Shown in pieces: positions 1-64,000 of a stretch of DNA of 64,000 nucleotides. Source of the stretch: Candidatus Methylomirabilota bacterium (lineage in GTDB: Bacteria; Methylomirabilota; Methylomirabilia; Methylomirabilales; Methylomirabilaceae); NCBI GenBank assembly GCA_028870115.1, contig JAGWQH010000036.1:1-64000 (forward strand), written 5' to 3'. The stretch's first letter is position 1, and each line of letters opens with the position of its first letter. Under the pieces are notes generated by a model. That model was not told where the DNA came from. It did no database searches and saw only the letters and a list, made by a program, of their open reading frames with translations. The position numbers were made by a program, and so were the translations under genes.

Positions 1-1
1 C

Positions 2-2119
2 ACCGAGCACCTGCTGCTCGGATTGATCCGCGAGGGCGAAGGGATCGCCTCTTTGGTCCTGAGAGACTTCGGCGTCAGCGTGGCCTCAGCCAAGGCGCAG
101 GCCCAGGAATTACTGGGTGAGCAGGCCTCAAAGCCCACATCTTCGACCAGGACACCGGCGCTCGATGAGTTCGGCGTAGACCTGACCGCGATGGCGCGCC
201 AGGACCGGCTGGATCCCGTGATCGGCCGCGACACGGAGATCGAGCGGGTTATCCAGATTCTCTCGCGACGGACGAAGAACAATCCGGTTCTGATCGGGGA
301 GGCCGGCGTCGGGAAGACCGCCATTGTGGAGGGGCTTGCGCAACGGATCGTAGCCAGCAACGTGCCCGAGACCCTGCTTCGGAAGCGGGTCGTCCAGCTT
401 GACCTCGCCGGTATGGTGGCCGGAACCAAGTATCGCGGTCAGTTCGAGGAGCGGCTGAAGGCCGTCGTCAAGGAGATTCAGCAGGCGCAGAGTATCATCC
501 TGTTTATTGATGAGTTGCATACGTTGGTGGGCGCCGGCGCCGCGGAGGGCGCGATCGATGCCTCCAGCATGTTGAAGCCGGCGCTCGCGCGCGGGGAGCT
601 GCAGTGCATTGGCGCGACCACCCTCGATGAGTATCGCCGCCACATTGAGAAGGACCGGGCGCTTGAGCGACGATTCCAGGCGGTCCAGGTCGGGCCGCCC
701 AGCGTGGAGGAGACGATCCGGATCCTTCGGGAGATTAAGGATCGTTACGAGACGCATCACTGCGCAGTCATCACCGACGAGGCCGTGACGGCTGCCGCGC
801 GTCTGTCGCAGCGCTACATTGCCGACCGCTTTCTGCCCGATAAGGCCATTGATGTCATCGATGAGGCGGGCTCGCGGGCGCGACTGAAAACCCTGATGCT
901 GCCGCAGGATCTGCGCGAGATGGAAAACGAAGTCGAGCGGCTCCGGGCCCAGAAGGAAGACGCGATCCGGACCCAGGCCTTTGAGGTTGCGGCCAGGCTC
1001 CGCGACTCGGAGCGTAAGCTCCGGGCTGAGTTGGAAGAGAAAAAGGCCCGATGGAAGGAGTCCAGGGCGAAGGAAAAGACCGTTGTGACGGCCGAAGAGG
1101 TCGCCTACATCGTCTCCAAGTGGACAGGCATCCCGCTGTACCAGATTGAGGAGGAGGAATCGGCCAAGCTGATGCGGATGGAACAGGATCTGGCCAAACG
1201 GGTAGTGGGGCAGACCGAAGCCATCGAGAGCGTGAGTCGCGCGATCCGCCGTTCGCGGGCCGGGATCAAGAGCCCGAGCCGTCCTGTCGGGTCGTTCATC
1301 TTTCTGGGGCCGACCGGCGTGGGAAAGACCGAGCTGGCCAAGGCGCTGGCGGAGTTCCTGTTTGGAACGGAGGACGCGCTGATCCGCGTTGATATGTCGG
1401 AGTACATGGAGCGCTTCTCCACTTCCCGTCTCATCGGCGCGCCTCCCGGGTATATCGGATACGACGATTCGGGTCAGCTCACTGAGAAGGTTCGGCGTCG
1501 ACCATTCTCTGTCATCCTCCTCGATGAGATCGAAAAGGCCCATCCGGAGGTATTCAACCTGCTCCTCCAGATCTTTGAGGATGGTCGCCTGACCGACAGC
1601 TATGGTCGCGTTGTCGACTTCAAGAATACCATCCTGATCATGACGAGTAATGTCGGCGCCCGTCAGATCGGCCTCCACGCCACAATGGGCTTTGCCAAGG
1701 GCGGTGACGAGGCGGTCACATACGACAAGATGAAGGACACCGTCCTGGGCGAACTGAAACGGGTCTTCAATCCCGAACTGCTCAACCGACTCGATGAGGT
1801 CATCGTCTTCCACCAGTTGAGCAAAAACGAGCTCTGTCAGATCGTGGACCTGATGCTCGCCCGCCTGCAGCTTCAGCTCACGGAGCGTAAGATCTCGCTG
1901 ACGGTCGATGAGAGCGCGAAAGACTTTCTCATCAACCGAGGGTTTGACCCGACCCTTGGTGCCAGGCCGCTGCGCCGTGCCATCCAGCGCTATGTGGAGG
2001 ACCGGTTAGCCGAAGAGGTGTTGAGGGGGCGGTTTGCAGAAGGGGGCACTCTTCGGGTTAAGTTGGAGGGGGATGCCTTGGCATTCGAAGAGGTCAGCCT
2101 CCTCGAAGCCCCTAAATAG
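2..2119 (+). CDS. clpC: ClpC-type AAA+ unfoldase, 5' end outside the window
   Basis: This is the Hsp100 ATPase that unfolds proteins and threads them into the ClpP protease in the cytoplasm. The reading frame is open from the first bases, and the visible N-terminus ([14 protein letters not shown]) belongs to the end of the Clp_N repeat domain, so the start lies upstream. 705 residues are present. The first AAA module has Walker A GEAGVGKT at about 296-319 and a FIDELHT Walker B. A UVR-like coiled segment ([16 protein letters not shown]), typical of ClpC rather than ClpA or ClpB, sits near 975-1020. The second AAA module has GPTGVGKT near 1307-1330 followed by a D2-small domain. It ends at a TAG and is followed by about 300 bases without a gene. 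The assignment is secure; only the missing start is uncertain. Confidence 0.95.
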
Positions 2120-2414
2120 CCTTCCCGACCTCTATCAGGTTCGGCACACGTTCTGTCGCTTCGGACTCGAGGAACACACCCGCGATGGGCCTAACGCCAC
2201 TGCCGTAACCTTCCTGCCAAGCCGTCACACCGGTCGTTCGCAAGCCCGATGGTGGATATTCCGTATCGTGTATTCCGGGGCTCGAATTCCCGGATTCTCC
2301 GGATTCCTGCCGATTTCGCCATCCTCTCCACCGGCCTTCGACACACCGCAGAAAAACACCGTCGCCACTCCCCTAGTGGATTGGCGCATTCTCCATGTAG
2401 GTGTCCAGCGTGCC
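2120..2414. other. Intergenic stretch, nothing recognised
   Basis: This stretch separates clpC from the convergent VapBC pair. Short open frames exist on both strands but none has a ribosome site or family resemblance. I see no tRNA fold and no clear terminator hairpin with a T-run. Confidence 0.5.
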
Positions 2415-2852
2415 TTATCCAATCCACACAGCGGTAACATTGAGCTGGCTTGCCGCGTCGCGCTGCCGAATATCCGCTGTGATAAAAGGAATCCGAATCC
2501 CGGACATCGCCTGGAAGGCCAGAACTGAGGCCAGATGGAGGGCATCGAGTGTTTTGACCCCTGTCGTCTGGATAAGCTCCTCGGCGTCGGTGAGGACCAG
2601 CGGGGTCACTGCGACGAGTTCCCAATAACTGCGATCCCTTCGCATGCGAGAGAGGATCACCGCGAAATCCTCTTCGGCCAGTTCACCCGATGTGCGCCGT
2701 CGGCACAGCGCTGACATCGCCTCCACCGGGGCAATGGCCGACGACAGGAAGCGATGACGACGCAGGGAGGCTCGTGCTTGCGCAGAACCCGCTTCGCGGA
2801 TATACCGTTTGAGCAGGACGCTGGTGTCGAAGTACGCCCACGGCGCCGGCAT
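2415..2852 (-). CDS. vapC: PIN-domain ribonuclease toxin, VapC type
   Basis: This is a 145-residue PIN-domain protein, expected to be an Mg-dependent RNase toxin held in check by its antitoxin. The N-terminal acidic motif YFDTSVLLKRY supplies the first catalytic Asp, a conserved Glu follows in APVEAMSAL, and the C-terminal pair appears as KTLDALHLASVLAF and ITADIRQ. The order and length match the family. Its ATG overlaps the TGA of the upstream antitoxin by one base (TGATG), which indicates translational coupling. The RNA target cannot be told from sequence. Confidence 0.88.
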   Translation of the reverse strand: MPAPWAYFDTSVLLKRYIREAGSAQARASLRRHRFLSSAIAPVEAMSALCRRRTSGELAEEDFAVILSRMRRDRSYWELVAVTPLVLTDAEELIQTTGVKTLDALHLASVLAFQAMSGIRIPFITADIRQRDAASQLNVTAVWIG

Positions 2853-3130
2853 CAGGATTCGTCTCGTTCCTCACGAAGCGTCTGGGAGATCGGCGGGCCT
2901 TTCAACGGCCGTGGCGCGCAGGGAGGAAGAGGCCGGCGCTTGGATGCCCGCTGTAGCAATCCTGCCGCTTCCAGCCGTCGGACCTCCGCCTCACCAGCCC
3001 CCGGTTGTCCTAACGGCCTGATGACGCCGATAGGTTTCCCCCGTTCGGTCAGCACCACCTCTTCCCCGGCCTTGACCGCTTTGATGGCTTTTGAAAACTG
3101 TTGATTGGCTTCCCGCAATCCTATCCGCAT
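2852..3130 (-). CDS. vapB: Phd/YefM-type antitoxin of the VapBC pair
   Basis: This 92-residue protein has the Phd/YefM N-terminal DNA-binding fold (MRIGLREANQQFSKAIKAV, then a VVLTERGKPIGVIRPL strand-turn-strand). The proline- and arginine-rich C-terminal tail would wrap the toxin. It is the first gene of the two-gene unit and ends by overlapping vapC. A palindrome (TAGTGA-2-TCACTA) lies 19 bases upstream of the start and is a natural candidate for its own operator. Family assignment is by fold pattern and context; the precise subfamily is not certain. Confidence 0.82.
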   Translation of the reverse strand: MRIGLREANQQFSKAIKAVKAGEEVVLTERGKPIGVIRPLGQPGAGEAEVRRLEAAGLLQRASKRRPLPPCAPRPLKGPPISQTLREERDES

Positions 3131-3148
3131 CCAGACCTCGCTACAGAT

Positions 3149-3162
3149 GTAGTGACATCACT
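3149..3162. promoter_or_regulatory. Candidate VapB operator palindrome
   Basis: A perfect 6-bp inverted repeat, TAGTGA-CA-TCACTA as read on the plus strand, lies just upstream of the antitoxin start at 3130. Antitoxins of this class repress their own promoters through such short palindromes. Function is inferred from position only. Confidence 0.5.
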
Positions 3163-3361
3163 AGATTACCCATGGGGTGAAGTATCGTCAACAGAAAACG
3201 GAAACATGATGAACCCGATCGGATCCCCCAGGCCAGACCCTTCGACGAGCTTCTGACACCGCACATTGCAATGGTCCATCCACTCTAAGGAGCTTCACAT
3301 AGGATAGAGCGCGGTTTTGCCAACACTCAACTCAGCGTACCCGTATAGGACAAAAGAATGC

Positions 3362-3616
3362 ATGGCGGTGAGACGGAAAGCGGACGACCGTTCAAAACTT
3401 GCCCTTATCGGCGATTATTTGATCTTGTATCTGCTGCATCGCCTGCGTAAAGGACCTATTCAGCGCGGTCCCTACCCTAAGGAGATCGAGGTGATCATCG
3501 GCCTCAGCCCCAGAACCGTGAGCACGCACCTGGAGCACATCTACGACAAGCTTGGCGTCCGGACGCGCACCGAGGCGGTGCGGCTGGTCGTGGAACAGGG
3601 GTTGCTGCGTCCCTGA
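3362..3616 (+). CDS. Small LuxR/GerE-type helix-turn-helix protein
   Basis: This is a short protein (84 residues from ATG 3362; an upstream TTG at 3317 would add 15). Its C-terminal half carries the GerE recognition region: EIEVIIGLSPRTVSTHLEHIYDKLGVRTRTEAVRLV, quoted here in pieces as EIEVIIGLSPRTVSTHL and IYDKLGVRTRTEAV. No receiver or ligand domain is attached, so it resembles stand-alone GerE regulators. An AGGA sits about 12 bases before ATG 3362. It stands alone between the VapBC pair and the envelope operon; its target and signal are unknown. Confidence 0.7.
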   Translation: MAVRRKADDRSKLALIGDYLILYLLHRLRKGPIQRGPYPKEIEVIIGLSPRTVSTHLEHIYDKLGVRTRTEAVRLVVEQGLLRP

Positions 3617-3729
3617 TCGGGCGGGGCAGTCGGCCAGTTTTCGCTTGCGTCATTGTGGCGGAGATGGTACATTTCTACGATTTAATATGAGCGCAGATAC
3701 CCCCATCTTGGCCAGAGGAGGGAGAGCGT

Positions 3730-6009
3730 TTGGTGCAATCCTTCGCGAACAGCGTCAAGGTTCTCGCCGCCAGTTTTCTCTTCCTTTTCTTGGCGTTAGC
3801 GTTCGGTAAAGCGTACGGCCAGGAACAGGCACAGGTCAAACAGCTCGATATCAAGGGAAGCCGGAAGATCGACGAGGCTACCATCCGGTTCAAGCTTAAG
3901 ACCAGGGTTGGTGAGCCGTTCTCTCTGGAAAAGGTCAGAGAGGATGTCAAGACGGTCTACCGATTGGGCTTTTACGACGATGTCGCTGTGGATGCCGAAG
4001 TCTTTGAAGGGGGCCTGAAAATCACCTTCATCCTCACCGAAAAGCCGACCATCCGGGAAGTGAAGATCCGAGGTAACAAGCAGATTGCTACCGATAAGAT
4101 CAAAGAGAAACTTACGCTGAGTGAGGGCGGAGTATTTAATCCGCAGGCCGTGACAGCGAATGTGGAGAAGGTACGGCAGTTTTACGAAGAAGAGGGGTAT
4201 TACCAGGCAAAGGTTCTATCGCAGGCAGACAAGACCCCTGAAGGGGATATCTCGGTCACCTTCGAGATCAAAGAAGGGGGAAAGTTTGAGATTTCCGTTA
4301 TTCGGATCCTTGGAGCCAAAGGGTTAAGCGAGCAAGAGATCAAGGCGCGTATGGCCACCAGGGAACTGTTCCTGTTCTTCTTTTTTGGGACGCTGAAACG
4401 TGATGAATTGCAACGCGACCTCGATCGGATTAAGGCGTACTACCTGGATAACGGCTATCTCGACATTAAAGTGGGCGAGCCGGAGATTCGGGTGGTTGAG
4501 GCAAAGCAGAAGCTTGAGATCAGTCTCCATGTGGAAGAGGGCCCACAGTACCGGGTCGGGGAGTTAGGGGTAACAGGCAATACCGTCTTTTCTACCGAGG
4601 AGGTGTTGAAGCCGCTTCAGATCGCCAGGCAGGGCATCTTCAGCCGGGAGGTGCTCCAGCGAGATATACTGAAACTCACCGACCGGTATTCGGAGCGTGG
4701 CTATCTCTTTGTGGATATCGCCCCGACCATTAATACCGATCGAGAGAGCCATATTGTGGATGTGGGCATGGAGATCAGTGAAGGGAAGCAGGCCTTCGTG
4801 GAACGTATCGAGATTTCAGGCAACACCAAGACCCGGGACAAAGTCATTCGGCGGGACATCCCTCTGAACGAGGGCGACCTGTATAACAGCCGTCTACTGG
4901 CGCGCGGTCGCCAGAATCTGAACAACCTCGGCTACTTCGAGGAGGTCAAGATCGACACTCGTCGTGGCACGGCCGAGGACAAGGTGGACATCGATGTAGC
5001 GGTGAAGGAGAAGCCGACCGGCTCCTTCAGTATCGGAGGCGGCTTCAGCTCGACGGACGGTATCTTGGGGTCGACCTCTATCTCCCAGAACAACTTTCTT
5101 GGGTTGGGACAGAGGGTCTCGCTCTCAGGACAGCTCGGCTCTCGAGCAATTCGGGCTGTCTTGGACTTCTTTGATCCTCACATCATGGATACTGAGACCT
5201 CGCTGGACTTCTCAGTGTTCAGCGAGCGGCTACTCTTTAACAACCAGATCGGCTTTGATCAGGACACCAGGGGCGGCGCGATTTCTTTTGGTCGGCGGCT
5301 CTATAAGGAGTTGATCGGTACTCTCGGCTATCGGTACGAATCGAACCGGATCTTTAATCTCATCGCAAATGCGCCTAAGCTCCTCCAGGATCAGCAAGGG
5401 ACGAATACGACCGGACGGGTCTCTTTTGGCCTCTCGTTAGACCTCACGGACAACCGCCTCGATCCGACTATAGGATTTAAAGGGGCCGCAACGTATCAGC
5501 TTGCCGAAACCTTTCTGGGCGGTGAAAACAAGTTCAATCGATTCAACCTTGAGTTGGGCTACTACCAGCCGCTGGTCTGGAAGCTGATCGGTCATGTCCG
5601 GGGGAACCTGATTGTCGTGGAGCCGTTTGGCGGGAAGAAGCTGCCGGTTCAGGAACGGCTTTTCCTCGGCGGCACCAACAGCGTTCGAGGATTCAAGGAC
5701 TTCCAGTTAGGCCCTATCGACCCCGCAACCGGGGAACGGATCGGCGGAAACAAGGCCATCTATTTCAATAACGAAGCGATATTTCCCATCTATGAGCCAT
5801 TAGGTTTGAGGGGCTTGGTCTTTTTCGATGCGGGCAATAATTTTGCCGAGGGGGAAAGCCTCTCGTTAGATTTGCGACCGACTGCCGGGGCTGGCGTTCG
5901 CGTTGCCACTCCCTTTGGTCTGGTGCGACTTGAGTGGGGTCTTAACCTGGACAAGCGGCCTGGGGAATCGAGCAGCGCCGTGCATGTGACGATGGGATCG
6001 ACGTTCTAG
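3730..6009 (+). CDS. bamA: Outer-membrane protein assembly factor BamA
   Basis: This is the central pore of the BAM complex, which folds beta-barrel proteins into the outer membrane. The 759-residue product begins with a hydrophobic signal peptide (LAASFLFLFLALAFGKAYG). Five POTRA repeats follow (about residues 37-430; for example KQLDIKGSRKIDEATIRFKL), and then a 16-strand barrel of the D15 family. The chain ends in a C-terminal Phe (VTMGSTF), the usual outer-membrane barrel signature. TTG 3730 or the adjacent GTG 3733 is the start, preceded by a strong purine-rich GAGGAGGGAG site. It heads the envelope operon and is followed directly by the periplasmic chaperone that delivers its clients. 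Confidence 0.95.
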   Translation: MVQSFANSVKVLAASFLFLFLALAFGKAYGQEQAQVKQLDIKGSRKIDEATIRFKLKTRVGEPFSLEKVREDVKTVYRLGFYDDVAVDAEVFEGGLKITFILTEKPTIREVKIRGNKQIATDKIKEKLTLSEGGVFNPQAVTANVEKVRQFYEEEGYYQAKVLSQADKTPEGDISVTFEIKEGGKFEISVIRILGAKGLSEQEIKARMATRELFLFFFFGTLKRDELQRDLDRIKAYYLDNGYLDIKVGEPEIRVVEAKQKLEISLHVEEGPQYRVGELGVTGNTVFSTEEVLKPLQIARQGIFSREVLQRDILKLTDRYSERGYLFVDIAPTINTDRESHIVDVGMEISEGKQAFVERIEISGNTKTRDKVIRRDIPLNEGDLYNSRLLARGRQNLNNLGYFEEVKIDTRRGTAEDKVDIDVAVKEKPTGSFSIGGGFSSTDGILGSTSISQNNFLGLGQRVSLSGQLGSRAIRAVLDFFDPHIMDTETSLDFSVFSERLLFNNQIGFDQDTRGGAISFGRRLYKELIGTLGYRYESNRIFNLIANAPKLLQDQQGTNTTGRVSFGLSLDLTDNRLDPTIGFKGAATYQLAETFLGGENKFNRFNLELGYYQPLVWKLIGHVRGNLIVVEPFGGKKLPVQERLFLGGTNSVRGFKDFQLGPIDPATGERIGGNKAIYFNNEAIFPIYEPLGLRGLVFFDAGNNFAEGESLSLDLRPTAGAGVRVATPFGLVRLEWGLNLDKRPGESSSAVHVTMGSTF

Positions 6010-6028
6010 CATCAGGAGGAAACGACGT

Positions 6029-6577
6029 ATGGTGCATTCGATGTGCGGGTGGCGAAGGTGGCTGTTCTGTATGGCCGCTGCGTGGGTGTTGATGGCATCC
6101 GTGAGTTGGGCTGCGGATTCCCCAATGAGACTCGGGTTTGTAGACCTTCAGGCCGTCATCTCGCAGTCGAAAGAGGGGCAGGCCGCGATGAATACGGTCA
6201 AGACGGAGGCTGCCGAGAAACAGAAAGAGATCAGCGCGAAAGAGGCCGAGATTAAGCAGATGGACGCGGATTTCCAGAAACAGGCATCCGCCCTGAGTGA
6301 GGCAGCAAAGAAGGACAGAGAGGAAGAGATTCGACGTAAGCTTCGTGATCTCAAGCGAGTGACCGAGGATTTTAACCGTGACTTGCAAAAACGGGAAGGC
6401 GAGATGGTGAATGATCTACTCAGGGATCTCACGACTGTGATCCGGGACTACGGTAAAGAAAAAGGGTTTTCCCTCATTGTTGAGAAGGGACAGAGCGGAG
6501 TAATCTACGGCAACGATGCGGCTGACCTTACCAAGGAGATCCTTGAACGCTACAACACCCGCCGAAGCAAAAAGTAG
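6029..6577 (+). CDS. skp: Skp/OmpH-like periplasmic chaperone
   Basis: This 182-residue protein has an N-terminal signal peptide (WLFCMAAAWVLMASVSWAAD). A long charged alpha-helical stretch follows, rich in Lys, Glu and Gln (about residues 45-130), as in the tentacle helices of Skp/OmpH. Skp holds unfolded outer-membrane proteins in the periplasm and hands them to BamA. The ATG at 6029 follows GAGGAAACGACGT. The gene lies between bamA and lpxD, the classic bamA-skp-lpxD order, which supports the call. Confidence 0.9.
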   Translation: MVHSMCGWRRWLFCMAAAWVLMASVSWAADSPMRLGFVDLQAVISQSKEGQAAMNTVKTEAAEKQKEISAKEAEIKQMDADFQKQASALSEAAKKDREEEIRRKLRDLKRVTEDFNRDLQKREGEMVNDLLRDLTTVIRDYGKEKGFSLIVEKGQSGVIYGNDAADLTKEILERYNTRRSKK

Positions 6578-6585
6578 TTGCGGTG

Positions 6586-7665
6586 ATGCAACTGAGGGAA
6601 CTGGCTGAAAAGCTGAACTGCCGGTTGGTAGGCAACGGTGAGATCGAGGTTCATCATCTCGCTCCACTGCACGAGGCGGGTGAGGGAGACTTGGTGTTTG
6701 TGATGAATGCCCGCGATCTGCCGAAGCTCGAGGCGAACAAGGCCGCTGCCGTGATTGCGCGTGAAGGGAGCCCGCCCTGTTCGAAGCCGGCGTTGCTGAC
6801 GAACGATCCGTACCTGGCCTTTGTCCAGGCCCTCCATCTTTTCTACACGCCCGACCGCCCAACGCTTGGCGTCCATCCATCCAGCATCGTGCAGGAGGGT
6901 GTGCGCCTGGCAGCGGACGTTGCGATCGGCCCGCTTTCGGTCGTTGAGGGAGAGGTGACAATTGGCGAGAGGAGCGTTGTGGGTGCCCAGGTCTATATCG
7001 GCAAGGGTAGCCGCATTGGCGCTGACTGCCGCCTTTACCCGCAGGTTATGATTCGGGAAGGCGTCGAGATCGGCAATCGAGTGGTTATCCACAGCGGGGC
7101 CGTGATCGGGAGCGATGGCTTCGGGTATCTGAGAGACGGACAGGGGGTCCGTATCAAGATCCCACAGGTGGGACGGGTGATTCTGGAGGACGACGTGGAG
7201 ATCGGCGCCAACGTCACGATCGACCGGGCGACTATGGGAACGACGCGGATCAAGCGTGGGACCAAGATCGACAATCTGGTCCAGATCGCGCATAACGTTG
7301 TCGTCGGAGCAGATACGGTGATTGCGGCCCTAAGCGGTATCTCCGGCAGCGCGAAGATCGGAGATCGGGTGACGCTGGCCGGCCAGGTCGGGATCGCCGA
7401 TCACGCCGAGATCGGCGACGATGTCATTGTGGGAGCGAAATCCGGGGTCACGAAGCGTATCCCGCCTGGAGGCGTGTTCCTGGGCTATCCCGCCGTACCG
7501 CATCTCACATTCAAGCGTAGCGCCGCTGCGGTGCATCGGATCCCCCAACTCCTGATAGCCATCAAACGCATTGAGGCGCGTCTGGCATCGTTAGAGAGCA
7601 CCGTTGGAGAGAGGGAGGGAGAGGCGCAGCCTTCTCAGTTGACGTCCGAGAGGGGACCCCATTGA
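6586..7665 (+). CDS. lpxD: UDP-3-O-acylglucosamine N-acyltransferase LpxD
   Basis: LpxD adds the second, amide-linked acyl chain to UDP-3-O-acyl-glucosamine in lipid A synthesis. The product is about 359 residues. It has the N-terminal uridine-binding domain (LRELAEKLNCRLVG) and a long left-handed beta-helix of hexapeptide repeats (about residues 100-310). The catalytic-region motif NLVQIAHNVVVG contains the essential His. A C-terminal helix follows. The start is ambiguous between GTG 6583 and ATG 6586; neither has a strong ribosome site, and coupling to skp six bases upstream is likely. Confidence 0.95.
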   Translation: MQLRELAEKLNCRLVGNGEIEVHHLAPLHEAGEGDLVFVMNARDLPKLEANKAAAVIAREGSPPCSKPALLTNDPYLAFVQALHLFYTPDRPTLGVHPSSIVQEGVRLAADVAIGPLSVVEGEVTIGERSVVGAQVYIGKGSRIGADCRLYPQVMIREGVEIGNRVVIHSGAVIGSDGFGYLRDGQGVRIKIPQVGRVILEDDVEIGANVTIDRATMGTTRIKRGTKIDNLVQIAHNVVVGADTVIAALSGISGSAKIGDRVTLAGQVGIADHAEIGDDVIVGAKSGVTKRIPPGGVFLGYPAVPHLTFKRSAAAVHRIPQLLIAIKRIEARLASLESTVGEREGEAQPSQLTSERGPH

Positions 7666-8144
7666 TGGACATTCGGCAGATTCAGGAGATGCTTCCCCAC
7701 CGTTATCCTTTCCTCCTGGTCGATAGGATTCTCGAGATCGAGCCTGGAAAGAGGGTAGTGGGGCTCAAGAACGTGACTATCAATGAGGCATTCTTTCAGG
7801 GTCACTTTCCTGGGCAGCCGATCATGCCCGGAGTGCTGGTGATCGAGGCGATGGCGCAGATCGGAGGCGTCCTGCTGATGCGGACGCTGAACGTGAGCGC
7901 CGAAAAGAAGCTCCTGTATTTTACCGGCATCGACCGGGCCAGGTTTCGCAGGCCCGTGCTGCCGGGAGATCAGGTGAGATTCGAGATCGAACTGCTCCAA
8001 CTCAGAAGCCGGAACTGTCGAATGCATGCCATGGCCTTTGTGCAGGACAAGTTGGCTGCGGAGGCTGAGTTGTCGTGTATTGTCGTTGACCGAGAATCGC
8101 CGGATCTTCCCCCTGGCGTTCCGGTGGTGATGGGAGAACAATGA
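7665..8144 (+). CDS. fabZ: 3-hydroxyacyl-ACP dehydratase FabZ
   Basis: FabZ dehydrates 3-hydroxyacyl-ACP in fatty-acid elongation and competes with LpxA and LpxD for hydroxyacyl-ACP, which explains its usual place in lpx operons. The 159-residue hot-dog protein has the diagnostic PHRYPFLLVDRI (catalytic His) and GHFPGQPIMPGVLVIEAMAQ (catalytic Glu). ATG 7665 overlaps the lpxD TGA by one base; a TTG at 7662 is also possible. Confidence 0.96.
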   Translation: MDIRQIQEMLPHRYPFLLVDRILEIEPGKRVVGLKNVTINEAFFQGHFPGQPIMPGVLVIEAMAQIGGVLLMRTLNVSAEKKLLYFTGIDRARFRRPVLPGDQVRFEIELLQLRSRNCRMHAMAFVQDKLAAEAELSCIVVDRESPDLPPGVPVVMGEQ

Positions 8145-8917
8145 CACAGATTCATCCGTCGGCGGTCGTGGCGCCGGAGGCCGAGCTGGCGCCGGACTGT
8201 AGCATCGGCGCCTTTTCAGTTATCGGTCCTGATGTCACTGTGGGATCCGGGACCGTCATCGGCTCGCATGTCCTCATCGAGGGGATCACAGAGATCGGTG
8301 AACGGTGCCAGATCTTCTCTCACGTCGTTCTCGGCGCCGCGCCCCAGATCTTCCAGGACAGGAGCGAGCGGACCAGGCTGGTGATCAGTGATGAGACGGT
8401 AATTCGGGAGTTTGCATCGGTTCATCGCGGCTCCGCAAAAGGCAGAGGCGTCACGGTACTGGGATGCCGGAACTACATCATGGCCTATGCCCACATCGCA
8501 CATGATTGTATCTTACACGATGACGTAGTAGTCGCCAGTCAAGCCGGACTGGCCGGCCACGTCGAGGTCGAAGACCGCGCGGTGATCGGCGGGCAAGCAG
8601 GAATCCATCAGTTCGCCCGTATCGGACAATACGCCATGGTCGGCGCCTGCTCCGCGGTGCTGCAGGATATCCCGCCCTTCGTGAAGGCGCAGGGGAATCG
8701 GGCCAAGTGCTACGGTTTGAATACGGTAGGTCTTCGCCGCCATGGCATCGCCGAGGACGCGATTCTTCGCCTGAAACAAGCCTATCGATTACTCTTCCTT
8801 GCCCACCTTAATACGTCCCAGGCTTTGGAGAGGATTGCATCGGAGGTGAATTCCTGTCCGGAGATCGATCACCTGATTCACTTTATCAAGTTATCGGCGA
8901 GAGGGATCGCCCGTTAA
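8141..8917 (+). CDS. lpxA: UDP-N-acetylglucosamine O-acyltransferase LpxA
   Basis: LpxA performs the first step of lipid A synthesis, moving a 3-hydroxyacyl chain from ACP to UDP-GlcNAc. The 258-residue product is built from hexapeptide repeats (SVIGPDVTVGSGTVIG and following). It keeps the catalytic His in AHIAHDC and has the C-terminal helical domain (VGLRRHGIAEDAILRLKQAY). ATG 8141 overlaps fabZ in an ATGA. The acceptor could be UDP-GlcNAc or a 3-amino derivative, given the Gfo/Idh enzyme two genes downstream; sequence alone does not decide this. Confidence 0.95.
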   Translation: MTQIHPSAVVAPEAELAPDCSIGAFSVIGPDVTVGSGTVIGSHVLIEGITEIGERCQIFSHVVLGAAPQIFQDRSERTRLVISDETVIREFASVHRGSAKGRGVTVLGCRNYIMAYAHIAHDCILHDDVVVASQAGLAGHVEVEDRAVIGGQAGIHQFARIGQYAMVGACSAVLQDIPPFVKAQGNRAKCYGLNTVGLRRHGIAEDAILRLKQAYRLLFLAHLNTSQALERIASEVNSCPEIDHLIHFIKLSARGIAR

Positions 8918-8981
8918 AATCCGCCTCGTCCCCCCTTTTCAAAAGAGGGGTTCAGGGGGAATTTGGAGTGCGAGGTTGATA
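8918..8981. repeat. Intergenic imperfect hairpin repeat between lpxA and lpxI
   Basis: The gap holds a CCCCCTTTTCAAAAGAGGGG imperfect hairpin followed by TTCAGGGGG. This looks like a dispersed palindromic repeat rather than a terminator, since no T-run follows and the operon continues. Confidence 0.5.
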
Positions 8982-9782
8982 GTGGAGCGCCTCGGGATCA
9001 TAGCCGGCGGCGGCCCGCTTCCGGTCGTGGCCGCGCGGGATGCGCGCATGCAGGGGTTCAATGTCGTGGCGGTAGCCGTCGAAGAGGCGGCCTCTGCCGA
9101 TCTGGCGGGTGAAGTGGATGCGATCTGTTGGGTGGGAGCCGGACAGCTTGGGCGGTTGCTTGCGGCGCTGAAGCGTGAAAATGTGACGGACGTTGTGATG
9201 CTCGGGAAGATCCCGCTGGATCTTCTCTTCTCGCGCGTGAAGATCGATCTCGCTGGCCTGCTGTTCTATATGAAGCTCAAAGACCGGCGCGGCGATACGA
9301 TCCTCGCCAGCGTTGGCGACCTGTTGGCAAAGGAAGGGATTACCCTGCATGATTGTCGACGATTCCTTTCTTCGATCGTCTTACGGAAAGGGCTGCTGAC
9401 GGCCAGGGCTCCAAGTTCCTCGGAGCAGCAGGATATCAGCTTTGGAAGGGAACTTGCTCGATCCATGGCGCAGTTGCGGATCGGTCAAACAGTTGTAGTC
9501 AAACGCCGAACTGTCCTCGCCGTGGAGGCGATTGAAGGAACCGATGCCGCCATTCGCCGCGGCGGCCAACTCGGGAAGGGAAAGGTAGTGGTCGTCAAGG
9601 TGGGGCGTCCCGAACAGGATATGCGTTTCGATCTTCCGGTCATCGGGCCGGAGACTATGGTGGCCCTCGAAGATGCGGGTGCGACGGCGCTCGCCCTTGA
9701 TGCCGATCATACCTTGATGCTCGATCGGGAAAAAGTGGTGGCGACGGCCGACCGGCTTGGGTTGGCGATTGTAGCGGACTAG
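8982..9782 (+). CDS. lpxI: UDP-2,3-diacylglucosamine pyrophosphatase LpxI
   Basis: LpxI hydrolyses UDP-2,3-diacylglucosamine to lipid X and UMP, replacing the unrelated LpxH of gamma-proteobacteria. The 266-residue product opens with the family's LGIIAGGGPLPVVAARDA loop. It continues with VVMLGKIPLDLL and the C-terminal DUF1009 catalytic region (MRFDLPVIGPETM, LALDADHTLMLDRE). GTG 8982 has a GAGG six bases upstream and is preferred over TTG 8976. No LpxH or LpxG is seen, so this enzyme probably fills the step alone. Confidence 0.92.
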   Translation: MERLGIIAGGGPLPVVAARDARMQGFNVVAVAVEEAASADLAGEVDAICWVGAGQLGRLLAALKRENVTDVVMLGKIPLDLLFSRVKIDLAGLLFYMKLKDRRGDTILASVGDLLAKEGITLHDCRRFLSSIVLRKGLLTARAPSSSEQQDISFGRELARSMAQLRIGQTVVVKRRTVLAVEAIEGTDAAIRRGGQLGKGKVVVVKVGRPEQDMRFDLPVIGPETMVALEDAGATALALDADHTLMLDREKVVATADRLGLAIVAD

Positions 9783-9929
9783 CGGCTGGACGGCGGTCGG
9801 CCGTTAGCTGCCAGCGTAGGGGCATGGCTTGTCCTGCCCGAATAGGGCGCAGCAAGCGGCGTCCCTGCATCTCTGGCTGCAGACCGCTGACAGCCGTTTT
9901 GCTGACCCTAAAGGTGGGACAGATCAGAT
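9783..9929. repeat. Gap with repeat-like palindromic sequence
   Basis: The gap between lpxI and the Gfo/Idh gene is rich in short inverted segments (GTAGGGGCATGGC, GTCCTGCCC, CTGACAGCCG) and looks like a decayed dispersed repeat. No reading frame of note is present. Confidence 0.35.
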
Positions 9930-10877
9930 ATGAATAACGGAAAGCCGGTTCGCGTAGGCGTGGTGGGTGTCGGCTATGTGGGACAGCACCACGCCAGGAT
10001 CTATTCGGAACTGCCGGGCGTTGAGCTGGTCGGCGTGGTCGATATCGACGAGACTCGTCTGCAAGAGTTGGGGACGCGACACGGGATCGCATTGTGTCGC
10101 GATTACCGCGAGATTCTGGGAAAAGTAGATGCTGTCAGCGTGGCAGTGCCGACTCTGCTGCACTACCAGATCGCGAAGGAATGTCTGGAACGCGGAGTGG
10201 ACGTTCTGGTGGAGAAACCGATTGCGCAGTCCCTCGCTCAAGCCGACGAACTGGTTGAGATTGCGAAGGTTGACGATCGAATCTTCCAGGTCGGTCATAT
10301 CGAGCGATTCAACGGCGCGGTCAAGGCACTCGAGGCCGTTGTGAGGAGTCCCGGCTTCATCGAGTGCCACCGTCTTGGCCCCTTCGCCCATCGCAACACG
10401 GATGTTGATGTCGTTCTCGATCTGATGATCCATGATATTGACATTGTGCTGAACCTGATCAAGTCGCCTGTCACCGCAGTAACGGCTGTTGGTGTTCCGG
10501 TGATCTCAGATCAGGTGGACATTGCCAATGCTCGGCTCCAGTTTGAGTCTGGGTGTGTCGCGAATCTGACTGCCAGCCGGGTAAGCATCGAGCGGGTCCG
10601 GCGGATACGGATCTTTCAGCGTGACACCTTCATCTCCCTTGACTACTCCCAGCAAGAGATTACAGTCTACCATCGTATCCCGGGGACGAGCGAGACGGCT
10701 ATGGAAGCCACCCCAACGATCGTGAAGGAAGAGATCCCCATTGATAAGGCGGAGCCGCTTCGCGTCGAGATCGAAAGCTTTATCGAGTGCGTCCGGGCCA
10801 GAAAACGACCTCTGGTATCAGGGGAGGAGGGCCGGGACGCCCTGAAAGTGGCCTCTCAGATTATGGAGCGATTGTAG
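9930..10877 (+). CDS. Gfo/Idh/MocA-family NAD-dependent sugar oxidoreductase
   Basis: This 315-residue protein has an N-terminal Rossmann fold (VGVVGVGYVGQHHARIY) and the family's EKP motif (VLVEKPIAQS). A C-terminal substrate domain carries the usual HD pair (DLMIHDIDIVLNL). Such enzymes oxidise or reduce nucleotide or free sugars. Its place between lpxI and lpxB suggests a role in lipid A sugar modification. A GnnA-like 3-oxidation of UDP-GlcNAc is one hypothesis, but its transaminase partner GnnB is not in the window. The family is secure; the substrate is not. Confidence 0.85.
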   Translation: MNNGKPVRVGVVGVGYVGQHHARIYSELPGVELVGVVDIDETRLQELGTRHGIALCRDYREILGKVDAVSVAVPTLLHYQIAKECLERGVDVLVEKPIAQSLAQADELVEIAKVDDRIFQVGHIERFNGAVKALEAVVRSPGFIECHRLGPFAHRNTDVDVVLDLMIHDIDIVLNLIKSPVTAVTAVGVPVISDQVDIANARLQFESGCVANLTASRVSIERVRRIRIFQRDTFISLDYSQQEITVYHRIPGTSETAMEATPTIVKEEIPIDKAEPLRVEIESFIECVRARKRPLVSGEEGRDALKVASQIMERL

Positions 10878-10882
10878 GCCAG

Positions 10883-12055
10883 ATGCGGGACGGCCGAATC
10901 CTGATCGTCGCGGGGGAGTCCTCAGGAGATCTGCATGCCGCCGGTGTCGTTGCCGAGTTGCGACGGCGCGCCCCGTACCTGACTATAGAAGGAATTGGAG
11001 GAGATCGGATGCGCCAGGCGGGTGTCCGCCTCCACGCGCATGCGGGCGACCTGGCTGTAGTCGGCCTCGTCGAGGTAGCCGCCAGGCTTCCCGCCATCTG
11101 GCAGGCGTACCGGAACATGATCCGATGCTTACGCGATCGGCGCCCGGATCTGGTGATCCTTGTGGATTTTCCGGACTTTAACCTGAGGTTGGCCCGCCGG
11201 GCATTCCGACTTGGCATCCCAGTGGTCTACTTTATCAGTCCGCAGGTGTGGGCTTGGCGTGCGGGCCGGATACGGTCGATCGCGAAGTATGTCCGACGGC
11301 TTCTGGTTATCTTTCCCTTCGAGGAAGGTTTCTATCGTGAGAGAGGGGTCGAGGCCTTGTATGTCGGTCATCCACTCCTGGATCGACTAACGTCTCCACC
11401 ATCAATGGATGAGGCGCGTCGCCGTCTGGATCTGGAGGGGGCGGCTCCGGTATTGGGGCTTCTGCCGGGCAGTCGCGTGAGTGAGATTACGCGGCATCTC
11501 CCTCTCTTACTGAGATCGGCTAAGCAACTGATGACGGAGCGGTCGGATCTGCGCGTGATTATCGCCGCGGCTGACGGGCTTCCCCTCGACCTCATCGGGT
11601 CCTACTTGAATCGAGAGGGTGTTTCCGCAAGAGTTGTACAGGGGCGAACGTATGAGGTCATGGCTGCCTCGGACCTGGTCCTTGTGGCTTCAGGTACCGC
11701 CACCCTGGAGGCAGCAATTATCGGTACCCCCATGGTGATCGTGTATCGCCTTGCGTTTCTCTCATGGCTGCTGGGCCGCTTGTTGATCAGGGTTCCGTAC
11801 ATCGGCATGGTGAATCTGGTGGCGGGACGACAAGTTGCGCCTGAGCTGATTCAATTTCACGCGACGCCGGAGCGGATCACTGACGAAGCGCGCCGGCTGC
11901 TCCTGTCGGCGGAGCAACGTCGTCAAACGCGGCAGGATCTCCAGCACATGCGTGATCGATTGGGGCCGCCGGGAGCGCTGGGCCGAACGGTAGATGCGAT
12001 CCTTGAGTGCTTGCAGTCCGGCGCCCTGGAGGAGATGGCGGTCCAGAGAGGGTAA
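10883..12055 (+). CDS. lpxB: Lipid-A-disaccharide synthase LpxB
   Basis: LpxB condenses lipid X with UDP-2,3-diacylglucosamine at the inner membrane to form the lipid A disaccharide. The 390-residue GT19 protein starts with the diagnostic ILIVAGESSGDLHAAGVV. It continues with GIGGDRMRQAGV, YFISPQVWAWRAGR, LGLLPGSRVSEI and ASGTATLEAAIIGTPMV. ATG 10883 lies five bases after the previous stop; in-frame sequence upstream overlaps the preceding gene and is not family-like. It overlaps the next gene by one base. Confidence 0.96.
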   Translation: MRDGRILIVAGESSGDLHAAGVVAELRRRAPYLTIEGIGGDRMRQAGVRLHAHAGDLAVVGLVEVAARLPAIWQAYRNMIRCLRDRRPDLVILVDFPDFNLRLARRAFRLGIPVVYFISPQVWAWRAGRIRSIAKYVRRLLVIFPFEEGFYRERGVEALYVGHPLLDRLTSPPSMDEARRRLDLEGAAPVLGLLPGSRVSEITRHLPLLLRSAKQLMTERSDLRVIIAAADGLPLDLIGSYLNREGVSARVVQGRTYEVMAASDLVLVASGTATLEAAIIGTPMVIVYRLAFLSWLLGRLLIRVPYIGMVNLVAGRQVAPELIQFHATPERITDEARRLLLSAEQRRQTRQDLQHMRDRLGPPGALGRTVDAILECLQSGALEEMAVQRG

Positions 12056-12750
12056 TGGGGAAGTCACCCTTGTCCCGAGCGGTCGTAGCGCTCAGGGAAG
12101 ATCGCCGTGTTCTGCGTGTTGTCCCATGGCTTGCTGCGAGGTTGATGCAGTGGCTGTTTCGGCTGCTTCGGGTTGTTCATGTGGGCCGCGCGTACCCGGA
12201 ACGCTGCTGGGCAAGGGGGGAACGGATCATTGTGGCCTTCTGGCACGGCCGGCTTCTGATGATGCCGTTTGTCTATCCTGGGAAACCCGGAGCGATTCTC
12301 ATCAGCCAGCATCGGGATGGCGAGTATATCAGCCGAATCGCAACACTGCTTGGCTTCGAGGTAATTCGGGGCTCGGCAACACGGGGCGGGATGCGCGCCT
12401 TCAAGCAGATGATTCGCGCCATCAAAGGAAGGCTGAATCTGGTGATCACGCCGGATGGCCCAAAGGGACCGCGAGCAAAGGTCAAGTCCGGTGTCATCGA
12501 GGTGGCAAGACTGACGGGGGCCCCTATTGTGCCGGTAAGCTTCAGCACGTCGCGACGCCGGTTCCTGAAAAGCTGGGATGCCTTCCTTCTCCCGGTCCCG
12601 TTCTCCCGCGCCGTATACGTCTGGGGGGAACCGATGTATGTGCCTCGGACGGCGACCAAAGATGAAGTGGTAAAGCATCAGGAAGCCCTCGAAGAGCGTC
12701 TCGATCTGCTCACGATGAAGGCCGATAATTACTTCAGGACGGATCTGTGA
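12055..12750 (+). CDS. DUF374 lysophospholipid-acyltransferase-like protein
   Basis: This 231-residue DUF374 protein belongs to the PlsC/LpxL acyltransferase superfamily. It has an N-terminal membrane-associated stretch (WLAARLMQWLFRLLRVV), FWHGRLLMMPF, and the signature ITPDGPKGPR with following GAPIVPVS. DUF374 genes often accompany lpx/waa genes; their acyl acceptor is generally not established. ATG 12055 shares the last A of the lpxB TAA. A late acyl transfer to lipid A is an inference from context. Confidence 0.85.
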   Translation: MGKSPLSRAVVALREDRRVLRVVPWLAARLMQWLFRLLRVVHVGRAYPERCWARGERIIVAFWHGRLLMMPFVYPGKPGAILISQHRDGEYISRIATLLGFEVIRGSATRGGMRAFKQMIRAIKGRLNLVITPDGPKGPRAKVKSGVIEVARLTGAPIVPVSFSTSRRRFLKSWDAFLLPVPFSRAVYVWGEPMYVPRTATKDEVVKHQEALEERLDLLTMKADNYFRTDL

Positions 12751-12766
12751 CGACCGGTAGGTCAGG

Positions 12767-14053
12767 ATGTATTCTGCCTACTCCCTCCTGCTGACTCTCG
12801 TTCTAATTGCCTGGTCACCTTTCGTCCTTTTGAGGATCATTCGACGCTCCTACTACCGGGAAGGGTGGCGGGAGCGTTTGGGTCGTTACCCCGAGGCGCT
12901 GCGCTCGCAGCGACAAGCGGTTCAGCCCGTCTGGATACATGCCGTCTCGGTAGGAGAGGTCAGCGCCGCGTCCATTCTGGCGAATCTCTGGACGGTTCGC
13001 CGGCCGACGCTTCCGCTCGTTGTCTCGACGGTTACTGAAACCGGACGACAGGTCGCCAGACGTTCGCTGCCTCAGGCGGCGGCGGTGGTGTACTTCCCGA
13101 TCGATCTTCCGATGGTCGTGCATCGAGCCCTGGCTACGGTGAGACCTCGCCTCGTCCTTCTCACAGAGACGGAAATCTGGCCGAATTTTCTCCGTAAATG
13201 TGCGGCCTCGAAGGTTCCGGTCGCCATCATCAATGGTCGGCTGTCGGAGCGCTCATTTTCACGCTACCGCCTCGTCAGACCCTTTATGCGTCGGGTCCTT
13301 CAGTGCGTTGATCTGTTCTGTATGCAAACCGGTGCAGACGCGAAGCGGATTCTTGCATTGGGCGCCAGTCCTGAGCGGGTGCATGTGGTGGGTAATCTCA
13401 AATTCGATGCAGCCCTCCACGCCGATACCTCTTTGCTTGCCGAACAGTGGCGTCGGGAGCTTCGGATCGAGGCTCAGCGACAGGTCCTGGTGGCGGGAAG
13501 CACTCATGCGGGCGAGGAGGAGATGTTGCTCCAGGTCTTTCGCGGCCTGCGCGGCGAGTTCCCGGACCTGTTGCTGATCCTGGCGCCGCGTCATCCGGAG
13601 CGGGTAGCCCAGGTGGAAACGGCGGTCGCCGCCGGTGGCCTGGCCGTAGTGAGGCGGAGCGCCTTGCCTCAAGGAAGAAATGGGGCAAAAGAGGTGATTC
13701 TCGTGGATACCGTCGGTGAGTTGTCGACGCTGTACGCGGTGGGAGGTATCAGCTTTGTCGGAGGGAGCCTCATACCCAGAGGCGGCCATAACCTGCTTGA
13801 GCCGGCTCTGCACGGCCGGCCGGTCCTGTTCGGTCCCCACATGGAGAATTTCATTGAGGCGAGCACGTACTTTGTCGAACAGGGGGCAGCTATCCAGGTG
13901 AGCGATGCAGCGGATCTCACTCGGCAGCTTGCCCGACTCCTGCGTGATCCCGCCGCCAGAGAGAGGATGGGTCAGGCGGCAATGGCGGCTTTGACGGCCC
14001 ATCAGGGCGCGTGCGAGCGGACCGTAACCCTCCTGGAGCGGTTTCTGCTGTGA
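12767..14053 (+). CDS. waaA: 3-deoxy-D-manno-octulosonic acid transferase WaaA (KdtA)
   Basis: WaaA attaches Kdo from CMP-Kdo to the lipid A precursor at the inner membrane. The 428-residue product has an N-terminal membrane anchor (AYSLLLTLVLIAWSPFVLL). The GT30 N-domain carries IHAVSVGEVSAAS and ETEIWPNF. The C-terminal donor domain has VLVAGSTHAGEEEMLL, LAPRHPER and FVGGSLIPRGGHNLLEPA. It overlaps lpxK by four bases (GTGA). Whether it adds one Kdo or two cannot be read from sequence. Confidence 0.95.
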   Translation: MYSAYSLLLTLVLIAWSPFVLLRIIRRSYYREGWRERLGRYPEALRSQRQAVQPVWIHAVSVGEVSAASILANLWTVRRPTLPLVVSTVTETGRQVARRSLPQAAAVVYFPIDLPMVVHRALATVRPRLVLLTETEIWPNFLRKCAASKVPVAIINGRLSERSFSRYRLVRPFMRRVLQCVDLFCMQTGADAKRILALGASPERVHVVGNLKFDAALHADTSLLAEQWRRELRIEAQRQVLVAGSTHAGEEEMLLQVFRGLRGEFPDLLLILAPRHPERVAQVETAVAAGGLAVVRRSALPQGRNGAKEVILVDTVGELSTLYAVGGISFVGGSLIPRGGHNLLEPALHGRPVLFGPHMENFIEASTYFVEQGAAIQVSDAADLTRQLARLLRDPAARERMGQAAMAALTAHQGACERTVTLLERFLL

Positions 14054-15174
14054 AAGGCATAGAGGCGCTCTCAACCTGGACGTTGCACTGCATGGCGGCT
14101 GCTCCGGAGCAATGGACCGCTCAAGCCTGGCTGACGTGCTTGCGTCCGGTTTCGCGTGCGTATGGAACAGCCATCTCGCTGAGGACCGCGCTCTTTACGT
14201 ATGGCCTCGCCAGGACGCGCCGACTTCCGGTCCCGGTCCTGAGCGTTGGGAATTTGACTGTCGGTGGAAGCGGGAAGACCCCGTTTGTTGAGATGCTGGC
14301 TGGTCGGCTGCGCGAGCGAGGCCAGCGAGTGGTCATCATTTTACGAGGGTACCGAGGTGGTTTGAAGACGCCAACCATCGTCAGCGATGGCATAGGGCTG
14401 AAGTGTGAGCCGACGATAGCGGCAGACGAGGCCTATCTGCTGGCCAGGCATCTGCCGGGCGTCGCTGTCTTGACCGGAGCCGACCGATACCGAGTCGGTA
14501 AGGTTGCTCTTGAGCGGGTCGATTGCGGCGTCATTATTCTGGATGACGGGTTTCAGCATCTCAGACTCCACCGCGATCTGGACATCGTGCTGGTTGACGC
14601 GGTCAATCCGCTCGGATACGGTCGGCTGTTGCCCTCGGGGTTGTTGCGGGAGCCGCCGGAGGCGCTCGAACGGGCCGACATCGTGGTTGTTACGAACGCC
14701 GACGCACGACGCGACGTAGACCTGGCCATCCGGGCGATCCGACAATACGCGCCTATTGCCCCGATTGCCCGAGCTGTCCACCGGCCTGTCAGCCTCATCG
14801 ACGTCGGAAGCGAAGAACGCGTGGGGCTTGAGCGCCTCACCGGCCAGCGGCTGTTGGCAGTCTCCGGGATTGCCAATCCAAGCCGATTTGAAATGACGCT
14901 TGTTCGGCTTGGCGCCGTTGTTGCGGCTCACCATGTTTTCCCCGATCACCACCGCTATGTACCCGCTGATCTGGAGATCATCAACAGAGCTGCCAAGAAT
15001 ATCGGCGCTTCCATGGTGGTTACCACGGAAAAGGATATGGTAAAATTAGTTGGTTTAGACTGTGCTCAAGTGGGCGCGCCACTATACGCTCTGTCGATCT
15101 CACTTGAATTAATAGAAGGGGCGGAGGTGTTAGACGGTATGTTGAGTCGCCTGGTAAAACCGAGCGCATCGTGA
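14050..15174 (+). CDS. lpxK: Tetraacyldisaccharide 4'-kinase LpxK
   Basis: LpxK phosphorylates the 4' position of the lipid A disaccharide with ATP. The product, about 374 residues, has a Walker A-like loop in GNLTVGGSGKTPFVEML and the catalytic region VIILDDGFQHLRLHRDLD. The C-terminal TTEKDMVKL is also typical. The start is GTG 14050, coupled to waaA through GTGA; ATG 14092 is an alternative. The downstream gene overlaps in the same way. Confidence 0.94.
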   Translation: MKGIEALSTWTLHCMAAAPEQWTAQAWLTCLRPVSRAYGTAISLRTALFTYGLARTRRLPVPVLSVGNLTVGGSGKTPFVEMLAGRLRERGQRVVIILRGYRGGLKTPTIVSDGIGLKCEPTIAADEAYLLARHLPGVAVLTGADRYRVGKVALERVDCGVIILDDGFQHLRLHRDLDIVLVDAVNPLGYGRLLPSGLLREPPEALERADIVVVTNADARRDVDLAIRAIRQYAPIAPIARAVHRPVSLIDVGSEERVGLERLTGQRLLAVSGIANPSRFEMTLVRLGAVVAAHHVFPDHHRYVPADLEIINRAAKNIGASMVVTTEKDMVKLVGLDCAQVGAPLYALSISLELIEGAEVLDGMLSRLVKPSAS

Positions 15175-16127
15175 AGCCCAAGAGCCAGGGCGGGGTTGTC
15201 GCCTATCTGGAATACCTCCTTGTGGTAGGGCTTGCGAAGGGATTGTTTCATCTGCCATCGTCGCTGGCCTACTCTATCGGTGAGGGGCTGGGCTCGGTCC
15301 TCTACCGTGTTGACCACAAACATCGATTGATTGCCCAGGAGAACCTGCGCCGGGCCTTCAATGGTGAGCTGTCCTCCCGGGAGATCGCCAAGCTTACGCG
15401 CTTGACCTTCATCAATCTCGGCCGAACGGTTGTTGAGACCTGCCGGATTCTCAAGATCGATCGTGAGAACTTCCGGGAATTTATCCGAATCGAAGGCTAT
15501 GAGCACTTCCAACAGGCTAAACGTCGGGGCAAAGGGATCATTTATATCACCGCGCACTTGGGTTCGTGGGAACTGCTTCCACTCGCGTCCGCTCTTATGG
15601 GGGAACCGCTGTCTATTGTGACGCGCCCCTTGGATAATCCCTATCTCGATAGAGTCATCACCCGGCTGCGGACCGCCTGGGGAACGAGGGTGCTAGCGAA
15701 AAAGCTGGTGATGCCGGGGCTGGTGCAGGCGCTGCTTCGCGGGGAGAGTGTGGGGATTCTCATGGATCAAAACATTACCTGGAAAGAGGGAGTCTTTGTC
15801 GATTTCTTTGGTATGCCGGCCTGTACGGCTTTCGCGCCTGCGCTGCTGGCCCTCAGAACCGACGCATCGGTCCTTCCTGCCGCCATCGTGCGGTGCGGGC
15901 GGGACCACCACACCATCCTTGTGGAGCAAGAGATCCCATTAATCAGGACCGGGCGTTTGAGGGCGGACGTCGTTGCCAATACCGCCTCCTTCACCAGGGC
16001 CATCGAGGCGTTGATCCGGAGGGAGCCGGCCCAGTGGCTGTGGGTTCACCGCAGATGGAAAACGCAACCGCGTGCCGAGCGCCAAGTGTCAGATTTCCAG
16101 GTCGGAATCCAGAGCCCGGAATTATGA
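15171..16127 (+). CDS. lpxL: Lipid A acyltransferase, LpxL/HtrB family
   Basis: This 318-residue membrane-associated protein adds a secondary acyl chain to Kdo-lipid A. It has the family's H(X)4E motif (TAHLGSWELL), the following RPLDNPYLDRVI region, and DQNITWKEGVFVDFFG. The GTG start overlaps the lpxK stop as GTGA and the stop overlaps the next gene as ATGA. The acyl chain and position cannot be inferred. Confidence 0.92.
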   Translation: MKPKSQGGVVAYLEYLLVVGLAKGLFHLPSSLAYSIGEGLGSVLYRVDHKHRLIAQENLRRAFNGELSSREIAKLTRLTFINLGRTVVETCRILKIDRENFREFIRIEGYEHFQQAKRRGKGIIYITAHLGSWELLPLASALMGEPLSIVTRPLDNPYLDRVITRLRTAWGTRVLAKKLVMPGLVQALLRGESVGILMDQNITWKEGVFVDFFGMPACTAFAPALLALRTDASVLPAAIVRCGRDHHTILVEQEIPLIRTGRLRADVVANTASFTRAIEALIRREPAQWLWVHRRWKTQPRAERQVSDFQVGIQSPEL

Positions 16128-17776
16128 GCCGCGCGACACTTCATGTTCGGAAGACGTTCGAACCCGATCAGCTTCGATCGATTCTGGTCGCAAGCCCTAA
16201 TTGGTTGGGTGACGCAGTTCTCGCGCTTCCCGCGCTCGCCAACCTTCGCCGCTCCTTTCCTGATGCAAGAATCTCACTCCTCGTGCGCCCGTGGCTCAGC
16301 CAGCTCTTTCGGTCCTTACCGTTTATCGACGAACTCATTGAGTTGCCAGGCAGGGGTGAGTTGACATGGGCCGTGACCGTGCTGCGGCAACGACACTTTG
16401 AGTTGGCTCTGCTTTTGCCGAACAGCTTCCGGATTGCGTTGGTCAGTCGATTGGCAGGGATTCCGCACCGGGTCGGGTATGTGGCTGATGGGCGGGGCTC
16501 TCTTTTGACAGTAGGGGTTAGCTCCTCGAGCGGGACGTCCCGACATCAGGCGGACGCCTACCTTGGCCTGCTCCGAGCGCTGAAGTGGGATGCATGGTTG
16601 CGTCCGACCGGATGTCTGCTTCCGCCGGGGAGCGACGCGGAAGCGGAGAAGCTGCTCACTGAGTCGGGCCTTCCCTCACACGTACCGGTTATCGGCGTTA
16701 CTCCTGGGGCGAGCTACGGGACGGCAAAGCGCTGGCCGGCCGAACGATTTGCAGAAGTCGCTGATCGTCTGGCGGATCGCTTCGGCACGGTCGCCCTTTT
16801 GTTCGGTTCGTCGAGGGAAGCATCATTAACACGGGCCATCCGCTCGCGGATGCGCGGGGCTGCCGTTGACTTCGGTGGTCGGACGACTCTGCCGGAATTA
16901 GCCAGCCTACTCAGTCGCTGCGCGCTGCTGCTCACGAACGATACGGGGGCGATGCATCTGGCGTCTGCCTTAGGGATCCCGTGCGTCGCTTTGTTCGGCC
17001 CGACGGATCCCCATCGCACAGGTCCTCTCGGCTCCGGCCATCAGCTTCTTCACGATCCACCGCCTTGCAGTCCTTGTCGCTACCGCGACTGCCCTATCGA
17101 CCATCGATGCATGCAGGGGTTGGATGTGGAGAGGGTGGTGGCCGCGGCGGAGGTCCTTTTCACCCGACCAACCTCTACCGCCGAGGAGAACGTCCGGCGG
17201 GCACCCGCGGTCTTTCTGGATCGGGACGGCACCATCAATGAGGAGACGGGGCCGATCCAGCGCCCGGAGCTGATGAGACCGATCCCGGATGCGGCAGAAG
17301 CGTTGAAGCGCCTTGGCGAGGCGGGGTATCTGCGGATCGTGGTCAGCAATCAAGCGCGAGTGGCCCGAGGGGACGCAACCGAAGAGCTGGTTGAAGCGAC
17401 TCATCAGCGGCTTCTGCAACTGCTCCAGGCTGAGGGAGGAGGAGCGGATGCCTTCTACTACTGTCCTCACCACCCTCGGGAAGGACGCTTTCCATACAGG
17501 CGGGACTGCCTGTGTCGCAAGCCTGCCCCAGGGCTGATTCAGCAGGCGGCTTATGAGCAGCATGTGGACATGGAGCGATCCTACGTCGTAGGGGATAAGG
17601 TGAGCGACATGCTGCTGGCAGATCGGATGGGTCTCCCTTCGGTGCTGGTACTGACAGGCTATGGGCGCGAGTCGTTGGAACGCCTTCATGCGACGGGGGG
17701 TCCGATACCCGCCCACACGGCTAGAGACCTGCTGGCCGCGGCCGAGTGGATTGTACAAAAGCGCAGGCTGGCATGA
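16124..17776 (+). CDS. waaF: Fusion: heptosyltransferase II (WaaF) + heptose bisphosphate phosphatase (GmhB)
   Basis: This 550-residue product joins two LPS-core enzymes. Residues ~20-355 are a GT9 heptosyltransferase (ILVASPNWLGDAVLALPAL; GVTPGASYGTAKRWPAERFA; LLTNDTGAMHLASALG; ALFGPTDPHRTGP). From ~360 the chain continues as a HAD phosphatase of the GmhB type: nucleophile motif FLDRDGTINEETG (residue ~366), the loop VSNQARVARGD, the zinc-binding Cys/His cluster (CPHHPREGRFPYRRDCLCRK from ~residue 447), and VVGDKVSDMLLADR. GmhB removes the 7-phosphate in ADP-heptose synthesis, and WaaF uses ADP-heptose, so donor synthesis and transfer are linked in one protein. There is no stop or ribosome site at the junction. 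ATG 16124 overlaps lpxL in ATGA. Confidence 0.9.
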   Translation: MSRATLHVRKTFEPDQLRSILVASPNWLGDAVLALPALANLRRSFPDARISLLVRPWLSQLFRSLPFIDELIELPGRGELTWAVTVLRQRHFELALLLPNSFRIALVSRLAGIPHRVGYVADGRGSLLTVGVSSSSGTSRHQADAYLGLLRALKWDAWLRPTGCLLPPGSDAEAEKLLTESGLPSHVPVIGVTPGASYGTAKRWPAERFAEVADRLADRFGTVALLFGSSREASLTRAIRSRMRGAAVDFGGRTTLPELASLLSRCALLLTNDTGAMHLASALGIPCVALFGPTDPHRTGPLGSGHQLLHDPPPCSPCRYRDCPIDHRCMQGLDVERVVAAAEVLFTRPTSTAEENVRRAPAVFLDRDGTINEETGPIQRPELMRPIPDAAEALKRLGEAGYLRIVVSNQARVARGDATEELVEATHQRLLQLLQAEGGGADAFYYCPHHPREGRFPYRRDCLCRKPAPGLIQQAAYEQHVDMERSYVVGDKVSDMLLADRMGLPSVLVLTGYGRESLERLHATGGPIPAHTARDLLAAAEWIVQKRRLA

Positions 17777-18900
17777 CCGCTCCGTCCTGGGATGATCCTG
17801 TGCCGATGGAACAGGTGCATCGAATTCTCATTATTAAGCCGAGTTCGATCGGTGACGTGGTGAATGCCCTTCCGTTCCTCAGCTCGCTCAGGCGGCGGTA
17901 CCCGGATCGGTACATCGCATGGCTGGTGGAGGAGGAGGCGGCGGAGTTGCTGCTCGGTCATCCCTTGCTGGATCGGGTCATCGTGTCAGGCCGCAGACGA
18001 TGGGGACGAGCAATGCGGACCCCCTTCCGTGGGCCGGCGGCGCTGCGAGAGGCCGCTTCGCTGATCGCCGAACTCCGCCAGGGTCGGTATGACCTTGTTG
18101 TCGATCTGCAGGGACTGCTGAAGAGCGCTCTCATGGTGATCTGCGCCGGCGCGCGATTTCGAGTCGGTCTGGCGGGTGGCCGCGAGGGGAGCGGGCGCGC
18201 ATTGACTCACGTGGTGCCGCTTCCACCCGGGCCGCTGCATGCCGTGGACCGGTACTTGGAGGCCGCCAGATTCCTGGGAGCAGACACGCTATCGAAAGCG
18301 TTCGTGTTTCCTTCCCGGCCCGACGACGGGGCGAGGGCTGAAGCGCTCCTGGTTGAGGCAGGGGTGAGGCCGAATACGTTGGTAATCGCCCTCAATCCGC
18401 AGGCGCGTTGGCCGACGAAACTCTGGGGGGAGGAGCAGTTCGCACGCGTGGGGGAGGCGGTGGCACGCCGCCATGATGCCAGGATTCTTGTGATCGGTTC
18501 CTCCTCGGACCTTCCACTGGCCAGGCGCCTGGCACGCTGCATGAATCCGGCGCCGTTCGTGGCGGCCGGCCGGATAGACCTGAAGGTCCTGATCGCGCTC
18601 CTCCGGCGGATCGACCTCCTGGTGACGGTGGATTCCGGTCCCATGCACCTGGCGGCTGCGCTGGGAACCCCTCTCGTCGCGCTCTTTGGTCCAACTGATC
18701 CGCGTCTTATCGGTCCCTACGGGGGTGATGGGGTTGTGCTCCGTGTCCCTCTTCCTTGCAGTCCCTGCTCAAAGCGGCGGTGTCAGATCGAAGCGGATCG
18801 CTTGTGTATGCGCTCGATCTCGATCGAACAGGTGGTGGAAACCGCCTCCGCTCTGTTGGCCACAGGCCCAGCATGTCGAACAGGCCGCGATTTCTCGTAA
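17773..18900 (+). CDS. waaC: GT9 heptosyltransferase, WaaC-like
   Basis: This 375-residue glycosyltransferase family 9 protein is probably the heptosyltransferase I that adds the first heptose to Kdo. It has RILIIKPSSIGDVVNALPFL at the N-terminus, VVDLQGLLKSALM, ALNPQARWPTKLW and the donor-binding VTVDSGPMHLAAALGTP. ATG 17773 overlaps the fusion gene in ATGA; upstream in-frame codons lie inside that gene. WaaC and WaaF are told apart here by the opening motif and by having two GT9 proteins in tandem, so the symbol is moderately sure. Confidence 0.82.
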   Translation: MTAPSWDDPVPMEQVHRILIIKPSSIGDVVNALPFLSSLRRRYPDRYIAWLVEEEAAELLLGHPLLDRVIVSGRRRWGRAMRTPFRGPAALREAASLIAELRQGRYDLVVDLQGLLKSALMVICAGARFRVGLAGGREGSGRALTHVVPLPPGPLHAVDRYLEAARFLGADTLSKAFVFPSRPDDGARAEALLVEAGVRPNTLVIALNPQARWPTKLWGEEQFARVGEAVARRHDARILVIGSSSDLPLARRLARCMNPAPFVAAGRIDLKVLIALLRRIDLLVTVDSGPMHLAAALGTPLVALFGPTDPRLIGPYGGDGVVLRVPLPCSPCSKRRCQIEADRLCMRSISIEQVVETASALLATGPACRTGRDFS

Positions 18901-18916
18901 CCAGGTCCGTGGGGTT

Positions 18917-18922
18917 TATAAT
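18917..18922 (+). promoter_or_regulatory. Possible -10 element (TATAAT) before the MEMO gene
   Basis: A TATAAT hexamer lies 26 bases upstream of the ATG at 18949, in a short gap after the envelope operon. No good -35 is visible at the normal distance, so this could be a weak internal promoter or chance. Confidence 0.3.
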
Positions 18923-18948
18923 GTCAAGAGGGGCGTGAGAAACCGACG

Positions 18949-19755
18949 ATGATTCGACAGGCAGTCGTAGCCGGCTCGTTTTATCCGGGTACCCCGGAGC
19001 GGTTGCGGGCACAGGCAGTCGATCTGATGATCACAGAAGATCTCCCGAAGGTGCGCGCTATCGGGGCTGTCGTCCCCCACGCCGGCTATATCTACTCCGG
19101 GAGAGTCGCCGGAGCAGTGTATGCCCGGCTTGCCTTTCCCGATGTGTTTGTAATCCTGGGACCAAATCACACCGGCTTAGGGGCAGGGGTCGCGATCATG
19201 ACCTATGGGAAATGGGGGACACCCCTTGGTCAGGTAGCTATCGATACAGATCTGGCCAAGGCCATCCTGCGGAATTCGCAGACCATCGAGGAGGATGATC
19301 TCGGACACCAGCGCGAGCACTCTATCGAGGTGCAACTCCCTCTGCTCCAGGCGCGTGATCGTCCTTTCTCCTTTGTGCCGATCTGCCTCTTCAGCAGTGA
19401 ATATGCAGTTTGTCAGGATGTCGGGTTGGCGGTGGCTCGGGCCATTGCGGCGTCACATCGATCGGTGCTGATGGTGGCCAGTACCGACATGAGTCATTAC
19501 GTGAGTCAGGAACAGGCCAAGGCAAAGGATCACCTGGCGATCGATGCCATCTTGGCGTGCGACCCTCAACGATTGCATCGAGTCGTGGGACGGGAGAGGA
19601 TTACCATGTGCGGATTTCATCCAACGACCGCACTGCTGATCGCCGCCCGGGAGCTTGGGGCCACCTCGGCGGAGCTGATCAGCTACGCCACGTCTGCCGA
19701 TGTCACCAAGGACGATTCCAGCGTGGTCGGCTATGCCGGGCTGATCATTAAATGA
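18949..19755 (+). CDS. MEMO1-family protein (AmmeMemoRadiSam system protein B)
   Basis: This 268-residue protein belongs to the MEMO family, related to non-heme-iron extradiol dioxygenases. It has AVVAGSFYPGTPERLRAQ at the N-terminus, VPHAGYIYSGRVAGAVYA, LGPNHTGLG, EHSIEVQLPLLQ and ASTDMSHYVS, the usual His/Asp metal-site neighbourhood. Such proteins commonly co-occur with AMMECR1 and a radical SAM enzyme, but neither partner is in this window. The biochemical role is not established in bacteria. Confidence 0.9.
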   Translation: MIRQAVVAGSFYPGTPERLRAQAVDLMITEDLPKVRAIGAVVPHAGYIYSGRVAGAVYARLAFPDVFVILGPNHTGLGAGVAIMTYGKWGTPLGQVAIDTDLAKAILRNSQTIEEDDLGHQREHSIEVQLPLLQARDRPFSFVPICLFSSEYAVCQDVGLAVARAIAASHRSVLMVASTDMSHYVSQEQAKAKDHLAIDAILACDPQRLHRVVGRERITMCGFHPTTALLIAARELGATSAELISYATSADVTKDDSSVVGYAGLIIK

Positions 19756-19841
19756 GGGGGGGATGTATTGCCCATCTATGATCACTATAGTGCACACTCC
19801 ACTGTTTTCACTTGACGCCTCAGGGTCAGCTTACATCATAG

Positions 19842-22334
19842 CTAGACGACGGGCTGAATGTTCCAGATCTCCCGGGCGTACTCCGCGATGGCGCGGTCGC
19901 TCGAGAATGTTCCTGTGCGGGCAACGTTTAAGATGGCCTTACGAGACCAGGCCGGTCGGTCTGTAAACGCCTGGGCAACCCGTTCCTGGGTCTCGATATA
20001 CGACTCCAGATCGGCCAGATGGAAGTATGGATCTCCGCGGTCCAGAACCGATTCACTAATCCAGCGGAATAGACCAGGCTGGTTCGGACAGAACAGATTG
20101 GACGCGAATGTCTCCATGACCCGTCGTATATAGGGGTTGCGGTGATAATACTCTCGAGGATGATACGAGCCTCGCTCCCGCATCTGCCGGATCGCTTCAA
20201 CCTGTAATCCGAAGAGAAAGACGTTCTCCTCGCCCACCTCTTGCATGATCTCGATATTGGCTCCATCATACGTGCCGACGATGAGGGCTCCATTCATCGC
20301 GAACTTCATGCTTCCCGTCCCTGAGGCCTCTGTGCCGGCCATTGAGATCTGCTGATTGACATCCGCGGCGGGAATGATCTGTTCCGCCAGGGAGACGCGG
20401 TAGTCGGGGATGAAGACTACCTTGATCAGCCCCTTTACCCGCGGATCGTTGTTGATGATCTGACCCACGCTGGTAATCAATTTGATGATCTGTTTCGCCG
20501 TCCAATACCCCGGCGCCGCCTTACCCGCAAAGATGTAAACACGAGGCGCAGGCGGCTCGTGCCCATCTTGGACCATGCATAGATACTGGTGGACGATCTG
20601 CATGATGTTGAGCAGTTGCCGTTTGTACTCGTGAATCCGTTTGACGTGCACATCAAACAACGCGTCCGGACTGACAACTATCCGGCTGACGTCGTAGATG
20701 AGTCGCGCCAATCGCACTTTGTTGACCCGCTTCATGGCCATAAATGCCTGCCGGAAATTCGCATTCTCAATGTGAGGTTCCAAGGCCCCCAGCTTCCCAA
20801 GGTCGGTAATCCAACCGCTCCCAATCGTGTCGGTAATGAGATCGGCCAACAGCGGATTCGCTTGAAGCAGCCAGCGTCGCGGCGTCACGCCATTCGTCTT
20901 AGTGCTGAATTTGTCCGGCCAGAGTTGAGAGAAATCAGGCGCCAAAGAGGTTCTCACCAGTTGGGTGTGGAGCGTCGAGACTCCGTTCACGGCATGGCTG
21001 CCAACCAGTGCGAGGTTGACCATGCGTACCTGCTTCTGCTCCCCCTCCTCAATCAGGGACATACGTTGCAATCGCTCGTGGTCGCGTGGCCACATAGTGG
21101 CCACCTGTGCCAGGAACCGGCGATTGATCTCGTAGATGATCTGCAGGTGTCGCGGCAGGACGGCCTCGAGCAGCGAGACCGACCATTTTTCCAGCGCTTC
21201 CGGCATCAGGGTATGATTGGTATACGACAGTGTGGCCTGCGTAATCTCCCAGGCGGTTTCCCATGGTTGGGCAAGTTCATCAACCAGCATCCGCATCAAT
21301 TCTGCAACGGCCAGGGCCGGATGGGTGTCGTTGAGTTGAATGGCGGCCTTGGAGGCGAACTGGTCAAAGTCAGTATGGCTCCTGCTGTACCGGCGGACAA
21401 TGTCTCGGAGGGCGCATGCTACGAGGAGGTACTCTTGAAGCAGTCGCAGCTCCCGGCCTGCTTTAATTGAGTCGGCAGGGTAGAGAACTTTGGAGATAGT
21501 CTCCGTGCTGATCTGTTGCTCAACCGCCTTCAGATAGTCCCCCTCATTGAAGATCTGCATGTCGAACTCTTCGGATGATCGCGCCGAGTACAATCGCAGC
21601 ACATTGACCGTGTTTCCGCCGTACCCGACAATCGGCATATCGTGCGGGACGCCGATGATGATCTTCCAATCCATCCACATGGGGTTGTACCCCCCTGCGC
21701 GATCAATGCCGTGTTCGACGCGACCGTACACGGGCACAATACAAGCCTCATCGAGACGCTCAATCTGCCAGGGGTTGCCGTGGGCCAACCAGTTGTCCGG
21801 TTTTTCTTTCTGATACCCGCTGTCAATGGCCTGCTTGAACAGGCCGTACTCATAGTTAATGCCGTATCCGTATCCCGGCATACCCATGGTGGCCAGCGAG
21901 TCCAGAAAACAGGCCGCCAGGCGACCAAGGCCGCCATTGCCAAGCGCAGCTTCAGGTTCGCCTTCCAGCACATCATCGAGATCGACCCCCATCGTGTGGA
22001 GCGCCTCCCGGCAAGGATCGAGCATTCCCAGATTGCTCAGGTTATTTCTCAACGACTGGCCCAGGAGAAACTCCATGGAGAGATAATGCAGGCGCTTAGG
22101 ATCGGCCTGTTGATACCGGTCCTCGGTATCCAGCATCCGGTCGATGAGGGCATCTCGAACGGCGAACGCTACAGCCATGAACAACTCGCGGCTGGAACAG
22201 CGCTCCCATTTTTTTCCTAACGAATATCGGGCATGATAGCGGATTGCGTCTTGAAAGGCAGATACCGTGAGGGCCACATGGCGATGCGCTCCGAATTCCG
22301 GTTCTGGATCCCGCTCAAGCCTGCTGGTCGACAT
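19842..22334 (-). CDS. glgP: Glycogen/maltodextrin phosphorylase
   Basis: This enzyme releases glucose-1-phosphate from alpha-1,4-glucans by phosphorolysis. The 830-residue GT35 protein has the N-terminal YLSMEFLLGQSLRNNL, GNGGLGRLAACFLDS and NGVTPRRWLLQANPLL. The PLP-site region is EASGTGSMKFAMNGALIVGT, with the lysine that binds pyridoxal phosphate. The length is normal. It is the last gene of a minus-strand regulatory operon and begins only three bases after the anti-sigma kinase gene, so its expression is coupled to the signalling genes. Confidence 0.96.
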   Translation of the reverse strand: MSTSRLERDPEPEFGAHRHVALTVSAFQDAIRYHARYSLGKKWERCSSRELFMAVAFAVRDALIDRMLDTEDRYQQADPKRLHYLSMEFLLGQSLRNNLSNLGMLDPCREALHTMGVDLDDVLEGEPEAALGNGGLGRLAACFLDSLATMGMPGYGYGINYEYGLFKQAIDSGYQKEKPDNWLAHGNPWQIERLDEACIVPVYGRVEHGIDRAGGYNPMWMDWKIIIGVPHDMPIVGYGGNTVNVLRLYSARSSEEFDMQIFNEGDYLKAVEQQISTETISKVLYPADSIKAGRELRLLQEYLLVACALRDIVRRYSRSHTDFDQFASKAAIQLNDTHPALAVAELMRMLVDELAQPWETAWEITQATLSYTNHTLMPEALEKWSVSLLEAVLPRHLQIIYEINRRFLAQVATMWPRDHERLQRMSLIEEGEQKQVRMVNLALVGSHAVNGVSTLHTQLVRTSLAPDFSQLWPDKFSTKTNGVTPRRWLLQANPLLADLITDTIGSGWITDLGKLGALEPHIENANFRQAFMAMKRVNKVRLARLIYDVSRIVVSPDALFDVHVKRIHEYKRQLLNIMQIVHQYLCMVQDGHEPPAPRVYIFAGKAAPGYWTAKQIIKLITSVGQIINNDPRVKGLIKVVFIPDYRVSLAEQIIPAADVNQQISMAGTEASGTGSMKFAMNGALIVGTYDGANIEIMQEVGEENVFLFGLQVEAIRQMRERGSYHPREYYHRNPYIRRVMETFASNLFCPNQPGLFRWISESVLDRGDPYFHLADLESYIETQERVAQAFTDRPAWSRKAILNVARTGTFSSDRAIAEYAREIWNIQPVV

Positions 22335-22337
22335 CGG

Positions 22338-22808
22338 TCACTCCCTCGGTGATTCTTGTCTGGATTGACACGATTTGAGAAATCTCGTCAGAGTCAGAAT
22401 ATTTTTCCCATGGGATGTCGTATATGTGACCTCGTCCATGGTTTTCCTGATAATCGCGAGTCCTAACCCCCTCTCGGGAAGACGTTCCAGGCAGTGGGGA
22501 TCGAAATCAAAGGGTGAAGCGGTCTGAGGTACGAGGTGCTTCGGGTCCATGGTCCGTCCTGCGTCACAGATCTGAACGATCAGCCGGTCCGAATACTGGC
22601 CAAAGATCACTTCTATCTCATGCGCTGCCTCGCGATCGTAGGCGTGCACGATGGCGTTATTGACCGCCTCGACAACGCACAACGCGATCTGATGTGATTC
22701 GACATCGGAAAGCGGGGCAAGGGAGCAGAGCCGCTGTATTGCCTGACCGATGAGCGGGACATTCTGGAGATCGCTGGTGATGGCCAGTGTGATCCGTCGT
22801 TCGCTCAA
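22338..22808 (-). CDS. rsbW: RsbW-like anti-sigma factor / serine kinase
   Basis: This 156-residue GHKL-fold ATPase resembles RsbW and SpoIIAB. It has the N-box ALCVVEAVNNAIVHAYD, the G1 region VQICDAGRTMDP and the G2 region LPERGLGLAIIRKTMDEV. Such proteins bind and silence a sigma factor (or another partner), and phosphorylate the STAS antagonist encoded next door. No sigma factor gene lies nearby, so the target is unknown. The gene sits between the antagonist gene (six bases upstream) and glgP. Confidence 0.88.
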   Translation of the reverse strand: MSERRITLAITSDLQNVPLIGQAIQRLCSLAPLSDVESHQIALCVVEAVNNAIVHAYDREAAHEIEVIFGQYSDRLIVQICDAGRTMDPKHLVPQTASPFDFDPHCLERLPERGLGLAIIRKTMDEVTYTTSHGKNILTLTRFLKSCQSRQESPRE

Positions 22809-22814
22809 CTCGCC

Positions 22815-23162
22815 CTATCCTTTGTCGCCGCCCAAGGCTGACATGGCCTGTTTCTCGTTACTGAAGACCTGAAACACCCGGTCCATCCTCGTCAGTTTGA
22901 ACAAGGTCATGGTCGTTTCCTGCAACCCGCACACGACCAACTCTCCTCGTCCCCCCATTCGCTTCAGACTGGAGACAATCGCTCCCAAGCCACTGCTGTC
23001 GATAAACTCTACCCCAGAGAGATTCAGGACAATCTTGGTGTTACCTGAAGCGATCAGTTCGGTCATCCGTTCCTTGAAATCAGTTGCGACTCTGGCATCC
23101 AGCCGCTCCTCCAGTGGCGTCACAATCAGCGCCTCGCCTGCTCTCCGCTGGTCAAGCTGCAT
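22815..23162 (-). CDS. rsbV: STAS-domain anti-sigma factor antagonist (RsbV-like)
   Basis: This 115-residue STAS protein has the phosphorylation-site motif LSGVEFIDSSGLGAIVSSL, with the serine that the cognate kinase modifies. In the unphosphorylated state it would bind the anti-sigma kinase and free its target. The phosphatase encoded upstream in the operon is the expected reactivator. The ATG at 23162 and the short gaps on both sides fit one transcript. Confidence 0.9.
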   Translation of the reverse strand: MQLDQRRAGEALIVTPLEERLDARVATDFKERMTELIASGNTKIVLNLSGVEFIDSSGLGAIVSSLKRMGGRGELVVCGLQETTMTLFKLTRMDRVFQVFSNEKQAMSALGGDKG

Positions 23163-23180
23163 CGCGTGGGCTCCTTTGCC

Positions 23181-23495
23181 TTATTCGGATTGTCGAACCT
23201 GAACTGTTACTGCCGTAAGGTAGGCTGCCAGCCGCTCGCACAGCCTTGTCATGGTCTCCCGATCGCCGCGCCTGCCGGCCTCCTCGATTCCCTGTCCTAT
23301 TTCGCTGATCTCTGTGAACCCATAGCCGCCTCCTGTCCCTTTCATAGTGTGGCCTAATCGCGCGAGCTCTGCGAACTTGTCTTCCTGGACCAATCGCTTG
23401 ATCTGTTCGACATCCCGGCGACGATTCTCTAAAAACTCCGGGATCAGATCCGCGAGATCCTCGTCAACATAGACGACGGTCGTCTGTTCCCCCAT
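23181..23495 (-). CDS. Histidine phosphotransfer (Hpt) protein
   Basis: This 104-residue Hpt domain protein has the phosphoacceptor histidine in ARLGHTMKGTGGGYGF, inside a four-helix bundle. It would carry phosphoryl groups between the receivers of the neighbouring hybrid kinase and another receiver, for instance the receiver of the PP2C protein. The start at 23495 has a near-perfect AAGGAGGGGCG site; a longer in-frame start at 23537 would overlap the kinase gene. Confidence 0.9.
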   Translation of the reverse strand: MGEQTTVVYVDEDLADLIPEFLENRRRDVEQIKRLVQEDKFAELARLGHTMKGTGGGYGFTEISEIGQGIEEAGRRGDRETMTRLCERLAAYLTAVTVQVRQSE

Positions 23496-23508
23496 CTTCC
23501 GCCCCTCC

Positions 23509-26500
23509 TTATGGGACCTCCGAGACAGCATCCTCACCGGCTTCCTCCGAATTGTCCAGATAGTGCTTCATCGTCTGAAGCAGGAGATCCTTCTTCAGCG
23601 GCTTCGTGAGATAATCATCCATCCCCTGCTGGAGGCACTGCTCCCGATACTCCGCACCCACATACGCCGTCATCGCGATGATGGGTGTCCGCCCGACGTT
23701 GTGCTCCCGCTCCCATGACCTGATCGCTCGAGTCGCCTCAAACCCATCCATTTCCGGCATCTGCACGTCCATCAGGATGAGATCATAGCGGACCTGCCGT
23801 ACGGCGTCCACCGCTGCAATCCCATTCTCGGCGGTCACGACCCAGTACCCGGCGCTCTTGAGAATTCTTTCCACCAGATACTGATTGTCTGGATTGTCCT
23901 CGACAAGTAAGATGTGCTGCTGGAGGGTGGGGCGTTCCGCTTCAGGGGTGAGTGGCTCAACCGGAACCTCGACTTCTTTCGTCCTTCGAAGCAGCCCCAA
24001 CAATACATCCAGGAGCTTTGAGTGCTTGACCGGCTTGGTCAGGACCACTGTAATCCCGAGTTCCTCTTTCATAGCAGCAGACAGCCCTTCCCAGGATGAG
24101 AGCATCACTAACTTGATTTGCTGGAGTCGTGGGATTTGTCGAATCGCCCGCGCGACGGACGCTCCGTCCATGTCCGGCATCTGATAGTCGAGGATGACGA
24201 TCTGATAGCCCGGTTGTGGCGCCTGCAACAGCGTCAGAGCCTCCTCCCCGCCGGTGGCTTCTCTCACGGACATGCCCCACGTCTGTAGCATTCGGCGCAG
24301 GATGAGGCGATTGGTCGAATTGTCATCCACAATCAGCACCGTGACATGGCGGAGGTCGGGATAGGTCTCCTCCTCTCCTCTCGCAACCTCAGCTTCAGGC
24401 TCCGCCACGGAGACCGTAAGACCACAATGGAAGGTGGAACCCTTACCCTCCTCGCTTTCCACCCATATCCGCCCACCCATCAGCTCTACGAGAGCTTTCG
24501 AGATACTCAAGCCCAGTCCGCTCCCCCCGAATCGTCGCGTTGTGGTGGCGTCCGCCTGCGCAAACGGGTCAAAGATTTTGGCGTGCAGATGACTCGGGAT
24601 ACCGATTCCGGTATCGGCTACCGAAAAATGGAGCCCCACTCGCCCGGGCGTATCAACCTTTGTCTGCTCAACCTGGACAGCCACCTCTCCGCGTTCAGTG
24701 AACTTGATCGCATTGCCCACCAGGTTGACCAACACCTGTCTCAGGCGTGTAGGGTCTCCGCGAACCCGTGAGGGCAGCGCGGGATCCACATAGCACGTCA
24801 ACTCCAGCCCCTTTTTCTGGGCCCGAATGCTCAGAATCTCGGCCACACCCTCAACGACATCCCGCAGGTGAAAATCTACGTCCTCAATCGTCATCTGGCC
24901 CGCCTCAAGTTTGGAGAGGTCAAGGATATCGTTAATGACCGTCAGCAGCGCCTCCGAGGAGGACTGTACCACCTGCAAGAACTCTTGTTGCTCGGCTGTG
25001 AGTACGGTGTCGAGGGTAAGTTCGGTCATCCCGATGATGGCATTCAACGGCGTCCGGATTTCGTGACTCATCTTGGCCAGGAAGTCGCTCTTGGCTCGGT
25101 TGGCTGTTTCTGCGATAGTTTTCGCCTGTTGCATTGCGGCTTCCGCCCGCTTACGTTCTTCGACCTCTCGTTTCAGCTCTTCGGCCTGACGTTGCACGGA
25201 ACTCCAGAGCCGGCTGTGCTCAATCACAATGGCCACCTGATCGGCCAGGGGAAGCAGGCGCTCAATGTCTCGTGAGGAGTACGCCCCGGTCGTCAGGCTG
25301 TCGAGGAAGAAGACTCCCAACACCTCTCCTCCAGCCAGAAGGGGAAGTCCAAGAACGGATCGGATCCCTTCCTGCGCCAGATAGGTCTCATCGCGGAACC
25401 CGAGCTCCGTGACGAGATTACGCACAAGCCGGGGCTCTCTGTGGGTCAGTATCCACTCGACCGCCGTGTCGTTCGTCTTCGGCCAGCTCTGTCCCTGGTG
25501 GGAGGCAAGCGGGAGATGAGCGACGGAGTAGGCCACGCGGAGTTGATCCCCTTCCGGGAGAATCATCCCCAAGCGGTCATACGGGACGTAGGACTCCACC
25601 GCCTGGGCAAAGGTACCGAAGACCTCATCGAGTTCGAGCGATCGGTTCAGGAGGCGGCTCAGCGTGAAGAGCGCCTCCCACCGCGTGGCGAGGTCCTTTG
25701 TCGTCTCATACAGTTGAGCCAGTTCGGTATGGGCGGCTGTCAGGTCCGCATCTGCGCGCTTGCGGGCGGTGATGTCCTGCTTGACCGCGATGAAATGGGT
25801 GATCTGATCTTGACCGTCTCGAACGGGGGAGATGGTCTGCTCTTCGGTGTAGAGGCTCCCGTCCTTACGCCGGTTAATCATCTCTCCGTGCCAGACCTGC
25901 CCGGAGAGAATCGTCTCCCAAAGATGCCGGTAGAACGCAGTATCGTGATGGCCTGACTTGAGGAGGCGCGGGTTGCGATCGAGCAGCTCCGGGGCCGTGT
26001 AGCCTGTAAGAGAGGTAACGGCGGGATTGACCCAGATGATGGTTCCTTCCCGGTTAGTGATGACGATGCCGTTGGCCGCGGCCTCCAGTGCGGTGGTGCG
26101 CAGGTACAGTTGGGCCTCTGCCTGTTTGCGGGCGGTGATATCACGAATCGCGCTCATGATGATGCCGCCATCCTTGGTGGGATAGTGGCTCAGCTTGATG
26201 TCCACAGGGAACTCATGCCCGTCCTTGCGCACGCCGTATAATTCCAGACCCACCCCCATGGGCCGCGTCACGGGGTTGATGAGGTAGGTGGCGCGATCCG
26301 CTTCGTGCCGGCTGCGGAGGCGTTCCGGTACCAGCATCTCAAGGGGTGCGCCCAGCAACTCCTGCTGCGTATAGCCGAACAGCCTTTCTGCTTCGTCGTT
26401 TGCGAGCACAATGCGTCCTGCCTGGTTGACCAGTAACATGGCATCCGGCGCGTCATTCACTAGCCCGCGAAACTTGGCCTCGCTTTCGGCAAGCGCGTTG

Positions 26501-26649
26501 AGCGTGTCATGCAGACTACCGGCCAGCCGGTTGAGTTCATCAACCACTCGCGGCGCGGCGGGACACTTGCTAACAACACACTCATTCAGACTGCCGGCCA
26601 GCCGGTTGAGTTCGTCAATAGCCGATGCTGGGCGTGAACTCGGTTGCAT
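23509..26649 (-). CDS. Hybrid sensor histidine kinase (PAS-PAS-GAF-HisKA-HATPase-REC-REC)
   Basis: This 1046-residue protein has no transmembrane segment and is likely cytoplasmic. Two PAS domains (about residues 60-170 and 185-300) are followed by a GAF domain (~335-485) and a short coiled coil. HisKA has [18 protein letters not shown] (His near residue 530), and HATPase has [10 protein letters not shown] and [20 protein letters not shown]. Two receivers follow, with [20 protein letters not shown] and [21 protein letters not shown]. There is no internal Hpt; the separate Hpt gene directly downstream supplies it. The N-terminus holds two copies of [10 protein letters not shown] spaced 25 residues apart. 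The sensed signal is unknown. Confidence 0.93.
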
Positions 26650-26700
26650 CGCTGTCCTCCTGCACGTGAAGCGACCGGCGATCAGCTTGAAGGCTGAGCG

Positions 26701-27894
26701 CTACGTCGTTTCCCTTTCGAGCGCCAGCAGGGTAATGTCGTCCTCAAACTCATCGCTGCCCCTCCAGCGCTCTATTGCTTGTTTGACACCCGCCATTACG
26801 TCGCGCAACGGACGCTCTCGCCACGCCTCTAAGAAAGCGATGAGGCGGTCTACGGAAAAACGCTCTCCATTCTTCGCGGTACATTCAGGAATGCCATCGG
26901 AGTAGAAGAAGAGCCTATCGCCGGGATGGAGGTGCAGTTCTTCTTCTCCATACTTGACATCGGGCAACATTCCCACAGGAAATCCCCCCGTTCCCAGCAA
27001 CTCGGCTTTCGCCTCCCTGGGTTGGTAGATCGGCGATGGATGACCGGCTTGAGTCAGCAGTGTTCGGGCGCTGCGGGTCTCGACGATGCCGTACACCATA
27101 GTGAAATACTGCATTGCATCGTCCCTGGACTGAAACAGTTGGTTAAGGGTATGAACAGCCTCCGCCGGCATGGCGAGGTCGTAATGGGGGGGGTCCGGGA
27201 CGAAGCGCATCAAGGGACTTCCCTGACTGATGGTGGGCGAGAGCAGCTTACTCAGGGTGACTGACAGCATCGCCGCAGGAATCCCGTGACCGGCAACATC
27301 AAGAATATAAAAGCCTACCCGGTGCTCATTGAGCTGGAAGACATTAAAGATGTCGCCTGCGACGAAATGACAGGGAGCAAATATCCACTCAAACCTGAAC
27401 CCGGGGACGACCAGTGCGCGGCTGGGCAGGAGACCTCGCTGCATCGTCACTGCCGCATCGAGGTCCTCACGAATCCTCGAATAGGCCTCCTGCAACTTCT
27501 TATTCTGCTCCTCCAGATCATTTTCCAGCTTGACGACCCGTTCCCCCGCTCTGATCCGGACCTTGAGTTCCCCGGCGTTGAAGGGTTTGATCAGGAAATC
27601 ATCGGCGCCGGCCTCCATCCCCTTGATGAGTTCATCTTTTGAGTGTTTGGCTGTCAGGAGGATGATGTAGATGTATCTCGCGAATCTGCCTTCTCTGATT
27701 CGGCGGCAAAGCTCTAAACCGTCCAGGTTCGGCATGATCCAGTCGGTAATCACAAAACTGATCGGCTCGTTCTGAAGAGTCTCCCACGCTTGTGCGCCGT
27801 CGGATGCAGAAGCGACCTCGTAGCCCCATTTTTGGAGGGTGTGCAGCAGGAGCCTCCGCATATCCGCATCATCGTCAACGATCAGTATTCGCAC
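26701..27894 (-). CDS. rsbU: Response regulator with PP2C-type serine phosphatase output (RsbU-like)
   Basis: This 397-residue protein has an N-terminal receiver (ILIVDDDADMRRLLL; phospho-Asp in FVITDWIMPNLDGLE; KPF motif). A helical linker leads to a C-terminal SpoIIE/PP2C phosphatase with metal-binding motifs VAGDIFNVF, YILDVAGHGIPAAMLS and the terminal DDITLLAL. It would dephosphorylate the STAS antagonist when its receiver is phosphorylated by the hybrid kinase or Hpt protein. GTG 27894 fits the receiver start and follows GGGAG; a longer in-frame start at 27933 adds residues foreign to the family. It is the first gene of the operon. Confidence 0.92.
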   Translation of the reverse strand: MRILIVDDDADMRRLLLHTLQKWGYEVASASDGAQAWETLQNEPISFVITDWIMPNLDGLELCRRIREGRFARYIYIILLTAKHSKDELIKGMEAGADDFLIKPFNAGELKVRIRAGERVVKLENDLEEQNKKLQEAYSRIREDLDAAVTMQRGLLPSRALVVPGFRFEWIFAPCHFVAGDIFNVFQLNEHRVGFYILDVAGHGIPAAMLSVTLSKLLSPTISQGSPLMRFVPDPPHYDLAMPAEAVHTLNQLFQSRDDAMQYFTMVYGIVETRSARTLLTQAGHPSPIYQPREAKAELLGTGGFPVGMLPDVKYGEEELHLHPGDRLFFYSDGIPECTAKNGERFSVDRLIAFLEAWRERPLRDVMAGVKQAIERWRGSDEFEDDITLLALERETT

Positions 27895-27910
27895 TCTACA
27901 CTCCCTTAAC

Positions 27911-28061
27911 AATACCAGTGTAGTGAGTCTCACGCTTGTTTATATTTACCGTTCGCCCTGAGCCAGTCGAAGGGCCGTATTATCAATACGTTCCATCCGT
28001 GGTTCGACAAGCTCACCGCGAACGGCCCGTAAAGGTATGTATGACTCACTACACTAGTGTA
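27911..28061. mobile_element. MITE-like palindromic element with 13-bp terminal inverted repeats
   Basis: AGTGTAGTGAGTC at 27917-27929 is repeated inverted at 28043-28055. Inside lie opposed arms GTTCGCCCTGAGC / CAGTCGAAGGGC and GTTCGACAAGCTC / GCGAACGGCC. The whole unit of about 140 bp can fold on itself and encodes nothing. It belongs to the same family as the repeats near 46.0 kb and 50.7 kb. It lies just upstream of the first gene of the signalling operon, so it may separate that gene from its promoter. Confidence 0.65.
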
Positions 28062-28125
28062 TGACGATGGCTGCTTGCACGCAACTGCTTCGACTTCGGC
28101 GGTCGCAAATACGCCAAATGACGTA

Positions 28126-28155
28126 TTGACAGGTATAGACGATGCCTTCTAGTAT
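28126..28155 (+). promoter_or_regulatory. Sigma-70-type promoter for the HbpS-like gene
   Basis: TTGACA at 28126-28131 and TAGTAT at 28150-28155 are spaced by 18 bp. Transcription would begin near 28162, giving a leader of about 220 bases before the ATG at 28381. No competing gene start with a ribosome site lies in that leader. Confidence 0.6.
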
Positions 28156-28380
28156 GCCGCAACGCGACCGCAGACTAGAGTCGCTTCATCGTAGCAGGTA
28201 TACAGTGTCCATGGATGCGAGTGGGCCAAGAATGTGGCGCACCGCGGACCGAGAAAGGAGGGAGCGCAACAGCAAGGGAAATGCGAGTAAGGTCTGGCTG
28301 TGGAACAGCGCATTGGGCGTGTATGGCGCCTACGGTGTGAGTGAAGGCAATTGTGACAACCGTGAAAGGAGCTAGAAGGC

Positions 28381-29211
28381 ATGGACAGATTGAGAAGGCA
28401 TCGTAAAATCTTTACGTGTGGGCTCGCAGGTGTCGTTGCCGGTTTTGTCATTGCCGTGAATGGAGCCTTTGCTGCAGGCGGCTCAGTTGGCTCCTGCGCG
28501 GCCCTGCCTAATTGGGCCACCTTGCACGCCGCGCTTAAAAGTGTAGCCCCGGACAGCAGCGGTCTGCAGCTCAACATGTGGGCCACCGTGATCAACCGAG
28601 ACGGCATTGTCTGTGCCGTGGCCTTCACTGGTCCGAATCGAGGTGCTCAGTGGCCTGGCAGCCGGGTCATCTCCGCCCAGAAGGCCAATACCGCTAATGC
28701 ATTCAGTCTGTCCGGCTTGGCGCTTGCGACCGCCAACCTTTACTTTGCCGTCCAGCCTGGAGGAAGCCTGTTCGGGTTGCAGGAAAGTAATCCCGTAGAT
28801 GCGGCGGTTGCTTACGCAGATCCTGCGAGTTCATTTGGCCTGTCGGGTGATCCGATGGTTGGTCAGAGAATTGGCGGCGTCAATGTCTTCGGCGGGGGCC
28901 TTGCGTTATATAACAGTAACGGCACGCTCGTCGGAGGGGTTGGCGTGAGCGGCGATACCTCCTGCACCGACCACGTTGTCGCCTGGAACTTGCGCCACGC
29001 ATTGGGGCTGGACCATCTGGCGGGATTGTTCCCAGTCTCTGGGGATGCGGCCCGCCCCGACAACATGGTTCAGGACATTGTGTTCGCTTCTGCACCCTCC
29101 CAGCCTGCTGATCCTGGTCACGTCACCGGGGCCGCCAATAGTCTTAGCGGCTTCGGGCACCCTATTTGCCTGAACAACCCGGATCTCTCCGCTCTTCCGG
29201 CAGTACAGTAG
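28381..29211 (+). CDS. Secreted HbpS/GlcG-like (DUF336) protein
   Basis: This 276-residue protein has a clear signal peptide (FTCGLAGVVAGFVIAVNGAFAA, cleaved near AFA-AGG). The mature part shows the HbpS/GlcG pattern: WATVINRDGIVCAVAF, RVISAQKANTANAFS, GGLALYNSNGTLVGGVGVSG and DHVVAWNLRHALGL. Family members bind heme or small cofactors outside the cell. AAGGAGCTAGAAGGC precedes the ATG. A strong hairpin follows the gene, then a lipoprotein gene. Heme binding here is an inference from the family. Confidence 0.75.
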   Translation: MDRLRRHRKIFTCGLAGVVAGFVIAVNGAFAAGGSVGSCAALPNWATLHAALKSVAPDSSGLQLNMWATVINRDGIVCAVAFTGPNRGAQWPGSRVISAQKANTANAFSLSGLALATANLYFAVQPGGSLFGLQESNPVDAAVAYADPASSFGLSGDPMVGQRIGGVNVFGGGLALYNSNGTLVGGVGVSGDTSCTDHVVAWNLRHALGLDHLAGLFPVSGDAARPDNMVQDIVFASAPSQPADPGHVTGAANSLSGFGHPICLNNPDLSALPAVQ

Positions 29212-29248
29212 AGTATCAGCCTGGGTCGGCTGAGAGAAAGGCGACCGA

Positions 29249-29285
29249 GGGCCGCAGGATCGCCATATTGGCGATCCTGCGGCCC
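29249..29285 (+). terminator. Perfect 17-bp stem hairpin after the HbpS-like gene
   Basis: GGGCCGCAGGATCGCCA at 29249-29265 pairs perfectly with 29269-29285 around a TAT loop. It lies 38 bases past the stop. There is no T-run after it, so it is either a Rho-assisted terminator, an mRNA-protecting stem, or a palindromic repeat. The short direct repeat GGCAGTACAGT occurs on both sides (near 29200 and 29290). Confidence 0.55.
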
Positions 29286-29321
29286 AGCAGGCAGTACAGT
29301 GGGGCTTGACAGGAGGACAAT

Positions 29322-29831
29322 GTGACAACGCGACAGGTCGTGATGGCCCGAGGCTGGTGGGTGCTGTTGTTGGCGCCCCTGTTTGTCGGCTGCGCCGTGA
29401 TGCAGACTCAAGGCAGTGTCGATCCGGCTGGTCGGTTGCGGGAACGCGCGAGCCAGTACTGGGACGCCAGGATCAAAGGCGACCTGATGACCGCCTACAC
29501 CACGCACGAGCCGGCCTTCAGGCGGGCGGTCTCATTGCAAACCTTCGCTCCGAGCATGGGAGTGACCCGCGTCCTGGCCTACCAGATCGTGGAGGTGCGG
29601 ATCGAGGGCGATTTAGGATTTGTGCGGGTAAAAATGCAGGGTGCGTCGCCATTCGCGCCACCGGGCAAACAGGCCGGCCTGAACTGGCAGGAGATGGAGG
29701 AACGGTGGGTGCGGGTAGATAGGGAGTGGTACCGGAAGTTCCGGTTTCCCTCCAAGGACCCTTACCCTCCGGTGAACTGGGATGACGTCACCATCGGTCT
29801 GCCGACCATCACTTCTCCGTCAGGGCCGTAA
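29322..29831 (+). CDS. Predicted lipoprotein of unknown function
   Basis: This 169-residue protein has an N-terminal lipoprotein signal (WWVLLLAPLFVGCAVM) with lipobox FVGC, so it is probably anchored to a membrane by lipidated Cys. The mature part (RLRERASQYWDARIKGDLM, then a strand-rich WVRVDREWYRKFRFP end) has the layout of NTF2-like domains that occur in small lipoproteins. The GTG start follows an AGGAGG site. I recognise no specific family. Confidence 0.7.
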   Translation: MTTRQVVMARGWWVLLLAPLFVGCAVMQTQGSVDPAGRLRERASQYWDARIKGDLMTAYTTHEPAFRRAVSLQTFAPSMGVTRVLAYQIVEVRIEGDLGFVRVKMQGASPFAPPGKQAGLNWQEMEERWVRVDREWYRKFRFPSKDPYPPVNWDDVTIGLPTITSPSGP

Positions 29832-29900
29832 GGCCACCGAGTCGCGGGCCCCAGGACGGCGCGGGCTCCAAAGAGACTACGGTCGGCCAAGATGATAGTC

Positions 29901-31112
29901 TTATCGGATGACGGAGAAATCAAACCCCTGAAGCGTACCCTGCACATGATTAAGGAAGGCGCTGGCGTAGGCGCCGTCGATGAGACGATGATCATAAGAG
30001 AGGCAGAGGTAGGCCATTGAACGGATGACGACGGTGTCGTCGATCACGACCGGCCGCTTCACTACCCTGCCCAGGCCCAGGATGGCCGTCTGCGGCTGAA
30101 CAATGATCGGTGTTCCGATCATGGTTCCTAACGCGCCGAAGTTGTTGACCGTGAAGGTGCCTTCGTGGACCTCCTCCAGGCTGAGCCGTTTGTCGCGAGC
30201 CCGTGCGGCCAGATCAGCCAACTGTTTTGTCAGGGTCAGGAAGCCCTTCTTGTCTGCCTCCCGCAGTACCGGGACAATGAGACCTTCCTCCAGGGCCACA
30301 GCGATCCCGATATTGATCGCGTGTTTGACGATGATCCCCTCACGGGTGAAGGAGGCGTTCATGAGCGGATAGGCCCGCAGACCATCCGCGACGGCCTTCA
30401 CTACAAAGGGAAGAAAGGTGAGCGTGATTCCGGTCTGCTTGAGGAAGGCGTCATGGTGTGCCTGCCGGTATCGGTCGATGGCCGTCATATCGACCTCATG
30501 GATCTGCGTGACGTGAGCAGCGGTCCGCTGGCTCCGGATCATATGCTCAGCGATGGCCTTTCGCATAGGGCTGATCGGGAGGATCTGGTCTTCGACAAGG
30601 GGAGTGGGAGGTTCAGGGGATACTTGGGGCGCGGCAGCGGTCGTCTGTGATCGCTGCGCGATGAAATCCAGCAGATCCGTCCTGGTGACGCGACCCTCTG
30701 AGCCGGTTCCTCTCACCTGGGTGAGATCCACGCCGTATTCCTTTGCCAGTTCGAGGACTGCCGGGGAGTACCACGTCTTTGGCCGAGCGACGGTCTCCGT
30801 AACGGTCGTTGTCACCGGAACGGCAACTTCTCGTTGCTCAATCGGCCTGTCGGAGGAGACAATGCTGGAGGGTAGCGACTCAGTGATATAGGCCAGCACA
30901 GCGCCGACCGGCGCCGTGCTGCCTTCCTGGACAACGACCTCAGTGAGGATCCCGACCGCAGGCGAGGGGATCTCGACGTCTACCTTATCCGTAGAAATGG
31001 CCAGCAGCGGCTCGTCTTTGGCGACGAGTTCCCCGACCTTTTTAAGCCAAGTGACAACCGTCCCCTCAGCGACGCTCTCGCCCATCTGGGGCATGACGAC
31101 TTCAGTGAGCAT
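29901..31112 (-). CDS. 2-oxoacid dehydrogenase E2, dihydrolipoamide acyltransferase
   Basis: This 403-residue E2 core protein has one lipoyl domain with the lipoylated lysine in EPLLAISTDKVDVEIPSP (about residues 1-80). A Pro/Thr-rich linker, an E1/E3-binding domain (YSPAVLELAKEYGVDLTQVRG) and a CoA-acyltransferase domain ending in SYDHRLIDGAYASAF (HxxxDG) follow. It is the last gene of an E1alpha-E1beta-E2 operon. The substrate (pyruvate, acetoin or branched-chain 2-oxoacids) is not settled by sequence; the nearby acyl-CoA genes make a branched-chain substrate plausible. Confidence 0.92.
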   Translation of the reverse strand: MLTEVVMPQMGESVAEGTVVTWLKKVGELVAKDEPLLAISTDKVDVEIPSPAVGILTEVVVQEGSTAPVGAVLAYITESLPSSIVSSDRPIEQREVAVPVTTTVTETVARPKTWYSPAVLELAKEYGVDLTQVRGTGSEGRVTRTDLLDFIAQRSQTTAAAPQVSPEPPTPLVEDQILPISPMRKAIAEHMIRSQRTAAHVTQIHEVDMTAIDRYRQAHHDAFLKQTGITLTFLPFVVKAVADGLRAYPLMNASFTREGIIVKHAINIGIAVALEEGLIVPVLREADKKGFLTLTKQLADLAARARDKRLSLEEVHEGTFTVNNFGALGTMIGTPIIVQPQTAILGLGRVVKRPVVIDDTVVIRSMAYLCLSYDHRLIDGAYASAFLNHVQGTLQGFDFSVIR

Positions 31113-31121
31113 AGTCGGCGC

Positions 31122-32093
31122 TCAGAAGCCGGCCAGCTCTCGCGCCTTGCCGGCGATTGTGTCGGCATTGGGCAGATATGCCTCCTCCAGTACGGGACTG
31201 AAGGGAACAGGGGTATGGGGGGCTGCCACGCGGACGATAGGAGCATCCAGATACTGGAAGAGTTCCTCTCCGATCCGGGCCGCGATCTCGCCTCCGATGC
31301 CGCCGGTCTTCGACGCCTCATGTACCACTATTGCCCGTCCGGTCTTCTTGACCGAGGCGGCGATTGTGGCCATATCCATGGGCTGAAGTGTTCGGAGGTC
31401 CAGCACCTCTAAGTCGATCCCCTCAGGTATGAGCCGCTCTGCGGCTGCGAGTGACTGCTGGAGCATGGCGCCGTAGGTGATCACGCTGATGGTAGTGCCT
31501 GCTCTTTTCACCTCCGCCTGGCCGATCGGCACGATCGTATCTCCCTCCGGCACCTCCCCTTTGATATGACGATAGAGGTACTTGTGCTCAAAGTAGATCA
31601 CGGGGTTGGGATCGCGGATGGCGGCTTTCAGGAGGCCTTTGGCATCAGCAGGAGTAGAGGGGGCCACCAGCTTCAGGCCGGCCACATGAAAAAACCACGC
31701 CTCGGGGCACTGGGAATGAAACGGCCCCGCGTGGATGCCGCCGCCGTAGGGGGCCCGAATAACCAGGGGGACCGGTTCGCCGATGCGGTAGTGATGTTTG
31801 GCCGCCATGTTGACGATCTGGTCGAAGGCACAGGCGATGAAGTCGGAAAACTGCATTTCGACCACCGGCCGCATTCCCATGAGGGCCGCGCCGATCGCGG
31901 CCCCGACGAACGCCGACTCGGACAACGGCGTGTCAATGACACGCTCCGGCCCGAACTTATCGAGGAATCCCTTTGTCACCTTGAAGGCGCCGCCGTAGAC
32001 TCCGATGTCCTCTCCGAGCATGAAGACGCGCTCGTCCCGGTCCATTTCTTCCCACAGGGCTTGGCGGATCGCTTCGAGATAGGTGATTTCCAT
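31122..32093 (-). CDS. 2-oxoacid dehydrogenase E1 component, beta subunit
   Basis: This 323-residue transketolase-type subunit pairs with the E1 alpha subunit to decarboxylate a 2-oxoacid with thiamine diphosphate. It shows MLGEDIGVYGGAFKVTKGF, RVIDTPLSESAFVGAAIGAA, PVVEMQFSDF and VVHEASKTGGIGGEIAARI, all typical of PdhB/BkdA2. It ends nine bases before the E2 start. Active-site residues cannot be assigned to a substrate class by eye. Confidence 0.93.
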   Translation of the reverse strand: MEITYLEAIRQALWEEMDRDERVFMLGEDIGVYGGAFKVTKGFLDKFGPERVIDTPLSESAFVGAAIGAALMGMRPVVEMQFSDFIACAFDQIVNMAAKHHYRIGEPVPLVIRAPYGGGIHAGPFHSQCPEAWFFHVAGLKLVAPSTPADAKGLLKAAIRDPNPVIYFEHKYLYRHIKGEVPEGDTIVPIGQAEVKRAGTTISVITYGAMLQQSLAAAERLIPEGIDLEVLDLRTLQPMDMATIAASVKKTGRAIVVHEASKTGGIGGEIAARIGEELFQYLDAPIVRVAAPHTPVPFSPVLEEAYLPNADTIAGKARELAGF

Positions 32094-32131
32094 CCTCTCC
32101 TCACATATGGCGAATAGCTGTTAGCCGGCAG

Positions 32132-33106
32132 CTAAGCGGCGTAGACTCCATCGAGAAGCTCCTTTGCATCCGGAAGCGGGCTTGATTCTGCGAATAGGAC
32201 CGCCTCCTCGATCTCCTTCGCGATGCGGTCGTCGATCTCCTTGGCGGAAGTGTCATCAAGGAGCTTGCAGTCCCGCAGATACGCTGCGAATCGATCGATG
32301 GGATCCCGCTTTCGCCACTCTTCGAGCAGGGCAGGTGGAACATACAGGGCGTCATCATGCTCGGCATGACCTCGCATCCGCATCGTTTTGCCTTCCACGA
32401 GCGCAGGGCCTTCGCCCGCTCTCGCGCGAGCGACCGCCTCGGAGACGGAGTCGCGGACAGCGAGCACATCGTTGCCATCCACGATGATGCCCGGCATCCC
32501 ATAGGCCTTGGCGCGATCGGCTATATGCTCGACAGCCATCTGACGGGAGAGCGGGGTGGAGTAGGCGTACTGATTGTTGTGGCAGACGAAGACGACGGGC
32601 AGTTTCAGCACCGCCGCGAAGTTCAAAGCCTCATGAAAATCACCGCGACTTGACGCGCCATCGCCGAAGAAGGCCGCGACTACTCGCCGCTCGCGCCGAA
32701 GCTTGAAGGTGAGGGCAACGCCCGCCGCCACCGGCAGCAGGTCGGCCATCGGACTGATGAATCCGATGATGCCTCGTGTGATATCGCCGAAATGAACATT
32801 ACCATCCCGTCCCCGGGTCAGTCCGGTCTGCTTGGCCAGGTACTGGGCCATATACTCCTTCGGCGTGATTCCCTTCGTGAGATTCGCGCCGAGGTCCCGA
32901 TGAGTGGGGGCGATGACATCGTCTGGCTCCAGTGCGGAGGCGCTACCCACTGCGATGGCCTCTTCGCCGGTGCCGAGGTAGACGCCGCCGACGATCTTAC
33001 CCTGTCGGTAGAGCGTAATCACCCGCTGTTCCAGGCCGCGGGTGAGCTTGAGGTAGTAGTAAATGTTGCGTAGTTCCGCTGGTGTGGGCTTCTGGACCCC
33101 TATCAC
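32132..33106 (-). CDS. 2-oxoacid dehydrogenase E1 component, alpha subunit
   Basis: This 324-residue thiamine-diphosphate subunit has the cofactor motif GDGASSRGDFHEALNFA ending at CHNNQYAYSTP, a conserved RMRGHAEHDDALY near the phosphorylation-loop region, and HRDLGANLTKG. It begins with GTG 33106 after GGAGGGGAGAGG. A good promoter lies just upstream. No E3 (dihydrolipoamide dehydrogenase) or lipoate ligase gene is in the window, so E3 must be shared with another complex. Confidence 0.93.
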   Translation of the reverse strand: MIGVQKPTPAELRNIYYYLKLTRGLEQRVITLYRQGKIVGGVYLGTGEEAIAVGSASALEPDDVIAPTHRDLGANLTKGITPKEYMAQYLAKQTGLTRGRDGNVHFGDITRGIIGFISPMADLLPVAAGVALTFKLRRERRVVAAFFGDGASSRGDFHEALNFAAVLKLPVVFVCHNNQYAYSTPLSRQMAVEHIADRAKAYGMPGIIVDGNDVLAVRDSVSEAVARARAGEGPALVEGKTMRMRGHAEHDDALYVPPALLEEWRKRDPIDRFAAYLRDCKLLDDTSAKEIDDRIAKEIEEAVLFAESSPLPDAKELLDGVYAA

Positions 33107-33155
33107 GTCACCTCTCCCCTCCGTTGTAAAGAGCGGCTTCGTCTCGACCGGCCGT

Positions 33156-33184
33156 AGTATAATTGGTCGAAACCGAGTTTGTAA
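33156..33184 (-). promoter_or_regulatory. Promoter of the 2-oxoacid dehydrogenase operon
   Basis: Read on the minus strand, TTACAA (33184-33179) and TATACT (33161-33156) are spaced by 17 bp. Transcription would start near 33149, giving a leader of about 43 bases to the E1 alpha GTG. An imperfect inverted repeat (GGTTTCGACC / GGTCGAGAC) straddles the -10 and may be an operator. Confidence 0.6.
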
Positions 33185-33221
33185 ATCATTTCGTCATGCC
33201 CAAGAATGAACATTAGAATGC

Positions 33222-33298
33222 GTCATTGCGAGCGCAGCGAAGCAATCCAACCGTTCCACGCTGAGATTGCCGCGCACCCTTCGGGTGCTCGCAATGAC
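33222..33298. repeat. Palindromic dispersed repeat, GTCATTGCGAGC family
   Basis: Perfect 12-bp terminal inverted repeats GTCATTGCGAGC (33222-33233) and GCTCGCAATGAC (33287-33298) flank a short variable middle. Related units occur at 42027-42116 and 47850-47950, and a half unit at 49279-49309. Confidence 0.75.
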
Positions 33299-33372
33299 AG
33301 GCAAATGAATGGGTTGCGCGATCAATCTCTATTCTTGGATCACATATACGACAACCTTCGCCATCCGTGTTC

Positions 33373-33486
33373 TCAACGCCCTGCGGCGAACATCATCAGG
33401 ACGATCAAAGCAATCGCGACAGCCGCCACAATCAGCAGTAGGCGGGTGGCTCTTCGTGTGTATTTGTGTATCTGCCGTTGCGACAT
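33373..33486 (-). CDS. 37-residue single-pass membrane peptide
   Basis: A short ORF begins with ATG at 33486 and stops at 33373. A GGAG ribosome site lies six bases before the start. The product has a basic N-terminus (MSQRQIHKYTRRATR) and then one uninterrupted hydrophobic segment (LLLIVAAVAIALIVLMMFAA) ending in GR. This is the layout of small bacterial membrane peptides such as regulatory or type I toxin-like proteins. I recognise no family. It is on the same strand as, and upstream of, the dehydrogenase operon, but separated by its promoter. Confidence 0.5.
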   Translation of the reverse strand: MSQRQIHKYTRRATRLLLIVAAVAIALIVLMMFAAGR

Positions 33487-33738
33487 CTCTTACTCCACCG
33501 CGTCATTGGTTCGCCTCACCGCTCCCCCCAATGACCGCTTTTACCATAGCATATGGCGCTTGAGCTCTGCTACAGGAGATCACTGTTCTCTCTCACCGTA
33601 GGGACGGGGTTGATCCCGGCCCATACAACTTTCTTGTTAAGTGTCTGGAAAGGTTATAGAGTTTTGGGCCAGCTTCAAGAACAGTTGGTCAGGATAGGCT
33701 GATCAGCTTACCTGATAGGTCCACCCTTCTTCTGAACT

Positions 33739-34185
33739 ATGCTCGATCAACTCATCAAACGTTACGATTGGTATGACCACCCAGAGGGGTTGAAATTTGT
33801 CGAGACCCATCGCGATGAATATCGCACCTCGGGCCATTGGTTGATGCTTCCGGGAACGTTTTCAGCATTCCATCGTGTCCTCAACAATGAAGAGCTCTGG
33901 TATATTCATTACGGCAAGATCACGCTTCATACCATCGATACGAGAGGGAGACTCAGATCGCTCACATTAGGCCCTGACGTTTCTGCGGGCGAATCCCCGG
34001 TTATCGCGGTTCCGAAGAATTGTTGGCAAGCCGCTGAAATCGGCGATGGAGTTCCCTATGCATTTGGATCAGTCGTGTGTGCGCCGGCGTTTCGTTTTGA
34101 ACTATTCGAGATCGGCAATCGCCAATGTCTTATTGAGAAATTCCCTCGGTATGGAGAGGTAATTTCTCGATTGACTATGCCGTGA
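33739..34185 (+). CDS. Cupin_5 (DUF985) family protein
   Basis: This 148-residue protein of the cupin_5 family opens with LIKRYDWYDHPEGLKFVETH. It keeps the beta-barrel pattern TFSAFHRVLNNEELWYIHYG, then IAVPKNCWQAAEIGDGVPYAFGSVVCAPAFRFELFE. Members are small cupins with sugar-isomerase-like folds; the natural substrate is not known. The gene stands alone between divergent and convergent neighbours. Confidence 0.82.
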   Translation: MLDQLIKRYDWYDHPEGLKFVETHRDEYRTSGHWLMLPGTFSAFHRVLNNEELWYIHYGKITLHTIDTRGRLRSLTLGPDVSAGESPVIAVPKNCWQAAEIGDGVPYAFGSVVCAPAFRFELFEIGNRQCLIEKFPRYGEVISRLTMP

Positions 34186-34265
34186 TCAATCAGGTCGAAC
34201 CAGTTGTGGAAGCCGGCCCTCTCACGAGGGGTAAAATCCCGATACCAACGTTTTCATGTACGCCG

Positions 34266-34862
34266 TTAAGTGTCGGAGTTCGCCGGTGGACCTTGCAGGT
34301 GTTGCTGTAACTGAAGCAGCGCAAAGGCGTTTGGGTGAACCCGCAATCCCTTTTGCTTCAGCACATGAAGACGATCACTCAGGGTCGTTGGATCGAAGTG
34401 ACCATGCAGGATCTCGCGATCGAAAAGTCCCCGCACTTCATCTGTGATCGCTCTGAGCCGTAACCAACCACGCAGGTAATACGCTATGTAGCCTGTCATC
34501 AGAACAACCAAAGCCCACGCCCCAAGAGACTGACGGTTGAAGCCGTGCGAGAAGAGCGCATAAATGATACCCAACACCCAGATGGTGATGACCCCGGCGT
34601 AAATGATCCAAGGTCCAACTCGCGGGAACGTACGAACCCAAAATCCGTCCGGCTGCAAGCCAGTCCGTGTGAATCGCTGAAGGGGAGCGTACTCAGAGTT
34701 GAGCAAGTGATAGAGAAGCTGCCTATTGCGATCGAGGCTGTGAAGTTCCGGCGATTCCAGGTACGATTGAACCAGATCCTCAATCTTCCGGCTTTCGCGC
34801 AGATACATAAACTCGCAGCCGCGTAACTCTTCGAGCTCTTTGATGAATGCGTGATGATCCAT
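34266..34862 (-). CDS. Hypothetical two-helix membrane protein
   Basis: This 198-residue protein starts at ATG 34862, six bases after GGAG; an upstream in-frame start at 34913 lacks a site. A soluble N-terminal helical region (KELEELRGCEFMYLRESRKI) precedes two transmembrane helices (WIIYAGVITIWVLGIIYALF and LGAWALVVLMTGYIAYYL). The cytoplasmic-looking C-terminal tail ends in Gln-rich LLQLQQHLQG. No family recognised. Confidence 0.65.
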   Translation of the reverse strand: MDHHAFIKELEELRGCEFMYLRESRKIEDLVQSYLESPELHSLDRNRQLLYHLLNSEYAPLQRFTRTGLQPDGFWVRTFPRVGPWIIYAGVITIWVLGIIYALFSHGFNRQSLGAWALVVLMTGYIAYYLRGWLRLRAITDEVRGLFDREILHGHFDPTTLSDRLHVLKQKGLRVHPNAFALLQLQQHLQGPPANSDT

Positions 34863-35014
34863 AGAGGCTCCGTAATTCTTTTCGCTCGCGTGACTTCGTA
34901 GAAAGCCACACACTTGTGACAGACCCGGCCCGGCCCCGTGGCTTGTGGTGCGTTCCTTCTAGCACAGGCCCGCTAAGGCGTCAAGCGCCAGACTCTCCCC
35001 GTTCCCGTAGCCTT

Positions 35015-35071
35015 GCGTGAGATATCTCTTGCTAACTCCTGAACAACACAATAGAATCCGCCCTAACTACA
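35015..35071 (+). repeat. 57-bp direct repeat carrying a promoter, copy 1
   Basis: This segment matches 37454-37510 with about four substitutions and one indel. Both copies preserve TTGCTA (here 35029-35034) and TAGAAT (35052-35057) at a 17-bp spacing, so it looks like a duplicated promoter. Here it lies upstream of a 51-codon ORF and the ankyrin gene. Confidence 0.65.
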
Positions 35072-35160
35072 AAAATAGTTAATGGAGTCAGCCCGACTAA
35101 TACGTTCACCAGCTTTTGCAGCGCCTTGTAACGCGACAGACGAAGTGAGGCTCACCCGAA

Positions 35161-35316
35161 ATGATTGGTGGGCAGTTTGGAAAATCCAAGAAGCGGATTG
35201 GTGTCGAGGAGCTTGGACGGCTTCCCCCTGAGCGATTCGAAACGTTAAGAGAGACATACTACGAAAAAGTATGGGAAGGAATCGTCTCACGCTTCGGAGT
35301 ACAAGGCCCAGTATGA
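35161..35316 (+). CDS. Possible 51-residue ORF of unknown function
   Basis: ATG 35161 to TGA 35316 encodes a charged peptide (IGVEELGRLPPERFETLRE, then YYEKVWEGIVSRFGVQ). It lies about 100 bases downstream of the promoter in the first direct repeat. A weak GAGG lies some 12 bases upstream. It may be the remnant of a larger gene. I give it low weight. Confidence 0.3.
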   Translation: MIGGQFGKSKKRIGVEELGRLPPERFETLRETYYEKVWEGIVSRFGVQGPV

Positions 35317-35408
35317 TGAGTTCGTGTGGCGTCCTGGCGGGGGATCGGCCTTAGCCACTTGCTGGACGAGGTGGACGGGCTGGGGTGTAAGATCTGAAAG
35401 GAAGTTAT

Positions 35409-36221
35409 ATGGGTTTCTTTGGCTCATTGTTTGAGAGTGGTGGGAAGTCTGCTGAAAAGCTCATCGAGGCGTCCAAATCTGGATCCACCGAAAAAGTCAA
35501 GAGCCTGTTAGCTGAAGGCGCTGATGTGAACGCGAGGGACCAAGATGGCTGGACTGCCCTGATGCATGCGTCCTGGCACGGGCATTCCGGGATTTCACAG
35601 ATGCTGCTCAATAAAGGCGCTGATGTCAACGCCAAGGCTAGTGATGGCGGGACCGCTCTGATGCGGGCGGCTGAGCGAGGGCATTCCGGGGTCGCAGGGC
35701 TTCTGCTCAATCAAGGCGCTGATGTCAATGCCAAGGCTAGTGATGGCGGGACCGCCACGATGCGGGCGTCTTGGTATGGACAAACCGGAGTTGTAGGGCT
35801 GCTGCTCAATCAAGGCGCTGATGTGAACGCAAGCAATGATGGTGGCGACACGGCCCTGATGCGTGCGTCTGAGAAAGGTCATGTCGAGGTTGCGGAGTTG
35901 CTGCTCAATCAAGGCGCTGATGTGAACGCAAGCGATAATGATGGCGAGACGGCCCTGATGCGTGCAGCCTTGAGTGGTCATTCCGGGGTCGCAGAGCTGC
36001 TTCTCAATAAAGGGGCCGATGTGAATGCGAGGGATAATAATCGCCTAACGGCCTTGATATATTCGTCTGGGAATGGGCATTCCGAGGTTGCGGAGTTGCT
36101 GCTCAATAAAGGCGCTGATGTCAACGCCAAGGCTAGTAATGGCGGGACGGCCCTGATGTATGCGTCTTCGAATCATCATCCGAAAGTTGCTGAACTGCTG
36201 GAGAAGCACGGAGCGCGCTAA
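35409..36221 (+). CDS. Ankyrin-repeat protein
   Basis: This 270-residue protein has a short N-terminal segment (MGFFGSLFESGGKSAEKLIE) followed by about seven to eight ankyrin repeats of 33 residues. Each has the TALM-ASxxGHxxVAxLLLNxGADVNA pattern. There is no signal peptide or membrane segment. Ankyrin stacks bind other proteins, so this may be an inhibitor or adaptor; the partner is unknown. Several repeats are nearly identical at the DNA level (for example the GCTGATGTCAACGCCAAGGC block), which suggests recent expansion. GGAAGTTAT precedes the ATG. Confidence 0.85.
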   Translation: MGFFGSLFESGGKSAEKLIEASKSGSTEKVKSLLAEGADVNARDQDGWTALMHASWHGHSGISQMLLNKGADVNAKASDGGTALMRAAERGHSGVAGLLLNQGADVNAKASDGGTATMRASWYGQTGVVGLLLNQGADVNASNDGGDTALMRASEKGHVEVAELLLNQGADVNASDNDGETALMRAALSGHSGVAELLLNKGADVNARDNNRLTALIYSSGNGHSEVAELLLNKGADVNAKASNGGTALMYASSNHHPKVAELLEKHGAR

Positions 36222-36540
36222 GAAAAAGGCACCGAGTTTCAAACATTGACATTTCTCTCTATGACGACATAGGTCGCGGGCAGTGTGTCACAGTTCTGCG
36301 TGTGTGCCAGGTATGACACAGAACAAGCGAGGTGAGAGTTCTCGCGCCAGGTGATTGCGGAGCCGACCTGCTTAACGGCCACTGGAAAACGATAAGCCAA
36401 CCGATCCGCGTCCAGCGGGAGGAATCTGTCACAGCCCTTTGGGGTACGGTGAGCCCCAAGGGGCTGTCCTGTTTCCAGGGGACCCTCCCGGAGCATCTGA
36501 AGCAGGCAACAAAGCCTTGACGTGTAGTGACATTGTCGGT
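36222..36540. other. Non-coding stretch with hairpin element copy 1
   Basis: This gap between the ankyrin gene and the broken brnT carries the first copy of a duplicated hairpin element (36391-36504). The preceding sequence also resembles that before copy 2 (for example TATGACACAGA followed by TCTCGCGCC). No supported gene. Confidence 0.5.
36391..36504 (+). repeat. Duplicated hairpin element, copy 1
   Basis: About 114 bp, matching 37300-37414 closely. Its core is a stem ACAGCCCTTTGGGG / CCCCAAGGGGCTGT around a nine-base loop, followed by a conserved CCTGTTTCCAGGGGACC. In copy 2 the stem positions that differ keep G-C or G-U pairing over most of the arm, which hints at a conserved RNA or DNA fold. 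Confidence 0.6.
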
Positions 36541-36852
36541 ATGTCGTACATACGGGTACAATTTGCTTTGTCTGGGACGAACGAAAAAACGCCATCAACA
36601 AGAAAAAGCATGGCGTCTCATTCGAAGAAGGCCAGATAGTATTCGCCGATGATAATGCCTTGTTCATGCATGCATGATCCCGACCACTCGGAAGATGAAG
36701 ACCGATTTCTTCTTTTGGGCCTCAGCGCGATTGCCCGACTGCTTGTGGTATGTCACTGTTATCGAGAAGAATCGGATACAGTCCGCATAATCTCTGTCTG
36801 GAAGGCCACTAAATCAGAGACATCACAATATATGCGAAGGAGGAGAATATGA
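36541..36852 (+). pseudogene. brnT: Broken BrnT ribonuclease toxin
   Basis: The BrnT sequence can be read only by changing frame. MSYIRVQF from ATG 36541 is in one frame. FVWDERKNAINKKKHGVSFE and the following GQIVFADDNALFMH are in another. DPDHSEDEDRFLLLGL through RIISVWKATKSE to the TGA at 36852 return to the first. The breaks coincide with short tandem duplications: a 5-base one in TTTGCTTTG near 36562-36570 and a 4-base GCAT duplication near 36669-36676. The two insertions sum to nine, which restores the frame but leaves a stop (TGA) in the middle. The toxin is therefore probably dead. Its last codons overlap brnA in ATGA. Confidence 0.8.
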
Positions 36853-37067
36853 GAAAGGGATATGACTTTTCAAAGGCAACAAGGAATCCTTACGCCAAGC
36901 GCGTGAAGAGACAGCTCACCATCCGGGTAGACGATGCAACCATCGAATATTTTAGAAAACTCGCTGAAGAGGTAAGCGTCCCGTATCAAACGCTAATCAA
37001 TATGTATCTTCGTGATTGTGCGGCGTCACGGCGTCGATTAGCAATGAAGTGGATACCTGCAGCATAA
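36849..37067 (+). CDS. brnA: BrnA-type antitoxin
   Basis: This 72-residue protein has the BrnA ribbon-helix-helix DNA-binding core (KRQLTIRVDDATIEYFRKLA, then VPYQTLINMYLRDCA). In intact modules BrnA neutralises BrnT and represses the brnTA promoter. A strong GGAGGAGAAT precedes the ATG, which overlaps the stop of the broken toxin. The antitoxin frame itself is intact, so it may persist as an orphan regulator. Confidence 0.85.
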   Translation: MRKGYDFSKATRNPYAKRVKRQLTIRVDDATIEYFRKLAEEVSVPYQTLINMYLRDCAASRRRLAMKWIPAA

Positions 37068-37299
37068 CATCGGCCAACCATTGCCTACACACGGATGGCC
37101 GTCAACCTCCGGCTGCCAACGACCAGCGAGGCATACGAGTGTGTCAGGCATGACACAGAGCGAGCGAAGCAAGAGTCCTCGCGCCGAGCCAACCCGCCTA
37201 CCAGCAGGCGGGAGGCGAGGAGCAGAGCAAAAGCCTGCTCTGAGCCTGCCGAAGGGGTGTCACCGCGAGGTGGGGTGGTCATAGCAGCCAGAGAGAGCC

Positions 37300-37414
37300 G
37301 ATAAGCCAACCGCACCAGCGCTCAGCGGGAGGAATCTGTCACAGCCCCTTGGGATACGGGAAGCCCCAAAGGGCTGTCCTGTTTCCAGGGGACCCTCCCG
37401 GAGTTTCTGAAGCA
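37300..37414 (+). repeat. Duplicated hairpin element, copy 2
   Basis: About 115 bp, matching 36391-36504. The stem here reads ACAGCCCCTTGGGA / CCCCAAAGGGCTGT. It lies just upstream of the promoter-bearing direct repeat that precedes the AIPR gene. Confidence 0.6.
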
Positions 37415-37453
37415 AGAGGTGGCGAGACTGACCGGTGTTTGTCCCATCTCGGC

Positions 37454-37510
37454 CGTGAAGATATCCCTTGCTAACTACTGAAGAACACAATAGAATCCGC
37501 CTTAACTACA
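37454..37510 (+). promoter_or_regulatory. 57-bp direct repeat carrying a promoter, copy 2 (upstream of the AIPR gene)
   Basis: TTGCTA (37468-37473) and TAGAAT (37491-37496), 17 bp apart, are conserved with copy 1 at 35015-35071. Transcription would start near 37503, about 60 bases before the AIPR ATG. Confidence 0.6.
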
Positions 37511-37562
37511 TGAATCGCCTAATCGGGATAGACAAATCAGTATGCTCAATCAGGGAGGGTAC

Positions 37563-39413
37563 ATGGACTCGACCCTTGTCCGAACACAGGTAGAGGCATT
37601 TCGCGTAAAGACGGCCTATGGCGGGAAGGCCGAGGATTGTTTCCCTGCGTGGTATCTGACCCGCAGGTTTCAGATTCCCGAGACGGTAGCCATCGCGCAA
37701 ACTTCGGACCCCGCACTTGAGTCAGGCCCCAAGGGGCATGACTCTGCGATCGATGCCTTTCATCTGCACCGCAACGAAGGTCGCAATCGCCTTGTGATCA
37801 TCCAGAGCAAGTACACCATCAAGCATGCCCTGATCGCCGAGAGCTTTCGGGAAGTTGCAAGAAAGGGAGTCCCACTGGTGGCTAGGCTCCTTCGAGGCGA
37901 GGAAAGCATCGCCCTTCTGGAGAACAAGGTGGTCGTGAATCTACGTGCAACGCTAAACCGGCTTTCACACGAAGAGCGTAGTGCGCTCGCCATCGACTTT
38001 GTCGTTATCCATCTTTCCGGCGAAGATCCGGAGTATATCTATAAGAAGACGGAGCCGGCGCGCGCCATGCTGCTTGAGGCAGCATCGGAGCACCTCTCCG
38101 AGCACACCGTCACAACGTCGTTTCTGGGACCCGCCGATTTCGCGTTCCATGTCGCGGACGTACAGGCACCGCCCGTCTGGTCAAACTTGACGCTAGAGGC
38201 AGTCTCGTGCAGGACGACTCATTCGGGACAGGATGCAGCCTTTTTCTACGGCATAGGGGTCCTTGCGGAGTTGGTCAAGTTATACAACGAGAGACGTAGC
38301 GAGCTTTTCTCTAAGAACATCCGCTACTTTATCAGCAGAAAGGCAAATGTCGAGACCGGACCATCGGGCAAGATTCGAGAGACACTCAAGCGCCTTGTGA
38401 CGCAAGGAGAGGATTCGCCTGAGTTGTTCGCATTCTACCACAATGGGGTGACGATCTTTGCCCGCGAGGCGGAAGTCGACAATGGGCTCTGCAGGGTGCG
38501 CGACCCGTATGTTTTGAATGGTTGTCAGACGATAAAGACAGCCCATATGTTCGCAACGGACGCATCTGCCAAGGGGAAGCTCAACGAGGATCTTTGGAAG
38601 CGTGTTCGCATTCCTGTTCGCGTGATTACGACAAAGAGCGAAGAACTCGTGAGGCGGGTCACCGTTGCGAACAACCGCCAAAACTCGATTTCCGCCGCTG
38701 CACTCCGGGCGAACGACTCGGAACAACTCGAACTGGAGCAACGCTTTCGTAGGCACAATATATTCTACCAGCGACAGGAGGGCGCTTTTGAGCAGCTGGA
38801 GCGAACGAACCCGGAGCTTCTCGCAGACATCTATGCCCAGACGGCTGGCTCCTATGTTTCGATCGTGGATCTCGCCCGATCCATCGCTGCGGTAGCAGGA
38901 GAGATCCACGCAGCCCATCATCCGAATGACATCTTCGAAAGTGATAGGTTGTACGCGAAGACGTTCGCGCCATCCCACGTGAGTTCTATAGCGTTTTGTG
39001 TCTTTCTTCAGAATCTTCACAATGTCCTCGGTGTGGTGCTCAAAAAGAACCTTGACCTTGAGCCTAACCCAGGGGCCCCGAAGCCGAGCAGCCTCACTTA
39101 CTATACAATGGCGCTGCTCACACGCTACCTGGCAAAGGAGGAGAGGCACGGCGACATCATAACTTTCGGAACAACCCTCTGGGGAGGCAAGAAACTCTTT
39201 CGAGAGAAGGTCTGTTCTTGGTTGGATAATTACCACTCTAAAGTCAAGCGTGAATTGAAGGACCGTTTCATGTCCCTAGAAAGTAAATCGAATGAGAATA
39301 TGGCCTCGGCATATCAAAGTTGTCTGGCTACGCTGAAACTGTCGCAGGTGGACCCATTTAAGGCCTTCGAGAACCTTGATAATGAAATTGAATGGGCCGC
39401 ACCCGAGGAATAG
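37563..39413 (+). CDS. AIPR-family (abortive phage resistance) protein
   Basis: This 616-residue protein matches the AIPR family at its core: FAFYHNGVTIFAREAEV, DPYVLNGCQTIKTAHMFA, RVITTKSEELVRRVTVANNR and QNSISAAALRANDSEQLELE. The N-terminal part has a nuclease-like pattern, D60/D64 in GHDSAIDAFHL and VIIQSKYT with Q81 and K83, resembling a PD-(D/E)XK site in which Glu is replaced by Gln. AIPR proteins were first linked to abortive phage infection. ATG 37563 follows AGGGAGGG; an upstream in-frame start at 37542 lacks one. It is a stand-alone gene behind a promoter repeat. Confidence 0.8.
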   Translation: MDSTLVRTQVEAFRVKTAYGGKAEDCFPAWYLTRRFQIPETVAIAQTSDPALESGPKGHDSAIDAFHLHRNEGRNRLVIIQSKYTIKHALIAESFREVARKGVPLVARLLRGEESIALLENKVVVNLRATLNRLSHEERSALAIDFVVIHLSGEDPEYIYKKTEPARAMLLEAASEHLSEHTVTTSFLGPADFAFHVADVQAPPVWSNLTLEAVSCRTTHSGQDAAFFYGIGVLAELVKLYNERRSELFSKNIRYFISRKANVETGPSGKIRETLKRLVTQGEDSPELFAFYHNGVTIFAREAEVDNGLCRVRDPYVLNGCQTIKTAHMFATDASAKGKLNEDLWKRVRIPVRVITTKSEELVRRVTVANNRQNSISAAALRANDSEQLELEQRFRRHNIFYQRQEGAFEQLERTNPELLADIYAQTAGSYVSIVDLARSIAAVAGEIHAAHHPNDIFESDRLYAKTFAPSHVSSIAFCVFLQNLHNVLGVVLKKNLDLEPNPGAPKPSSLTYYTMALLTRYLAKEERHGDIITFGTTLWGGKKLFREKVCSWLDNYHSKVKRELKDRFMSLESKSNENMASAYQSCLATLKLSQVDPFKAFENLDNEIEWAAPEE

Positions 39414-39609
39414 GAATGGGGCGTGCTGAACTCGCGATGGAGCTACCAGTGGGCCGCCATGGGTGTAGGCGGTTACGTGAAACTCCGCGGTAGACGGCCC
39501 GCCGTATCTCATTGTGAAATTGGTTTGAGTCACCGACAAGAGTCGCACTATGTCAATTAGCTATCCGCTAGCACATGGAGTGGCTCACTAGCCATCCAGG
39601 AGGTACATC

Positions 39610-40041
39610 ATGAACGTTTCAAAGCGTACGTCTCGATCAGCATTTGCCTTGGCTCTGCTCCTGCTCGTGGTCGGGCCCTCGACCTACGCGGCGCACGCCG
39701 CCGGCCAAGCCCGCGTGTTCTTTACCTCGCCGCGCGATGGTGCGACCGTTATCAGTCCAGTGAAGGTCACAATGGGTGCAGAGAACTTTGGCATCGAACC
39801 CGCCGGGAAAGTCAAGGCTGGAGCGGGTCATCTTCACATCATGGTGGACACTGACTGCGTAGCCGCCGGCAAGGTAGTGCCGGCGGATGCCACCCACCTG
39901 CACTACGGTAAGGGGCAGATGGAAGCTGAACTGGCCTTGTCATCCGGTACCCACACCCTGTGTTTACAGGCCGCTGACGGGGCACATATTGCACTGGCGG
40001 GTGCCGGTATGACGCAGAAAATCACCCTCACCGTGAAGTGA
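39610..40041 (+). CDS. Secreted DUF4399 protein
   Basis: This 143-residue protein has a signal peptide (FALALLLLVVGPSTYAAHAA). The mature DUF4399 domain has VFFTSPRDGATVISPVKVTMG, AGHLHIMVDTDC, and the closing SSGTHTLCLQAADGAHIAL. These small periplasmic or secreted proteins have no established function; the clustered His residues could bind metal. AGGAGG lies upstream of the ATG. It precedes the acyl-CoA genes by a short gap but need not be in their pathway. Confidence 0.82.
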   Translation: MNVSKRTSRSAFALALLLLVVGPSTYAAHAAGQARVFFTSPRDGATVISPVKVTMGAENFGIEPAGKVKAGAGHLHIMVDTDCVAAGKVVPADATHLHYGKGQMEAELALSSGTHTLCLQAADGAHIALAGAGMTQKITLTVK

Positions 40042-40078
40042 CGAGGCAGTCGAAGATAAAATGGAATCGGAGGGAGCC

Positions 40079-40861
40079 ATGGACTTCCAGACGCTTGAAT
40101 TGCAGATGGAGGGCAGCCTCGCGATCATCACATTGAACCGCCCAAAGGCGCTGAATGCGATCAATCTGGCGATGGTCGGGGAGTTGGAACAGGCGGTACG
40201 CCAGGTCCGGGACGACCCGGGCGTCCGGGTGGTGGTGATCACGGGCGCAGGGGACAAGGCGTTCGCTGCCGGGGCCGACATCACCGAGTTCAAGGCGATG
40301 AGCCCGATTGACGCGTGGATGTTTGTCCGGCGCCTCCAGCAGCTCTTTCTGGAGATCGAGCGGTTGCCAAAGCCGGTCATTGCTGCGGTCAACGGGTATG
40401 CGCTGGGTGGAGGGTGCGAGCTGTTGATGGCCTGTGACATGGTCTATGCGTCGGAGGCGGCCAGGATCGGCCAGCCTGAGATCAACCTCGGGATTATCCC
40501 GGGCGCCGGAGGAACGCAACGGTTGGCGCGGCTGATCGGCAAACAGCGCGCGAAAGCGCTTGTGCTGACCGGCGAGATGATCGATGCTCAGGAGGCATGG
40601 GGTCTCGGTCTGCTGAACAAGGTCGTTCCGGCCGATCAACTGATGGTCGAGGTGAGAAAGCTTGCCGACAAGCTGGTCATGAAGGGTCCATTGGCGGTCA
40701 GAGCAGCCAAGGAGGCGATTGAGGACGGGTATGATATGGCGCTGGAGCGAGCGCTTGCCCATGAGGCTCAGTTGTTTGCGCTCTGCTTTGCGACTGAGGA
40801 CAAGGCCGAGGGCGTGAGCGCCTTCCTGGAGAAACGTCCGCCTACGTTCAAAGGAAAGTAG
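40079..40861 (+). CDS. Enoyl-CoA hydratase (crotonase family)
   Basis: This 260-residue crotonase hydrates 2-enoyl-CoA in fatty or branched-chain acyl degradation. It shows the CoA and oxyanion-hole regions AFAAGADITEF and ALGGGCELLMACD, and the second catalytic Glu in QPEINLGIIPGAGGTQRL. ATG 40079 has a GGAGGGA site five bases upstream; ATG 40061 would add six residues. Four bases separate it from the acyl-CoA dehydrogenase gene. Confidence 0.92.
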   Translation: MDFQTLELQMEGSLAIITLNRPKALNAINLAMVGELEQAVRQVRDDPGVRVVVITGAGDKAFAAGADITEFKAMSPIDAWMFVRRLQQLFLEIERLPKPVIAAVNGYALGGGCELLMACDMVYASEAARIGQPEINLGIIPGAGGTQRLARLIGKQRAKALVLTGEMIDAQEAWGLGLLNKVVPADQLMVEVRKLADKLVMKGPLAVRAAKEAIEDGYDMALERALAHEAQLFALCFATEDKAEGVSAFLEKRPPTFKGK

Positions 40862-40865
40862 CCGA

Positions 40866-42005
40866 ATGAAGTTCGAGCTGACTGAGGAACAGCGCCTGTT
40901 TCGGGAGATGGTACGCGACTTCGCCGCCAGAGAGGTCGCGCCGCTGGCCAAGCAGGTGGACGAAGAAGGGCTCTTCCCGCAGGAGACGGTCAAGAAGATG
41001 GGAGAGCTCGGGCTGATGGGCGTGGCGATCCCCACGGAATACGGCGGCGCCGGGTCGGACAATGTGTGCTACGCTATCGGTATGGAGGAGATCGCTCGAG
41101 CCTGCGCCTCAACCAGCGTCATTATGTCGGTTAACAACTCGCTGGTTGCCGATGCCCTGTATAAGTTCGGGTCGGAGGCCCAAAAGCAGCGCTACCTGAT
41201 CCCGCTGGCCGGCGGTAAGCTGCTCGGCTGCTTTGCGCTCAGCGAGCCGGGCGCCGGATCGGATGCGTCGGCCCAGCAGACCATGGTCGTCAGGGAGGGC
41301 GAGACATTCATCCTGAACGGGACGAAGAACTTCATTACGAATGCCTTGGAGGCTGATCTGGCGCTGGTCTTTGCCACGATCGATCGCCGTCTTCGAGCCA
41401 AAGGGGTCTGTGCCTTCCTGGTGGAGAAGGGCACGCCGGGCTTCACCATCTCGAAGGTGGAGAAAAAATTGGGGCTCCACGGTACCAGTTGCTGTCAGGT
41501 CGTCTTCGAACAGTGCCGCGTACCTGCCGACAACCTGCTGGGCGAGCTTGGGCAGGGGTTCAGGATCGCCATGATTACTCTTGATGCCGGCCGGATCGGC
41601 ATCGCGGCGCAGGCGGTGGGGATCGCCCAGGCGGCGCTGGACATCTCGATCAGGTACGCCAAGGAGCGGGTCGCCTTCGACAAGCCGATTGCGTCGTTTC
41701 AGGCGATACAATGGATGATCGCTGATATGGCGGTGCAGATAGAAGCGGCGAGGCTGCTCACCTATCGGGCGGCCTGGCTGAAGGATAAGGGGCTTCGGCA
41801 TACCAAGGAATCGGCGATGGCGAAGCTGTTCGCGTCGGAGACCGCCAGTCGGGCCGCTACGAAGGCGCTCCAGATTCACGGCGGCTACGGCTATCTCTAT
41901 GATTTTCCGGCCCAGCGGCTATTCCGCGACGCCCGCATCACTGAGATCTACGAGGGAACGTCTGAGATTCAGCGGCTGGTAATCGCGCATCAATTGCTGA
42001 ATTAG
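40866..42005 (+). CDS. Acyl-CoA dehydrogenase
   Basis: This 379-residue flavoprotein oxidises an acyl-CoA to the 2-enoyl-CoA and passes electrons to ETF. It has LGCFALSEPGAGSDASAQQT, FILNGTKNFITNA, the QIHGGYGYLYDFPAQRLFRD segment, and the catalytic Glu in RITEIYEGTSEIQRLVI. The C-terminal Glu position suits short-chain or branched dehydrogenases, but chain length cannot be fixed. It lies between the crotonase gene and, after a palindromic repeat, the ETF genes. Confidence 0.94.
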   Translation: MKFELTEEQRLFREMVRDFAAREVAPLAKQVDEEGLFPQETVKKMGELGLMGVAIPTEYGGAGSDNVCYAIGMEEIARACASTSVIMSVNNSLVADALYKFGSEAQKQRYLIPLAGGKLLGCFALSEPGAGSDASAQQTMVVREGETFILNGTKNFITNALEADLALVFATIDRRLRAKGVCAFLVEKGTPGFTISKVEKKLGLHGTSCCQVVFEQCRVPADNLLGELGQGFRIAMITLDAGRIGIAAQAVGIAQAALDISIRYAKERVAFDKPIASFQAIQWMIADMAVQIEAARLLTYRAAWLKDKGLRHTKESAMAKLFASETASRAATKALQIHGGYGYLYDFPAQRLFRDARITEIYEGTSEIQRLVIAHQLLN

Positions 42006-42026
42006 AATAGATATGCAAGAGGCTGT

Positions 42027-42116
42027 GTCATTGCGAGGCGAAGCCGAAGCAATCTCACAGTCCTTCAGGACAACGGCGGTGAGATTGCTACGCTCCCGTT
42101 GGTCGCTCGCAACGAC
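42027..42116. repeat. Palindromic dispersed repeat, GTCATTGCGAGC family
   Basis: GTCATTGCGAG at the left end and GCTCGCAACGAC at the right end flank inner arms AAGCAATCTCAC / GTGAGATTGCTACGC. It fills the gap between the acyl-CoA dehydrogenase and etfB genes without breaking either. Confidence 0.75.
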
Positions 42117-42127
42117 AGGAAGGAGCT

Positions 42128-42934
42128 ATGCCACTGAATATCGTTGTGTGTATCAAGCAGATTATCGATCCCGAGATTCCGATGAGCCAGTTCATGATCG
42201 ATCCCCGGACCAAGCGACAGGTCCAGGGGAACAACCCGCTGGTCATCAGTCCGTATGACGCTAATGCGCTCGAGGTGGCGATTCAGCTCAAGGAGAAGCA
42301 GGGCGCCACGGTGACGGCCATCAGTATCGGCGGCGCAACCGCGATGACCGCGCTGAGAAGCGCGTTGTCGATGGGCGCCCACGAGGCGATCCTGGTCAAT
42401 GAGCCGCTTCTGGTGGGCTCTGATCAGCGGGGGATTGCCCATGCGCTGGCGAACACGATCCGGAAGGCGGGCGCATATGACCTGATTCTGACCGGCTGCG
42501 AGTCGGGGGACTGGGCAGATCGGGCCGTCCCGGCCTTTCTGGCTGAAGAGCTCGAGATCGGGTATGTCGGATATGTCACCCGGATCGAGGTGAAGGATGG
42601 ACAGGTGGTCGTTCGTCGAGTGGTAGAGGATGGGTATGAGCTGATCGAAGCCAAGACCCCTCTTCTAGCAGCCATCAGCTCTGACGAGACGAATGCTCCC
42701 CGCTACGCCAAGCTGAGGGATATTATGACAGCCGCCAAGAAGACGATTCCCGTCTGGAAGGCGGCGGATCTCGGGCTCGACCAGGAGAGAATCGGCTCGG
42801 GTACCGCCAAGGTCGCGATCACCGATGTCTATATCCCGGTCAAAGAGTCTAAGTGCGAAATGATCGAGGGGAATACGTCGGAGGAAAAGGCCGCGAACCT
42901 GGCGGCCAGGCTGCGCGAGCTCAAGCTGATTTGA
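42128..42934 (+). CDS. etfB: Electron transfer flavoprotein beta subunit
   Basis: This 268-residue EtfB binds AMP and, with EtfA, accepts electrons from the acyl-CoA dehydrogenase. It shows VCIKQIIDPEIPMSQF, ISPYDANALEVAIQLKE, GCESGDWADRAVPAFLAEEL and KTPLLAAISSDETN. It is followed by etfA 13 bases later. Confidence 0.93.
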   Translation: MPLNIVVCIKQIIDPEIPMSQFMIDPRTKRQVQGNNPLVISPYDANALEVAIQLKEKQGATVTAISIGGATAMTALRSALSMGAHEAILVNEPLLVGSDQRGIAHALANTIRKAGAYDLILTGCESGDWADRAVPAFLAEELEIGYVGYVTRIEVKDGQVVVRRVVEDGYELIEAKTPLLAAISSDETNAPRYAKLRDIMTAAKKTIPVWKAADLGLDQERIGSGTAKVAITDVYIPVKESKCEMIEGNTSEEKAANLAARLRELKLI

Positions 42935-42947
42935 TGAGAGGAGGGAG

Positions 42948-43937
42948 ATGCCCGGTATATTGGTGTTGGCGACGACGAAAGACGGTAGGCTCTCGCGAGA
43001 TACGCTGGAACTGCTTGCAGGCGCAAGCAGGCTGAAGGAGAAGCTGGCCCAGCCGGTGGCCGCAGCCATCTTGGGAACAGAGGTCGGTTCATACGTTCCG
43101 TTGCTGTTTGCGCACGGTGCCGATCAGGTCTATCGAGCTGAGCATCCCTTGCTTAAAGGGTATCAAGGTGATGCGTATACACTCGCCCTGCATCAGATCT
43201 GCGAGCGCGCTCAGCCGTCCGTCGTATTGCTGCCCGGCGATGTGACAGGACGCGAGCTGGGCCCGCGCCTGGCCTATCGGCTTCAGGCCGCCTTTATCGG
43301 GGAGTTCATCGATTTCGACCTGGACCAGGCATCCGGTCGGTTGCAGTTTACACGCTCGGCCTACGGGGGGAAGGCGATGGCGGTCGTCCAGCCTCGCATG
43401 AATTCGGTCGTCGCAACGGCCAAGCTCCGGACACTGGAGCCGGCCGTGCGAGAGGAGGGCCGCACGGGCGAGGAGATCCGAGTCGATGTAGTCCTAGAAG
43501 CCTCGCAGCTCAAGACGCACCTTACCAAGCGGGTCCAGGAGGAGGCGACCGGCATCAATCTGGGGGATGCCAAGATCGTGGTGAGCGGCGGGCGGGGAAT
43601 ACACGGATCGGACGGGTTCAAACTCCTCGAGGAGCTGGCGCAGGTCCTGAGGGGCGCTGTCGGCGCGTCGCGGGCCGCCACCGATGCCGGATGGGTCCCG
43701 CCATCCTGGCAGATAGGCCAGACCGGTAGGACCGTCAATCCGGAACTGTACCTTGCCTTCGGGATCTCCGGCGCGACCCAGCACGTCGCCGGAATCTCCG
43801 GCTCGAAGTGTATCGTGGCGGTGAATACTGATCCCGCGGCGCCGATCTTCAAGGTGGCCCAACTCGGCATCGTCGAAGATTGGAAGGCCGTAGCGACTGC
43901 GCTGACCCAACACTGCCGGGAACTAACGAAAAGATAA
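42948..43937 (+). CDS. etfA: Electron transfer flavoprotein alpha subunit
   Basis: This 329-residue EtfA carries FAD at its C-terminal domain: VSGGRGIHGSDGFKLLEELA, GASRAATDAGWVPPSWQIGQ, then TGRTVNPELYLAFGISGATQ. Each motif is close to the family consensus. Its partner EtfB is upstream and the likely electron acceptor, the membrane Fe-S protein, is directly downstream. Confidence 0.95.
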   Translation: MPGILVLATTKDGRLSRDTLELLAGASRLKEKLAQPVAAAILGTEVGSYVPLLFAHGADQVYRAEHPLLKGYQGDAYTLALHQICERAQPSVVLLPGDVTGRELGPRLAYRLQAAFIGEFIDFDLDQASGRLQFTRSAYGGKAMAVVQPRMNSVVATAKLRTLEPAVREEGRTGEEIRVDVVLEASQLKTHLTKRVQEEATGINLGDAKIVVSGGRGIHGSDGFKLLEELAQVLRGAVGASRAATDAGWVPPSWQIGQTGRTVNPELYLAFGISGATQHVAGISGSKCIVAVNTDPAAPIFKVAQLGIVEDWKAVATALTQHCRELTKR

Positions 43938-43952
43938 AACAGTAGTGCTGCC

Positions 43953-45926
43953 ATGACCCCCATGCGCGAGATCTACTGGAACATCCCGGGGCACCTGTTC
44001 CTGTACCTGCTGTTCTTTCCCTTCCTTGTCGTCTACGCCTACGGTATCTACCGGCATACCCGCATGATACTCGCGGGAGAGCCGGCTGCCGTCGTGGGCA
44101 GCCTATGGGACCGGTTCAAAGGCGTTGTCACGTATGCCTTGTGGCAGCGGCGGATCGCCAAAGATCCCCTCTCGGGGCTGCTGCACCGTTTGATCTCCTG
44201 GGGGTTTATCATCCTCTTTATCGCGACCTGTCTCGTAGCCCTTCAGGACTATCTCGGCATTCCCACCCTGCGCGGACAGTTTTACCTCTATTTTATGTCG
44301 CTGACCGTCGATCTGTTCGGGGTGGCGGCCATTGTCGGCGTGCTGATTGTGCTCGCCAGGCGTTATGGCCTGCGACCCGATCGGCTCCTGACGCCTCGTC
44401 TGGCCGAGAGTTACGGCATTCTGCTGGGGCTGCTTCTCATCATCCTGGTGACCGGATTTCTGATTGAGGGGTTGCGGATTTCGGCCACGGCCGATCCGTG
44501 GGGTCGTTGGTCTCCGGGCGGCTGGCTGGCATCCAGCCTGTTTCGTAGGACTGATCACGCCCAGCAGCTTTTCCTCCATCGGGTCCTCTGGTGGTCCCAT
44601 GCCACCATGGCTTTCACCTTCATCGCTCTTCTGCCCTATGGCGTGGGTATGCACATTACGTCTGCTGCCGCCAATGTCCTGCTGAAGAACCGGGAAGGCT
44701 CAGGGGTACTGCGACCGATCGATCTGGACCGAGCAGAGCGATTTGGCGCCGGAGCGATCAACCAGCTCACCTGGAAGGATCTCCTCGACCTCGAGGCGTG
44801 CACCGAGTGTGGCCGCTGCCAGGCTGCCTGTCCGGCCTGGACCACCGGCAAGCCGCTGACGCCAAAAGGAGTGATTATCGACCTGCGCGATCACATGCGC
44901 CGGGTGTACGACGGAGAGGATTCCCGAAAGATGGTCGGTGAGGTGATCTCCCACGATGCCCTGTGGGCCTGCACCACCTGTGGGGCCTGCCATCAGGAAT
45001 GCCCGATCTTCATTGAACCGATCCCGAAGATCGTCGAGATGCGTCGCCACCTGGTGATGGAAGAGGCCGCCTTTCCGGAGACGATGCAGGCGGCCTTGCG
45101 AAGCTTGGAAGAGCGGGGCCATCCGTTCCGTGGGGCGAGTGCCTCCAGGACCGACTGGGCAAAGGGGCTCGACGTGAAGATCGTAGCCGCGGACGGTCCG
45201 CCGGAGATACTATACTGGGTCGGCTGCACTGCGGCCTTTGATGAGCGAAACCAACAGGTGGCAGCGGCCTTCGCCAAGCTCCTGCAACGCGCCGGTATCG
45301 ATTTTGCGATCTTGGGCGAAGAGGAGCGATGCACGGGGGACCCAGCCCGACGGATCGGAAACGAGTATCTCTTCCAGACGATGGCCAGGGGGAACATCGC
45401 CACGCTGAACCGCTACGGCATCAAGAAGATCGTCACGACCTGCCCGCACGGCTTCAATACGATTAAGAACGAATACCCCAAGCTGGGAGGCAGCTACGAG
45501 GTTGTTCATCACACGCAGTTGCTGGCCGACTTGGTGAAAGAGGGACGCCTGCGGCCGGAGAAGCGGATCGATGGCGTGGCGTCGTTTCACGACCCGTGCT
45601 ATCTCGGACGGCACAACGGCGTCTACGACCCGCCCAGACAGCTTCTTGGCGCCATCCCAGGGCTCGCGGTCAAGGAGATGGACCGATGCCGGGAACGCGG
45701 CTTCTGCTGCGGCGCGGGGGGCGGGTTGATGTGGCTTGAGAAGAAGGCCGGCAAACGGGTAAGCTGGGAGCGGACCGAAGAGGCGCTGGCCCTTCAGCCG
45801 CAGGTACTGGCGAGCGCCTGTCCCTTTTGCCTGATCATGTTCGAGGATGCGCTGAAGGTGAAGGATGCGATCGGGCGGACCAGACCGCTTGACGTGGCAG
45901 AGCTGATGGCGCAAAGTGTAGAATAA
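43953..45926 (+). CDS. Membrane-bound Fe-S oxidoreductase, likely ETF:quinone reductase
   Basis: This 657-residue protein combines about six N-terminal transmembrane helices of the NarI/heterodisulfide-reductase gamma type (LFLYLLFFPFLVVYAYGIY onward, residues ~1-240), two 4Fe-4S motifs (CTECGRCQAACP and CTTCGACHQECP), and two C-terminal CCG domains (for example FHDPCYLGRHNG, CCGAGGGLMW and ASACPFCLIMFED). Such proteins sit next to etfBA in many anaerobes and are thought to move electrons from ETF to the quinone pool. The gene order here fits that role. Confidence 0.87.
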   Translation: MTPMREIYWNIPGHLFLYLLFFPFLVVYAYGIYRHTRMILAGEPAAVVGSLWDRFKGVVTYALWQRRIAKDPLSGLLHRLISWGFIILFIATCLVALQDYLGIPTLRGQFYLYFMSLTVDLFGVAAIVGVLIVLARRYGLRPDRLLTPRLAESYGILLGLLLIILVTGFLIEGLRISATADPWGRWSPGGWLASSLFRRTDHAQQLFLHRVLWWSHATMAFTFIALLPYGVGMHITSAAANVLLKNREGSGVLRPIDLDRAERFGAGAINQLTWKDLLDLEACTECGRCQAACPAWTTGKPLTPKGVIIDLRDHMRRVYDGEDSRKMVGEVISHDALWACTTCGACHQECPIFIEPIPKIVEMRRHLVMEEAAFPETMQAALRSLEERGHPFRGASASRTDWAKGLDVKIVAADGPPEILYWVGCTAAFDERNQQVAAAFAKLLQRAGIDFAILGEEERCTGDPARRIGNEYLFQTMARGNIATLNRYGIKKIVTTCPHGFNTIKNEYPKLGGSYEVVHHTQLLADLVKEGRLRPEKRIDGVASFHDPCYLGRHNGVYDPPRQLLGAIPGLAVKEMDRCRERGFCCGAGGGLMWLEKKAGKRVSWERTEEALALQPQVLASACPFCLIMFEDALKVKDAIGRTRPLDVAELMAQSVE

Positions 45927-46015
45927 ATGCAGCCTCCTGAGGTTAGCATTTAGCTTGTGATCCGTGGCGTAGCTGAGCTGTGATCGCTAATGTACTGATT
46001 CTTGAATTATACCTT

Positions 46016-46079
46016 CCGTTCACCCTGAGCTTGTCGAAGGGTGCGTAAACAGGGCTTCGACAGGCTCAGCCCGAACGGG
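46016..46079. repeat. Palindromic dispersed repeat, TTCGACAAGCTCAG family
   Basis: Opposed arms CCGTTCACCCTGAGCTTGTC and GACAGGCTCAGCCCGAACGG form a long imperfect hairpin. It lies in the gap upstream of the mutase gene. The same family occurs at 27911-28061 and 50650-50745. Confidence 0.75.
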
Positions 46080-46128
46080 TTTTCAGTGTGGAGTTATTTC
46101 TAAGACACTGCGCGAGAGTCCGATTACC

Positions 46129-47823
46129 ATGTCTGAGCAGAACGACCTGAAGCGGATCGAGGAAGAGAAGGCGCGGTGGGAGGCCGACACGCTGAAGCCT
46201 GCCCTTGCTCAAACGCCTGAACGGGCCGAGCGCTTCACGACGGCGTCAATGACCCCGGTCGAGCGCCTCTACACACCGGCCGACCTGTCCGAATGGGATT
46301 ACCTGCGGGAGCTTGGATTTCCCGGCGACTACCCCTACACCCGCGGGGTTCAGCCGACGATGTACCGCGGCAAGCTCTGGACCATGCGGATGTTCGCCGG
46401 GTACGGGACCGCCGACGAAACCAACCGACGGTTCAAGTATCTGCTCGAGCAGGGCCAGATGGGGCTGTCCACCGCCTTCGATCTGCCGACCTTGATGGGG
46501 TATGATTCGGACCACCCCTCTTCGGCCGGGGAGGTGGGCAAGTGCGGTGTTGCCATCGATTCGCTCGCCGATATGGAGACGCTGTTCGAGGGGATTCCGC
46601 TCGGCGAGGTCACCACCTCCATGACGATCAGCTCTCCCGCCGCAGTCTTGTGGGCGATGTATATTGCCGTCTGCGAGAAGCAGGGCGTCCCGTACCATCA
46701 GATCGGCGGTACGGTCCAAAACGATATCCTGAAAGAGTACATCGCGCAGAAAGAGTATATCTATCCGATCGAACCGTCGGTCCGGCTGGTGACCGACACC
46801 ATCCTGTTCGGTGCGCAGCACCTGCCGCGCTGGAATACCGTCAGTATCAGCGGCTACCATATCCGGGAGGCGGGGGCCACCGCATTACAGGAACTCGCCT
46901 TCACGCTGGCTGATGGAATGGTCTATGTGGAGGAGAGCATCAAGGCGGGTCTTGGGGTCGACGCGTTTGCCCCACGCCTCTCCTTTTTCTTCGATTGCCA
47001 CAACGACCTGTTCGAGGAAGTGGCCAAGTTCCGGGCGGCCAGAAGGCTGTGGGCTCGGATCATGCGGGAGCGGTTCGGGGCGAAAGATCCCCGTTCCTGG
47101 CTGTTGCGGACGCATGCCCAGACAGCAGGGTGTTCCCTCACCGCCCAGCAGCCGCGCAACAATATCATCAGGGTCGCGATCCAGGCGCTGGCGGCCGTCC
47201 TGGGTGGCACGCAATCGCTGCACACCAACGCCATGGACGAGGCGTTGGCGCTCCCGACGGAAGAAGCCGCCACCATCGCGCTGCGGACGCAGCAGATCAT
47301 CGCGCATGAGAGCGGCGTCACCAACACGATCGATCCGGTGGCCGGCTCCTACTATGTCGAGACGTTGACAAATCAGATGGAGGAGGGGGTCTGGGAATAT
47401 TTCCGGCGTATCGATGACCTGGGCGGGATGATCCGGGCGATCGAGAAGGGTTTCCCCCAGCGCGAGATCGCCGATGCCGCCTACGCATATCAGCAGGCTA
47501 TCGAACGGGGCGAGAAGATCATCGTTGGCGTGAATCGATTCACGGCAGACGAAGAAGTACCGATCCCGACCCTCTCCATCGACCGTGAGGCCGAGGCACG
47601 GCAGATTGAAAGTCTTCAGCGGCTTCGCCGCGCGCGCGACAAGGATGTGGTGATGCGGTCGCTCGAGGCGCTTGGTCGAGCGGCAGCCGGGAATGATCCG
47701 TGGGACAAGGATCTGTTGATGCCGAGGATTCTTGACGCGGTTCGGGCCTATGCGACCTTGGGCGAGATCATGGGCGTCTTTCGCGAGGTCTGGGGTGAAT
47801 ACAAGGAGCCCTCGATTATTTAG
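46129..47823 (+). CDS. mcmA: Methylmalonyl-CoA mutase, catalytic (large) subunit
   Basis: This 564-residue TIM-barrel subunit catalyses the B12-dependent rearrangement of methylmalonyl-CoA to succinyl-CoA. It has [20 protein letters not shown] (Tyr of the TMY motif, as in true MCM), [51 protein letters not shown] and [14 protein letters not shown]. The B12-binding domain is missing and is encoded separately at 47968, the split form seen in archaea and several bacterial phyla. The TMY tyrosine argues against isobutyryl-CoA mutase. Confidence 0.93.
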
Positions 47824-47849
47824 CTATTGATTTGGAAGTCCCCTGTATC

Positions 47850-47950
47850 GTTATTGCGAGCGACCGAAGGGAGCGTGGCAATCTCACCGTAGTTGGAGTC
47901 GGATTTCAGGCAAGAACGGTTGGATTGCTTCGCCTGCGACTCGCAATGAC
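47850..47950. repeat. Palindromic dispersed repeat, GTCATTGCGAGC family
   Basis: GTTATTGCGAGC at the left and ACTCGCAATGAC at the right bracket inner arms GTGGCAATCTCACC / GGATTGCTTCGCC. It separates the two mutase subunit genes. Confidence 0.75.
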
Positions 47951-47967
47951 AGTGGCAGGAGTTGGTA

Positions 47968-48375
47968 ATGGCAGCGAAGGTAGAAAAGAAGATCCGCGTG
48001 TTAATCGCCAAGCCGGGCCTTGACGGGCACGATCGGGGCGCCAAGGTTATCGCCAGAGCCTTCCGCGACGCCGGGATGGAGGTGATCTACACCGGGCTTC
48101 GGCAGACCCCCGAGATGATCGTGAGCGCGGCCATCCAGGAAGACGTGGATGCCATCGGCATGTCCTGTCTGTCCGGGGCTCATATGTACCTGTTCCCAAG
48201 GGTCATGGAGCTGCTCAAGGAGCGTGGGGTCGATGACATCGTCGTCTTTGGTGGTGGCACAATCCCCTCCGATGACATCCCGAAACTCAAAGCGGCCGGG
48301 CTCGCCACTATCTTTACGCCAGGTACGACTACGACCGAAGCGATCGAGTTCGTGAAAAATAGCATCAGGAAGTGA
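47968..48375 (+). CDS. mcmB: Methylmalonyl-CoA mutase, B12-binding (small) subunit
   Basis: This 135-residue cobalamin-binding protein has the base-off DxHxxG motif in [18 protein letters not shown]. It also has [19 protein letters not shown] and [18 protein letters not shown]. It completes the mutase with the large subunit upstream. ATG 47968 follows AGGAG. The two subunits are separated by a palindromic repeat yet would still be co-transcribed. Confidence 0.94.
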
Positions 48376-48507
48376 ATCTTAATATGCTAGTAGTTATGAA
48401 GTATTATCTAGATTCGACATTAAGTATATTTTCGGTCTTGTGGGATGAATTCCAGCCGCGTAAACTAGGCTGGATGTGAGTCCTGCTACCAAAAAGAGGA
48501 GGTCTCG

Positions 48508-48645
48508 ATGCGGCCGGTGTACATGGTCTCGGGAGGCGTGAGCAAGTTCACGAAGGCTCGGCTGGACGTCACCTTCCACCGATGGTGAAGGAGGCGTACG
48601 ACTATGCCCTCAAGGACGTTGGGCTAGACGCAAGATTGTAAATGA
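48508..48645 (+). pseudogene. Truncated duplicate of the 5' end of the thiolase gene
   Basis: ATG 48508 onward matches the thiolase start at 49332 almost base for base (MRPVYMVSGGVSKFTKAR here). A one-base deletion (TTCCACCGATGG versus TTCCAACCGATGG) creates an early TGA, and the similarity stops near 48645 after an internal deletion. A very good ribosome site (GAGGAGG) sits before it, better than that of the intact gene. It is therefore a dead partial copy. Confidence 0.8.
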
Positions 48646-48657
48646 TGAGATGAACGG

Positions 48658-48990
48658 ATGAGGCTGCCACATGCTGAGAGAGCGCAAGTCGATCGCGACA
48701 AGCTGGAACATTATCTGGTATCTCAATCGCACCCGATCGGGAGATCGAAGGCGAGGTTCTTTCGGGGGGTCGGGTTTGATGAATCAAACCTGGCGATCCT
48801 TCAGCAAGCCTTGATCGGAATTGCCAGCGCAGAAGAGATCGTGGAGACTGCAGCCTCAGCATACGGTACCAAGTATATCGTTGATGGTTCGATCGCGACA
48901 CCGTATGGTGATAAGGTCAGGTTGCGAACGGTGTGGATCATTGAAGAGGGTCAGGATCCCCCACGCTTCGTAACTGCATATCCGATCTGA
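48658..48990 (+). CDS. DUF6883-like small protein
   Basis: This 110-residue protein has the pattern of DUF6883: DRDKLEHYLVSQSHPIGRSK, ARFFRGVGFDESNLAILQQA, and a strand-rich end YIVDGSIATPYGDKVRLRTV then WIIEEG. It is followed 20 bases later by a DUF4926 gene. These two families often occur as neighbours, which suggests a toxin-antitoxin-like pair; no activity is proven to my knowledge. Confidence 0.65.
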   Translation: MRLPHAERAQVDRDKLEHYLVSQSHPIGRSKARFFRGVGFDESNLAILQQALIGIASAEEIVETAASAYGTKYIVDGSIATPYGDKVRLRTVWIIEEGQDPPRFVTAYPI

Positions 48991-49010
48991 TATGGTTGGG
49001 AGGGGATGAA

Positions 49011-49241
49011 ATGATTCGAGAGCTGGAGACAGTCGTGCTCACCCATGATGTTCCTGAGCGCGGCCTGGAGAAGGGCGACGTCGGGGCAGTGGTACATCGG
49101 TACGTTGACAAGGGGGCGTATGAGGTTGAGTTCGTCACTGCTGAAGGAAAAACGGTTGCGGTCCTCACGTTGACGGAGGCGGATATACGCCCGATGGGGA
49201 GCGGTGAGATTCTTCATGCCAGGGAGTTTGCCTCGGCATAG
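49011..49241 (+). CDS. DUF4926 small protein
   Basis: This 76-residue DUF4926 protein has TVVLTHDVPERGLEKGDVGA, VVHRYVDKGAYEVEFV and AVLTLTEADIRPM, a small beta-barrel-like fold. GGGAGGGG precedes the ATG. It is the partner of the DUF6883 gene just upstream. Function unknown; a pairwise inhibitor role is only inferred. Confidence 0.72.
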   Translation: MIRELETVVLTHDVPERGLEKGDVGAVVHRYVDKGAYEVEFVTAEGKTVAVLTLTEADIRPMGSGEILHAREFASA

Positions 49242-49278
49242 GTAGACATTTTTGAGCGGAGGTGAAGCAGTGTAAGAA

Positions 49279-49309
49279 CCGCGAGATTGCTTCGCTTTGC
49301 TCGCAATGA
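49279..49309. repeat. Half unit of the GTCATTGCGAGC repeat family
   Basis: GAGATTGCTTCGC followed by TGCTCGCAATGAC is the right arm of the repeat seen whole at 33222, 42027 and 47850. It lies just before the intact thiolase gene. Confidence 0.6.
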
Positions 49310-49331
49310 CGGAGAGGGGGTAGAGCGCTTT

Positions 49332-50642
49332 ATGCGGCCGGTATACATAGTCTCGGGAGGCGTGAGCAAGTTCGCGAAGGCTCGGCCGGACGTCACCTTC
49401 CAACCGATGGTGAAGGAGGCGTACGACTATGCCCTCAAGGACCTCGGGCTCGAGCACCGGAAGTTCTTCGAGATTGTAGACGGATCGGTTGCATCGTACT
49501 TCTCTGACCATTTTCAGCGACAGTTGATGTCGGGCATCATGGTGCAGGACTACCTGGGGCTCTGTCCAAAGCCGAGCCACCGGGTCGAAGGCGGAGGCGC
49601 CACGGGAGGGCTCTGCTTTCAAGAGGCATGGAAGTCGGTGGCCTCGGGCCTCATGGATGTTTGTGTGGCCTACGGCTTCGAGACGATGTCGCATGTGAAT
49701 ACCTGGAAAGGGAATGAATTCATCGCGCTGGCCTCCGATGTGAGCTTTGACTATCCCGTGGGCGGTTTCTATAGCGGTTACTACGCGATGATGGTGGTCC
49801 GGCACATGCAGGAGTTCGGCACGACCGTCGAGCAGATGGCCCACGTCTCAGTCAAGAATCACAATAACGCCTTTCATAACCCCTATGCCCAGAAGCGAAG
49901 GCTCCTCACGATCGAAGATGTACGTCGCGCGCCGATGGTGGCCTGGCCGCTGACCCGTCTGGATATCTGCGTTATGTCCGATGGGGCAGCAACCACGATC
50001 CTCGCCAGCGAGGAGGGGGTCAACAAACTGGAGAAGGCGAGTGGTAAGCGGCTCAAGCCGGCCAAGATCGTTGGCATCGGTCGTGGGACTGACGCGATGC
50101 GGATGGCCGACCGACCTCACCGCCAGGTGCTGCTGCTCCCGCATGAGCGGGCCAGCGACTACCGGGGTCTCAAGTACCCGGGCATCCATTCATTTCGGGC
50201 AGGCCGGATGGCTGCCAAGCTGGCCTACGAAATGGCCGGGATCACCCATCCGATCAAGGAGCTGGATTTCATCGAACTGCACGATGCCTATACCTCCTCT
50301 GAGATTCAGACCTACGAGGACATGGGCCTCTGTAAGTACGGGGAGGGCGGCCGATGGACGGAGGAGGGGAACCCATTTCTGCCTAACCTCGACTACGGTC
50401 TGACGCTCAAAAAGCCCGGGACGCTTCCGGTTAACCCCTCGGGAGGCCTGATCGCCTGCGGCCATCCGGTGGGGGCTACCGGCCTGATGCAGGCGGTCTT
50501 CGCCTTGTGGCAACTGCAAGGGAGCATCAAAAAGCATTTTGGTAACGACCGACTGCAGGTCAAGGGTGCCAGACGTGGGGCGATACACAGCCACGCCGGC
50601 ACCGGGACATACGTCACCGTGAGCATCATGGAGAAGGTCTGA
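49332..50642 (+). CDS. Thiolase-family protein lacking the usual nucleophilic Cys
   Basis: This 436-residue protein is a thiolase of the archaeal/SCP-x-like group that works with DUF35 partners. It has VEGGGATGGLCFQEAW, FETMSHVNTWKGNEF, IKELDFIELHDAYTSSEIQT and the C-terminal GGLIACGHPVGATGLMQ with its catalytic-type His. At the position of the nucleophilic Cys (VE-x-x-C-A-S-G-G) it has Gly89; the nearest Cys is residue 95. It may be a divergent thiolase, a non-catalytic scaffold, or use another residue. ATG 49332 is chosen because family similarity begins there. The DUF35 gene follows. Confidence 0.85.
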   Translation: MRPVYIVSGGVSKFAKARPDVTFQPMVKEAYDYALKDLGLEHRKFFEIVDGSVASYFSDHFQRQLMSGIMVQDYLGLCPKPSHRVEGGGATGGLCFQEAWKSVASGLMDVCVAYGFETMSHVNTWKGNEFIALASDVSFDYPVGGFYSGYYAMMVVRHMQEFGTTVEQMAHVSVKNHNNAFHNPYAQKRRLLTIEDVRRAPMVAWPLTRLDICVMSDGAATTILASEEGVNKLEKASGKRLKPAKIVGIGRGTDAMRMADRPHRQVLLLPHERASDYRGLKYPGIHSFRAGRMAAKLAYEMAGITHPIKELDFIELHDAYTSSEIQTYEDMGLCKYGEGGRWTEEGNPFLPNLDYGLTLKKPGTLPVNPSGGLIACGHPVGATGLMQAVFALWQLQGSIKKHFGNDRLQVKGARRGAIHSHAGTGTYVTVSIMEKV

Positions 50643-50649
50643 CAAACCT

Positions 50650-50745
50650 TATGTCGTGCTTCGACAAGCTCAGCACGAACGGGAAAAAGCCGGTATTTCA
50701 ATGCCTATACCGTTAACCCAGAGCTTGTCGAAGGGTAAACGGGGG
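50650..50745. repeat. Palindromic dispersed repeat, TTCGACAAGCTCAG family
   Basis: CGTGCTTCGACAAGCTCAGC and, inverted, CAGAGCTTGTCGAAGGGT lie either side of a short spacer, in the gap between the thiolase and DUF35 genes. Confidence 0.7.
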
Positions 50746-50775
50746 TTTGGTAGGCAGGCTTAGGAGGGAGGCACA

Positions 50776-51342
50776 ATGGCGAACGCCAAGGGTGAGAGAG
50801 CTAATCGCAAGCTTACGGACGAGGAGCCCGTCGCGTTGCCGGAGACCGACGACGGGACTGTCCTATTCAATGTCCCGTTCCCCAAGGACTTGGCCCAGCT
50901 CAAAACTATGGCCCCTATCATCCTCAAGCAGCCGTATCAGATTGATTACATCCACAGCTACGGACAGGACTCTCCATTCTTTGCCGGCCTGGCTAATGGG
51001 AAGTTGCTAGGGACCGTCTGCACGAAGTGTGGCTACAAATATGCGACGCCCAAGCTGCACTGTATGGATTGCGGTATTGAGTGCGACTGGTTCGAACTGC
51101 CGCAGGTCGGCGCGGTCCACACCTTCACCGTCTGTTACTTCGGGAGCGAGGAGTTCCTGAAGGAGACCCCCTTTGTGCTGATCCTGGTGGAGTGGCCTGG
51201 TGTCGATACGCTGTTTCTCTCGCGGCTGCTTGGTGTCGGTCCGCTGAACCCTTCAATGAACTGGGTCGGGATGAAGGTTCGGGCAAAGTTTCGGCGTCTC
51301 TCCAAGTTCAAACCGACCGATGTCTACTTCGTCCCGGCGTAG
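50776..51342 (+). CDS. DUF35 zinc-ribbon/OB-fold acyl-CoA-associated protein
   Basis: This 188-residue protein has a rubredoxin-like zinc ribbon (CTKCGYKYATPKLHCMDC) followed by an OB-fold (VGAVHTFTVCYFGSEEF, LILVEWPGVDTLFLSRLLG). In archaea DUF35 proteins bridge thiolase and HMG-CoA synthase and let acetoacetyl-CoA pass between them. Here it directly follows the thiolase gene, so a complex of the two is likely. The N-terminal ~60 residues are extra compared with the minimal family. Confidence 0.88.
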   Translation: MANAKGERANRKLTDEEPVALPETDDGTVLFNVPFPKDLAQLKTMAPIILKQPYQIDYIHSYGQDSPFFAGLANGKLLGTVCTKCGYKYATPKLHCMDCGIECDWFELPQVGAVHTFTVCYFGSEEFLKETPFVLILVEWPGVDTLFLSRLLGVGPLNPSMNWVGMKVRAKFRRLSKFKPTDVYFVPA

Positions 51343-51347
51343 CGGTT

Positions 51348-51464
51348 ATGAAAGCCACCTATTGTGACTATCTTCATCTGGACGAGCTGTGCGGACCGGG
51401 TACTGCGCTGCGTTTCTCTGTCCCTACGATGTGTAGCGCAGGACGGCGGCGCAAAAAAGGATAA
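51348..51464 (+). pseudogene. Possible remnant of a tryptophan 2,3-dioxygenase-like gene
   Basis: ATG 51348 starts a 38-codon frame whose first residues (KATYCDYLHLDELCG) resemble the N-terminal TY-x-x-YL-x-LDELL motif of tryptophan 2,3-dioxygenase family proteins. The similarity ends at once and the frame runs into the tail of the convergent membrane gene. It is most likely a truncated remnant. Confidence 0.3.
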
Positions 51465-51948
51465 GCCAGCCGAGGAACAGGAGGGTGAGCCATGATCTTT
51501 CCCACCGCTGGGGGAGGGTCGCGAGGCGCCCCTGATCCGACGGATTCAGGCGGCCTCCGCTTCCCTCGCGCTGCGAGAGCAGCGCCAACTCGGGAACGAT
51601 TCTCTTCCAGAGACGCCAAAGGATCCCCAGACAGATGAGCCCGAGGAGGATCTTGCCCGCGAGGGCGCTCCAGGCGATGAGGGTGAGGTCAGGCAACTTG
51701 CCGTACAAGGCAAGGCTCAGAACTCCAAAGTTGGCTCCTGTCGTCATCAAGGCCACCAGGATCCAGAATTCCCTGCGGGGCTGCTTCAGGAGGAAGGCCT
51801 CCGTTCCGGCATCTGCCGCGTCTTTTCCTTCCCCGCTCCGGCGCTCCCGGATGAGCAGGACCACATATAAGGATCCTCCCACGAAGGCGACGACGAGCAC
51901 ATTATGGAAGAATTGGTTTATCGCGTAGAGGAAATTGGCAGCCACCAC
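51424..51948 (-). CDS. Hypothetical integral membrane protein, CopD-like layout
   Basis: This 174-residue protein has about four transmembrane helices (FHNVLVVAFVGGSLYVVLLI; FWILVALMTTGANFGVLSLA; LIAWSALAGKILLGLICLGI; LTLLFLGWLILFCAAVL). The early FFHNVLVVAFVGG is reminiscent of CopD/DUF-type inner-membrane proteins, but the match is not strong. It is the second gene of a two-gene minus-strand unit with the secreted protein just upstream. Confidence 0.65.
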   Translation of the reverse strand: MVAANFLYAINQFFHNVLVVAFVGGSLYVVLLIRERRSGEGKDAADAGTEAFLLKQPRREFWILVALMTTGANFGVLSLALYGKLPDLTLIAWSALAGKILLGLICLGILWRLWKRIVPELALLSQREGSGGRLNPSDQGRLATLPQRWERSWLTLLFLGWLILFCAAVLRYTS

Positions 51949-51969
51949 TCCCCTCGGCGAGGCCCGCGG

Positions 51970-52365
51970 CTAGTACCCCCAACTCCGCTTAGGGGCTGGA
52001 GGTGGCGTTACCGGCGCCGCCGTGCCCTCCTTCACGTTCACCTTCACGCTGGCCTCGGGTCCGATCTCTTGGTGGCTCTTGGTAGCAGCGATGACCCGAA
52101 CTGTGTGCGACCCGTTCGAGAGGCCCTTGAGTTCCAGCGACGTCCCGAACTGAGGCCCCTGGTTGACCCCGTCCAGGTGCAGGTGGACGTGATCGGCATT
52201 CCCCGCCTTCTTGAACTCCCACGTCACCAAAATGCTGGGCCCTATGGTTTCCCCATCCGTTGGTGACAAGATCTTGACCGTCGCCTGCTGCGCCCAGCCG
52301 ACAGAGAGCCCCGCGACAAAGACCACCGCTAATCCTGTGACAATCGAGGCAATTGATTTTCTCAT
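51970..52365 (-). CDS. Secreted immunoglobulin-like domain protein
   Basis: This 131-residue protein has a signal peptide (IASIVTGLAVVFVAGLSVGWAQ) and one Ig-like/DUF4399-like beta domain (VKILSPTDGETIGPSILVTW, DHVHLHLDGVNQGPQFGTSL, LKGLSNGSHTVRVIAATKSH). A Pro-rich tail follows. The His-rich VHLHLDG resembles the HLHI motif of the DUF4399 gene at 39610. AGGAGG lies eight bases upstream of ATG 52365; a longer in-frame start at 52452 has no such site. A metal-linked role with the membrane partner is speculative. Confidence 0.75.
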   Translation of the reverse strand: MRKSIASIVTGLAVVFVAGLSVGWAQQATVKILSPTDGETIGPSILVTWEFKKAGNADHVHLHLDGVNQGPQFGTSLELKGLSNGSHTVRVIAATKSHQEIGPEASVKVNVKEGTAAPVTPPPAPKRSWGY

Positions 52366-52858
52366 GTGATATCTCCTCCTGCAAGATGCTGGTGGCCCAC
52401 TGGTGCCTGGGCAGGGCCGCCTCCAGCACGGCACTGCCCTAATCCTGTCCACAGTAAGGGACGCTATCAGCGGCGGGAGATGAAGTCAAGACGAAAACTG
52501 TACGGTCTGGTAAGCCCTCTCCCGCCCCCGGCACCACCACAATAACCGCTCCTGATCCCACCTGCTGAAGCGCCTGAGCCTCTGCGACGCTGATTGGGCT
52601 AGAAATGGTGCCCGTTGCGTTGCTTGGCCTGTGTGTCGCTCTCACCCAGATAACGGAAGAGCACTGCATAGTCCCGCGTCGATTTACGCCTTCCCCTACC
52701 CGCACAGCATGCAGACTGAGATACCTTGTGTTCACCGCCTAATTTGCCCAGGCCGGAATAAGATGATGCCGCTCAGTATGTGCCAACAACGTTGGGCGCT
52801 GGAAAGGTTCATTCGGAAGCTACTTGACTGTATAACGGCTATCATTATAATGTAGCCT
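52366..52858. other. Intergenic stretch holding only the higBA promoter
   Basis: Apart from the promoter at 52824-52851, I see no supported gene. A minus-strand frame of 98 codons (52439-52735) lacks a ribosome site and any family resemblance. Confidence 0.5.
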
Positions 52859-52868
52859 ATGATAGGCT
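52824..52868 (+). promoter_or_regulatory. higBA promoter and overlapping operator, probably leaderless
   Basis: TTGACT (52824-52829) and a perfect TATAAT (52846-52851) are 16 bp apart. Transcription would start about 52857-52859, at or next to the ATG at 52859. Inverted arms GGCTATCAT (52837-52845) and ATGATAGGC (52859-52867) flank the -10, and AGCCTAT-G-ATAGGCT (52854-52868) spans the start codon. These are good operator candidates for the HigA repressor. Confidence 0.65.
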
Positions 52869-53152
52869 CATTCCACGACCGGGGTACGGAAGACATATTT
52901 GACGGACGCGCATCGCCGTCGGCGCGCCGTACATGTGCCTCGGCGATGTGGGCCATTGCGCGGCGGAAATTGGACCAGTTGAATCGGGTACGCGAGCTTC
53001 GGGAGCTTGCTGTACCGCCGGGGAATAACCTGGAGGCCCTCCGGGGAGATCGCAGAGGACAGTTCAGCATCAGGATCAACGATCGATACCGCATCTGTTT
53101 CCGTTGGAGATCAGGCCATGCCTACGAAATTGAAATTACGGACTACCACTAG
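52859..53152 (+). CDS. higB: HigB toxin (RelE/ParE superfamily)
   Basis: This 97-residue HigB-type mRNA interferase opens with MIGSFHDRGTEDIFDG, matching the family's standard start. It continues with ARRKLDQLNRVRELRELAVP, then PGNNLEALRGDRRGQFSIRI, NDRYRICFRWRSGHAYEIEI, and a closing TDYH. The toxin precedes its antitoxin, the usual hig order, and overlaps it by 35 bases. The ATG has almost no leader, so it may be translated from a leaderless mRNA. Confidence 0.92.
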   Translation: MIGSFHDRGTEDIFDGRASPSARRTCASAMWAIARRKLDQLNRVRELRELAVPPGNNLEALRGDRRGQFSIRINDRYRICFRWRSGHAYEIEITDYH

Positions 53153-53510
53153 CAAGGAATCTGCCGCGCCGTATGGTCGTAGCCGGCGTGCTGTAATTAC
53201 TCGACGGCTACCGATCAATCGAGCGCCTACCCATCCGGGAGAGATGCTCTTGGAGGAGTTCCTGAGGCCGCTCGGCATTAGTCAGTCGGAGTTTGCGACT
53301 CGCCTGGGTGTGTCCTTTCCGAGGCTGAACGAAATCATCCACGGGAAGAGAGGGATCACCCCCGATACGGCATTACGCTTAGCGCGAGTGCTCGGCATGT
53401 CAGCCGATTTCTGGCTTGGTTTGCAGCAGGATTGGGACCTGTGGCATGCGATGCGCGGAAAGGAGGCCATCAAGATCGCGCGCCTCGAGCCGCTTCGTCG
53501 ATTAGCTTGA
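53118..53510 (+). CDS. higA: HigA antitoxin (XRE family)
   Basis: This protein of about 130 residues has a Cro/C1 helix-turn-helix typical of HigA: RAPTHPGEMLLEEFLRPLG, ISQSEFATRLGVSFPRLNEI, IHGKRGITPDTALRLARVLG and MSADFWLGLQQDWDLWHAMR. It binds HigB and represses the promoter. ATG 53118 lies inside the end of higB. The first ~35 residues are Arg-rich and poorly conserved, so a later start is possible. Confidence 0.92.
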   Translation: MPTKLKLRTTTSKESAAPYGRSRRAVITRRLPINRAPTHPGEMLLEEFLRPLGISQSEFATRLGVSFPRLNEIIHGKRGITPDTALRLARVLGMSADFWLGLQQDWDLWHAMRGKEAIKIARLEPLRRLA

Positions 53511-53522
53511 ATCTACTGAGGA

Positions 53523-53660
53523 TTCATTCCCCGCGGCGTGCCGCGAGTTCGTCATACCGGCGAAAGCCGGTATCCAGAGGGGCCCGACTGGATTCCGTGT
53601 CACGCACGGAATGACGGGCCAGAACAGAAGGCGATACCCCGCGGCTTGCCGCGGGGAGGC
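53523..53660. repeat. Palindromic repeat cluster upstream of the restriction-modification operon
   Basis: A CCCCGCGGCGTGCCGCG hairpin, then GTCATACCGGCGAAAGCCGG, ATTCCGTG-TCAC-GCACGGAAT, and a perfect CCCCGCGG-CTTG-CCGCGGGG hairpin (53637-53656) lie in a row. These are dispersed intergenic repeats of a third family; the last stem could also end higBA transcription. Confidence 0.65.
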
Positions 53661-53694
53661 TTCATCGGCCACCTGCGGCTGGTGCTGTGGAAGC

Positions 53695-53723
53695 TTGACA
53701 GGTCCTTAGGAAGGCAGGACAAT
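53695..53723 (+). promoter_or_regulatory. Possible promoter of the type I restriction-modification operon
   Basis: TTGACA (53695-53700) with a weak -10 GACAAT (53718-53723) at 17 bp lies some 80 bases before the hsdM ATG. The -35 is perfect and the -10 only fair. Confidence 0.45.
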
Positions 53724-53804
53724 CGCCGCAATTGTTGGAGGTTTCTAGGGCAGGATACGCTGATCGGCACACTCAATAGAGGACCATAAAGGAACGAATC
53801 GAAC

Positions 53805-55364
53805 ATGCCCGACCTCACCGATAAATCCCTCGAATCCTGGATCTGGGACGCCGCCTGTTCCATCCGCGGCGCCAAGGATGCCCCGAAATACAAGGAGTTC
53901 ATCCTCCCGCTCATCTTTACCAAACGGCTGTGCGACGTCTTCGATGACGAGATCAACCGCATCGCCCAGGAAGTCGGCTCGCGCGCCAAGGGGTTCAAGC
54001 TCGTCAAGCACGACAAGAAGCTCGTCCGTTTTTTCCTCCCGCTGGAGCCGAAGAACCCCGACGATGCCGTCTGGTCCATCATCCGCACGCTCTCGGACAA
54101 GATCGGCGAGCAGCTCACCACCCACCTCCGCGCTATTGCCGACGCCAATCCGCTGCTCAAGGGCATCATCGACCGCATCGACTTCAACGCCACCACCCAC
54201 GGCCAGCGCGACATTGACGATGCTCGCCTGAGCAATCTCATCGAGGCCATCAGTGCCAAGCGGCTCGGGCTGACCGACGTCGAGGGCGACATCATCGGCC
54301 GCAGCTACGAATACCTCATCCGCAAGTTTGCCGAGGGCGGCGGGCAGAGCGCGGGCGAGTTCTACACCCCCGGCGAGGTGGGCGAGATCATGGCGGTCAT
54401 TATGGACCCGCAGCCCGGCATGGGCATGTACGATCCCACCTGCGGCTCCGCCGGCCTGCTCATCAAGTGCGAGCTGGCGCTGGACGGGAAGATGAAGGCC
54501 GCCGGGAAGAAGACCTATGCACCCCTCAAGCTCTATGGCCAGGAACTGGAGCCCGGCACCTGGGCCATGGCGAACATGAATATGATCATCCACGACATGG
54601 AGGGCGAGATTCAGATCGGCGACACCTTCCGCAACCCCAAATTCCGCCAGGGCAACCGCCTGCAGACCTTCGACCGCGCCGTGGCTAATCCGATGTGGAA
54701 CCAGACCGAGTTCAAGGAAAAGGACTACGACGCCGACGAACTCGATCGCTTTCCAAAGGGCGCGGGCTATCCCGGCGGCAAGGCCGACTGGGGCTGGGTG
54801 CAGCACATTCTCGCCAGCCTCAAGCCGGAGGGCCGTGCCGCGGTGGTGCTTGACACCGGAGCCGCCTCGCGCGGCTCCGGTAATGCCAACACCAATAAGG
54901 AAAAAGAGGTCCGCCGCTGGTTCGTGGAGCAGGATCTTATCGAGGGCGTCATCTACCTGCCGGAAAATCTGTTCTACAACACCACCGCCCCAGGCATCAT
55001 CCTCGTGTTGAACCGGGCCAAGCCGAAAGAGCGCGAGGAAAAGCTCTTCCTGCTCAACGCCAGCCGCGAATTCACTAAGGGAGACCCGAAGAACTACATC
55101 CCCGACGACGCCATCCGCCGCATTGCCGACACCTTCATCGCATGGAAGGAAGTGGAGAAATACTCGCGTATCGTTAGCCATGAAGAGATCGCCAAGAACG
55201 ACTACAACATCTCGCCGAGCCGCTACATCCACACCGGCGAAGCGGATGAATACCGGCCGATTGCGGAGATCGTGGAGGAGTTGGACGCGCTGGAGGACGA
55301 AGCGCGGGCGACGGACAAGGCGCTCAGGGCTGTTCTGACCCAAATCGGTAAATCATCGCCATGA
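53805..55364 (+). CDS. hsdM: Type I restriction-modification methyltransferase subunit HsdM
   Basis: This 519-residue N6-adenine DNA methyltransferase modifies the host recognition site together with HsdS. It has the N-terminal helical domain (LESWIWDAACSIRGAKDAPK), SAM motif I in MYDPTCGSAGLLIKCEL, and a preceding GQSAGEFYTPGEVGEIM. Motif IV is NPMW (VANPMWNQTEF) rather than the textbook NPPF/Y. A final QIGKSSP tail overlaps the next gene by ATGA. The NPMW form is unusual but placed correctly for catalysis. Confidence 0.94.
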   Translation: MPDLTDKSLESWIWDAACSIRGAKDAPKYKEFILPLIFTKRLCDVFDDEINRIAQEVGSRAKGFKLVKHDKKLVRFFLPLEPKNPDDAVWSIIRTLSDKIGEQLTTHLRAIADANPLLKGIIDRIDFNATTHGQRDIDDARLSNLIEAISAKRLGLTDVEGDIIGRSYEYLIRKFAEGGGQSAGEFYTPGEVGEIMAVIMDPQPGMGMYDPTCGSAGLLIKCELALDGKMKAAGKKTYAPLKLYGQELEPGTWAMANMNMIIHDMEGEIQIGDTFRNPKFRQGNRLQTFDRAVANPMWNQTEFKEKDYDADELDRFPKGAGYPGGKADWGWVQHILASLKPEGRAAVVLDTGAASRGSGNANTNKEKEVRRWFVEQDLIEGVIYLPENLFYNTTAPGIILVLNRAKPKEREEKLFLLNASREFTKGDPKNYIPDDAIRRIADTFIAWKEVEKYSRIVSHEEIAKNDYNISPSRYIHTGEADEYRPIAEIVEELDALEDEARATDKALRAVLTQIGKSSP

Positions 55365-57028
55365 AGCAGCGGATCTTCATCAGTAGCGTGCAAAAGGAGT
55401 TCGCTGAAGAGCGCCAGGCGCTCAAGGCCTATCTCCTTGGCGATGCTCTGCTGAGCCGCTTTTTTGATGTCTTCTTGTTCGAGGACCTCCCTGCAAGCGA
55501 CCGCCGCGCCGATGCCGCCTATCTTGATGAAGTCCGCCGCTGCGACCTCTATTTGGCCTTGCTGGGCAACGAATACGGCGCGCAAGGCGCCGACGGCCTA
55601 TCCCCGACGCAACGCGAATTCGACGAAGCGACCCGGCTTGGCAAACACCGCCTTGTCTTCGTCAAAGGCGCCACCGATGAGGATAAGCACCCGAAGATGC
55701 GGGCACTGATGGCCGTAGCGGGCGCACAGTTGATTCGCCGCCGGTTCACCACTGTGGCCGAGTTGATCGCCGCCGTTTATGTCAGTCTCGTGCAGCATCT
55801 CGAAGAAACAGGGGTTCTTCAGTTTCTGCCCTTCGACGAACGCCTGCATCCCGAGGCGTCCCTGGACGATCTCGACCCAAAGACCATCGCCCAATTTGTC
55901 CGGCGGGCGCGGCATGAACGCCAGTTTCCCCTCGCCGAATCCTCGCCGATTGCTAACATCCTCACCCACTTGAACCTTCTTCGGGAAGGGCGACCTACCC
56001 AGGCAGCTCTATTACTTTTTGGCCGCGATCCCCAGCGGTTCTTCCCCTCGGCCGAGATCCGGTGCATGCACTTCCACGGCACCGAAATCCAGCGACCTGC
56101 GCCCTTCTACCGGATTTTCAAAGAGAATCTGTTCTCCCAGGTAGACCACGCTGTAGATTTCGTTCTCTCTAAGATCGATTTCAGCGTCGGCACCCGCGCT
56201 GAATCCGTGCAGGTCCCTACCGCCTACGAGGTCCCGCCGGATGTCATCCGCGAAGCCATTGTCAACGCCGTTGTCCACCGCGATTACCTGCAACCTTCCG
56301 CCATTCAGGTTTCGGTATTCAAAGATCGGATCGAAATCGGCAACGCCGGTGAAATCCTGCCGCCGCTCACCTTGTCGCAGTTGCGCCGGCCACACCGGTC
56401 GATTTCCCGCAACGCCCGCCTCTGCGAAGCCCTTTATCTCGCCGGCTACATCGAGAAATTCGGCACGGGTACTCTCATGATGATTCGGGAAAGCGCAGCC
56501 CACGCCCTGCCAGAGCCCGACTTCGATAGCCGCCCCGGCGAATTCTCCTCCACCCTCTGGCGCGATTGGCTGACCCAGACCGTTGTGGCCCGGATGGGCT
56601 TAAATGACCGGCAGAGCGCCGTCATCCCTCACCTGAAAATCAGACGCCGGATCACGAATGCCGAATATCGCGAGCTTACGGGCGTCATCGCCAGGACTGC
56701 TTCCCGCGATCTGGAGGATCTGGTTGCCAAAGGTGTGCTTCAGCAGTCGTCCAAGACAGGGCGTGGCACGACCTACACGTTGGTGCAGAAACCGGACATA
56801 AACCGGATAAACAAGACATCTCCCCTCCCGCCGACGGAACAGGACATAAACGAGACAAACAAGACATCCACCTCGTCCGCCATTGGCTCAGAAATGGCTC
56901 AATCGGCTCAAACGCCGTCAACACCAACCCGCCGTAAAGCCGCCAAACCAGCCGAAAAACGGGCTACCCATGCGCCCAATACGCCCAAAGCTGCCCGCCG
57001 CAGGGGGAAGAAAGAGGGCAAGGCATGA
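55361..57028 (+). CDS. DUF4062 (TIR-like) protein with GHKL-type ATPase and winged-helix ends
   Basis: This 555-residue protein begins with DUF4062 (RIFISSVQKEFAEERQALKA, FLFEDLPASDRRADAAYLDE, LYLALLGNEYG), a fold related to TIR domains. The middle and C-terminal parts resemble Schlafen/RecG-like ATP-binding proteins: IREAIVNAVVHRDYLQPSAI, IEIGNAGEILPPL and YIEKFGTGTLMMI. A winged-helix region (NAEYRELTGVIARTASRDLE) and a basic low-complexity tail follow. DUF4062 occupies the place normally held by AlbA_2. It is translationally coupled to hsdM and to the next gene, so it belongs to the R-M operon. Its activity is unknown; regulatory or defence roles are possible. Confidence 0.8.
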   Translation: MKQRIFISSVQKEFAEERQALKAYLLGDALLSRFFDVFLFEDLPASDRRADAAYLDEVRRCDLYLALLGNEYGAQGADGLSPTQREFDEATRLGKHRLVFVKGATDEDKHPKMRALMAVAGAQLIRRRFTTVAELIAAVYVSLVQHLEETGVLQFLPFDERLHPEASLDDLDPKTIAQFVRRARHERQFPLAESSPIANILTHLNLLREGRPTQAALLLFGRDPQRFFPSAEIRCMHFHGTEIQRPAPFYRIFKENLFSQVDHAVDFVLSKIDFSVGTRAESVQVPTAYEVPPDVIREAIVNAVVHRDYLQPSAIQVSVFKDRIEIGNAGEILPPLTLSQLRRPHRSISRNARLCEALYLAGYIEKFGTGTLMMIRESAAHALPEPDFDSRPGEFSSTLWRDWLTQTVVARMGLNDRQSAVIPHLKIRRRITNAEYRELTGVIARTASRDLEDLVAKGVLQQSSKTGRGTTYTLVQKPDINRINKTSPLPPTEQDINETNKTSTSSAIGSEMAQSAQTPSTPTRRKAAKPAEKRATHAPNTPKAARRRGKKEGKA

Positions 57029-57324
57029 GCCGGACGAACAAATCTGGGAAGCAGGGTGGGATGGACGGCCTGATTGCGTTGGCCCGGCAACTCGAACAGG
57101 TTAAAGCGCAGGCCCGGGCGCTTGGAATCTTTACCGACGACCGCGAATTACTGGCATGCCCCAACTGTGGATTGCTGGAGGATGTGACGGCCGATGGACT
57201 GCTGGTGACCTATCCGAAAGATAGCGTCGATCTGAAGGATTGCGGTCTGCGCTTCTGTCCGGTGGACGAAACCCATTTTGCATGTCCGAAGTGCGGAACC
57301 AGGATCAAGGCGGTGATCTTATGA
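57025..57324 (+). CDS. Small zinc-ribbon protein
   Basis: This 99-residue protein has an N-terminal helix (LIALARQLEQVKAQARALGI) and two Cys pairs, CPNC near residue 48 and CPKC near residue 90, that would bind one zinc ion. Both ends overlap neighbours by four bases (ATGA), so it is part of the R-M operon. I do not recognise a named family. Confidence 0.7.
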   Translation: MSRTNKSGKQGGMDGLIALARQLEQVKAQARALGIFTDDRELLACPNCGLLEDVTADGLLVTYPKDSVDLKDCGLRFCPVDETHFACPKCGTRIKAVIL

Positions 57325-58643
57325 GCGCGTCTATGGCACGGACCAAAACACCGGAGGGCCGACATTCCGGTCCGCCAACCCCCGCAAACGCCGGTGCGGC
57401 GTGGCGCAGCGCCCGGTTCGAGGACATCTGCTCGCGAGTTCAAGATTCCGCAAGTCCAACTTCAACCGGAAAGAGGCTATATCTTGGCCTCGAACATTTA
57501 GCATCCGGTCAACCGTCCCTTATCGGGCGCGGCAGCGAATCCGAAGTTAAAAGCAGCAAGACCATATTTCGATCCGGCGATGTGCTGTTTGGAAAGTTAC
57601 GTCCATACCTGCGCAAGTCAGTGATCGTCCGGGAAGATGGCATCTGCTCAACGGACATTTTGGTGTTTCGCGCGACCGAGAAGTGCATCCCAGAGTTCAT
57701 CTGCTTACTAACGCACACGGACGAATTCGTCGGCCACGCAATAGCTACAACATCCGGTGTGCAACATCCCCGCACATCGTGGTCTGGCTTACGAGAGTTC
57801 GAACTGTATGTTCCACCCATCCCCGAACAGCAGAAGATTGCGGCGATGTTGGGGGTGGTGCAGCGAGCGATCGAGCAGCAGGAGCGGCTACTGGCGCTGA
57901 CCACCGAACTGAAAAAGACGCTCCTTCATCAACTCTTCACCCAAGGTCTCCACGGCGAACCCCAAAAACAAACCGACGTCGGCCCCGTGCCGGAGAGTTG
58001 GGAAGAGCGCGCGTTGGAACAGGCTGGCGATGTTATTTACGGCATCCAAGCGGCGGTCGCAGCCAATCTAAAACCAATTGGCACGAAGATTCTGACGAAT
58101 AAGAACATCACGCTTGATGGAACAATTACCCTTGATTCGATCAATTACTTCGTCCTGAAAACCAAGCGGCACCACGAGACGGTGTTGAAAAAGGGCGACC
58201 TGCTTTTCAACTGGCGCAGCGGAAGCAAGGAGCACATAGGAAAGACCGCTTACTTCGACCTCAATGGAGAGTTCACTCATTCGTCGTTCATTCTGCGTGT
58301 CCGACCAAATGACGAGGTAACCGGGCGGTATTTGTTCTACTATCTGAACTTCCTCCGTGAATCGGGCTACTTCAAAAAGACTCAGACGTTTTCGGTCAAC
58401 GCCAAGTTCAACAAGAGCGCAATCAACCGGCTTCCGACGTATCTGCCTGGCAAGGACGAGCGCCGAGATATTGTCACCGCGCTCGATGCGGTAGCCAAGA
58501 AGATCGATATGCTACTCGTGAAGAAGCATCTGCTTGAAGATCTCTTTCGCACCATGCTGCACCAGTTGATGACGGCGCAGATTCGCGTCCACGCCCTCGA
58601 TCTGCCAGAACTGAAATGGTTCCTTGCGGAGAACGCACGATGA
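57321..58643 (+). CDS. hsdS: Type I restriction-modification specificity subunit HsdS
   Basis: HsdS reads the DNA target for both methylation and restriction. The 440-residue product has two target recognition domains. The first has LYLGLEHLASGQPSL, GDVLFGKLRPYLRK and ELYVPPIPEQQKIAAMLG followed by a coiled helix. The second has PESWEERALEQAGDVIYGIQ, GDLLFNWRSGSKEHIGKTAY and YLPGKDERRDIVTALD followed by a final helix. Full length and domain repeat are normal. ATG 57321 overlaps the zinc-ribbon gene; the target sequence cannot be predicted. Confidence 0.92.
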   Translation: MSASMARTKTPEGRHSGPPTPANAGAAWRSARFEDICSRVQDSASPTSTGKRLYLGLEHLASGQPSLIGRGSESEVKSSKTIFRSGDVLFGKLRPYLRKSVIVREDGICSTDILVFRATEKCIPEFICLLTHTDEFVGHAIATTSGVQHPRTSWSGLREFELYVPPIPEQQKIAAMLGVVQRAIEQQERLLALTTELKKTLLHQLFTQGLHGEPQKQTDVGPVPESWEERALEQAGDVIYGIQAAVAANLKPIGTKILTNKNITLDGTITLDSINYFVLKTKRHHETVLKKGDLLFNWRSGSKEHIGKTAYFDLNGEFTHSSFILRVRPNDEVTGRYLFYYLNFLRESGYFKKTQTFSVNAKFNKSAINRLPTYLPGKDERRDIVTALDAVAKKIDMLLVKKHLLEDLFRTMLHQLMTAQIRVHALDLPELKWFLAENAR

Positions 58644-59272
58644 GCAACGAACCTCAATCCCAGTTTCTCCTCTACCAAACCGACGACGGGCAGACCCGGC
58701 TGGAAGTCCGCCTGGAGAATGAGACGGTCTGGCTGACGCAGAGCCAGATGGCCGAGCTGTTTCAAACCTCCATTCCGAACGTGAGCATGCACATCCGCAA
58801 CATCTTCGCAGAGGGAGAGTTGCAGGACGCGGCAACTGTTAAGGATTTCTTAACAGTTCGACAGGAGGGCAGCCGGCAGGTGTCCCGCTCGGTGGAACAT
58901 TACAACCTCGATGTGATTATCTCCGTAGGCTACCGCGTCAAGTCGCATCGCGGCACGCAGTTCCGCATCTGGGCGACGCAACGGCTGCGGGAATACATCG
59001 TCAAGGGCTTTGCGCTGGATGACGAGCGACTCAAGCGGGCCGGGGGCGGGAATTACTTCGAGGAACTGCTGGCCCGAATCCGCGACATCCGGTCATCGGA
59101 GAAGGTGTTCTGGCGAAAGGTGCTGGAAATTTACGCGACGAGCATTGACTATGACCCAAGCCTCGAGGCGTCGCAGCTTTTCTTCGCCACGGTGCAGAAC
59201 AAAATGCACTGGGCGGCGCACGGGCAGAACAAAAGAAAGAATTATGAATTAATAATGGGGAATGAGGAGTGA
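58640..59272 (+). pseudogene. RhuM-family protein, C-terminally truncated
   Basis: The 210-residue frame matches RhuM over its N-terminal two thirds: QTRLEVRLENETVWLTQSQM, AELFQTSIPNVSMHIRNIF, LDVIISVGYRVKSHRGTQFR, IWATQRLREYIVKGFALDDE and ATSIDYDPSLEASQLFFATV. Right after NKMHWAAHGQ, where the family continues for 100 or more residues, it changes to foreign NKRKNYELIMGNEE and stops. The break coincides with the left edge of the four-helix-bundle cassette. RhuM genes often occur inside type I R-M operons; their role is unknown. This copy may be non-functional. Confidence 0.75.
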
Positions 59273-59641
59273 AAAGCGGGAATGTTATTCAGGAGAAATC
59301 GTATGCGTTTGCGTTGCGAGCAGTGAAGCTATATCAACATCTGGCTGAGCAAAAGAAGGAATTTGTGCTCTCTAAGCAATTGTTGCGCAGCGGAACATCC
59401 ATCGGTGCCAATGTTGAAGAAGCTATCGGTGGGCAGTCTGACAAGGATTTTATTGCCAAGATCCAGATTGCATACAAAGAAGCGCGGGAGACTCATTACT
59501 GGCTGCGCCTGCTGCGTGATTCTGGCTATCTCACAGACGTTGAAACAGCTTCTATGATCGCCGACTGCGAGGAACTACTCAAACTATCCGGAAGTATTAT
59601 CAAAACCATGAAACAGAGAAACGATTCCTAATTCCTCATTC
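59260..59641 (+). mobile_element. Four-helix-bundle gene cassette with short terminal inverted repeats
   Basis: GAATGAGGA at 59260-59268 is repeated inverted (TCCTCATTC) at 59633-59641. Between them lies only the four-helix-bundle gene, more AT-rich than its surroundings, with AT-rich flanks (for example AATTATGAATTAATAATG on the left). Its left edge coincides with the loss of rhuM similarity, as expected for an inserted cassette. Confidence 0.5.
59269..59631 (+). CDS. Four-helix-bundle protein (S23/23S-rRNA-IVS family)
   Basis: This 120-residue helical protein has the family's ALRAVKLYQHLAEQKKEFVL, SKQLLRSGTSIGANVEEAIG, FIAKIQIAYKEARETHYWLR and LLRDSGYLTDVETA. Relatives occur in intervening sequences of 23S rRNA genes and as scattered single genes. 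It starts with GTG overlapping the shortened rhuM frame as GTGA. Function unknown; it may be the cargo of a small mobile cassette. Confidence 0.88.
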   Translation: MKSGNVIQEKSYAFALRAVKLYQHLAEQKKEFVLSKQLLRSGTSIGANVEEAIGGQSDKDFIAKIQIAYKEARETHYWLRLLRDSGYLTDVETASMIADCEELLKLSGSIIKTMKQRNDS

Positions 59642-59659
59642 ACAATTGAAGGATTGATC

Positions 59660-62626
59660 ATGTCCGCACCCGGAGAACACAAAACCGTCCAGGCTCGCAT
59701 CCTCGCCTATGCGGAGGAGATTGGCTGGACCTATGTGCCACGCGATGAGGCCGAGGCGCGGCGCGGTTTTTCCCCTCACCCCAACCCTCTCCCCGCAAGC
59801 GGGGCGAGGGAGTGTGCTGAGCGGGCACGGACGGCGTCGCTCTACTTCGGCGACCTGCTCCATGCCCAGATGCGTGTCTTCAACCCGAAATACAAGGAGG
59901 CTGAGGGGGCGCTGGTTGGGGAGTTCCAACGGCTCAACGCGGACATCGCCGGCAACCGCGACTTCCTCACCTACCTGCGCAACCAGGGGAAATTCTTTTG
60001 CGCCGAAGAGAGCCGGGAATTGGACCTGATGTTGATTGATTACGGTGACCTCACTCGGAGACGTGAGGAGCGGCGGAACGTGTATGAGGTGACCGAGGAG
60101 TTCTACGTCCACAATGGTCGCTTCGGCACGCGGGAGGACGTAGTCTTTCTCATCAACGGTATCCCGGTGCTGGTGATCGAGTGCAAGAACGCGAGCAAGG
60201 ATGAGGCGATTGCGCTCGGGGTGGATCAGCTTCGCCGTTATCATGCGGAGACGCCGGAGGTGATGGTACCGGAGATGATCTTCTCCGCCACGGAGGCCAT
60301 CGGCTTCGCCTACGGGGTAACCTGGAACACGGTGCGTCGAAATATTTTCAACTGGAAACACACGGAGGCGGGTAACCTCGAAGCCAAGGTGAAAAGCTTC
60401 TGCGCCGTGCCGCAGGTGCTGCGTGGGCTCAAGGATTTTATCCTCTTCGCGGAGAAAGAGGAGGAGTTGCACAAGTTCATCCTGATGCAGCATCAGATGT
60501 GCGGCGTCGACAAGGTAGTAGCGCGCGCCCTCGACCCACAGCGGTCGCGCGGGCTGGTGTGGCACACGCAGGGCAGCGGCAAGACCTACACGATGATCAA
60601 GGCAGCGGAGATGCTTTTCAAAGCGCCAGAGGCGAAGAAGCCGACCATCCTGCTGATGATCGACCGCAACGAGCTGGAAGACCAGATGCTCAAGAATCTC
60701 GCGTCGGTGGGCCTGGGCAACGTGGCTCACGCAGGCAGCATCGCGGCGCTGAACCGGCTGCTGCGGGAGGATTACCGGGGCCTCATCGTAACGATGATCC
60801 ACAAGTTCCGCGACATGCCGGCGAACCTGAACCTGCGGAAGAACATTTATGTGCTGATTGACGAGGCACACCGGACGACGGGCGGCGATCTGGGCAACTT
60901 CCTGATGGCCGGCCTGCCCAACGCGACGTTCATCGGCTTCACTGGCACGCCGGTGGACAAGACAGTTTACGGCAAGGGGACGTTCAAGACCTTCGGCTGC
61001 GAGGACGACAAGGGCTACCTGCACAAGTATTCCATCGCCGAGAGCATCGATGACGGCACGACGCTGCCGCTTTACTACCAGCTTGCGCCGAATGACATGC
61101 TGGTACCGCACGAAATCATGGAGAAGGAGTTCCTCGCGCTGGCCGAGACAGAGGGGATCGCGGACATCGAGGAGCTGAACAAGATTCTTGAACGGGCGGT
61201 GAACCTGAAGAATTTCCTCAAAGGCAAGGACCGCGTACAGAAGGTAGCGAGCATGGTGGCCAATCATTTTTGCCAAAACATCGAGCCGCTCGGTTACAAG
61301 GCGTTCCTCGTGGCCGTGGATCGTGAGGCGTGTACGTTCTATAAGGAGGCGTTGGATGCGATTCTGCCGCCGGAGTATTCCGAGATTGTCTTCACCGGGA
61401 ATAACAACGACCCGGCGCACCTGAAGAGGTGGCATCTCGACCCGAAGCGGGAACGGCAGATTCGCAAGAACTTCACCAAGGCCGGCGAGTGGCCGAAGAT
61501 TCTCATCGTCACCGAGAAGCTGCTCACCGGCTTCGACGCGCCGATCCTTTACGCGATGTATCTGGACAAGCCGATGCGGGACCACACGCTGCTCCAAGCC
61601 ATCGCGCGGGTGAACCGCCCCTACGAGAACGAGGCGGCGGAGATGGTGAAGCCGCACGGGTTCGTCCTCGATTTCGTGGGCATCTTCGACAAGTTGGAAA
61701 AGGCGCTGGCCTTCGACAGCGACGAGATCAACGCCATCGTCAAGGACCTGGGGCTGCTGAAGCATCTCTTCAAAGCGAAGATGGAGACGAAGGCCCCGGC
61801 GTATCTCGCGCTGGTACGGCAGAATCTCAACGATAAGGACGTGGACAACGTGATCGAGCACTTCCGCGATAAGGAACGGCGGAAGGAGTTCTTCAAGGAA
61901 TACAAAGAGATCGAGATGCTCTACGAGATTATCTCGCCCGACGCGTTTCTACGGCCGTTCATCGAGAACTACGCCACGCTGTCCGGCATCTATGAGGTGG
62001 TGCGCAACGCGTATGCGCGCCGGGTGTACGTGGACCGCGCTTTCCAGAAGAAGACTAACGAGTTGGTGCAGCGGCACATCGGCGCTGTCGTCCAGGACAG
62101 GATGGCGGAGTACGTCACGTTGGATGCCGATGCGATCGACACCATCAAGAACCGTGAAGAGGGAAAGGCCGTCAAGATCATCAACCTGGTAAAGGCCATC
62201 GAGAGAACAGCGGAGGAACACAGCGATGACCCATTCCTCGTGGCGCTTGCCGAACGCGCGAAAGCGGTGCAGGAGAGTTTCGAGGATCGGCAGACCAGCA
62301 CCGCTGACGCCCTCACCGAGCTGTTGAAGGAGATCGAGAAGAACGAGCAGCGGAAGAAGGAGCAGGCCGCCAAAGGGCTGGATGGGCTGACCTACTTCGT
62401 GCTCTGCAAACTCACCGACGACGGCATCCCGAACCCCGAACAGGTGAGCAAGAAAGTACGCGAAGGGTTCGCAAAGTTTCCAAACTGGCAGCGGAGCGAG
62501 GCGGAACTGCGCGAGGTGCGCAAACAGGTGACGTTCGCCATCTTTGCCGAAGAGGATGACATAGCCAAGGTGACGGCCACCGTCGATGCGCTCTTCATCC
62601 TGCTGCAAAAGAGCTTTCGCCCATGA
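59660..62626 (+). CDS. hsdR: Type I restriction-modification endonuclease/translocase subunit HsdR
   Basis: This 988-residue motor-nuclease subunit cleaves unmethylated DNA after ATP-driven translocation. The N-terminal nuclease domain has REDVVFLINGIPVLVIECKN (PD-(D/E)XK with E174 and K176). The helicase part has Walker A HTQGSGKTYTMIKAAEML, LLMIDRNELEDQM, DEAH in VLIDEAHRTTGG, IGFTGTPVDKTVYG and QAIARVNRPY. An extra segment SPHPNPLPASGARE near residues 37-51 is the translation of a palindromic repeat inserted in frame. ATG 59660 follows AAGG; TTG 59654 is less likely. Confidence 0.95.
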   Translation: MSAPGEHKTVQARILAYAEEIGWTYVPRDEAEARRGFSPHPNPLPASGARECAERARTASLYFGDLLHAQMRVFNPKYKEAEGALVGEFQRLNADIAGNRDFLTYLRNQGKFFCAEESRELDLMLIDYGDLTRRREERRNVYEVTEEFYVHNGRFGTREDVVFLINGIPVLVIECKNASKDEAIALGVDQLRRYHAETPEVMVPEMIFSATEAIGFAYGVTWNTVRRNIFNWKHTEAGNLEAKVKSFCAVPQVLRGLKDFILFAEKEEELHKFILMQHQMCGVDKVVARALDPQRSRGLVWHTQGSGKTYTMIKAAEMLFKAPEAKKPTILLMIDRNELEDQMLKNLASVGLGNVAHAGSIAALNRLLREDYRGLIVTMIHKFRDMPANLNLRKNIYVLIDEAHRTTGGDLGNFLMAGLPNATFIGFTGTPVDKTVYGKGTFKTFGCEDDKGYLHKYSIAESIDDGTTLPLYYQLAPNDMLVPHEIMEKEFLALAETEGIADIEELNKILERAVNLKNFLKGKDRVQKVASMVANHFCQNIEPLGYKAFLVAVDREACTFYKEALDAILPPEYSEIVFTGNNNDPAHLKRWHLDPKRERQIRKNFTKAGEWPKILIVTEKLLTGFDAPILYAMYLDKPMRDHTLLQAIARVNRPYENEAAEMVKPHGFVLDFVGIFDKLEKALAFDSDEINAIVKDLGLLKHLFKAKMETKAPAYLALVRQNLNDKDVDNVIEHFRDKERRKEFFKEYKEIEMLYEIISPDAFLRPFIENYATLSGIYEVVRNAYARRVYVDRAFQKKTNELVQRHIGAVVQDRMAEYVTLDADAIDTIKNREEGKAVKIINLVKAIERTAEEHSDDPFLVALAERAKAVQESFEDRQTSTADALTELLKEIEKNEQRKKEQAAKGLDGLTYFVLCKLTDDGIPNPEQVSKKVREGFAKFPNWQRSEAELREVRKQVTFAIFAEEDDIAKVTATVDALFILLQKSFRP
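59771..59815. repeat. Palindromic repeat inserted in frame within hsdR
   Basis: CCCCTCACCCCAACCCTCTC followed by CCCGC-AAG-CGGGG and CGAGGGAG is a dispersed GC-rich palindrome. It is read through in frame by hsdR and adds about 15 residues before the nuclease core. Confidence 0.7.
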
Positions 62627-62946
62627 GTGCCTGGCGCGACAAAGAGGAGTTTAAGGCCCGTGTGCTGGAATGGGCCGATAGGCTGGGCGTGAAAACGCAG
62701 GCGCTGGCCCTGCGCCCAATGCGAAACAAATGGGCGTCGTGCTCCACGGCGGGGAACCTGAACTTTAACACCGATCTGCTGGCACTGGATCGCAAGATCG
62801 GCGACTATATCATCGTCCACGAACTTCTGCATTTCTCCGTCCCGAACCACGGCAAGCTTTGGAAGAGCCTCATGCGGGCGCATCTGGGGAACTACGAGAA
62901 GCAGGAAGAAGCATTAGGCAGGGTGACCGGTCTGGGAGATAGGTAA
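62623..62946 (+). CDS. YgjP/SprT-like zinc metallopeptidase
   Basis: This 107-residue protein of the YgjP (DUF45) family has the metal motif HELLHFSVPNHGKLW and the upstream RPMRNKWASCSTAGNLNFNT. It is shorter than stand-alone YgjP proteins (about 230 residues), keeping mainly the catalytic core. ATG 62623 overlaps the hsdR stop in ATGA. Such small peptidases are frequent last genes of type I R-M operons; the substrate is not known. Confidence 0.88.
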   Translation: MSAWRDKEEFKARVLEWADRLGVKTQALALRPMRNKWASCSTAGNLNFNTDLLALDRKIGDYIIVHELLHFSVPNHGKLWKSLMRAHLGNYEKQEEALGRVTGLGDR

Positions 62947-63187
62947 CAACACAGTTCGGGGATGGGGGTGACATCGGTCGCCGAACAGAACAGGTGTGAG
63001 GTCAGCCAAGCTAAGAGTAGTCGGGTGCGCATTACACGCGTTTCATGGGAACTCATCGCCACCGTCAAACATCCCGTTATGGCTAAGCGCTAAGCGCGAG
63101 GCTGATGTGCAAAACACGCGGGCTCATCCTGATGGGATGTGCACAGCACAGCTCGACGGTGGCCGGAAAGCGGAGTATGCTTGGGCC

Positions 63188-63433
63188 ATGAAGGTAACGG
63201 CGTACTTCGCACACGTCAGAGGGCGCCCAGATCGCCGGCTCATTCAAGAGGCATGGATTGGGCAAACGATGCGGTCACCTGAAGCACGGCACGTGCAGTC
63301 GGACGGACGAATTCGGCTATGGAAGCGGATTCCTGAAGCGGAGGGTCGCCGGTTGCGGGTGGTGTTGCTTCAGGACGGAGAAACCGTGCACAACGCCTTT
63401 TTCGATAGGCGCTTCAAGGGGGGACAAGGATGA
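63188..63433 (+). CDS. DUF4258-like small protein, partner of DUF2283
   Basis: This 81-residue protein (KVTAYFAHVRGRPDRRLIQE, then AWIGQTMRSPEARHVQSDGR, LRVVLLQDGETVHNAFFDRR) resembles small DUF4258-type toxin-like proteins. It is followed by a DUF2283 gene with a four-base ATGA overlap. The pairing suggests a toxin-antitoxin-like module. The ATG at 63188 has no strong ribosome site; an upstream in-frame extension looks non-coding. Confidence 0.6.
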   Translation: MKVTAYFAHVRGRPDRRLIQEAWIGQTMRSPEARHVQSDGRIRLWKRIPEAEGRRLRVVLLQDGETVHNAFFDRRFKGGQG

Positions 63434-63627
63434 AGGCAAAATACTTCCCCGACACTGACACATTGCTTCTCCAGTTCAGCGATGCGGAAATCGCGGAGAC
63501 ATATGATCTGAACGAGAACGTGCTCGTCGAAGTCGACAAGATCGGTCGTCTTGTGTCTATGACGGTGGAGCACGCGAAAGAGCAAATGGACGTTAGCGAA
63601 TTTTCCTACCAATTCGCTGTGACCTAG
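63430..63627 (+). CDS. DUF2283 small protein
   Basis: This 65-residue DUF2283 protein has MKAKYFPDTDTLLLQFSD, AEIAETYDLNENVLVEVDKI and GRLVSMTVEHAKEQM. It is the likely antitoxin-like partner of the upstream small protein, whose stop it overlaps in ATGA. Family function is unproven. Confidence 0.85.
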   Translation: MKAKYFPDTDTLLLQFSDAEIAETYDLNENVLVEVDKIGRLVSMTVEHAKEQMDVSEFSYQFAVT

Positions 63628-63640
63628 ACGACGGCTGGGT

Positions 63641-63760
63641 AGCCGCATTGTATGTACAACTCCACGGTCGGCACTTATCATCATTACGGTCTACGAACCA
63701 AAGCCACCAAAGTGGGCGACATCCACCCGCAGGAGACAAGGGATCGGGGAAATCGCCTTT
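63641..63760 (+). pseudogene. C-terminal relic of a DUF4258 toxin-like gene
   Basis: Reading from 63641, the frame gives RIVCTTPRSALIIITVYEPK then PPKWATSTRRRQG. The IITVYEPKPPKW portion is very close to the conserved C-terminus of DUF4258 proteins. There is no corresponding N-terminus; the DUF2283 gene ends just upstream. This is a decayed fragment. Confidence 0.55.
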
Positions 63761-63820
63761 GGCGATTCCATCACAAACCCCGTGCCCAGCCCCTGGCCAT
63801 GAGAAGAGTGAGGCGGCAAT

Positions 63821-64000
63821 ATGACACGGACAGAAATATTGGAGGAATTCAAGAAACTTTCGGCAAAAGAGCAGCTTGAAGTCATCGAAGCTGCCTTGCA
63901 TCCAGTCCAAGAAGATCCTCAGTTCATTGAACATCCGATAAGTCCGTCTTAAAGAAAGCGACAACTGGCTGCGGCTGCTGTGGCTTTGCTTCCGGATTAT
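63821..64000 (+). pseudogene. Small antitoxin-like gene with an in-frame stop, running off the window
   Basis: ATG 63821 gives MTRTEILEEFKKLSAKEQLE then VIEAALHPVQEDPQFIEHPI and stops at TAA 63950-63952. In the same frame the sequence continues at once with RKRQLAAAAVALLPDY to the window end, the usual next segment of this small-protein family (ERKRQLAAAA-type). A single change of GAA to TAA would explain the break. A GAGG lies seven bases before the ATG. The gene is either inactivated or relies on readthrough or reinitiation; its end is outside the window. Confidence 0.55.

Follow-up and report, generated by a model that had tools for sequence, protein, structure and literature searches.

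The window, a stretch of 64,000 nucleotides from a Candidatus Methylomirabilota bacterium (contig JAGWQH010000036.1), contains a metabolic operon in which genes for an enoyl-CoA hydratase, an acyl-CoA dehydrogenase, ETF beta, ETF alpha, an Fe-S oxidoreductase and the subunits of an acyl-CoA mutase are followed, on the same strand, by the gene for a thiolase-fold protein without the nucleophilic cysteine, here designated THL(G) (Table 1). The next gene encodes a DUF35 protein. A preliminary description had called both this partner gene and the GHPVGATG motif of the thiolase intact, and the sequence bears this out. A DUF35 gene lies directly 3' of THL(G), at a distance of no more than 700 bp, in 79 of the 80 loci of the closest relatives (best 80 of 349); the THL(G) locus of L059 gave no match to the DUF35 protein of the window. 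THL(G) and its DUF35 partner probably form a complex.

The large subunit of the window mutase carries the motifs RMFAG and IAQKEY, whereas the second mutase of the same genome has RQYAG and IARGTY. We take the presence of Phe and Gln for Tyr and Arg to mark the window enzyme as an isobutyryl-CoA mutase, not a methylmalonyl-CoA mutase. Gln is found in all 15 operon mutases compared (the window and 14 loci, leaving out the fragment in L006), together with Phe in 12 and Tyr in 3. The hydratase gene has the same place in G029, and no match to it was found in the 19.5 kb around THL(G) of G025.

Just behind the gene for the mutase small subunit, the thiolase gene's first 122 bases occur a second time at 93% identity (48508-48628, +); DUF6883 and DUF4926 genes (48658-49241) come next, and then the intact thiolase gene. 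In G025, the thiolase gene comes directly after the mutase. At the same junction, G033 (L189) and G026 (L194) have insertions of 5.8 and 6.6 kb, that of G033 including a DUF4926 gene; no copy of the thiolase 5' end was found in these two insertions. The start of the THL(G) gene is perhaps an insertion hotspot. The operon is flanked by a gene for an AbiU/AIPR-type protein (37542-39413) and by a type I restriction-modification cluster (53805-62626, +) with methylase, specificity and restriction genes, a PDC-S05-type gene and one gene weakly similar to pAgo-associated genes. A 270-residue protein composed mostly of ankyrin repeats is encoded at 35409-36221 (+).

Table 1. Genes and residues of the THL(G) operon in the window, and the second thiolase-like gene of two congeners
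Feature	Position	Strand	Basis or remark
Enoyl-CoA hydratase/isomerase, 4 bp before the dehydrogenase	40061..40861	+	
Short-chain-type acyl-CoA dehydrogenase	40866..42005	+	
ETF beta	42128..42934	+	
ETF alpha	42948..43937	+	
Membrane Fe-S oxidoreductase with CCG domains	43953..45926	+	Likely ETF:quinone electron transfer (putative role)
Acyl-CoA mutase large subunit, isobutyryl-CoA-mutase type	46129..47823	+	Phe/Gln versus Tyr/Arg of the genome's second mutase
B12-binding small subunit of the mutase	47968..48375	+	
Cys-less thiolase-fold protein THL(G), 436 aa	49332..50642	+	Translation; NCBIfam NF004982, 667 bits; AlphaFold pLDDT 88.5, pTM 0.92
Gly89 codon GGC at the nucleophile position	49596..49598	+	HMMER alignments; Gly in 81/81 rows
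Cys95, variable residue	49614..49616	+	Cys in 65/81 rows
His317-Asp-Ala-Tyr (HDAY), counterpart of HDCF/HDAF, without Cys	50280..50291	+	H317, D318, A319 81/81; Y320 79/81
Cys376-Gly-His378 of the GHP motif	50457..50465	+	His378 81/81; Cys376 80/81 (Ala in L058)
His419-Ser-His421, family-specific C-terminal loop	50586..50594	+	Each 81/81
DUF35 partner (zinc ribbon and OB fold)	50776..51342	+	Pfam PF12172 (zf-ChsH2), PF01796 (OB_ChsH2_C)
544-aa very divergent thiolase-like gene with C-terminal extension	L191:14928-16559; L193:648-2279	+; -	NCBIfam and profile search

Nucleophile position, conservation and predicted fold

THL(G) matches the Pfam families Thiolase_N and Thiolase_C_1. Its best profile match, NCBIfam NF004982/PRK06365, falls below the curated cut-off of 695 bits, which was exceeded in none of 95 genomes of the window's phylum and in none of 150 genomes of one Chloroflexi class; the name of this model, 'thiolase domain-containing protein', carries no function. 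The local motif reads VEGGGATGG. HMMER alignments to solved thiolases place Gly89 opposite the nucleophilic cysteine of 7yvy, 6esq, 7pxp (BbsB) and 6hsj, so that the glycine first reported at the nucleophile position is confirmed.

In genome contigs, 349 relatives of THL(G) were found, and the best 80, which are 73-97% identical to it, were kept. Together with the window they form 81 aligned rows; the overlapping rows L001, L003 and L004 of its own genome are not included, and the paralogue L002 served separately for comparison. The nucleophilic cysteine of the VExxC elbow is replaced by Gly in every row, and Gly88, Gly89, His317, Asp318, Ala319, His378, His419, Ser420 and His421 are all invariant. 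Because Gly88 and Gly89 do not vary, the change is neither chance nor a sequencing error. The acid/base cysteine of the SCP2-thiolase motif HDCF is absent as well, Ala319 of HDAY standing in its place, as it is from the HDAF thiolases 7yvy and BbsB. The histidine of the GHP motif is present. The thiolase alignments suggest that the loop of His419, Ser420 and His421 lies at the active site. In the Gly89 column, the paralogue L002 of the same genome reads VEGACASSG and contains the cysteine; it lies with its own DUF35 gene on another contig and is the only other DUF35-type thiolase matched in this genome.

The preliminary description had stated that a cysteine occurs only at residue 95. This is correct for the local motif, but the residue varies (65 C, 11 A, 3 S, 1 G and 1 N) and is thus no surrogate nucleophile; Cys95 was ruled out in that role. 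Judged from the alignments, the original observation holds and is stronger than first stated because the whole family has Gly89. The family-wide change supports a distinct enzyme that would be unable to form an acyl intermediate on a cysteine at position 89.

The record titles of the best 80 relatives name Methylomirabilota, Deltaproteobacteria, Beta-/Burkholderiales, Planctomycetota, Schekmanbacteria, Calditrichaeota, Zixiibacteriota, Melainabacteria, Chloroflexi, Acidobacteriota, Nitrospinota, Neomarinimicrobiota, Myxococcales and LCP-89. All 80 are MAG records; therefore, individual placements may be binning errors. Since these relatives were picked by similarity, the deeper rows weigh more. 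A deeper clade at 55-58% identity (L128-L130) keeps GGGATGG, HDAY and CGHP in 3/3 members. At 39-42% identity (L122 and L123), GGGATG is kept in both members, but they have YDSY and GAP; YDSY in place of HDAY resembles the Tyr motif of the aldolases Sal and Ltp2. In a maximum-likelihood tree of 41 rows, whose deeper joins carry long-branch warnings, all 27 rows with Gly and both histidines fall on one branch (100/99), and the Gly-Tyr pair of L122 and L123 is its sister (99/96). A literature search of titles and abstract openings, with few subscription journals, found no paper recognizable as dealing with this family.

The Gly-type thiolases with YDSY are encoded at L122:919-6731 and L123:641-1873. 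The gene in L122 lies among genes for an isocitrate/isopropylmalate-type dehydrogenase, a TIM-barrel protein and dihydroxyacetone kinase (Dak1), and its product is perhaps an aldolase that releases dihydroxyacetone. A further thiolase-like group (L124:3018-4202, +; L125:3058-4242, +; L131) has Pro at the nucleophile position (IENGPASG) and keeps HDAF and GHP.

The AlphaFold model of THL(G), built with 26 aligned sequences, clearly has a predicted thiolase fold. Residues 123-144 are poorly modeled, yet many of them are invariant. VIA-align places the model with the DUF35-type and SCP2-type thiolases: the highest scores were obtained for 7yvy (Z 55.0, rmsd 1.7, 367 aligned residues), 6esq (52.9), 4yzo (52.2) and 7pxp (50.7), followed by the aldolases Ltp2 (Z 45.5) and Sal (Z 45.0), and the classical thiolases scored ~38-39. 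The Pyrococcus thiolase PFC_04095 (7yvy), which has the closest fold, the archaeal acetoacetyl-CoA thiolase of the HMG-CoA synthase complex (6esq) and the benzoylsuccinyl-CoA thiolase BbsB (7pxp) all share the histidines of HDxF and GHP with THL(G), but retain the nucleophilic cysteine. ST0096 of Sulfolobus tokodaii (4yzo) resembles THL(G) in having a thiolase fold without this cysteine; its residue there is Ser. Passages of PMC12329534 describe 6esq and benzoylsuccinyl-CoA thiolase as DUF35 complexes.

Gene context in other genomes

A mutase subunit was matched in 19 of the 80 loci and in 17 of the 59 that have at least 2.5 kb of upstream DNA; part of the gene calls in the relatives' loci came from a simple codon-bias script, with rough starts and some rough genes. 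Among the 95 genomes of the window's phylum, 17 have a THL(G) match (E <= 1e-130), and the mutase marker lies within ~9 kb of it in 14 of these. The marker is found without a THL(G) match in 9/18 genomes of the same order and in 56/60 more distant ones, although among those nine, THL(G) is cut by the contig end in G033, and the contigs of G034 and G028 end inside or just behind the mutase. A mutase dependence was rejected, since genomes often have the marker but no THL(G). In L007, L008, L011 and L013, the B12-binding small subunit of the mutase directly precedes THL(G), with the large subunit unmatched in the locus.

In L029, and by likeness in L022, genes for an AtoB thiolase, 3-hydroxybutyryl-CoA dehydrogenase, acyl-CoA dehydrogenase, IcmA, IcmB, THL(G) and DUF35 overlap or nearly abut. 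Since this operon already has a true thiolase, THL(G) would do something else. No match to the hydratase of the window was found in these two loci, and hydratase-like genes lie directly 5' of THL(G) in L044, L074, L083 and L085. In L010, THL(G) is preceded by genes for a 2-oxoacid dehydrogenase E1 alpha (NCBIfam pyruvate dehydrogenase E1 alpha, above cut-off), E2, isovaleryl-CoA dehydrogenase and AtoB. The isovaleryl-CoA dehydrogenase scores 547-643 bits against five such PDB sequences and at most 320 against others, and a dehydrogenase 73% identical to it is found in L064. Other THL(G) loci have genes for 3-oxoacid CoA-transferase, acyl-CoA ligase and other CoA_trans proteins (PF01144) nearby, while the neighbors checked with Pfam in L015, L066 and L084 are unrelated to acyl-CoA metabolism. 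These contexts point to isobutyrate/butyryl-CoA, leucine (isovaleryl-CoA) and acetoacetate pathways, none of which is singled out as the source of the substrate. Passages of PMC5017805 describe an isobutyryl-CoA mutase cluster with MeaB in syntrophic isobutyrate degraders, followed by beta-oxidation of butyryl-CoA; those passages name no thiolase of the THL(G) kind.

G029 and G023, two congeners that gave no THL(G) match, retain the operon with a second acyl-CoA dehydrogenase gene after the mutase. This gene is followed by a MeaB-like ORF (recognized by eye), a CoA-transferase pair (Pfam-supported for L191 only) and, at the operon's end where the window has THL(G), the 544-residue gene of Table 1. 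This protein matches the NCBIfam thiolase model PRK06064 with E values of 1.9e-8 and 2.4e-8, far under the curated cut-offs; Pfam Thiolase_C_1 matches one copy weakly and the other not at all. In a profile search, His332 and His384 align with the two catalytic histidines, and a hand alignment places Ala at the cysteine position (PTHAASSSG). HHalign with the THL(G) family was not significant (probability 2.7%), a structure model from two sequences reached a pLDDT of 33, and no match was found in a plasmid collection. By its sequence, the 544-residue protein is apparently thiolase-like and Cys-less. If this is true, the operon calls for a Cys-less thiolase fold, which has been supplied twice.

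Proposed reaction and alternatives

We consider it the leading interpretation, with a probability of about 0.42, that THL(G) and DUF35 form a Cys-independent C-C lyase of the retro-aldolase type in short or branched acyl-CoA catabolism. The two proteins would bind acyl-CoA, and the two retained histidines would perform acid-base chemistry with no covalent Cys intermediate. Like the Gly-type aldolases Sal and Ltp2, they would most likely catalyze a reversible (retro-)aldol cleavage, with a short or branched beta-hydroxyacyl-CoA as the substrate. His378 of the GHP motif, relieved of activating Cys89, would handle the beta-hydroxyl group, His317 would hold the enolate oxyanion, and the backbone NH of Gly89 would hold the cleaved carbonyl; Cys376 or His419/His421 may return the proton. 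A role in short- or branched-chain acyl-CoA catabolism would suit the neighbors in the window, namely the isobutyryl-CoA-mutase-type mutase, the acyl-CoA dehydrogenase and ETF. The reaction type and the roles of the residues are thus proposed by analogy with related enzymes. The lack of a 3-hydroxyacyl-CoA dehydrogenase gene was dropped as an argument for an aldolase because the genome has such genes elsewhere.

The retention of both histidines favors a His-based variant of the Sal/Ltp2 chemistry, and makes a KSQ-like decarboxylase the main rival. KSQ-type decarboxylases have Gln in place of Cys, together with two histidines. On this reading, THL(G) would act on malonyl-type CoA esters such as methylmalonyl- or ethylmalonyl-CoA, for which two histidines and an oxyanion hole suffice and no nucleophile is needed; near genes for mutases and carboxylases, the reaction would serve repair or supply. 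Acyl-CoA mutases occur in some THL(G) operons, and TbSLP, which lacks the SCP2-thiolase cysteines, slowly decarboxylates malonyl-CoA, whereas Sal has no malonyl-CoA decarboxylase activity (both as given in parts of PMC12329534). However, the residue of THL(G) is Gly89 and not the KSQ glutamine, and the window mutase has Gln for the Arg of the second, methylmalonyl-CoA-mutase-like enzyme, which makes a dicarboxylic substrate unlikely there. Overall, we regard a decarboxylase as unlikely. A non-catalytic or regulatory partner, which binds acyl-CoA or holds DUF35 and the neighboring enzymes like a chain-length-factor subunit, seems to us still less likely. The nucleophile is lost, and THL(G) adjoins AtoB-type thiolases in L010, L022 and L029; on the other hand, the active-site histidines, Cys376 and the HSH loop are nearly invariant across many phyla, and the sole other DUF35-type thiolase matched in its own genome lies on a different contig together with a DUF35 gene of its own. 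Catalysis is supported by the conservation of both active-site histidines in 81/81 rows and by the separate, apparently Cys-less gene in the operon of the two congeners.

Some other Cys-free acyl-CoA reaction, such as enoyl-CoA hydration or epimerization at the alpha-carbon, might fill a step missing from certain operons, given that L022 and L029 hold a thiolase, a 3-hydroxyacyl-CoA dehydrogenase, an acyl-CoA dehydrogenase and a mutase with the hydratase of the window unmatched. We judge this improbable: the window operon includes a hydratase-like gene, such genes directly adjoin THL(G) in L044, L074, L083 and L085, and we know of no precedent for either reaction in the thiolase fold. It is more improbable again that THL(G) is still a thiolase with Cys376, beside the GHP histidine, as its nucleophile. 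This cysteine is kept in 80/81 rows and in 3/3 of the ~57% clade, but it lies off the nucleophilic elbow, and Cys95, the nearest to the elbow by sequence, is not conserved. The least probable of these readings is that THL(G) stands in for HMG-CoA lyase and cleaves HMG-CoA into acetyl-CoA and acetoacetate during the breakdown of leucine, which was pursued because the beta subunit of methylcrotonyl-CoA carboxylase adjoins THL(G) in some Anaerolineae (L127). Among 150 genomes of one Chloroflexi class, with five weaker or paralogous rows excluded, THL(G) was found in 31 (30 full-length and the fragment G248), HMG-CoA lyase in 14 and the carboxylase in 41. THL(G) and the lyase never co-occur in these 150 genomes, but this exclusion is weak (Fisher p = 0.075), and the carboxylase shows no association with THL(G) (7/31 with and 34/119 without, p = 0.65). 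Among 20 genomes from various phyla that contain THL(G), the carboxylase occurs in 1 and HMG-CoA lyase itself in 3. The replacement thus has no clear support from co-occurrence in the 150 and 20 genomes, which fits a leucine route without the carboxylase only loosely.

A wider extension of the retro-aldolase reading, which we hold to be doubtful, is a hitherto unrecognized 'aldolytic' branch of short-chain beta-oxidation that spans phyla. Dehydrogenase and hydratase would supply branched beta-hydroxyacyl-CoAs, and a thiolase fold that works with His and without Cys would cleave them; 3-hydroxyisovaleryl-CoA, for instance, would yield acetone and acetyl-CoA, or 3-hydroxyisobutyryl-CoA would yield formaldehyde and propionyl-CoA. 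For this reaction, the cysteine would have been lost independently in at least two thiolase lineages (THL(G) and the 544-residue form of G029/G023). The profile libraries searched label the THL(G) family 'thiolase'. Should its members be unable to perform thiolysis, a false thiolase is being counted when pathways are reconstructed for many uncultured phyla (Methylomirabilota, Chloroflexota, Myxococcota and others), and a C-C cleaving step in the breakdown of branched short-chain acids is being overlooked.

Comparison with the steroid side-chain aldolases

The replacement of Cys by Gly is already known in the DUF35-bound thiolase-fold aldolases Sal and Ltp2, which the preliminary description had missed, and this precedent reduces the novelty of Gly89. 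What is new here is the Gly/His/His variant, found in part in mutase operons and catalogued without a function. The steroid side-chain aldolase complexes CtSal-Shy(DUF35) and TcLtp2-ChsH2(DUF35) (PDB 9myr and 6ok1) resemble THL(G) in fold, in Gly for Cys and in the DUF35 partner, at 24% identity in structural alignments. No steroid genes were seen in the window operon. The Ltp2 gene lies in a setting with acyl-CoA dehydrogenase and hydratase genes, and such a setting is common to THL(G) and these aldolases. A mycobacterial plasmid thiolase that adjoins an OB-fold gene has the normal Cys, and was ruled out as a stand-in for Ltp2.

According to passages of PMC12329534, from which alone the residues of both aldolases were taken, Sal and Ltp2 are DUF35-bound retro-aldolases that cleave beta-hydroxyacyl-CoA. 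In Sal, the Cys position is occupied by Gly, and in its substrate model the substrate hydroxyl touches the backbone amide of Gly89; for Ltp2, a role of the corresponding Gly is proposed. The catalytic pairs of the two enzymes are given there as Tyr294/Tyr344 and Tyr302/Cys304. The first Tyr belongs to YDCY/YDHF, whereas THL(G) has His317 of HDAY in 81/81 rows. Tyr344 and Gln352 lie 50 residues past the first Tyr, which equals the spacing of the two histidines in 7yvy and 6hsj (50 residues, counted by eye); judged from this offset, Sal and Ltp2 have probably lost the GHP histidine to Gln or Tyr, whereas THL(G) keeps His378. Because the His pair of THL(G) (HDAY and GHP) differs from this Tyr catalysis, the mechanism of Sal and Ltp2 cannot simply be copied. 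The Gly/His/His site of THL(G), between the thiolases (Cys/His/His) and Sal/Ltp2 (Gly/Tyr), would show the conversion of a thiolase into an aldolase.
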